29,821 bases of DNA from a virus. Below are positions 1 to 29,821 of the stretch, one piece after another. Location of the stretch: positions 1 through 29,821 of the IMG/VR virus record IMGVR_UViG_3300006752_000138. One strand, written 5' to 3'. The translations under genes were made by a program, and so were the position numbers. The notes beneath the pieces were generated by a model. The model saw only the letters and a program-made list of their open reading frames with translations. It did not search any database and was not told the origin of the DNA. The first letter of the stretch is position 1. The number at the start of each line of letters is the position of its first letter.

Positions 1-1
1 A

Positions 2-3000
2 ACTGATAGTACTGAAATTATAAGAACAGTTCGTAAAGTTGAAAACAATAAGGTCTTTATTGATCCGCTAGACGATAATAATATAGAGTTACTTCCAATA
101 AGAATTTTTGTATCGCATAGATACGAAACAATATCTGCTTTGGCAACTGCAATGGGAACAGATTTACAAGATGCAACAATATGGGTTGATAATGTAAACA
201 ATAACTGGGCTGTATATAAACGTGAGCTAGGAAATTACAAAAATGTTTGGACATACGAAAATGAAGAAGCAACTGCTGGCTGGGCAAGCGACTTTGATAC
301 AAACAAACGTAATACTATTAAAGTTGTAGGTTCTCCTAATAAAAATCAAATTGAAATTTACGCAAGGGGTACCGACTCAATAGGTATGGAATTAGAAGGT
401 ATTATTGAGAACCAAAGCGGACTATCTAACGGTAGTGGGTTTGGCAAAGCTGTTGCAATATCACCTGATGAAAAATACATAGCTGTTGGTAGTCCAGATG
501 CAACAGAAATAAAAACAAATTTAATTGGCCCCTGGAATAATTCAACTGCATACAGTGTTGGGTCTATTGTAAGTCATAATGATTCATACTGGGTAGCAGT
601 AAAAGATACATTACCTGAAATTGGCAGCCAAAATTACAGTAGTTTTGTATCATATCCAAATGTAAAAGATAATTTAGACGACAGTACTGAGCCAAATATA
701 TTACTTGCTGCAAATTATCCAAAGACAAATACATTGGGTGATCACTTTCTAATAAGAGCTACTAAAGCCGAATACGATGCAGTATTTGTAGGTAGCACAC
801 TTAGCTTAGTTTGGAATCAGTATAGTGTATCACATATAAATCCTTTGCTTTCAAGACAGCCTTTTGAAGATACTGTAGCAGGATTAGACGGATCTGTAAT
901 TACTGACGAACATATAATTGCAGATAAAGTAGATATGATTATATCTGTCAATCTTGCACTTAACACACCAACAGTTGGAGATGTAGTAGAGACTAGTACC
1001 GGTGAAGGCACAATTGTTTATCTTTATCCAGACGGTAATGGTTATATAATGTACCTGAATAATACATCTGGTATATTTACAGCTACAGGTTCTTTATCAC
1101 TTGCTACTGGTATAGAAATAGGAGACTATGTATACGAAACACCTAATAATATTCATGATGACTTAGGCGGATATTGGAAAATAGATTTACCTAGTACAGT
1201 CTTATTTAGGGATGTAATTGTAGATAATGCTCCTGGACTTATAATAAAAGATATAAGACAAAGTGGATATTCAGGAAGTTATGATTCATATTATAATATA
1301 GGATATGATGTTGGTGTTAAAGGCACTATTGCAAACGGAAATGACAAAATTTCTTTAATAGGTCATTTCGATTTTCCTGATAATTCACTAGTAGTTAACA
1401 CAACAGACTTTTCATCTAAATGGTTTATAAGATTAGGACCAACTGCACCTAATTATACACTTATCGGGCAGCAAATACGATTAGCTGAAAATACTTTCTT
1501 ACAAACTAACGACTGGGGTAACTTTGGATTGGTTGATCATATTAACCAACCAATTTTTGAAAATGATCATACTGTAGTTCAATATATTGATGGGTATTTA
1601 AAAGTACAAATACAAACTGATGCAGTTGGCACACATGCGTTACAAGAAGGTGATATACTAGAAGATGCTAATACTGGTGCGCTACTTGATGTTGTATATG
1701 CAGAATGGGATGCAGGATTTCAAACACAAACATTATATGTAAATTGGAATATATCCTCACCTAATCAAACTTTAAGTTTAGGTTCGAATTATGCTGATAG
1801 TACTCGCATTATAAGAAAACGATCAGGTGTTGTAGATAGAGATGCAGGATTTATGCAAGAGTCAAGTGTTTACACACCTACTAACGATATTAGTCAGTTA
1901 TTCATTTTTGATGCAAGAGATCTGCCAGGCGTTCCTGCGAACTATTCTTTTCCACCATCGCAAACTGGTTATTGGACGATTGAAGGATTTGAGTACTGGA
2001 TAGTACCAGAAACAAGAATAGTAGTCGGTGCAGGTCGTCCTGCAAATGAACCATTGTCTAGCAATAGTAATTGGACTTTTACTAACAGTATACCTGTTGT
2101 TCCTAATGGAGGAACATTATTTGATGGCATAGGATACGTAACAGTTTATGAAAGATCAGAACCAGGTGTATATCCTATACAAAAACGTTTTGTTATTCCT
2201 ATGGGGTTTGACGGCGTAGGCAGTACCTTACAGTTTGCATATTTTAATGATATGTATGTACTTTGTGTAGGTGCATCAGACAAAATTATATTTGTTAAAA
2301 ACGGCACAGAAAATAACATAACATACGATTGGGAAGTAAGTTTAGATAAAGACTTTAGAGGGGCGTTTAATATTAATGCAGATTATTATATTGGTGATAT
2401 TGTATTAGAAAACAATCAACTGTATGCTGCAACAACTAATATAAGTCAAAGTGCATTCAATGCTGCACAATGGACAACAATTGATAATGATATAGATTAC
2501 ACAGGATATATTCCAAGAGCTATTTCTGCGGGAACTGATAGTCAACTTCAAACAGTATTCAACGACTTTGGTAATGATTATAGAATATCAGAAGATGGTC
2601 AACTAATTGCAGTTTATGTAACAACTGACGATAGTAGTACCTCTATTTCAATTGACGATGAGATTGCTTTTTATAGATATCATAATAACGCTTATAGATA
2701 TCAAAGTAGCTTATCTGTTGTTACTAACGAAGATACTGCTGAGTGGATGGAACGCATTTTAGACGACGACTATAAACATAGTTTTGATTTAAGTGCAGAT
2801 GGTAAGCAACTAGCAATTGGATTTCATAGAGAAAATGCAGATGGTTCTACAGTTATTGATGGAGGACTTGTAAAAGTTTATAAGTACACTGCCGGTGTAT
2901 GGGTAAAAACACATACAATCACTAGTCCACAGGACGAGGCTAGTGAAGCATTTGGAAAAAATATACAGTTCATTGGAAGTAACTTATTAATATCTAGTAT

Positions 3001-6000
3001 ATACGGTAATAAAACTATAACAAGAAAATTTACAGACGGAACATATTTTGATAACAACTTTACATCTTTTATCGAAACGCAAACAGATGTAGGTAATTTA
3101 TATTTGTTTGAAAATATTGCAGACGAATTTATGTATGCTGGAATAATTAGTAACGGTATTGATATTAGTAAAAAATACAAAGTTAACGGGTATCATGTTT
3201 ATTCCCAAAACAATAATACAATTGTAGATCTTAAATGGAGTGGCATAAACAATTGGACTAAACACAGAGAAGGACTACCTGTTGTTAATGTTTCAAAATT
3301 TAAAGGACCGTTTTTGTATGATAAAACAAGTAAAGAATTTATAGACTATATTGATATAATAGATCCAATACAAGGAAAAATTGCAGGCCCTGCTGAACAA
3401 GAATTACGTTATAAAACAAAATGGGATCCAGCAATATATACAAATGTTGACGAAAATGATTCTGTAACAGTAGATGTGTTTAAGTCGTGGGGCCAAGATC
3501 AAGTAGGGCAACTGTGGTGGGATATTTCGACTGCAAGATTTAGAAATCCTTATCAAGGGACTGCAACCTATCAAACAAACACTTGGAACAAACAATTTGC
3601 AGGCAGTTCTATTGATGTATACGAATGGATAGAAAGTGATATAAGTCCTTCAGAATGGAGAGAAATAGCTGATACTGAAGAAGGTTTAATAGATGGTATC
3701 AGTGGAGCACCAAAGTACAACGACGATACGTATGTATTAAAAAAGAAATATGATAGTATTCTGCAAAGTTTTAGTAACTTATATTATTTCTGGGTTAAAA
3801 ATAAAAAGACATTACCTAATATAAACGAAAGACAAACAACTGCATACGATATTGCTCAATATATTTCAGATCCTAGAACTTTTGGATACAAATATGTAGA
3901 ACTACAATCTGCAAATAGATATGTAATTAACAATTCTATTAGAGATATAAAAGACAGAGATACAATTGTAAACTTTACATGGTGGACTATTCCGAATCAA
4001 CAGTTAAACATACATAATCAATATCAAATTGTAAGTGATGGTTTGTACACAAGCCAGCCTACTGAAGAATTAAAAACAAAATGGTTTGACAGTTTAGTAG
4101 GATATGATAAAAATCTTAAAGAGGTACCTGATCCTACATTAAGCCCTAAATTAAAATACGGTAATTTGTCTAGACCAAGACAGTCATGGTTTGTTAATAG
4201 ATTAGAAGCATTAAAAACTGTAATCGAAAGAGCAAATCTTGCATTAAGAAAACAAATAATAATTGACGATTTTGATTTATCCGGTCTCGATATTAAAGAT
4301 GATGCACCTACAATTTATTCAGCAGAGTTTGATTATGTTATAGATACAGAAATTGACTTACAATTTATTGGTGTAAGTAAATTTAAACAGGCTGTGCTAA
4401 CACCGGAGTTTACTAACGGTAGACTTACAAATGTTATAATTACTGATCCGGGATTTGGATATATAGATCCTTCATATGTATCAGGAACACGTAAAGGACC
4501 AAAAGTAAATGTTGTAGGAACAGGATCTAATGCACAGGTTGAAGCAACTATAAATCCGCAAGGTCAGATTATTAATGTAACTATAATAAGTCAAGGTTCT
4601 GGTTACGGGGATACTACTACATTATCTGTAAGAGGACTTACTGCTTTAGTAGAAAGTGACAGTACAATTGCTAATAAATGGTCATTAGTAGAATATAATC
4701 CTACTATAACGATGTGGCAACGTGTACAAACACAAAACTTTGATACTACATTATATTGGAAATATGTAGATTGGTTTGCAACAGGTTATAATCAATTTAG
4801 TAATGTAAATTATACATTAGAGTATGCATACGAATTAGAGTCTTTGACAGATGAAATAGGCGATATTGTAAAAATTAATAAAACAAGTGATAACACATGG
4901 TTGTTATTAGAAAAAATTGATGATCAAGATAGTGTAGATTATAGTGTAAATTATAAAACTATCGGTAGAGAAAACGGCACTGTAGAAATTGATAAAGGAT
5001 TATATAATTTTGAAAATACAATAAGTGGTTACGATGGCTATGCATTTGATACTGCTATATACGACGGTGTACCTATTACTGAAACTAGAAATATATTAAG
5101 TGTTTTATTTGATAAGATATTCGTCGATGAATTAGCAGTAGAATATAATAAAATATTCTTTGCAAGTATACGTTATATCCTTAGTGAAGGACAAAAACCT
5201 GATTGGTTATTTAAAACAAGTTTTGTGAAAGTAAAACATAATTTTGGAGAACTAGAACAGCGTGTTAATTACCAAAACGATAATCTAAAAAATTATCAAG
5301 ATTATATTAACGAAGTAAAACCGTTTAAAACAAAAGTAAGAGAATTTGTTAGTTCGTATAACAAACTTGAAAATACACAGAGTAGTATATCTGATTTTGA
5401 TTTAATGCCTTGGTATAATCCTAACACTGGAAAAATTAGTCCAAAAACTGCTACAATAGAAAACGGAAGTATTATATTGCAAGACGGTGATAAAGAACCT
5501 TGGAGTAATTGGTTTAATAATGCAACGTATTATGTTGACAAAATAGAAATTGCAAAATCAGGAACACTTTATCAAAATGCCCCTATAGTTACACTTGAAG
5601 GCGGAGGCGGCACAGGTGCTACTGCTATTGCTTATATAACCCGCGGAAAAGTTACAACAATTGATGTTATAAATCCTGGAACAGGTTATACTAGTGCGCC
5701 ACGGGTTGTGTTTAACAGTAACCAAGATGAAGGCGGCATTGAAGCAGAAGCTGTTGCAATTATTAAAAATGATACTATTCGTAAAATTAATACAACAATT
5801 AAGTTTGACAGAGTTACCGGAAAATTACAGTATTTAGATCTTAATAAAACAGAAACATTTACAAGTTTAGCACAACAAACTAAGTTTACCTTAAAATGGC
5901 CTATGGATTTAGACTCTTTGACTGTTGACATTTCAGTTGATGGGGAAGAATCATTAGTTAGTGAGTATAGTTACAATAATCAAAAAGATGAAACATTAGG

Positions 6001-9000
6001 ATATACAATTCATAAAGGAGTTGTAGAATTTGTTACAGGTATACCTGGAGGTTCTAATGTAATTATAAATTATAAAATAGATCCCGCGATGCTTACAGCA
6101 GGCGATAGAATACATAACCTATATAAGCCTACTGACGAAATGCCTGGATACGATGATACAATACAGGATTTAAGTCAAGTGCTTGACGGAGTCGACTACG
6201 GCGGTGTTGAAATTACAAGTTTTGATTTTGATACAGAGGCAGGCTGGGATGCAGCTGGATGGTATTCAGATGCTTGGGACGAATATGACGGACAATTTGA
6301 GGACGAAGTATTTAGAGCAGATGGATCTACGACAACAATGCCATTATCCAAACCTTTAGAGGCCGGCGTCGAATATAATCTTTATAAAAACGGTGTGCGT
6401 GTCGACGATCCTAATTTTGGTACACCACAACAAACTAATTCACAAGCATTAGCAGCAACTATTACAGGTGACGGTACAACTACTTCGCTTAACGTTTTAG
6501 CATTTAATATTATTGCGGGTGATGTATTTGTTGTAAGAAAAACTACAAGCGACGGAACATTCCTTCCAGACTTAACAAGTTTTGATACACAATTAACTGG
6601 TGGTAATTTTACTTACGGAAATGCAGCTGGACACGATGCTGGCGAAATAATTATTGATGGTGACGGTTTTGTAACAATTGCTACATCTAGAAGTACTGAC
6701 GAACATGTGCCTGGACAAGTTTTAGATACAGTTGATATTAAAGTTTTTGATAGAACCGGTGATGGTCAAGGCATTATTGTTACAAGGACACATACATTTT
6801 ACGCTGATGAAGAATATGGCGTCTTAGAAGCTAGACAGTTAGAAAAAGCAAGTTTAGAAAGTCAATTGCTTGCACAGGATTCTACATTACTTAGTTTACA
6901 ATCTCAACTAACAAGTCTGCAAGGTAATCTAGCTACACTTGAACAAGAAAAAACATCACTAGAAAATACTCGCGATGCTAATAATTTAACGCAGTCGATA
7001 TATCTAGGATATATTTCTAATATAGAAAACTATAATAACGAAATTACACTTAAACAATCACAACTTTCTAATCTACAAGCTCAAAAAGGTAGTATAGACG
7101 GACAAATATCAAGTTTAGAAAATCAAATTAATTCTCTAAATAATCAGATAACTTCTTTGACCGGACAGATTAATAGTTTAAATCAGCAAATTGCAGTCCT
7201 AAATGCTGATATTGCATCGTTAAACGCACAACTTACTAGTTTACAAAATGATTTAAACAACTATTTGCCTAGTGATCCAGAATATGCTAATATTCAATCA
7301 CAGATTAATAACGTACAAAGTCAGATTAGTTTCAAACAAAGTCAACTTGGTAGTTTGCAAAGTCAACTTAGTAGTTTGCAAAGTCAATTAAACAGTTTAC
7401 AATCACAAAAATCTAGTCTTGAGGGACAGATAGGACCGTTAGAGTCTCAATCTAATGCGTTAGCTAGTCAGATAAGTTCATTGAATAATGAGATAATTGG
7501 CCTACAATCACAACGTTCTAATGTAGAAGATCAGAAAGATGCATATGAATTAGCCTATCAGCAATATGTAGATGCAGTAATTGTAAAAGATAGTGAGATT
7601 AGTAGCAAGCAAGGTGAGATATCTACAAAACAGGCACAGATTGCAAATCAGCAAACAACTGTTCTAAACAATCAAATAGCAATAGCTACTAAACAAGATG
7701 AAATAGATGCTGCACAAGCAGTTATTGACGCACTTAATTTACCGTTTGATATTGGTGCTACACCTATTAAAGCTGAATCACTAATTGTAAGAGCTACAGG
7801 CGGGTCACTAGTTACTAAAAATAGAATTATTGATCCTATATACTATACAATTGATTATGTAAATAAAAAAATACAGTTTAAAGATGCATTAGAATCTGGG
7901 ACTACTATAACCACAATGGTAGTAGGCACAAATGGTTCTAAGATATTGGATACTGGTACATTTATCGGTGACGGCAGTACGGCTCAATTCCTTACTAAGG
8001 TACAGCATCAAGAGGCAATGAGTGCATTTGTATCTGTTGATGGAGAGAAAAGAAGTACACTATTAGTCGAAGGTATTGTACCAGATGTTGAGATTGTAAA
8101 GAGCACATCAGAATATGCTTACGAAGGCACAGTGATATTTGAATTTGGCGAAGCTCCTCCAGATGGTGCATTAATTAATTATACATTGTATGATAGCGAT
8201 ACACAAACGTTTAGTGAAATTACTGTTGATCAATTTACTCCAGATGGCAGTACAACAGACTTTACTCTTTCACAAATTCCATATACAGGAACTCCTTTAG
8301 ATGTTAACATTTTAGTAATAGATAACAATAATGTGTTACATACAGGTTATAAGAAAAAGTTTACTGCTACTGTAGCAAACTTTTATCCTATGAGCATATT
8401 CCATATTCCATACCTTAGTAAAGGACCTGAAGATATTGACGTATATATCAATGGTGAATTAAAAACAAACACTATTGAATATAGATGGTTAGGCGAATCA
8501 AGTACATTAGAATTGTTTAACAACTATTACGAAATAGGTGATACTATAGAACTATACACTAGAAATCCTAATTATACATTAGTCGGTGACGAGCTAAGAT
8601 TAGTTAATGTTCCTACTGACGGTAGTTTATTAGTCTATCAGTTTAGCGAGCACGATGTGTTAGGAACAGAGCGCTCAACTACTAATAGTATTAAACGTAC
8701 ATCATTAGTGGTTGGTACAGATGACTGGCAGGTATATGCAGAAAGTTCATTAGGTATTATACGCTTAAATGAAAATATTTTAAGTGAAAATTATATATGG
8801 ATTGCCTTGAACGGAGAATTATTAAGTCCGACAGTAGATTATAAAGTGCGCGATGATTTACAAAGTGTTCAAGTGTTAAGATCTATTAACGACGGTGATG
8901 TGTTTGATATTATTCATTATACATCTCCTGTATCTACTAAGCGTTTTGGTTATAGACAGTTTAAAGATATTCTCAACAGAACACATTACAAGAGAATTAA

Positions 9001-9649
9001 CAGTCTAACAGAAACAATTTTAAACAAAGATTTAAGCTATACTGATTTACGTATTGAAGTTGTTGACGGTAGTATATTAGATGAGCCAAACAAGGCATTA
9101 AATTTACCGGGTATAATTTTTATAAACGGAGAAAGAATAGAATATTTTGTAAAAGAAGATAATGTAATACGTCAAATACGTAGAGGCACATTAGGTACAG
9201 GCGTAAACACATTTGTAAAAGCAGGTGCTACAGTAAGCAATCAAGGGTCTATAGAAACTATTCCGTATAAGGATAAAACAATAATTCAAGAATTTGAAGG
9301 TGACGGAACTGCTACAGACTTTACATTAAACTTTTCTGCACAGTACGGAGTAAACCAATTTGAAGTATTTGTTGGCGGTAAGCGTTTACGTAAAACTACA
9401 TTAGAGAAGTTTAATCATCTGCTTGATCAAACAAGTCCAGCTGCTGACGAAACATTGCCAGCAGAATTTAGTGTGCATGGTACTGATGATAATATTTTAA
9501 GACTTTTAAATGCACCTATAGACGGACAACAAATTAAAGTAGTAAGAAAAGTAGGAACACAGTGGCGTGAGGAAGGCGTTGCACTTAAAGAAAGTAAAAC
9601 TGCAATTAGCAGCTTCTTGAGAGCAAGCACAACTAAGCTACCCGAATAA
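2..9649 (+). CDS. Giant modular phage virion structural protein (5' partial)
   Basis: The reading frame is open from base 2, so the gene begins upstream; the TTG at 140 is only an in-frame codon. 3215 residues are visible. Modules by visible residue: an FG-GAP-like propeller blade near 144-166 (GFGKAVAISPDEKYIAVGSP) and more blades near 860-1003; two segments near 176-213 and 789-830 with the W..YxxGDIV..xxxYxA pattern of type 5/12 carbohydrate-binding domains; glycine-rich GxGY repeats near 1467-1546 and 1863-1910; GDG/DGS-type beta modules starting near 2107, 2155, 2656, 2748 and 3100; and a Gln/Ser/Leu-rich coiled coil near 2272-2578. The C-terminus (INGERIEYF, RRGTLGTG) resembles what I remember of large structural proteins of T4-like cyanophages. 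It is probably a baseplate- or fibre-associated virion protein. The exact T4 counterpart is not recognisable. There is no signal peptide or membrane segment in the visible part. Confidence 0.8.
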   Translation, partial: TDSTEIIRTVRKVENNKVFIDPLDDNNIELLPIRIFVSHRYETISALATAMGTDLQDATIWVDNVNNNWAVYKRELGNYKNVWTYENEEATAGWASDFDTNKRNTIKVVGSPNKNQIEIYARGTDSIGMELEGIIENQSGLSNGSGFGKAVAISPDEKYIAVGSPDATEIKTNLIGPWNNSTAYSVGSIVSHNDSYWVAVKDTLPEIGSQNYSSFVSYPNVKDNLDDSTEPNILLAANYPKTNTLGDHFLIRATKAEYDAVFVGSTLSLVWNQYSVSHINPLLSRQPFEDTVAGLDGSVITDEHIIADKVDMIISVNLALNTPTVGDVVETSTGEGTIVYLYPDGNGYIMYLNNTSGIFTATGSLSLATGIEIGDYVYETPNNIHDDLGGYWKIDLPSTVLFRDVIVDNAPGLIIKDIRQSGYSGSYDSYYNIGYDVGVKGTIANGNDKISLIGHFDFPDNSLVVNTTDFSSKWFIRLGPTAPNYTLIGQQIRLAENTFLQTNDWGNFGLVDHINQPIFENDHTVVQYIDGYLKVQIQTDAVGTHALQEGDILEDANTGALLDVVYAEWDAGFQTQTLYVNWNISSPNQTLSLGSNYADSTRIIRKRSGVVDRDAGFMQESSVYTPTNDISQLFIFDARDLPGVPANYSFPPSQTGYWTIEGFEYWIVPETRIVVGAGRPANEPLSSNSNWTFTNSIPVVPNGGTLFDGIGYVTVYERSEPGVYPIQKRFVIPMGFDGVGSTLQFAYFNDMYVLCVGASDKIIFVKNGTENNITYDWEVSLDKDFRGAFNINADYYIGDIVLENNQLYAATTNISQSAFNAAQWTTIDNDIDYTGYIPRAISAGTDSQLQTVFNDFGNDYRISEDGQLIAVYVTTDDSSTSISIDDEIAFYRYHNNAYRYQSSLSVVTNEDTAEWMERILDDDYKHSFDLSADGKQLAIGFHRENADGSTVIDGGLVKVYKYTAGVWVKTHTITSPQDEASEAFGKNIQFIGSNLLISSIYGNKTITRKFTDGTYFDNNFTSFIETQTDVGNLYLFENIADEFMYAGIISNGIDISKKYKVNGYHVYSQNNNTIVDLKWSGINNWTKHREGLPVVNVSKFKGPFLYDKTSKEFIDYIDIIDPIQGKIAGPAEQELRYKTKWDPAIYTNVDENDSVTVDVFKSWGQDQVGQLWWDISTARFRNPYQGTATYQTNTWNKQFAGSSIDVYEWIESDISPSEWREIADTEEGLIDGISGAPKYNDDTYVLKKKYDSILQSFSNLYYFWVKNKKTLPNINERQTTAYDIAQYISDPRTFGYKYVELQSANRYVINNSIRDIKDRDTIVNFTWWTIPNQQLNIHNQYQIVSDGLYTSQPTEELKTKWFDSLVGYDKNLKEVPDPTLSPKLKYGNLSRPRQSWFVNRLEALKTVIERANLALRKQIIIDDFDLSGLDIKDDAPTIYSAEFDYVIDTEIDLQFIGVSKFKQAVLTPEFTNGRLTNVIITDPGFGYIDPSYVSGTRKGPKVNVVGTGSNAQVEATINPQGQIINVTIISQGSGYGDTTTLSVRGLTALVESDSTIANKWSLVEYNPTITMWQRVQTQNFDTTLYWKYVDWFATGYNQFSNVNYTLEYAYELESLTDEIGDIVKINKTSDNTWLLLEKIDDQDSVDYSVNYKTIGRENGTVEIDKGLYNFENTISGYDGYAFDTAIYDGVPITETRNILSVLFDKIFVDELAVEYNKIFFASIRYILSEGQKPDWLFKTSFVKVKHNFGELEQRVNYQNDNLKNYQDYINEVKPFKTKVREFVSSYNKLENTQSSISDFDLMPWYNPNTGKISPKTATIENGSIILQDGDKEPWSNWFNNATYYVDKIEIAKSGTLYQNAPIVTLEGGGGTGATAIAYITRGKVTTIDVINPGTGYTSAPRVVFNSNQDEGGIEAEAVAIIKNDTIRKINTTIKFDRVTGKLQYLDLNKTETFTSLAQQTKFTLKWPMDLDSLTVDISVDGEESLVSEYSYNNQKDETLGYTIHKGVVEFVTGIPGGSNVIINYKIDPAMLTAGDRIHNLYKPTDEMPGYDDTIQDLSQVLDGVDYGGVEITSFDFDTEAGWDAAGWYSDAWDEYDGQFEDEVFRADGSTTTMPLSKPLEAGVEYNLYKNGVRVDDPNFGTPQQTNSQALAATITGDGTTTSLNVLAFNIIAGDVFVVRKTTSDGTFLPDLTSFDTQLTGGNFTYGNAAGHDAGEIIIDGDGFVTIATSRSTDEHVPGQVLDTVDIKVFDRTGDGQGIIVTRTHTFYADEEYGVLEARQLEKASLESQLLAQDSTLLSLQSQLTSLQGNLATLEQEKTSLENTRDANNLTQSIYLGYISNIENYNNEITLKQSQLSNLQAQKGSIDGQISSLENQINSLNNQITSLTGQINSLNQQIAVLNADIASLNAQLTSLQNDLNNYLPSDPEYANIQSQINNVQSQISFKQSQLGSLQSQLSSLQSQLNSLQSQKSSLEGQIGPLESQSNALASQISSLNNEIIGLQSQRSNVEDQKDAYELAYQQYVDAVIVKDSEISSKQGEISTKQAQIANQQTTVLNNQIAIATKQDEIDAAQAVIDALNLPFDIGATPIKAESLIVRATGGSLVTKNRIIDPIYYTIDYVNKKIQFKDALESGTTITTMVVGTNGSKILDTGTFIGDGSTAQFLTKVQHQEAMSAFVSVDGEKRSTLLVEGIVPDVEIVKSTSEYAYEGTVIFEFGEAPPDGALINYTLYDSDTQTFSEITVDQFTPDGSTTDFTLSQIPYTGTPLDVNILVIDNNNVLHTGYKKKFTATVANFYPMSIFHIPYLSKGPEDIDVYINGELKTNTIEYRWLGESSTLELFNNYYEIGDTIELYTRNPNYTLVGDELRLVNVPTDGSLLVYQFSEHDVLGTERSTTNSIKRTSLVVGTDDWQVYAESSLGIIRLNENILSENYIWIALNGELLSPTVDYKVRDDLQSVQVLRSINDGDVFDIIHYTSPVSTKRFGYRQFKDILNRTHYKRINSLTETILNKDLSYTDLRIEVVDGSILDEPNKALNLPGIIFINGERIEYFVKEDNVIRQIRRGTLGTGVNTFVKAGATVSNQGSIETIPYKDKTIIQEFEGDGTATDFTLNFSAQYGVNQFEVFVGGKRLRKTTLEKFNHLLDQTSPAADETLPAEFSVHGTDDNILRLLNAPIDGQQIKVVRKVGTQWREEGVALKESKTAISSFLRASTTKLPE
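6815..7735 (+). other. Long coiled-coil region inside the giant structural protein
   Basis: About 300 residues with strong heptad spacing of Leu/Ile, such as INSLNNQITSL and SLNQQIAVLNADIASL, rich in Gln, Ser and Asn and with almost no aromatic residues. It is flanked on both sides by beta-rich GDG-type modules, so it reads as a rod inserted in an otherwise beta-structured protein. Ile/Leu core positions with polar flanks are common in trimeric phage fibre coils; the oligomeric state here is inferred. Confidence 0.85.
7337..7420 (+). repeat. Tandem 21-base repeat encoding coiled-coil heptads
   Basis: Four head-to-tail units of 21 bases (7337-7357, 7358-7378, 7379-7399, 7400-7420) encode QSQLGSL, QSQLSSL, QSQLNSL and QSQKSSL. 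The first two units differ at a single base; the third and fourth are progressively diverged. The unit length is exactly one heptad, so copy-number change would lengthen or shorten the rod without breaking frame or coil register. Confidence 0.85.
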
Positions 9650-9652
9650 ATA
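9645..9652 (+). promoter_or_regulatory. T4-type late promoter box (AATAAATA)
   Basis: AATAAATA overlaps the stop codon of the giant structural gene and ends 30 bases before the ATG at 9683. It matches the NATAAATA late-promoter pattern known from T4-like cyanophages (TATAAATA in T4). The same motif at a similar distance precedes the genes at 14182 and 21632. AT-rich sequence makes single matches cheap; position is the main support. Confidence 0.55.
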
Positions 9653-9682
9653 CAATTGATAAACTGAAAGTGAGAATTAAAT

Positions 9683-10285
9683 ATGCTGCAAGATGAACAC
9701 GGAGTAATGGTCCAAGGACACATCAAAATCCACGATCCAGAATCTGGTGAAGTTTTGATTAATAAACGTAATGCCATTCATTACGAAAATATGAGTATTG
9801 CATTAGCAGAAAGTATTGCTAATCAAGGCAATGGTTTTGTTTGGAGTATGGATTTTGGCAACGGCGGAACTAATTTAGACCCAAGCGGCGTAATTACATA
9901 TTTGACACCTAATAGTACAGGAACCAATGCAAGTTTATACAATAAAACTTTCAGTAAAGTAGTTGCAGACAGTCCGTCAAATACTGATAAAATTAGAAAC
10001 AAAATTGAAACACGCCATGTAAATGGCACCAACTATACTGATGTTTTTATTACTTGTTTACTAGATTACGGTGAACCAACTGCTCAAGCAGCGTTTGATA
10101 CTACAGACAGCAACGAAAGTTTATATGTATTTGATGAGCTAGGTTTAAAAAGTTATAGTGCAACAGGCGAAGGAAAATTAATTACACATGTTATTTTCCA
10201 TCCTGTACAAAAAAGTTTAAACAGATTAGTGCAAGTAGACTATACTGTTAGGATACAAAGTTTAACAGGGTTTAACGAGGGGTAA
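9683..10285 (+). CDS. Conserved marine T4-like phage protein, probable virion component
   Basis: 200 residues. The N-terminus (MLQDEHGVMVQGHIKIHDPE, then VLINKRNAIHYENMS) and the following GNGGT and ITYLTPN segments resemble a protein I remember as conserved beside the tail-fibre genes of T4-like cyanophages. That is memory, not a search. It has no signal peptide, membrane segment or catalytic motif that I recognise, and composition is beta-rich. The ATG has only a weak upstream purine stretch (GTGAGA near 9670) but lies 30 bases after a late-promoter-like box. The stop is 3 bases before the start of the collar-domain fibre gene, so the two are probably co-transcribed late. A structural or fibre-attachment role is inferred from position. 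Confidence 0.6.
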   Translation: MLQDEHGVMVQGHIKIHDPESGEVLINKRNAIHYENMSIALAESIANQGNGFVWSMDFGNGGTNLDPSGVITYLTPNSTGTNASLYNKTFSKVVADSPSNTDKIRNKIETRHVNGTNYTDVFITCLLDYGEPTAQAAFDTTDSNESLYVFDELGLKSYSATGEGKLITHVIFHPVQKSLNRLVQVDYTVRIQSLTGFNEG

Positions 10286-10288
10286 TAG

Positions 10289-12346
10289 ATGCCATATACA
10301 ATAAAACATACAGACGAACCAAACAACGGCTCTATTACTATTGAAGACAGAACAGTTGATACTAGTACAAGTTTACAATTTCCTGGCAAGAATGTTACAG
10401 CGTATGGATCATTAATAGGTGAGAATCTATTACATCTTTTAGAAAACTTTGCAGCAACATCAGCACCTAGTTCTCCTGTTGTAGGACAATTATGGTATGA
10501 TACAACACCTTCTGCAAACACTTTAAAAATTTACGACGGCACAACATGGATAGCAAGTGGCGGTGTAAAAAGATCTACAAACGAACCGTTGGCTGCAAAT
10601 AGTTTAGTTGGAGACCTTTGGGTAAACACGACTAGTCAACAGCTTTATTTGTATTCTGGAAGTAATTGGATTTTAGTTGGACCAGAATTTAGCCAAGGAT
10701 TAAGCACTGGATTTAAAATTACTAATATAGTAGGTAAAGATAATGTCAACTATACTGTAATGACAATTGAAATCAAAGCCAAGCCGACTGTTATTATAAG
10801 CACAAACAGTTTTGAACCAAAAGCGGCAATCACAGGCTTTCCTAAAATAGAACCTGGAATAAATTTAAGCCAAGAAAATATTAGTTTACAAGGTGTAGCA
10901 GAATATGTTGGACCATCTAAGACTTCTAATAATCTTATTGTAGGTAACGACATTGTACCGTCAACTAGTTTTGTAAGAAACGATACAGAAAATACTCTTT
11001 CGTCACAATTAAAGATTAGAAACAACAGCGGATTGAAAATAGGCGAAGCGCAGAATTTTAATTTAACTGTTGATTCTGGCACAGCATCTATTACTAATAG
11101 TACACCTACATCTAGTATAGACTTTAGATTAAACACAGGTGCAGCAGTAAGTACAGTAATGCGTGTCAATGCTGATAGTACTGTTGGAATAAACAAAACA
11201 AATCCAACAGAAACATTAGATGTCAATGGTAAAATTAAAACAAATGAAGGATTGTTAGTAACTGATAATACTAACAGTTCAAGTGCATCTACAGGCAGTA
11301 TACAAACTGCTGGCGGCATAGGTGTATCACAAGATTTATATGTTTATGGTAATGTTATTACTAATGGACAAACATCAGTGACAGGTAACATTATACCTAG
11401 TGCAGATGATACTGTAACATTAGGTAGTCAGTCGAACAAGTTTAGCTCAGTTTATGCAAGTAACTTTTTTGGAAACTTTGTAGGTAACATTAGCGGAACA
11501 GTTACAGGCGTTATGAACGGTCCAGCTACTAAATTAGCTAGTCCTACAGACTTTAGTTTGACGGGAGACATAAGCAGTCAAGTCATTAGTTTTAATGGAC
11601 AGCAAGCAGGTGGCACTGCTACGTTTAACACACAAATTGATCCGGACTTTATAAACAATAAAAACTCAGCTACGGTAATAAACGCAGCAGACGAAGTCTT
11701 GCTGAACCAGCCAGGTGATGTAAATGAGCCTTTGAAAAAAGTTACACACTCTCAGTTTTTATCAAGCATTCCTAAAACACCGCCAGGTGTGTTTATGCCA
11801 TATGGCGGAGATAGTGATCCAGATCCAACAACTGTAGGCGGAGGTATATGGTTACTCTGTGACGGGCGTGAAGTTTTAATAAGTGCATATCCATTACTAT
11901 ATCAAGTAATTGGAAATAAATTTAAAGCAGCACCTGCAGCAGCACATTTTGGGTTACCTGACATGCGTGGTCGTATGCCGTTAGGAGCAGATAACATGGG
12001 CGGCACTAGTGCAAACAATGTTACATCTAATGCAGCAGATACAGTAGGCTTTACGGGCGGTAATGAAACACATAACATGTTACAGTCTGAGCTACCCGAA
12101 CATACACACGATTTATATAATGATAGTAACAATAGACAATACTATGCAGCAAGAACAACAATTGAAGGTGCAACAACTGGTACAGTGCAAATACCAACAC
12201 CATCAGGATTGGCAGATGTACAAAATTCTAGTGCAATGCTAGATGTAGGCGGAATAAAAGATTATACAGCACAAACAGCAGTAAATTTAATGAATCCGTT
12301 TCTTGTAACCCATTATATTATCTATACTGGTAAGGACGCAACATGA
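10289..12346 (+). CDS. Tail fibre protein with C-terminal tail-collar domain (gp12-like)
   Basis: 685 residues. Residues 1-130 form the N-terminal domain shared with the next two genes (ENLLHLLENFA, then VVGQLWYDTT, then a second GDLWVNTT block), likely the part that attaches to the virion. The middle is beta-rich and repetitive (VGINKTNPTETLDVNGKI; LGSQSNKFSSVYASNFFGN). From about residue 497 comes a phage tail-collar domain: IWLLCDGREVLISAYPLLY, then LPDMRGRMPLG, then LPEHTHDL with the metal-binding-type HxH. This domain occurs in T4 gp12 short tail fibres, which bind host lipopolysaccharide. A GAGGGG ribosome-binding site lies just upstream of the ATG. The stop overlaps the next start (ATGA), implying translational coupling. 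Confidence 0.85.
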   Translation: MPYTIKHTDEPNNGSITIEDRTVDTSTSLQFPGKNVTAYGSLIGENLLHLLENFAATSAPSSPVVGQLWYDTTPSANTLKIYDGTTWIASGGVKRSTNEPLAANSLVGDLWVNTTSQQLYLYSGSNWILVGPEFSQGLSTGFKITNIVGKDNVNYTVMTIEIKAKPTVIISTNSFEPKAAITGFPKIEPGINLSQENISLQGVAEYVGPSKTSNNLIVGNDIVPSTSFVRNDTENTLSSQLKIRNNSGLKIGEAQNFNLTVDSGTASITNSTPTSSIDFRLNTGAAVSTVMRVNADSTVGINKTNPTETLDVNGKIKTNEGLLVTDNTNSSSASTGSIQTAGGIGVSQDLYVYGNVITNGQTSVTGNIIPSADDTVTLGSQSNKFSSVYASNFFGNFVGNISGTVTGVMNGPATKLASPTDFSLTGDISSQVISFNGQQAGGTATFNTQIDPDFINNKNSATVINAADEVLLNQPGDVNEPLKKVTHSQFLSSIPKTPPGVFMPYGGDSDPDPTTVGGGIWLLCDGREVLISAYPLLYQVIGNKFKAAPAAAHFGLPDMRGRMPLGADNMGGTSANNVTSNAADTVGFTGGNETHNMLQSELPEHTHDLYNDSNNRQYYAARTTIEGATTGTVQIPTPSGLADVQNSSAMLDVGGIKDYTAQTAVNLMNPFLVTHYIIYTGKDAT

Positions 12347-14148
12347 GCTATAAGTTAAACAAAACAGACGGATCACTTTTACTAGATCTAATCGACGGTG
12401 TTAAAAACACTAGTGCAACAGACATAACTTTGATTGGACGGAATAGCACAGGCTTTGGCGAATCAGTAAACGAAAATTTTATTGCAATACTTGAAAATTT
12501 TGCATCAACATCTGCTCCTGCTGCACCGTTAGAAGGACAACTTTGGTTTGACACAACAACGGATACTTTAAGAGTATATGATGGCACTGACTTTAAAGCA
12601 GCAGGCGGCGCTTATGTTCAAACATCTCAGCCTACTATGTCCGAAGGAGACCTTTGGTACAATACTACAAGTAAACAAATGTATAGTTGGGACGGTGATG
12701 AGCTTCAACTACTAGGACCACTTTACAAAGGTTCTCAAGGATTGACTGGAGAAATTCCAGATACTATTCTTGATACACAAGGATTTGAAAGATCGGTAAT
12801 TAAACATTATGTGGGCGGCAATCTAGCAGGTGTGTGGAGTAATTTAGAATTTAAAATTAGTGCAACTAACGCCGACGATGCTATTACAGGGTTAGCCACT
12901 GACGTATTAGGAAATCGTATTGTAGAAAAAGGGTTTAACATTCTGCAAAGTGATTACAAGATTCACGGAACAGCTACTAACGCTGAAGGGGTTGGCGGTG
13001 TTGACGTTTCTAAATTTGTAAGAACTGACATAACAAGCACAATCGATGCAAGTTTAATTGTAAGAGGTAATGACGGAATTAAGTTTACAAGTGTGCATCA
13101 GCAAAAAATTGACGGTGCAGGTAGTAATTTTCAATATCAAAACCTAGTACTAAATGACGATATGTCATTTAGAGTTTCAGGAAGCGCAACAGGCGCAGGT
13201 TTAGTAGATGCAATTAAAATAAAAGCAGCAACAGCAAGAGTAGGCATATATAATTCAACACCAGACGCTATGCTACATGTAGGAACTTCAGTCTTGCCTG
13301 GCAGTGTTATTATTGAAGGCGACTTAACTGTAAAGGGTTCAAACAGTTTTATTGAAACACAGACATTGCGTATTCAAGATAAAAATTTAGAACTTGGGAT
13401 TTTAGAAGACAGTACAGTTGGTACTAACGCAGATGTTGATGGTGCTGGTATAATAATTCAATCTAGTCAAGGTAGTAAAGATTTCTTATATCAAAATTCA
13501 AATGAGTCTTTCTTTAGTAATCAGCATATGGATCTTGCTAATGGTAAAGAATATAAAATTAATGGCAACACTGTTTTAAGTGCTACAGCTTTAGGTGCAG
13601 CCATAACAAGTGCGCCTGGTATAACATCTTTAGGTGTAATGACTAGTTTAGAAACAAACTTTACAACAATATCAGGTAGTACTATTGCAACAACAAATGG
13701 ACAGCACTTAAATTTAAGTGCAGCAGGTGATATTGTTGTAAACAATAGCATCATAAGGGGAGTTACAGATAGCTTACTTCCTAACAGTGTTACAACAAAG
13801 GCATATGTTGATGCAGAGGTTAAGGATTCTGATGTTGCTGTAGTAATGGATACTACTGGAATGTCTAATACAGATATTAGAGGATATTTAGATTTAATAT
13901 ATCCTGACAATACTTTAGGACGCAAAGCTAGAGTATTAGCATATACATATTCTTATAGCGGTACTACAGATGTAGACACTGCAAAGAGTGTTACAAATGT
14001 TAGCGTAGACAAAGCAGGTGTTCAAGAAGTTCAACAAGTTGTAAACAATATTACTTTTACAGACGCAGTAACAACCGTAACTGCTACATCGAATAAGGTT
14101 GTAAAAACATTTTTATGGGACGGCACGACGTGGCTATTCCAATCATAA
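12343..14148 (+). CDS. Tail fibre-like structural protein, second of three paralogues
   Basis: 601 residues. Residues 1-130 repeat the shared N-terminal domain (ENFIAILENFA, LEGQLWFDTT, GDLWYNTTSKQMYSW). The middle carries the beta-solenoid-like segment IEGDLTVKGSN... LRIQDKNLELGI and DLANGKEYKINGNT, a type of repeat I associate with marine T4-like phage fibres. The C-terminal 100 residues end in VVKTFLWDGTTWLFQS. There is no collar domain or obvious autoproteolytic chaperone domain, so its tip is of a different kind from its two neighbours. The ATG overlaps the previous stop by 4 bases. It is a virion fibre or baseplate component by family resemblance; its receptor is unknown. Confidence 0.75.
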   Translation: MSYKLNKTDGSLLLDLIDGVKNTSATDITLIGRNSTGFGESVNENFIAILENFASTSAPAAPLEGQLWFDTTTDTLRVYDGTDFKAAGGAYVQTSQPTMSEGDLWYNTTSKQMYSWDGDELQLLGPLYKGSQGLTGEIPDTILDTQGFERSVIKHYVGGNLAGVWSNLEFKISATNADDAITGLATDVLGNRIVEKGFNILQSDYKIHGTATNAEGVGGVDVSKFVRTDITSTIDASLIVRGNDGIKFTSVHQQKIDGAGSNFQYQNLVLNDDMSFRVSGSATGAGLVDAIKIKAATARVGIYNSTPDAMLHVGTSVLPGSVIIEGDLTVKGSNSFIETQTLRIQDKNLELGILEDSTVGTNADVDGAGIIIQSSQGSKDFLYQNSNESFFSNQHMDLANGKEYKINGNTVLSATALGAAITSAPGITSLGVMTSLETNFTTISGSTIATTNGQHLNLSAAGDIVVNNSIIRGVTDSLLPNSVTTKAYVDAEVKDSDVAVVMDTTGMSNTDIRGYLDLIYPDNTLGRKARVLAYTYSYSGTTDVDTAKSVTNVSVDKAGVQEVQQVVNNITFTDAVTTVTATSNKVVKTFLWDGTTWLFQS

Positions 14149-14156
14149 GATAAATA
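14149..14156 (+). promoter_or_regulatory. T4-type late promoter box (GATAAATA)
   Basis: GATAAATA begins directly after the stop of the 601-residue fibre gene and ends 25 bases before the ATG at 14182. It matches the NATAAATA late-promoter consensus and is identical to the box at 21590. A GACGGGG ribosome-binding-type stretch follows at 14164-14170. Confidence 0.6.
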
Positions 14157-14181
14157 TACTATAGACGGGGTACATTAAACA

Positions 14182-15645
14182 ATGGCATATCAAATAGACA
14201 ATTTTAGAGGACAGTTCTTAACGACAGTGGACGATGGCACTATTAACAATGCCACAGACCTTAAACTAGTAGGTAAGAACTACGCTGGATACGGTGAAGT
14301 ACAAAACGAAAACTTTGTTCACTTATTAGAAAATTTTGCAAGTAGTCAAGCACCAGGTAAACCTATTCCAGGACAACTTTGGTTTGATGCTTCTACTGGT
14401 GCAGAAAAGTTAAAATTTTATGACGGCACAGCTTGGAGAACAGCAGGTGGTGCAGAAGTAGGACCGCAGCCTGGACCAGTAGGCTTAGTCCAAGGTGACT
14501 TTTGGTGGGATACAACAAATGAACAATTATATGCAAGAGGCTCAGGTGGATTTGTACTTGTAGGTCCACAAAGTACAGGTGCTGGCAACGTCACACAAAT
14601 GCGTAGTTTGACACTTAATGACACTGCTACCCCAAGTGTTCAACATAGTGTAATTGCAGCAACGGTTGACGATGCAGTCATAGCCATTTTTAGTGATAAT
14701 CCATTTACTATTACATCATCAGATGCAATAGTAGGTTTTGATACAGTGCGTCAAGGTATTACATTAATAGACACACAGAATGCAGCCGGCGGTGTTACAA
14801 GTTCACCAGCAAGATTTTGGGGAACAGCAACAAACTCTGAAAGACTAAACGGATTACCAGCAAGTGATTACCTAACAACAACTAATCTTAATTTTACATC
14901 TATTGTTAGTTTTTCAGATGCAGGATATCAAGTAGGTGACGATAATGATCTACTAGTTAACATAGACGGTAACACTGCAAAAATTACACAAAAAGTTGGC
15001 GATACTATAGGAATATATGTTGAAGCAGCAGGCATAACTTACAATCCGGTGAATGTAAAACAATCAGATGTTTCTCCAGGGCAGGCAGGCGTAACTTTAG
15101 GAACAACAACTGATAAATGGTCAACTGTTTATGCAGACGACTTTGACGGAAATGCAACAAGCGCATCAGGATTAAAACTTACAGGTAATGTATATTATCC
15201 TACAACACAAGATACAGCGAATACAGTAGCATTGCGTGATGCAAATGGCGATATAGAAGCAAGATTCTTTAGAGGTGTTGCTACGTCTACTCAGTACGCT
15301 GACTTAGCTGAAATTTATGGCACAGAAGAAGAACTACCAACAGGAACAATTGTTGCTGTAGGCGGTACAGCAGAAGTGCGTCCAGCAAAGGCAAGTGATA
15401 TAGTAGTAGGTGTTATATCTGCAGAACCAGCATATTTAATGAATAGCACAGCAGATGGGCAAGCAATTGCACTTAAAGGTCGTGTACCTGTAAGAGTAAA
15501 AGGTCCTGTTTCAAAAGGACAGGCTGTATATGCGTGGCAAGATGGTATTGCTTCAACTATTGCAACTACTGGATTAGTAGGCGTTGCATTAGAGGCATGT
15601 GATGATGACTCAGAGTGTTTAATTGAATGTGTACTTAAAGTATAA
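14182..15645 (+). CDS. Tail fibre-like protein, third paralogue, with C-terminal YADLAEIY domain
   Basis: 487 residues. Residues 1-130 are the shared fibre N-terminus (ENFVHLLENFA, IPGQLWFDAS, GDFWWDTTNEQLYA). The middle has fibre repeats (VTLGTTTDKWSTVYADDFDG). From about residue 372 the C-terminal domain reads YADLAEIYGTEEELPTGTIV, VGVISAEPAYLMNS, ALKGRVPVRVKGPVSKGQAV. This resembles the C-terminal domains of phage appendage proteins related to the peptidase G2 intramolecular chaperone family, which in other phages help trimerise fibres and may be cleaved off. That assignment is tentative because I cannot see a confirmed cleavage residue. It has its own late-promoter-like box and is followed within 22 bases by another fibre-type gene. 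Confidence 0.75.
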   Translation: MAYQIDNFRGQFLTTVDDGTINNATDLKLVGKNYAGYGEVQNENFVHLLENFASSQAPGKPIPGQLWFDASTGAEKLKFYDGTAWRTAGGAEVGPQPGPVGLVQGDFWWDTTNEQLYARGSGGFVLVGPQSTGAGNVTQMRSLTLNDTATPSVQHSVIAATVDDAVIAIFSDNPFTITSSDAIVGFDTVRQGITLIDTQNAAGGVTSSPARFWGTATNSERLNGLPASDYLTTTNLNFTSIVSFSDAGYQVGDDNDLLVNIDGNTAKITQKVGDTIGIYVEAAGITYNPVNVKQSDVSPGQAGVTLGTTTDKWSTVYADDFDGNATSASGLKLTGNVYYPTTQDTANTVALRDANGDIEARFFRGVATSTQYADLAEIYGTEEELPTGTIVAVGGTAEVRPAKASDIVVGVISAEPAYLMNSTADGQAIALKGRVPVRVKGPVSKGQAVYAWQDGIASTIATTGLVGVALEACDDDSECLIECVLKV

Positions 15646-15648
15646 GTA
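15641..15648 (+). promoter_or_regulatory. Possible variant late promoter box (TATAAGTA)
   Basis: TATAAGTA differs from the T4 late consensus TATAAATA by one base and overlaps the end of the fibre gene, 19 bases before the ATG at 15668. The spacing is shorter than for the other boxes here. A GGAGAG ribosome-binding site (15656-15661) lies in between, leaving little room for a leader. Confidence 0.25.
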
Positions 15649-15667
15649 TAATGATGGAGAGAAATAG

Positions 15668-16642
15668 ATGGCAACTGTAAACGTTGGAGATATAATTACA
15701 GCAGCTCAGTATAATGATCTGCAAACAAGGATACTTAAAGTCTTAGGCAATGGCTCCAGCGATTATGGCTATGGACAAGCTATTACTTCGGATGCTGTAG
15801 CAGTTACACAAACTATTTTAGCATCACATATGAACGACTTATATGCTGATACAGTAGATGCTCGCACACACCAAACAGGCACTGTACCTACAACTATTGC
15901 ACAACTTGCAGTAGCAGAAATAATTGGCGCAGACGCAAGTAATTCTCCAAACGAAACAATTAAAGGCTTCAACGACTATAATGCTGTCATTGGACTAACT
16001 GAATCAAATAGACTTGTAGCAGCAGCAGGTCAAATGAGTGTAGAAAATAAAATTACAAGTGTTCGTAGTAATACCTGGGGTAATAGTCCAGATGTAATTC
16101 AGCATGTAGTATCAGTAACTTTCCCAGGTGGACAAAGTACAAAGAATACGTCTAATGGTAATCATACAGCAAGTGGAGCTGATCATATGCGTTACTTCTT
16201 TAACGCTGGCGGCCAGATACGCTTTAGTGCTTCCTTTGCAGGAGGTAGTGGTGCAAAGTTTAATGATTGGAATAGTATGGTAACTAATATGGGTACCATT
16301 AAGTTTGGACGTTCTGGAACAACTGCTACAGGCACTGGTACAACTTCTGCTATTGGTTATGCAAACATAACTACAAGCTATCAGCAGATATTTCAAAAAG
16401 GCGGTAGCGGTGTTTACGCAGAAAATGATTATATCATACAAGCTAGGAAAGTAGGAACAGACACTTTACAGTTCAGAATCTACTTTAGAGACGACGATAG
16501 CGGTGACCAAACAGGACTAGGTGCACCAGTTGACGAAAATGTTGGCAGTACATTAACAAGTACAGTAAGTCAATATAGAGCAACTGGATCATATGTAGCT
16601 GTACCTACACCTACATATACAAATAATACTACGTTACAATAG
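15668..16642 (+). CDS. Glycine/threonine-rich tail fibre-like structural protein
   Basis: 324 residues. The N-terminus (MATVNVGDIITAAQYNDLQT) resembles a short attachment domain seen in marine phage virion proteins. The C-terminal two thirds is glycine-, serine- and threonine-rich (HTASGADHMRYFFNAGG, GSGAKFNDWNSM, FGRSGTTATGTGTTSAIGYA) and predicted to be beta-structured, as in fibre or capsid-decoration proteins. It does not share the N-terminal domain of the three preceding fibre paralogues. GGAGAG lies 6 bases before the ATG. It is the last gene before the sigma70-type promoter, so it closes the virion module. The structural role is inferred from composition and position. Confidence 0.65.
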   Translation: MATVNVGDIITAAQYNDLQTRILKVLGNGSSDYGYGQAITSDAVAVTQTILASHMNDLYADTVDARTHQTGTVPTTIAQLAVAEIIGADASNSPNETIKGFNDYNAVIGLTESNRLVAAAGQMSVENKITSVRSNTWGNSPDVIQHVVSVTFPGGQSTKNTSNGNHTASGADHMRYFFNAGGQIRFSASFAGGSGAKFNDWNSMVTNMGTIKFGRSGTTATGTGTTSAIGYANITTSYQQIFQKGGSGVYAENDYIIQARKVGTDTLQFRIYFRDDDSGDQTGLGAPVDENVGSTLTSTVSQYRATGSYVAVPTPTYTNNTTLQ

Positions 16643-16654
16643 TCCAAATATCTG

Positions 16655-16683
16655 TTGACAAATCCTAAAAATTGTTATATACT
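16655..16683 (+). promoter_or_regulatory. Sigma70-type promoter (TTGACA, 17 bases, TATACT)
   Basis: A perfect -35 box TTGACA (16655-16660) and a one-mismatch -10 box TATACT (16678-16683) are separated by the ideal 17 bases, in the largest gap of the window (66 bases). AGGAG (16697-16701) then lies 7 bases before the ATG at 16709. In T4-like phages, host sigma70 promoters drive early genes, so the downstream cluster probably starts earlier in infection than the fibre genes to its left. Confidence 0.8.
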
Positions 16684-16708
16684 AGTGTAAATTACTAGGA
16701 GCTCTCGT

Positions 16709-17053
16709 ATGGATGAACGTCTTGAAAAGGCATTAGACTTTTCTAATTATATGGTTACATTAAACAATCAAAAAAGATTGTTAGCAGAACAGTTTGATCA
16801 AGATATTATTTACTACACCCGTGGAGGACAATTTACAGTAACACAAGAACTAATAAGTTTTTGTCATACTTTATTTGCATCTGATCAAACGGTTGCGGTT
16901 TTAATTGATGACAATAATATTCCTATTGAAATTGAATCACTAGAACATTTTTTGTCAGAAATTAATTCAATATATTTTGAAGCATCAAACAAATACCTAA
17001 ACGAATATTCAAAACTGAAAAAGAATAGATCAGTGGAGGGTATTATTGGATAA
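16709..17053 (+). CDS. Small conserved phage protein of unknown function
   Basis: 114 residues, acidic and mostly helical by appearance. Segments IYYTRGGQFTVTQELISF and VAVLIDDNNIPIEIESL resemble a small protein I remember from marine T4-like phages, with a C-terminal KLKKNRSVEGIIG tail. I recognise no catalytic motif, membrane segment or DNA-binding fold. It is first behind the sigma70-type promoter, with a good AGGAG site. Its last 8 bases overlap the TTG start of the first glycosyltransferase gene, so translation of the two is probably coupled. It could be a regulatory or assembly accessory for the module, but nothing in the sequence decides that. Confidence 0.65.
   Translation: MDERLEKALDFSNYMVTLNNQKRLLAEQFDQDIIYYTRGGQFTVTQELISFCHTLFASDQTVAVLIDDNNIPIEIESLEHFLSEINSIYFEASNKYLNEYSKLKKNRSVEGIIG
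17035..17040 (+). promoter_or_regulatory. Ribosome-binding site deciding a TTG start
   Basis: GGAGGG lies 5 bases before TTG at 17046, inside the end of the previous gene. This strong site supports the unusual TTG start of the first glycosyltransferase. Confidence 0.75.
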
Positions 17054-17888
17054 AGGTGTTCTTACGTTTGCGAGAAATAACTCACAAGTTGATTATATCA
17101 AACAAGCAGTTTTTCTTGCAAAGCGTGTTCGTAAGTATTTAGATTTACCTACCACTATCGCAACTGATAGTATAGACTATCTTGCGACTGCTTATCCAGA
17201 TTACGAAGATATTTTTGATCAAGTAATAGAACTAGATTGGACCAACACCCATAGTCTTAAACGTTTTTATGATGGTAGCATATCTGAAAAGCGATTGGAA
17301 TTTAAAAATGATTCACGTTGTTTAGCATATGACATTTCACCTTACGACGAAACAATATTATTAGATACTGATTATATTATTTCAGACGACACATTTAAGC
17401 ATTGTTTCCTGCAAGAACTTGATTTACTCTTATACAAAGATGCATACGATTTAGCTAACTTTCGAGATTATTCAGAGTTTGAGTATGTATCAGATACTAG
17501 TGTAGATTTTTACTGGGCAACTTGTGTATTTTTTAGAAAGACAAAAACAAACAAAATCTTTTTTGATCTAATAAAACATATCCAAGAAAATTGGAGTTAC
17601 TATAATGCAGTATATCAAATTAATTCTGTAACATATAGAAATGATCATGCGTTCAGTGTTGCAATCCATATCATGAATGGATACCAGTCAGGAAACTTTG
17701 CAGGATATATGCCTGGCAAATTATACTACACAACAGATAGAGATATTTTACTAGACTTGCAAGATAAAAGATTTACATTTTTAGTAGAAAAGCAACATCA
17801 TTTAGGCGAGTACCTTGCAATTAAGTTTGAAAATTACAGTGTTCATGTTATGAACAAATTTAGTCTTGAAAGGATAATCAATGTCTAA
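17046..17888 (+). CDS. GT-A-type glycosyltransferase-like protein, paralogue 1
   Basis: 280 residues, using a TTG start chosen because GGAGGG (17035-17040) sits 5 bases upstream and no nearby in-frame ATG fits. The N-terminus GVLTFARNNSQVDYIKQAVF, followed by LPTTIATD, looks like the first strand and helix of a GT-A nucleotide-sugar fold. ETILLDTDYII carries a DxD motif (Asp107, Asp109), normally binding metal and the nucleotide sugar. The next gene is a paralogue with the same layout, starting 8 bases before this stop. Donor and acceptor sugars cannot be told from the sequence. No membrane segment is seen, so it should act in the cytoplasm. Confidence 0.65.
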   Translation: MDKGVLTFARNNSQVDYIKQAVFLAKRVRKYLDLPTTIATDSIDYLATAYPDYEDIFDQVIELDWTNTHSLKRFYDGSISEKRLEFKNDSRCLAYDISPYDETILLDTDYIISDDTFKHCFLQELDLLLYKDAYDLANFRDYSEFEYVSDTSVDFYWATCVFFRKTKTNKIFFDLIKHIQENWSYYNAVYQINSVTYRNDHAFSVAIHIMNGYQSGNFAGYMPGKLYYTTDRDILLDLQDKRFTFLVEKQHHLGEYLAIKFENYSVHVMNKFSLERIINV

Positions 17889-18714
17889 AGGTATATTAAT
17901 GGTTGCGCAAAACAGTGCTGATGATTATGTTTTACAAGCATGTCTATGTGCAATGAGTATCAAAGCAACTAATGATATTAGTGTATCAATACTTACAAAT
18001 GATCCTATTCCTGACAAGTATAAAGATTTGTTTGAGCATGTAATAAATATTCCATGGACTGATAGTGCAGAAGACGAAAATTGGAAAGTTCAAAATAGAT
18101 GGAAAGCCTATCATGTAACACCGTACAATGAAACTATTGTAATGGATACCGATATGTTAGTGTTACAAAATATAGATAGTTGGTGGAATTTTTTATCTAA
18201 TTACGAAATGTATTTTACTAGCCATGTAATGGATTATAGGCAAAATGTAATTAACGACACATACTATAGAAAAGCATTTACAAGTAACAAGTTACCAAAT
18301 GTATATGTAGGTATTCATTATTTTAAAAAGTGTGATTTTGCACATGACTTTTATGGATGGTTAGAACTTGTATCTAATAATTGGAACTTGTTCTACGGAC
18401 ATTATGTAAAAGAAAATTATCCTAAAAGAATGAGCATGGATGTAAGTGCAGCAATTGTAACAAAAATATTAGATTGCGAATCTCAAATTACAAATGCAAA
18501 GGCGGCATTCCCTACATTTACACATATGAAACCTCATGTACAAGGATGGCAAACGGTTACTGAATCTTGGCAAGAAAGAGTTGGCGTGTATTTAAAACCT
18601 AACTTAGATTTAATTGTAGGAAATCATAAACAAGATGGTGTATTCCATTATACAGAAAATAATTTTGTAACTAATAAAATAATAAAAACATATGAGGAGG
18701 CATTATGTCTATAA
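17881..18714 (+). CDS. GT-A-type glycosyltransferase-like protein, paralogue 2
   Basis: 277 residues, related to the preceding protein: GILMVAQNSADDYVLQACLC parallels its N-terminus, and ETIVMDTDMLVLQNI carries the DxD motif (Asp89, Asp91) at an equivalent place. The first strand, the ILTND segment and the RWKAYHVTPYNET lead-in to DxD fit a GT-A fold of the glycogenin/GT8-like kind. After DxD the two paralogues diverge strongly, which suggests different acceptors. The gene overlaps the stop of paralogue 1 by 8 bases and the start of the next gene by 10 bases. Function beyond a likely sugar transfer is unknown. Confidence 0.7.
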   Translation: MSKGILMVAQNSADDYVLQACLCAMSIKATNDISVSILTNDPIPDKYKDLFEHVINIPWTDSAEDENWKVQNRWKAYHVTPYNETIVMDTDMLVLQNIDSWWNFLSNYEMYFTSHVMDYRQNVINDTYYRKAFTSNKLPNVYVGIHYFKKCDFAHDFYGWLELVSNNWNLFYGHYVKENYPKRMSMDVSAAIVTKILDCESQITNAKAAFPTFTHMKPHVQGWQTVTESWQERVGVYLKPNLDLIVGNHKQDGVFHYTENNFVTNKIIKTYEEALCL

Positions 18715-19307
18715 TATGGCAAGCGCCTCCGGCAAAGGTTGGATCGCCTTATAGAGTTTACTTTGAAGCAAGCACAGGAAATATTATCAGTGTTACTAAT
18801 GATATTGAACAACGAGATGATTATCCATCTGTAGAAACAACTTTTGAAGATGTTGAAGATATTTTAACTGGTGAAGAATTTATTACTAGTGTAAAAGTTG
18901 TATACAATACACAAACAAAACTTTATGAACTTGATAGAAACACTTTAGATAACTATGTATATAATATTAATGATTGGTTGTATGAATGCAATGATGATAC
19001 AAATGCAGATATACAAATTATACAAGATTTAAAAAATACATGCTGGAAGTTTTATATAGGAGAAGAATTAAAGGCAAGACTAAATGAACAAAAAGTAACA
19101 TTAAATGTAGATTGTCATTTTCATGTAACTGAAAAAAATAATCCTAATGTGTTACACAAAACATTAAGTTTTCCTTTATCGCAACTACGCAGCGAATTTT
19201 ATATTGTACTTCCCTTTTTAGAACAATATGAGTTTGACGGTGTACCTGTAAGTGTATACACTATAAGAAAATTTGACACATATAGCTATGAGGTAACAAA
19301 TGACTAA
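18705..19307 (+). CDS. Unrecognised 200-residue protein within the glycosyltransferase run
   Basis: 200 residues, acidic (many Asp/Glu), with three cysteines and no catalytic motif I recognise. The N-terminal segment PPAKVGSPYRVYFEASTGNI followed by ISVTN resembles a small beta module, and the rest looks mixed alpha/beta. The first residues (SIIWQAPPAKVGSPYRVYF) are more like a virion or binding protein than an enzyme. A strong AGGAGG site (18695-18700) lies 4 bases before the ATG, inside the end of the previous gene, and its own stop overlaps the next start by 8 bases. It is therefore an integral member of the operon. It could be a carrier or acceptor protein for the neighbouring glycosyltransferases, which is speculation from position. 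Confidence 0.6.
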   Translation: MSIIWQAPPAKVGSPYRVYFEASTGNIISVTNDIEQRDDYPSVETTFEDVEDILTGEEFITSVKVVYNTQTKLYELDRNTLDNYVYNINDWLYECNDDTNADIQIIQDLKNTCWKFYIGEELKARLNEQKVTLNVDCHFHVTEKNNPNVLHKTLSFPLSQLRSEFYIVLPFLEQYEFDGVPVSVYTIRKFDTYSYEVTND

Positions 19308-20226
19308 AAAGTTTAGAGTTTTAGATTATGATATTATATATTTGTCATATGATGAACCGAATGCAGAAGAAAATTATGCAGATTTATGTAGTAAGATACC
19401 CTGGGCAAAACGTGTTCACGGAGTAGAGGGCAGTGATGCTGCACATAAAGCATGTGCTGAATTAAGTGAAACTGATAGATTTATTACAGTAGACGGTGAC
19501 AATAAAATTATACCTGAATTCCTATCACAAGAAATAGACTTTGGAGAACATGCCGACTTAGAACATAGTGTAATTAGCTGGTGCGGCAAGAATGTTATTA
19601 ACGGATTGTTATACGGCAATGGCGGACTTAAATGCTGGCCAAAAGAGTATGTGCTAAACATGCGTACACATGAAAACGCAGATCCAGACAATCCACATGC
19701 ACAAGTAGATTTTTGCTGGGACTTAAAATACATCCAGCAGAATAGTTGTTACAGTAATGTTTATAATAATGCAACTGCACAGCAGGCTTGGAGAGCAGGA
19801 TTCCGCGAAGGTGTAAAGATGGCACTAGACCAAGGAGTAAAACCTACACAAGAAGACTTTCTTAAAGGGCATTGGAAAAACTTGCATAGACTTTGGATAT
19901 GGCTAATGATCGGAGCTGACGTTGAAAACGGACGTTGGGCAATGTATGGAGCCAGAGAAGGCTTGTATAAAACAATGTGTACTGATTGGGACTATGTACA
20001 AGTACGTGACTTTGAATATTTAAATACTCTATGGAAAGAAAAAGGCGACATTGTAGAAGAAGACATTGTTTATTATACAGAAGAATTAGGAGAAAAATTA
20101 AAACAAGAATTAGATATACCTATAGCACTTGAACCTTTAGATGCTGAACAAAGTAAATTTTTTAAAACAGTATATCAAAATCCAAGTAGAAATCCTAACC
20201 AACAGTTTGTAATTGACCCAGAATGA
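19300..20226 (+). CDS. Putative glycosyltransferase, GT-A-like with DGD motif
   Basis: 308 residues. The N-terminus YDIIYLSYDEPNAEENYADL, then AKRVHGVEGSDAAHKACAEL and TDRFITVDGDNKI, follows the order expected of a GT-A enzyme: first strand, helix, then an acidic DGD motif (Asp65, Asp67) for metal and nucleotide sugar. The segment GNGGLKCWPKEYV could be part of the acceptor side. A long helical C-terminal half (WRAGFREGVKMALDQG; WAMYGAREGL) is unusual for small glycosyltransferases. I associate this family with marine T4-like phages. It is unrelated at sequence level to the two GT-A paralogues upstream. The ATG overlaps the previous stop, and the stop overlaps the radical SAM start by 4 bases (ATGA). 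Confidence 0.6.
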   Translation: MTKKFRVLDYDIIYLSYDEPNAEENYADLCSKIPWAKRVHGVEGSDAAHKACAELSETDRFITVDGDNKIIPEFLSQEIDFGEHADLEHSVISWCGKNVINGLLYGNGGLKCWPKEYVLNMRTHENADPDNPHAQVDFCWDLKYIQQNSCYSNVYNNATAQQAWRAGFREGVKMALDQGVKPTQEDFLKGHWKNLHRLWIWLMIGADVENGRWAMYGAREGLYKTMCTDWDYVQVRDFEYLNTLWKEKGDIVEEDIVYYTEELGEKLKQELDIPIALEPLDAEQSKFFKTVYQNPSRNPNQQFVIDPE

Positions 20227-21587
20227 AATCAGAAACCCAACTTATAAAAGAAAATATGGAATTGATGGACGACATAAGTCCAACATTTTGTTTAGCAAAA
20301 TGGCACCATACTACTATATATTTGCATACAGGTGATACACATAGTTGTTATCATCCATCTCCGCATCATATACCTATTGAAGAAATACGCAATAATCCAA
20401 GCGCATTGCACAATACATTAGAAAAGAAAAAAGAACGTGCTAAAATGTTAATAGGTGAGCGTTGTGTAGGTTGTCAATATTGCTGGAACGTTGAAGATAT
20501 GAAAGATGATCATATTAGTGACAGAATGATACGGAACCAGTCTATATATAAACCTGAGCGTGTAAAAGAGATATTAGATAATCCTTGGGACTTTAATGTT
20601 AATCCGGAATATGTAGAAGTTGCGTTTAGTAATGAATGTAATTTTAAATGCGGATACTGCCACCCTATGGCAAGTAGTTCATATCATGCTGAAATTAAGA
20701 AGTTTGGTAAAGTTGAAGGTGTAAACAATCATGCATTAGATATTGATTGGTTCAAGCCTATGGCAGAAGATGACAATCCTTATATCCAAGCATGGTGGGA
20801 ATGGTGGCCTGAACTTAGTAAAACACTAAACATATTACGTGTTACTGGCGGAGAACCATTGATGCATAAAAGCACTTGGCGTATATTTGATGAATTAAAA
20901 GCAAATCCACGCCCTCATATAGAACTTAATCTCAATAGTAACATGGGGCTTAGTCCTCGTATCATTAGTAAGTTTGCAGATAACGTTAATGAATTACTAG
21001 AAGGAAATAAGATTAAAAAGTTTAAAGTATATTCTAGTATGGATTCATTTGGTAAACGTGCAGAATATATGCGTACTGGATTAAGCACAGAACTATGGGA
21101 AAGTAATATGAAAAACTTTCTTAACAGCACAAAGTCAGACTTAACAGTGATGTGTACTTTTAACATTTTGAGTGTAACAAACTTTACATTATTTTTGCAA
21201 AAGGTATTAGACTGGCGTGAAGAGTTTTATGATGGCAAGCGTAGACGTATTAGGTTTGATACTCCTTACTTAAAAGAGCCTTTACAATACGATATGCACA
21301 TATTACCTAAAGAAGAATTTTTGCCTTATATGGATCAAATTTTAGATTTTATCAAAGCAAATCAAGACGATGATGATACAAAAAAATTTAGCGATTTAGA
21401 ATATGAACGTTTTCGTAGAGTACGGGATTACTTTGCAAAAACTAGTTATAGTGAAGAGCGCATTATAGAAGGACGTAAAGATTTTTATAATTGGTTTACT
21501 GAATATGATCGTAGACGCAATGTAAACTTTTTAGAGACATTTCCTGAAATGGAAAACTTTTTTAATTTGTGTAGAGATACTGTATGA
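20223..21587 (+). CDS. Radical SAM protein with N-terminal twitch-type domain, copy A
   Basis: 454 residues. CNFKCGYC supplies the radical SAM CxxxCxxC cluster (Cys139, Cys143, Cys146), and LRVTGGEPL is the SAM-binding GGE motif. Ahead of it lies a cysteine-rich N-terminal domain with Cys23, Cys42, Cys81, Cys84 and Cys87 (SCYHPSPHH; CVGCQYCW). This fits the N-terminal-twitch radical SAM family, where such cysteines hold an auxiliary iron-sulphur cluster. These enzymes make radical modifications to peptides or small molecules; the substrate is unknown. The order, with the extra cluster before the catalytic core, is opposite to SPASM proteins. It is paralogous to the gene at 27749. The ATG overlaps the glycosyltransferase stop, with no clear ribosome-binding site, suggesting translational coupling. 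Confidence 0.85.
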   Translation: MKSETQLIKENMELMDDISPTFCLAKWHHTTIYLHTGDTHSCYHPSPHHIPIEEIRNNPSALHNTLEKKKERAKMLIGERCVGCQYCWNVEDMKDDHISDRMIRNQSIYKPERVKEILDNPWDFNVNPEYVEVAFSNECNFKCGYCHPMASSSYHAEIKKFGKVEGVNNHALDIDWFKPMAEDDNPYIQAWWEWWPELSKTLNILRVTGGEPLMHKSTWRIFDELKANPRPHIELNLNSNMGLSPRIISKFADNVNELLEGNKIKKFKVYSSMDSFGKRAEYMRTGLSTELWESNMKNFLNSTKSDLTVMCTFNILSVTNFTLFLQKVLDWREEFYDGKRRRIRFDTPYLKEPLQYDMHILPKEEFLPYMDQILDFIKANQDDDDTKKFSDLEYERFRRVRDYFAKTSYSEERIIEGRKDFYNWFTEYDRRRNVNFLETFPEMENFFNLCRDTV

Positions 21588-21589
21588 TA

Positions 21590-21597
21590 GATAAATA
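21590..21597 (+). promoter_or_regulatory. T4-type late promoter box (GATAAATA)
   Basis: GATAAATA lies in the 44-base gap after radical SAM copy A and ends 34 bases before the ATG at 21632. It is identical to the box at 14149 and fits the NATAAATA consensus. This is the only break of note inside the modification cluster, so the oxygenase and following genes may also be expressed late. Confidence 0.6.
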
Positions 21598-21631
21598 TTA
21601 TTATATGCTACTATAACTGAAGGGATAAGAA

Positions 21632-22366
21632 ATGCAACAATTATCAGACATCTTTAATAAAGATATATTTGAGACAGGATCGGCGTTTTCACAAGGTGTT
21701 CCAATTCCAATGGGAGTAGTAGATGATTTCCTTCCGAAAGATGTTGCATTATCTATGTTTAAAGAAAGCCAAAGTATAGACAATCATAAATGGAAAACTT
21801 TTACAAGAAATGGAAGTCATATGATGGAATTAAATAAAATGGAACTAACACCTCTTGCATTTAACACTCTTGGATATTTGCACAGTTCTTATTTTTTAAA
21901 CTTGTTATCTAAATATACAGGAATAAATGGTCTAATTACAGACCCTCATTTAGTTGGTGCAGGCTATAGTAAAAGTTTTAATGGTGATATATTAAATGTG
22001 CATACTGACTTTAATTGGAATGAACAGTTACAGTTACATAGAGCGTTAACGCTCACTATATACTTAACTCCAGATTGGAATGAAGAGTGGAATGGAGCAT
22101 TAAATTTTTATGACGATAAAAAAGAAAAAATTGTAACTACAGTAGCCTCTTTGTTTAACCGTTGCCTTATTTGGAAATACAATAGATTTGGATATCATGG
22201 ATATGATAATCCTATAGAATGTCCTACAAATAAAAATAGAACAACATTTAGAGTATTTTATTATACTAGCAATAGTACACATCTAGCTGAAGATCCTCCC
22301 CATAGAAGTTTATACTGGGTAGATGAAAAAACAAAGATGCCTTATGATAAGAAAACTCAACAATGA
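21632..22366 (+). CDS. 2-oxoglutarate/Fe(II)-dependent oxygenase
   Basis: 244 residues. The double-stranded beta-helix iron site is visible: HTD (His124, Asp126) and a distal His189 in GYHGYDNP, followed by Arg203 in NRTTFRVFYY as the likely 2-oxoglutarate carboxylate anchor. LTIYLTPDWNEEWNGALNFY between them is the typical prolyl-hydroxylase-like core strand pair. Such enzymes hydroxylate proteins, sugars or small molecules using oxygen and 2-oxoglutarate. Similar genes are common in marine T4-like phages. GAAGGGA precedes the ATG, and a late-promoter-like box lies just upstream. The stop overlaps the next start by 4 bases. The target is unknown; the neighbours suggest a glycan or a virion protein. 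Confidence 0.85.
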   Translation: MQQLSDIFNKDIFETGSAFSQGVPIPMGVVDDFLPKDVALSMFKESQSIDNHKWKTFTRNGSHMMELNKMELTPLAFNTLGYLHSSYFLNLLSKYTGINGLITDPHLVGAGYSKSFNGDILNVHTDFNWNEQLQLHRALTLTIYLTPDWNEEWNGALNFYDDKKEKIVTTVASLFNRCLIWKYNRFGYHGYDNPIECPTNKNRTTFRVFYYTSNSTHLAEDPPHRSLYWVDEKTKMPYDKKTQQ

Positions 22367-23568
22367 AAATTTACACTAAAACCGGCAAAACAAATTTTTG
22401 GTTTGAAGAAGACAACTATAAAATTATTTCAGCAAACGAAAATTATGAAATAGGATCAGTTTTTTGGTATGATCAACACGATGCAATAATGCACAATGTA
22501 AAGTTTAATGATGGATTCCCAGACAGTGCATGGTCTCATTTGAAAAAAGATCCATCGTCTAAAATTTTGCTATTCTATGGTGACGAGTATTTTAATTTAT
22601 TTGAAGTAAAAATATATGCAGAAACTATTAAACAGCGAGAATTACCGCCCGAGCAAGTTTATATAGTGTGTCTAGACGATAATTGGGTACCTTGGACGTA
22701 TAAACAGTTTTCTAAATTTGGCGTCACTGGTATTAATATACAGTCATTAAATTTTTTAATGAAACGAGCAATTCCGCAAGATATAATTCCTACCACTAAA
22801 AAGTTTAGTATGTTTAGTAGAAATTATGTAGACTGGAGATTGCAGTTTTTTTGTGAATTAGTTAACAATAATCTATTAGATTATTTTGAATATACATTTA
22901 ACAATATTATGCCCTACGGAAAAATTGTTACATATACCCAGTCTCAAATAAAAGAACATGCTGAACAAATGGGATATACAATTAACAAAAAGTTAAAAAA
23001 TTGGATTGAAGGTATTCCGTATACATTAGAAAATAATAACGTTCTTGAAAAAATGTCTCAACAAGTTTATGATAAAATTTCTTCTTCAGATATTAATGTA
23101 GTAATTGAGTCGCATTTTGATCCATTGTGGAATGATAAACATAAACTCGGGTATAGCTGGAGAGAACTTAGTCCTGCATTTCCGACAGAAAAAACATATA
23201 AAGCTATTGGATGTAATAGGCCTTTCATAATAGTTTCAACACCTGAGTTTTTAAAAGAATTTAGACGATTAGGTTATAAAACATTTCATCCATATATAGA
23301 TGAAACTTACGATACTATTGAAGATCAAAATAAACGTATGAAAGCAATAATTAATGAAATAGACCGTATATCAAAATTGCCTACGGATGAGTATAGTACA
23401 CTAATTAGAGAATGTGAAAAGATTGCTCAATATAACATGCAAGTATTTAAACAAGCACACCGGAATTTTAAATTACAGCCTAATTTTATATGGATGGACA
23501 AAATTTTAAAAGACAACTGGAGAACTCCTAACATTGCAGAAATACGCCATACACTAGGACGTATATGA
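22363..23568 (+). CDS. GT-B/GT10-like glycosyltransferase-type protein, copy 1
   Basis: 401 residues. The C-terminal block near 272-338 reads FPTEKTYKAIGCNRPFIIVS, then FRRLGYKTFHPYIDETYD. It resembles the TEKxxxAxxxxxPI donor-binding motif of GT10 fucosyltransferases and other GT-B enzymes. Earlier, VYIVCLDDNW and KFSMFSRNYVDWRLQFF match equivalent places of the paralogue at 24566. Membership of a glycosyltransferase family is inferred from this distant motif, so the activity is less certain than the relationship between the two copies. No membrane segment is apparent. It overlaps its neighbours by 4 bases on each side (ATGA), sitting between the oxygenase and the sugar epimerase. Confidence 0.55.
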   Translation: MKIYTKTGKTNFWFEEDNYKIISANENYEIGSVFWYDQHDAIMHNVKFNDGFPDSAWSHLKKDPSSKILLFYGDEYFNLFEVKIYAETIKQRELPPEQVYIVCLDDNWVPWTYKQFSKFGVTGINIQSLNFLMKRAIPQDIIPTTKKFSMFSRNYVDWRLQFFCELVNNNLLDYFEYTFNNIMPYGKIVTYTQSQIKEHAEQMGYTINKKLKNWIEGIPYTLENNNVLEKMSQQVYDKISSSDINVVIESHFDPLWNDKHKLGYSWRELSPAFPTEKTYKAIGCNRPFIIVSTPEFLKEFRRLGYKTFHPYIDETYDTIEDQNKRMKAIINEIDRISKLPTDEYSTLIRECEKIAQYNMQVFKQAHRNFKLQPNFIWMDKILKDNWRTPNIAEIRHTLGRI

Positions 23569-24566
23569 AAATATTTATAACAGGGATAGCTGGATTTTTA
23601 GGAAGCCACTTAGCAGATCGCATGATTGAACTAGGTCACAAAGTTTCTGGCAACGATACTCTTATAGGTGGTTATGAAGATAATGTACATGAGAAGGCTG
23701 ACCTATATAAAGTAGATTGTTGTGATAGATCACGCATGACAGAAATAATGAAAGATGTAGATATAGTAATTCATACTGCTGCTACTGCACATGAAGGACT
23801 AAGTGTTGTAAGCCCTGATTTTATAACAAAAAATATATTTCAAGCAAGTGTTAGTGTCATAAGTGCAGCATTAGCAAATAATGTAAAGCGGTTTGTATAC
23901 TGTACATCTATGGCACGGTATGGTGATCAGCAAGCACCCTTTACAGAAGATATGCAACCTAAGCCAGTTGATCCGTACGGTATTGCAAAAGTTGCAGGAG
24001 AAGACGTTTTAAAAGCTCTTAGCGAAACACATGGCATGGAGTGGAATATAGCAGTACCGCACAACATTGTAGGTCCACGGCAGCGTTATGATGATCCATT
24101 TAGAAATGTAATGAGTATTATGATAAACAGAAATTTACAAGGTAAGCCTGCTATTATATATGGCGACGGAATGCAAACACGTTGTTTTTCTTACATAGCA
24201 GATTGTGTAGACTGTTTAGAAAGAATGAGTTTAGATTCTGCAATAGTAAATGAAATTATTAACATTGGACCAGATGAAGGAACAATTACAATTAAAGAAT
24301 TAGCAAGTTTAGTTGCAAACGAAACTGGCATAAACACTGCGCCTATTCACATGGATGATAGACCTAGAGAAGTAAAACATGCAATGTGCAGTGCTGATAA
24401 AGCAAGACAGCTTTTAGACTACGAAACTACTACTGATATTAAAACAGCAGTAATACGTACAACTGAATACATAAGACGCAGGGGCGTAAAGCCCTTTGAT
24501 TATACATATCCGCTAGAGATTGTAAATGACAAAACCCCTAAAACTTGGAAGGATAAGTTAATTTAA
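23565..24566 (+). CDS. NAD-dependent sugar epimerase/dehydratase (extended SDR)
   Basis: 333 residues, full length for the family. ITGIAGFLGSH (Gly7, Gly10, Gly13) is the NAD(P)-binding glycine motif. YCTSMARYG (Ser115) and YGIAK (Tyr138, Lys142) form the catalytic triad, and HNIVGPRQRYDDPF is the substrate-side loop typical of UDP-glucose 4-epimerase-like enzymes. It probably converts a nucleotide sugar for the neighbouring glycosyltransferases. GalE, dehydratase or related specificity cannot be separated here. DCCDRSRM after VDCC is the usual second strand position where NAD's ribose is bound. The ATG overlaps the previous stop; its TAA shares a base with the next ATG (TAATG). Confidence 0.9.
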   Translation: MKIFITGIAGFLGSHLADRMIELGHKVSGNDTLIGGYEDNVHEKADLYKVDCCDRSRMTEIMKDVDIVIHTAATAHEGLSVVSPDFITKNIFQASVSVISAALANNVKRFVYCTSMARYGDQQAPFTEDMQPKPVDPYGIAKVAGEDVLKALSETHGMEWNIAVPHNIVGPRQRYDDPFRNVMSIMINRNLQGKPAIIYGDGMQTRCFSYIADCVDCLERMSLDSAIVNEIINIGPDEGTITIKELASLVANETGINTAPIHMDDRPREVKHAMCSADKARQLLDYETTTDIKTAVIRTTEYIRRRGVKPFDYTYPLEIVNDKTPKTWKDKLI

Positions 24567-25855
24567 TGCATTTTACTTTTGAGCAAATAGTAGACGAAAA
24601 TGAATTTAATAATCTTACAAGTTGCACAGATATAAATCCGTCCGGTATTAAAAGATTTACTCCTAGTCCTTTAGTAACTGTACTATACAAATATATTAGG
24701 CGCCATCATAATTTAAAAATTACATTTGGAACTACACCTCTTGTCAGTGACGAGCCGTATATTATAGCCTCTGGAGTTGCACATAGTCCTGATGGTTGGG
24801 CAGAAGCACCTAACGGGAGCAAGACAACACCATTTGATCACTTAACTAAACAACAGCGTTATGATTTAAAATGGGGCAAGGCATACTTACTATTAGATCA
24901 ATCGCACGAAGGTTATCATGAACATTGGTTATGGGGATGGTTTCATGATAAGTGTAACAAATATGATATTCCTATACAACGTATAATATATGTAACTGGT
25001 AATATGAATGGTGCAGATCAATATAATGAATGGGCAACTAACCACGGATTACTTAAAGAAGTCAGGATGTATGTTTTTCCTTATAGTCATTTTGAAATAG
25101 CAATGGCTAGTATGATACCAGAAAGTAATTTACCTACAGCAAAACAACAATTCAAATACAAAAGAAAAAATGCAGCATCTATAAAATTATACGATTGCCT
25201 ACAAAAAAGAGCTCGAAACCATCGTGCCTGGCTGTTTACAAAATTACATAAAGAACAGTTGCTAGATAAAGGTGTTAATTCTATGAATGAATTTACCTTG
25301 CAACGTGCATTTATGGAAGGACAACATTTACCTGAAGAAGATTATAATTCAATCAAAGGTATGTTGCCTATGTATCCGCCTAATGAAAATGACGCTCATA
25401 CATACGAGTCGCAAGATTGTGGTCAATTTTTAATTAAGTATAATGACGATATTATGTTACAGACATGGTTATCTATTGTAAGTGAAGCGCACTACAGTGA
25501 TGTTGATACTAATCATACTGTTTTCTTAAGTGAAAAAACATTTAAGCCTATTGCATGTTCGCAACCGTTTATACTGTATAGTAATAAAGGATCTCTACGT
25601 AGACTTCGGGAATTAGGCTACATGACGTTTCATCCTTTTATAGATGAAACTTATGATGATTTAGAAACATTTGACAGGTTAGACGCAATAGTAAAAGAGC
25701 TTAAACGTATTGATAATTTTACTACAGCAGAAAAACTTGATTGGCTTAAAAGTATGGTTTATATATTACGATACAATCGAAATCACTTAGAAAAATTAGC
25801 AACAACACCTTCTATAAATATGCTAACACAGTTCAGGAAAATATTTTATGTTTAG
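24566..25855 (+). CDS. GT-B/GT10-like glycosyltransferase-type protein, copy 2
   Basis: 429 residues. The block near 319-385 (FLSEKTFKPIACSQPFILYS, then LRELGYMTFHPFIDETYDD) closely parallels the protein at 22363, as do IIYVTGNMN and RARNHRAWLF earlier. The two are diverged paralogues separated only by the epimerase gene. The EKTFKPIA motif resembles the donor-binding part of GT10/GT-B enzymes, so sugar transfer is a reasonable but unproven call. The N-terminal 90 residues are unlike copy 1. The gene starts at the TAATG overlap and its last 8 bases overlap the first SGNH-like gene. Confidence 0.55.
   Translation: MHFTFEQIVDENEFNNLTSCTDINPSGIKRFTPSPLVTVLYKYIRRHHNLKITFGTTPLVSDEPYIIASGVAHSPDGWAEAPNGSKTTPFDHLTKQQRYDLKWGKAYLLLDQSHEGYHEHWLWGWFHDKCNKYDIPIQRIIYVTGNMNGADQYNEWATNHGLLKEVRMYVFPYSHFEIAMASMIPESNLPTAKQQFKYKRKNAASIKLYDCLQKRARNHRAWLFTKLHKEQLLDKGVNSMNEFTLQRAFMEGQHLPEEDYNSIKGMLPMYPPNENDAHTYESQDCGQFLIKYNDDIMLQTWLSIVSEAHYSDVDTNHTVFLSEKTFKPIACSQPFILYSNKGSLRRLRELGYMTFHPFIDETYDDLETFDRLDAIVKELKRIDNFTTAEKLDWLKSMVYILRYNRNHLEKLATTPSINMLTQFRKIFYV
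25813..25820 (+). promoter_or_regulatory. Possible internal late promoter box (TATAAATA)
   Basis: An exact T4 late consensus TATAAATA, 27 bases before the ATG at 25848, at the same spacing as the intergenic boxes. It lies within coding sequence (Ser-Ile-Asn codons), and at least one other ATAAATA occurs by chance in the middle of a gene (18042), so this may be coincidence. Confidence 0.35.
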
Positions 25856-26873
25856 TAGTCAAGTAAAACAAATTAATAAAGATTTGGCAAAAAAGGGAAG
25901 AGCAATCGTCTCTATAGGCTGTTCTTTTGTACAGGGCCAAGGAGCAATTAACGATGAGATTTTTGATAATTATAACTTCAAAGCTAGTGATTTGGGCGAA
26001 GTCCTAAAAATACAGGCAAACAATGAAACACGTGAACAATTACTTTCTCAATATTCGTCACTATACACAGGACCAAACGGTGTGATAGATTTTACTATGA
26101 TGGAATATGAAAATTCTTTTGTGTATCAGTTAGCTAATCATCTTTATAAAGGGAAATATGTCCCAATTAACTTTGGTCAAAGAGGCTGTGGTAATAGAGC
26201 AAGTATAAAAGAACTATATTTCAATAATATTAAATGGAATTTTTGTAAAGAAATTATTGTAATATATTGTCCTAGTGGAATAGAACGATTTGATTTTGCC
26301 CAAGATCAAAGTGGTGAACATTTTAGATGGGTATGCATGTGGCCACATGAGCTTCCAGAATCAAATGGTCCAAGAAAAAAACTTTGGGACGGATACAGAG
26401 AGGCAGTGTATTCTGATAAACATGCTATTATAGAACAAATTGGTCATGTTCAAGAATTACTTACATGGTGCAAGGCACACAATGCAAAATTAATTATAAC
26501 TTCTGCATTTGATAGACGCTACGATAAAGAGTATTTTCAAAATGAACTTGCAAAACATGCTGAAAGGGCAGACAATGAATTAAAAGAGTATAGACCTAAA
26601 AAAATGTTTGAACGAAAAAATTTGTTTGTAGATTATTACTTAGAAATGTGGCCCTGGGATAAGATGTTTCATCCTTTTGGGTTTGAAACGTTTGCTGATC
26701 TAGCAATTAATCAAGAACCTGATGTAGAAAATAAAAAAGACCCTTATTGGCAATTTCAAGGAAATAGATCACCATTAGGATATATTACAGCTTGTTCGCA
26801 CCCTGGACAAAAAGCACATGCATTATTTGCATCAGCACTTGCCAAGCATATAAAAGAAATTAAAAATGCATAA
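25848..26873 (+). CDS. SGNH-hydrolase-like protein, copy A, altered catalytic end
   Basis: 341 residues. IVSIGCSFVQGQG (Ser26) resembles block I with the nucleophilic serine, GQRGCGNRASI (Gly113, Asn116) resembles the oxyanion-hole blocks, and ACSHPGQKAHALFA (His318) resembles block V. The usual Asp three residues before the catalytic His is Ala315, so the triad looks incomplete. It may use another acid, be weakly active, or act as a binder. The family includes esterases and acetyl-modifying enzymes of polysaccharides. Between blocks it carries a long insertion rich in charged residues (about 210-300). Its neighbour is a second SGNH-like protein, with 8 bases of overlap. Confidence 0.65.
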   Translation: MFSSQVKQINKDLAKKGRAIVSIGCSFVQGQGAINDEIFDNYNFKASDLGEVLKIQANNETREQLLSQYSSLYTGPNGVIDFTMMEYENSFVYQLANHLYKGKYVPINFGQRGCGNRASIKELYFNNIKWNFCKEIIVIYCPSGIERFDFAQDQSGEHFRWVCMWPHELPESNGPRKKLWDGYREAVYSDKHAIIEQIGHVQELLTWCKAHNAKLIITSAFDRRYDKEYFQNELAKHAERADNELKEYRPKKMFERKNLFVDYYLEMWPWDKMFHPFGFETFADLAINQEPDVENKKDPYWQFQGNRSPLGYITACSHPGQKAHALFASALAKHIKEIKNA

Positions 26874-27762
26874 AAGAACACAAGTTATAGCACCCGAAGT
26901 TCGTAGTAAGTACTTAGATGATGGACAACCTAATTGGGAATTTTCTAGACAGCAAGCTGATTGGCCCGAGTATGTAAGGGATGAGTTAATTCATCCTTTT
27001 ACTAGATTTTTACCTCGTTCTTTGGATAGTAAAGGAAACGTAACTGATAATTTTTCACAAGGTGATAGTGAAAAAGCATGGAAAAGGAAAAGACGACATC
27101 TTGGCAAGGACTGGCACTATTTTAGCAAGACGATACATTACAAAAGAAATGTTAGTGGATTTAGAACATATGATTGGAATGAAATAAACTGGAAAGAATG
27201 TGTTGTATTGTTAGGTTGTAGTTGCACTTACGGAGTAGGTGTTGATGATTCGGAAACACTAGCAGAACAATTAGAAGCATTATGTGGTAGACAAGTTGTT
27301 AATTTAGGCTTAGGAGGCACCTCCAATCAGTTTATGGCATTTGTATTATCAAAATTGTACAAGCGTTTTGAATCACCTTACGCTGTAGTTGCAAATTACA
27401 CAACACTTGATAGAAATTTTTATTTTCATGAAACCGACACATTTCACTTAGGTCCTTGGTGTCAGAAAGACAAGCGTCCGATGACAGATAATACTTTATA
27501 TCCTGTAAGACAAAAAGACTTATACTTTAACAGTTTTTACAATCCGACAAACACTATAATGCAAACACGAGCACATTCAGACACTATTAAAGCATTATGT
27601 AAAGATAGATCCAAGCTGTTTAATATTACATTTTTTGAAGACGCTGCTCATGCAGTAAGAGCAGATGAATGGTTTGAAATAGATAGTCAAGCAAGAGACC
27701 TTTTACATCCTGGTAGAGCTCGATTTAAAGATATGGCAGAATGGATAAATGAGCGACTATAA
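26866..27762 (+). CDS. SGNH-hydrolase-like protein, copy B, complete catalytic residues
   Basis: 298 residues. VVLLGCSCTYGVGV places the serine nucleophile at 119, NLGLGGTSNQ gives Gly150 and Asn154 of the oxyanion hole, and RDLLHPGRARF supplies the Asp278-x-x-His281 pair. All four SGNH positions are therefore present, unlike copy A. A 110-residue N-terminal extension (WHYFSKTIHYKRN; WNEINWKE) precedes the hydrolase core and is of unknown function. It could be a deacetylase or esterase acting on a glycan, judged from the glycosyltransferase neighbours. No signal peptide is visible. The gene overlaps the previous stop by 8 bases and the following radical SAM start by 14 bases. Confidence 0.7.
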   Translation: MHKRTQVIAPEVRSKYLDDGQPNWEFSRQQADWPEYVRDELIHPFTRFLPRSLDSKGNVTDNFSQGDSEKAWKRKRRHLGKDWHYFSKTIHYKRNVSGFRTYDWNEINWKECVVLLGCSCTYGVGVDDSETLAEQLEALCGRQVVNLGLGGTSNQFMAFVLSKLYKRFESPYAVVANYTTLDRNFYFHETDTFHLGPWCQKDKRPMTDNTLYPVRQKDLYFNSFYNPTNTIMQTRAHSDTIKALCKDRSKLFNITFFEDAAHAVRADEWFEIDSQARDLLHPGRARFKDMAEWINERL

Positions 27763-29248
27763 TAATGCAGCAGATACTGCTGAAAAACAATTAAAAAGAA
27801 TTAGTCCTAGCATGTGTTATGCTAAGTGGGCACAGGTGAGTATACACTTAACAAATGGAACTACGCATAGTTGTTACCATCCTCCGTTACATAAAATTGA
27901 TATAGATGAAATTGCTGTTACACCTAGTGCATTACACAATACAAAACAAAAGAAAGAAGAACGTTCACAAATGCTAAAAGGTGAACGGCCGAGAGGTTGT
28001 ACCTATTGCTGGAAAATAGAAGACCAAGGCAGACGTAGTGATCGTATATATAGATCAGGAGAGTACTGGGCACAAAATGCAAGAAGTGATATTATTGATG
28101 TGCTTGATACAGGTAACATTACTCCTAGATACGTTGAGGTTAATTTTAATCAAGCATGTAACTTAAAGTGTATGTATTGTAGCCCGCACCTAAGCACAGC
28201 ATGGCATGATGAAATAAAACAACATGGACCTTACCAACTTGTAGACACAAAACATAATGATACTGATGCATTAACAGAACAAGGACTTATGCCACTTAAC
28301 GTACCTCAAGCTGAAAATCCTTATTTACGAGCATTTTGGGAATGGTGGCCAGAACTGTATAAAAAATTAGAAGTATTTCGTATTACAGGCGGCGAACCTC
28401 TAATGGACGTAAACACTTTTAAAGTTTTAGATTACATATACGAGCATCCTAATACTTCTTTAGAAATGAGCATTACAACAAATATGAGTCCGCCTAAGAC
28501 TGAACTGTTTGACAAATTTATTGCAAAAACAAAAAAGTTAGAAGAAATACAAATATGGGAAGACAAAGAAAAGTTTAATCCTGGTAGTGGAAACAATTGG
28601 TATGTTAATCCTGCGCTAAAAAATTTAGCATTGTTTGTTAGTGTAGATTCAGTGGACGAACAAGCAGAGTATATTCGCACTGGTTTAGATTATAAATTAA
28701 TGCAACAAAATATAAACACATTTTTGCAAGAAACTAACAATACTACTTTAACTTTTATTAATACATTTAATGCTTTAAGTTTGCCTGGCTTTAAAAAGTT
28801 CTTGACAAATGTGTTAGAATTGCGTAAACTATATAGTAAGGAGTTACAAGGTATAAAGTATATTCCAATTGTTGATCTATACAACACGCATGATGATTAC
28901 GAAATACATCCACGTCAGCGAATATGGTTTGATGTGCCATTGCTTAGAGACCCAGCATGGCAAAATATGAATATACTACCTAGAGAATATAGTTACATGA
29001 TAAAAGATGCACTTGACTTTATGAAGGAAAATTCAAACGTAGATAACTTTGCAGGATTTTACGATTTTGAAATTGCAAAAGTAGAACGTAATTTGGAAAT
29101 GTTTTTAGCAGCGCCAAGGCACGAGTTAACGACACAACGTAAAAACTTTGTAATGCATATGACACAACACGACCAACGTAGAGAAACAAACTTTGATCAA
29201 ACGTTTCCAGAGTATGCTGATATGATAAATGATTGGAAAAACTTGTAA
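27749..29248 (+). CDS. Radical SAM protein with N-terminal twitch-type domain, copy B
   Basis: 499 residues, a paralogue of the gene at 20223. CNLKCMYC gives the radical SAM cysteines (Cys137, Cys141, Cys144), and FRITGGEPL is the GGE motif. The N-terminal domain keeps Cys23, Cys42, Cys84 and Cys87 (SCYHPPLHK; CTYCW), but the position of Cys81 in copy A is proline. The four cysteines common to both are therefore the best candidates for the auxiliary cluster. About 45 extra residues compared with copy A lie partly after the first domain and around WEDKEKFNPGSGNNW. The substrate is unknown. The start overlaps the previous stop by 14 bases; its TAA overlaps the next ATG by one base. Confidence 0.85.
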   Translation: MSDYNNAADTAEKQLKRISPSMCYAKWAQVSIHLTNGTTHSCYHPPLHKIDIDEIAVTPSALHNTKQKKEERSQMLKGERPRGCTYCWKIEDQGRRSDRIYRSGEYWAQNARSDIIDVLDTGNITPRYVEVNFNQACNLKCMYCSPHLSTAWHDEIKQHGPYQLVDTKHNDTDALTEQGLMPLNVPQAENPYLRAFWEWWPELYKKLEVFRITGGEPLMDVNTFKVLDYIYEHPNTSLEMSITTNMSPPKTELFDKFIAKTKKLEEIQIWEDKEKFNPGSGNNWYVNPALKNLALFVSVDSVDEQAEYIRTGLDYKLMQQNINTFLQETNNTTLTFINTFNALSLPGFKKFLTNVLELRKLYSKELQGIKYIPIVDLYNTHDDYEIHPRQRIWFDVPLLRDPAWQNMNILPREYSYMIKDALDFMKENSNVDNFAGFYDFEIAKVERNLEMFLAAPRHELTTQRKNFVMHMTQHDQRRETNFDQTFPEYADMINDWKNL

Positions 29249-29821
29249 TGTATGATATGGTTTTTGTAGGACCAAAATCAGAGCGTTACAATAATTTAAA
29301 ACAAAAATACGCGATGCTCAAACATGCTAAAGACGTAGATATGGCAAGGTCTTTATCTATGACAAGGATGCTTTGGATTATCTGGGACGATGTGCAAGTG
29401 TGCGATAATTTTGATTTCGAATTTGAAGCAGACCAATGGAGTCAAGATGTAGTACATATTTTTAAAAATGATAATATTTTTGACGGTATAATCCTAGTGC
29501 CTAAAAGTGTTACTATTACTGAAGAAGAAATTAAGCATAGAATTTTTTCTAAGAAAAAAGAAGTTGCTATTATAGCAAGCACTCCAATATCTTTTGATGT
29601 ATTTGAAATAAATTCATACGATGATTACACACATGCACTAGAAAATAGCTCTACTGAAATGTTTTGGATGACTAGTAATAACCTAAAAATAGATAATAAT
29701 TTAGTTGACAGTTTTTATATTTCTCATCATGATATAGTTGATAGAAAGCAAAATCATGCATTTATACATCGAGTAGACAATACTGATTACTACAATGGTG
29801 TATTTTTATGTAGCAAACATG
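29248..29821 (+). CDS. Marine phage-type protein of unknown function (3' partial)
   Basis: The ATG at 29248 shares a base with the preceding TAA (TAATG), and the frame stays open to the window's end, giving about 191 residues of a longer protein. It starts MYDMVFVGPKSERYNNLKQK and contains MLWIIWDDVQVCDNFDFEFE. A likely internal repeat is visible: VHIFKND...FDGIILVPKS and HAFIHRVDN...YNGVFLCSKH. I remember similar proteins with repeated DGI.L.PK units in marine phages, without a proven function. A link to sugar transfer is possible given the context, but no DxD or other catalytic motif can be assigned in the visible part. Confidence 0.7.
   Translation, partial: MYDMVFVGPKSERYNNLKQKYAMLKHAKDVDMARSLSMTRMLWIIWDDVQVCDNFDFEFEADQWSQDVVHIFKNDNIFDGIILVPKSVTITEEEIKHRIFSKKKEVAIIASTPISFDVFEINSYDDYTHALENSSTEMFWMTSNNLKIDNNLVDSFYISHHDIVDRKQNHAFIHRVDNTDYYNGVFLCSKH

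Follow-up and report, generated by a model that had tools for sequence, protein, structure and literature searches.

The window, meaning the whole stretch of 29,821 nt analysed here, comes from an aquatic phage, and the genes discussed are named g02-g20. The ORFs of the described cluster were confirmed at the coordinates given in Table 1, on one strand and in an overlapping run, as the preliminary description had stated; their junctions overlap by 1-16 nt, the sole exception being a 44 nt gap between g12 and g13. The g02 protein matches Atu_ph07/RaK2-type jumbo phages, the tail-fibre protein g03 carries a collar domain, and g05 ends in a Peptidase_G2-like C-terminus. No common acceptor motif was seen in the C-termini of g06, and a hydropathy scan found no membrane segments in g07-g20. 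Because relatives keep both the gene families and their order, the run is not a chance assembly.

Table 1. Coordinates of the genes and of the indel in the window
Feature	Position	Strand	Remark
g03-g05, three tail-fibre paralogues	10289..15645	+	~250 N-terminal residues common to all three
g06, probable virion/adhesin protein of the tail operon	15668..16642	+	synteny kept; function suggested by position
g07, small conserved protein	16709..17053	+	5' of the GT pair in 64/64 evaluable K-picked loci
g08 (A1), GT8/glycogenin-like GT-A glycosyltransferase	17046..17888	+	DxD
g09 (A2), GT-A glycosyltransferase, paralogue of A1	17881..18714	+	separate ancient clade
g10, conserved core protein between A2 and K	18705..19307	+	
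g11 (K), third GT-A-fold enzyme	19300..20226	+	conserved D-G/A-D-N motif
g12 (R1), N-terminal-twitch radical SAM (NF033640), left cassette bracket	20223..21587	+	
Two-gene indel g13 + g14, 1,976 bp	21588..23563	+	missing in L004 and L007
g13, 2OG-Fe(II) oxygenase (PF13640)	21632..22366	+	
g14, GT-B-type glycosyltransferase (T family)	22363..23568	+	
g15, NAD-dependent nucleotide-sugar epimerase/dehydratase	23565..24566	+	
g16, GT-B-type glycosyltransferase (T family)	24566..25855	+	
g17 (S1), SGNH-like hydrolase or acyltransferase	25848..26873	+	no visible membrane segment
g18 (S2), second SGNH-like protein, distinct family	26866..27762	+	
g19 (R2), N-terminal-twitch radical SAM (NF033640), right cassette bracket	27749..29248	+	
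g20, 5' part of a K-family multi-repeat protein	29233..29821	+	3' part beyond the window end

The genes g06-g07-A1-A2-g10-K form, in this order, part of the tail-fibre operon, and nearly all relatives share this core. The GT-A paralogy of A1 and A2 proposed earlier was borne out by BLASTP (E 3e-13), and their profile matched glycogenin, a GT8 enzyme (E 4e-7), over positions 1-111; the likeness lies in this N-terminal, nucleotide-binding part and the DxD motif, which was present in 158/158 A1 and nearly all A2 sequences. Unlike GT8 enzymes, however, neither g08 nor g09 matched Pfam Glyco_transf_8, and g09 gave only a weak Mannosyl_trans3 match. Each of A1 and A2 formed one clade across 56 loci, giving two separate ancient clades with an old split. 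For K, structure comparison pointed to a GT-A-like fold, in line with the third glycosyltransferase described before, although the match was weak (TM about 0.3-0.4), and a search of PDB sequences with the K profile returned nothing credible. Among loci picked by K, two A genes and g07 stood upstream in all 64 that could be evaluated; among loci picked by g02, a choice blind to radical SAM genes, two A genes followed in 43 of the 50 with at least 9 kb of sequence. In 49/55 loci, a member of the R family (the radical SAM family of g12 and g19) lay no more than 10 kb downstream of K, while six relatives (L228, L232, L236, L239, L240 and L244) carried the core with no R gene in that range. Furthermore, g11 and g20 belong to one family, an additional pair absent from the preliminary description.

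The genes g12 (R1) and g19 (R2) share 37% identity (BLASTP, E 4e-98) and are full-length members of NF033640 (N_Twi_rSAM), scoring 309.4 and 313.2 bits against a curated cut-off of 170 bits; within this family, R1 and R2 are distinct phage groups. The R enzymes keep the CxxxCxxC and GGE motifs and four auxiliary cysteines: in 42 R sequences C137/C141/C144 and C23/C42/C84 were invariant, and C87 was conserved in at least 90%. To our knowledge, no reaction has been assigned to NF033640. Positions 10-85 of the R profile matched residues 184-258 of BtrN (2-deoxy-scyllo-inosamine dehydrogenase), which we take to be the twitch domain of a sugar-alcohol dehydrogenase; this auxiliary-cluster domain is C-terminal in BtrN but N-terminal in R. 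R1 formed one clade (SH-aLRT 100%), whereas R2 needed two changes, so that each bracket is its own clade or nearly so, and the R1/R2 split is old. Wherever both brackets were present, in 32 of 32 loci from two unrelated phage lineages, R1 opened the cassette and R2 closed it.

Peptides are frequent substrates of twitch/SPASM enzymes, which lends support to an alternative in which the radical SAM enzymes modify side chains of the tail fibres, making cross-links or creating an attachment site, and sugars are added later. Phosso and Atu_ph07, two cultured jumbo phages, also have radical SAM genes after the same g02 and fibre genes, and two of those in Phosso most resemble SPASM peptide maturases (PapB, DynA, DarE, anSME). 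However, none of the three tested Phosso proteins belonged to NF033640, the best reaching 22 bits against the cut-off of 170, and the auxiliary domain of R matches that of a sugar-alcohol enzyme. Moreover, most R arrays had no precursor-type small genes beside R: 73/94 adjacent R-R pairs overlapped or abutted (median gap -7.5 nt; more than 100 nt in 10/94), and the window genes themselves overlap. We regard side-chain modification as unlikely. A RiPP-type maturation system was rejected, since small precursor genes beside the maturase were missing.

Between the brackets, the window holds the order R1-[2OG oxygenase-GT-B]-epimerase-GT-B-SGNH-SGNH-R2. The oxygenase and epimerase assignments were confirmed, with g13 matching PF13640 (E 7e-12; 46.6 bits against a gathering score of 27) and g15 matching PF01370 (E 9e-49); g15 is LegB/RmlB/GalE-like, yet falls under every equivalog cut-off. 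The predicted structure of g16 (AlphaFold, pLDDT 91.5) had only GT-B enzymes, including OtsA and TarM, as its top Foldseek matches. Although these matches were weak (E 2e-4 to 1e-3, TM about 0.4), the model indicates a GT-B fold for g16, and paralogy (BLASTP, E 7e-18) suggests the same for g14. Of the earlier label GT-B/GT10-like, then, the GT-B pair stands, whereas GT10 was rejected: Pfam gave no GT10 match, and the fold matches are of OtsA/TarM type. For g17 and g18, only SGNH-type motifs were seen: in a search for the GxS nucleophile of block I, the N of block III and the His of block V, a mixed alignment showed G24, S26, N108 and H318 to be invariant. The two had no Pfam match and no BLASTP similarity to one another, and are not close paralogues. 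Searches of PDB sequences with the T and SGNH profiles found nothing credible.

Comparison with relatives showed that the brackets and the epimerase are conserved while the remaining inner enzymes vary. One case is a clean, gene-exact indel: a relative 90-93% identical lacks g13 and g14, with the boundary at a TATGA stop-start overlap. These data indicate that the R1..R2 set is an exchangeable cassette. The region downstream of K, which holds the NF033640 genes, is hypervariable, as would suit a loose pile of auxiliary genes in a hypervariable island with no common pathway. But such a heap would not be expected to hold the same bracket order at every one of 32 loci from two phage lineages, nor to exchange its inner genes gene-exactly, and we consider it very improbable. 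Of the earlier proposal, part was supported: the genes do co-occur in relatives with their order kept, and the A1/A2 and R1/R2 splits are old. A fixed two-branch pathway of four doublets was not supported: g14 and the 2OG oxygenase are missing in the nearest relatives, position does not divide the T copies into two clean clades, and S1 and S2 are not closely related. The radical SAM genes are no doublet either: some loci have none in the 10 kb next to K, while one contig has as many as 21. Four equal doublets were therefore rejected as the basic unit, because of this range and the g13-g14 indel.

We further searched for these families elsewhere. The full R alignment was too divergent for genome scans, and a ten-sequence subset was used instead. 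R2 was found in 1/297 and 1/398 sampled genomes, both times in a MAG with a known phage contig, and T in 1/197, the same MAG as R2; the sampled Pelagibacterales and other Pseudomonadota genomes held no homologue outside MAGs with a phage contig. On these samples, an origin from SAR11 or other Pseudomonadota hosts was rejected. Cellular R homologues had mixed neighbours, with few glycosyltransferases and no clear pathway. A tblastn search of an isolate phage collection that includes HTVC008M found no match to K, R2, T or S1; g12 had only weak hits among isolate phages. The glycan theme was strengthened by Vibrio phage K566, which carries four R-family genes with two GT8 genes and one GT4-like gene; K567 likewise has an R-family array with GT8 genes.

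T4-like phages too have the R1..R2 cassette, there next to replication genes (in L032, gp59/gp32 and PhoH), so that tail adjacency is not required for it; the link to tail fibres drawn in the preliminary description is solid for A1-A2-K, though not for the cassette. This second context agrees with host-surface remodelling, in which O-antigen or another surface glycan is altered in infection and competing phages are blocked, the tail-fibre neighbourhood reflecting only the joint exchange of host-interaction genes. The carbamoyltransferase, NDP-sugar dehydrogenase and nucleotidyltransferase-like genes that accompany the cassette in relatives also fit, and the pelagimyophage authors proposed this role for GT8 genes in the same island type (PMC7029224). 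On the other hand, the window has no flippase, membrane transferase or ligase, no membrane segments were seen, and the fixed place of A1-A2-K inside the tail operon across relatives would be odd for a free-standing surface-modification kit. We consider host-surface remodelling possible but rather unlikely.

The pelagimyophage host recognition cluster is among the closest known systems: a hypervariable island between VrlC and the neck gene gp14, with tail fibres, several glycosyltransferases (GT8 being commonest) and radical SAM cassettes, the latter lacking in freshwater pelagimyophages (PMC7029224). The window shares tail fibres, GT8-like genes and radical SAM genes in a hypervariable island, inside which it ends; it differs in its Atu_ph07/RaK2-type tail module, and the constant A1-A2-K core and the ordered R1..R2 cassette defined here go beyond that cluster. 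Radical SAM cassettes and GT8 genes in such tail-fibre islands were already on record in 2020 (PMC7029224), so that the combination, put forward earlier as a candidate for an undescribed system, is in part known. Cluster O mycobacteriophages (Corndog gp35-gp38) likewise carry several glycan-modifying genes, for glycosyltransferases and methyltransferases, inside a virion operon with proposed capsid modification, but theirs adjoins head genes rather than tail fibres, with no radical SAM, epimerase or SGNH reported (PMC4351075).

Taken together, the gene content is still best read as modifying glycans of the virion or host surface, and the cassette probably attaches an unusual sugar structure to the virus particle or to the surface of the host. 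Tentatively, and with slightly less than even confidence, we propose that a large myovirus here encodes a glycan-modification module in two layers. In the first layer, A1, A2 and K, a constant trio whose genes lie with those of the tail fibres, would most likely add the first sugars to a cytosolic acceptor, our best guess being a protein of the tail fibres or an adhesin as the virion is assembled. In the second, a tailoring cassette framed by R1 and R2, the epimerase would make a sugar donor, one or two GT-B enzymes would extend the chain, the two SGNH enzymes would add or remove acyl groups, and the optional 2OG oxygenase would hydroxylate. The radical chemistry of R1 and R2 may consist of two fixed steps acting on the sugar or the glycan, e.g., an oxidation, an epimerisation or a deoxygenation. 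If the middle genes are swapped and the frame is kept, the structure on display would differ from phage to phage, which might serve receptor binding, masking or the blocking of competing phages. The narrower idea that R1 and R2, as a dedicated pair, edit a phage-made tail-fibre glycan, with the swappable enzymes between them varying the displayed virion surface, is speculative and rather unlikely.

That aquatic phages carry radical SAM genes in their tail-fibre islands had been noted before, but not explained. With a constant core, a frame of R1 and R2 and gene-exact exchange inside it, what was a list of auxiliary genes becomes a defined module whose steps can be tested. If the virion is the target, this would be a fibre-varying chemistry of which we found no description, and the sequenced Vibrio phage K566, which has this radical SAM family next to GT8 genes, may open the way to experiment.

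The window, a linear virus record of 29.8 kb, begins on the left with the giant structural gene g01, followed by g02, the fibre paralogues g03-g05 and then overlapping same-strand genes up to the right end. We confirmed the proposed GT-A paralogue pair, g08 and g09 (A1 and A2), as well as a further GT-A enzyme, g11 (K), the epimerase g15 (E), the 2OG oxygenase g13 (OG) and the radical SAM pair g12 and g19 (R1 and R2). Both R1 and R2 are NF033640 enzymes (the R family), in which an N-terminal auxiliary-cluster domain, resembling the C-terminal region of BtrN, precedes the radical SAM core. Of the GT-B/GT10-like label given to the paralogues g14 and g16 (T) in the preliminary description, the GT-B part held and the GT10 part was unsupported; the fold matches of K and T had low TM-scores. 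The two SGNH-like proteins, g17 and g18 (S1 and S2), were recovered by motifs only. The last gene, g20, is a member of the g11 family and the start of a repeat protein, whose homologue in locus L019 (857 residues) carries several g20-unit repeats of about 100 residues each and then a g11-like domain; a relative in L037 has 1,942 residues. A long SLQSQL-type, coiled-coil-like repeat stretch lies inside g01.

Coordinates of features in the window and in related loci
Feature	Sequence	Positions
g01, giant structural protein	window	2-9649
g13 + g14, missing in L004	window	21588-23563
g20	window	29233-29821
g20 homologue	L019	11531-14101
g20 relative	L037	13097-18922
Nol-like carbamoyltransferase	L032	11488-12936
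Vibrio phage K566 cluster	L084	14650-24117
Phosso locus	L085	22644-30384
Atu_ph07 locus	L086	

Relatives were picked by similarity to R, K (L166-L245) or g02 (L246-L325), genes were called by a simple longest-ORF method, annotation profiles were built from the R-picked loci, and all counts rest on loci passing similarity searches, with the best 80 matches each. We found that the order g02-fibres-g06-g07-A-A-g10-K was the same almost without exception across K-picked and g02-picked loci. Two A genes and g07 lay upstream of K in 64/64 evaluable K-picked loci; of the 50 loci picked by g02 whose downstream sequence reached 9 kb or more, 43 had two A genes after g02. In a quick-search tree over 56 loci, A1 and A2 each formed one clade, so the tandem pair seems to stem from one ancient duplication whose gene order has been retained. 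With DxD retained in both, neither looks like a dead copy.

g02 matched 60 isolate records and, among the matches listed, these were mostly jumbo phages (for example Phosso, Atu_ph07, Vibrio 2.275.O, RaK2 and 121Q). IMG/VR relatives included contigs of up to 344 kb. Six phage contigs (L089, L091, L092, L093, L107 and L124) with the layout fibre-g06-g07-A-A-K-R were binned into MAGs of different bacteria (Pelagibacter, Rickettsiales, Rhodobacteraceae and others); such MAGs therefore carry phage contigs, and this binning is not evidence for the host. In the cultured jumbo phages Phosso (Sinorhizobium) and Atu_ph07, radical SAM genes again come after g02 and the fibre genes; the Phosso radical SAM proteins tested were not NF033640 members, some resemble peptide maturases, and a cupin protein is encoded ahead of them.

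The region downstream of the core was variable. At least one NF033640-type gene was present within 10 kb downstream of K in 49 of 55 K-picked loci and none in six. R genes occurred in runs of up to eight, and the 198-kb contig IMGVR_UViG_3300021957_004906 (L063) had 21 NF033640 matches. Other phage contigs had up to 19 such matches. L228, L232, L239, L240 and L244 carry two K genes after the core, with no radical SAM gene within reach.

When R genes were classed by at least 50% identity to g12 or g19, R1 came first and R2 last in 32/32 loci having both, a count that overstates independence, since some of these loci are near-copies. Between them lay varying combinations of E, T, S1, S2 and optionally OG-T; L050 and L051 had nothing between. 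R1, R2 and E were better conserved, and T, S1 and S2 diverged faster. In quick-search trees, R1 was one fully supported clade and R2 nearly one. The cassette was found beside the tail core and in T4-like phages, such as L032, which has canonical gp59 and gp32, the latter closest to those of Melnitz, HTVC008M and cyanophages; the matching jumbo contigs gave only divergent gp32-like matches. Context labels, set roughly from neighbouring genes, changed at least three times on the R1 part of the tree and at least eight times on the R2 part, which is consistent with repeated transfer. A Nol-like carbamoyltransferase lies directly 3' of R2 in several T4-like contexts.

Exchange of the inner genes was gene-exact. 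L004 lacks precisely g13 and g14, with nucleotide identities to the window of 92.6% and 90.5% on either side; there, the stop codon of R1 and the start codon of E overlap within TATGA, and the sole gap in the window operon, 44 nt, lies at this insertion point. Among relatives, OG adjoined a T gene in 19/19 cases.

Pelagimyophage host recognition clusters are already known to bring together tail fibres with GT8 genes and cassettes of radical SAM genes (PMC7029224), and Corndog has glycan-modifying genes within a virion operon (PMC4351075). In the literature searched, we found no description of the constant core, of R1 and R2 as a frame or of the precise swapping of the genes inside it.

Glycan assembly is the leading reading of the gene set, because GT8-like, GT-A and GT-B glycosyltransferases are combined with a nucleotide-sugar epimerase. 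Independent support came from Vibrio phage K566 (GenBank record), where two GT8 genes and one GT4-like gene are interspersed among four R-family genes, two of which score above the NF033640 cut-off. We consider it unlikely that the cluster carries out protein side-chain chemistry, and very improbable that its genes share no pathway. Host O-chain modification is the published view for similar islands (PMC7029224), and modification of the host surface here is doubtful, if less so than side-chain chemistry. A hydropathy scan of g07-g20 gave no membrane segments, no flippase or ligase was found in the window, and A1-A2-K is fixed in the tail operon, all of which favours an acceptor in the cytosol, for example a fibre; this argument is weaker for R1..R2 itself, as the cassette is mobile. 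We tentatively suggest, at somewhat below an even chance, that the cluster modifies the virion.
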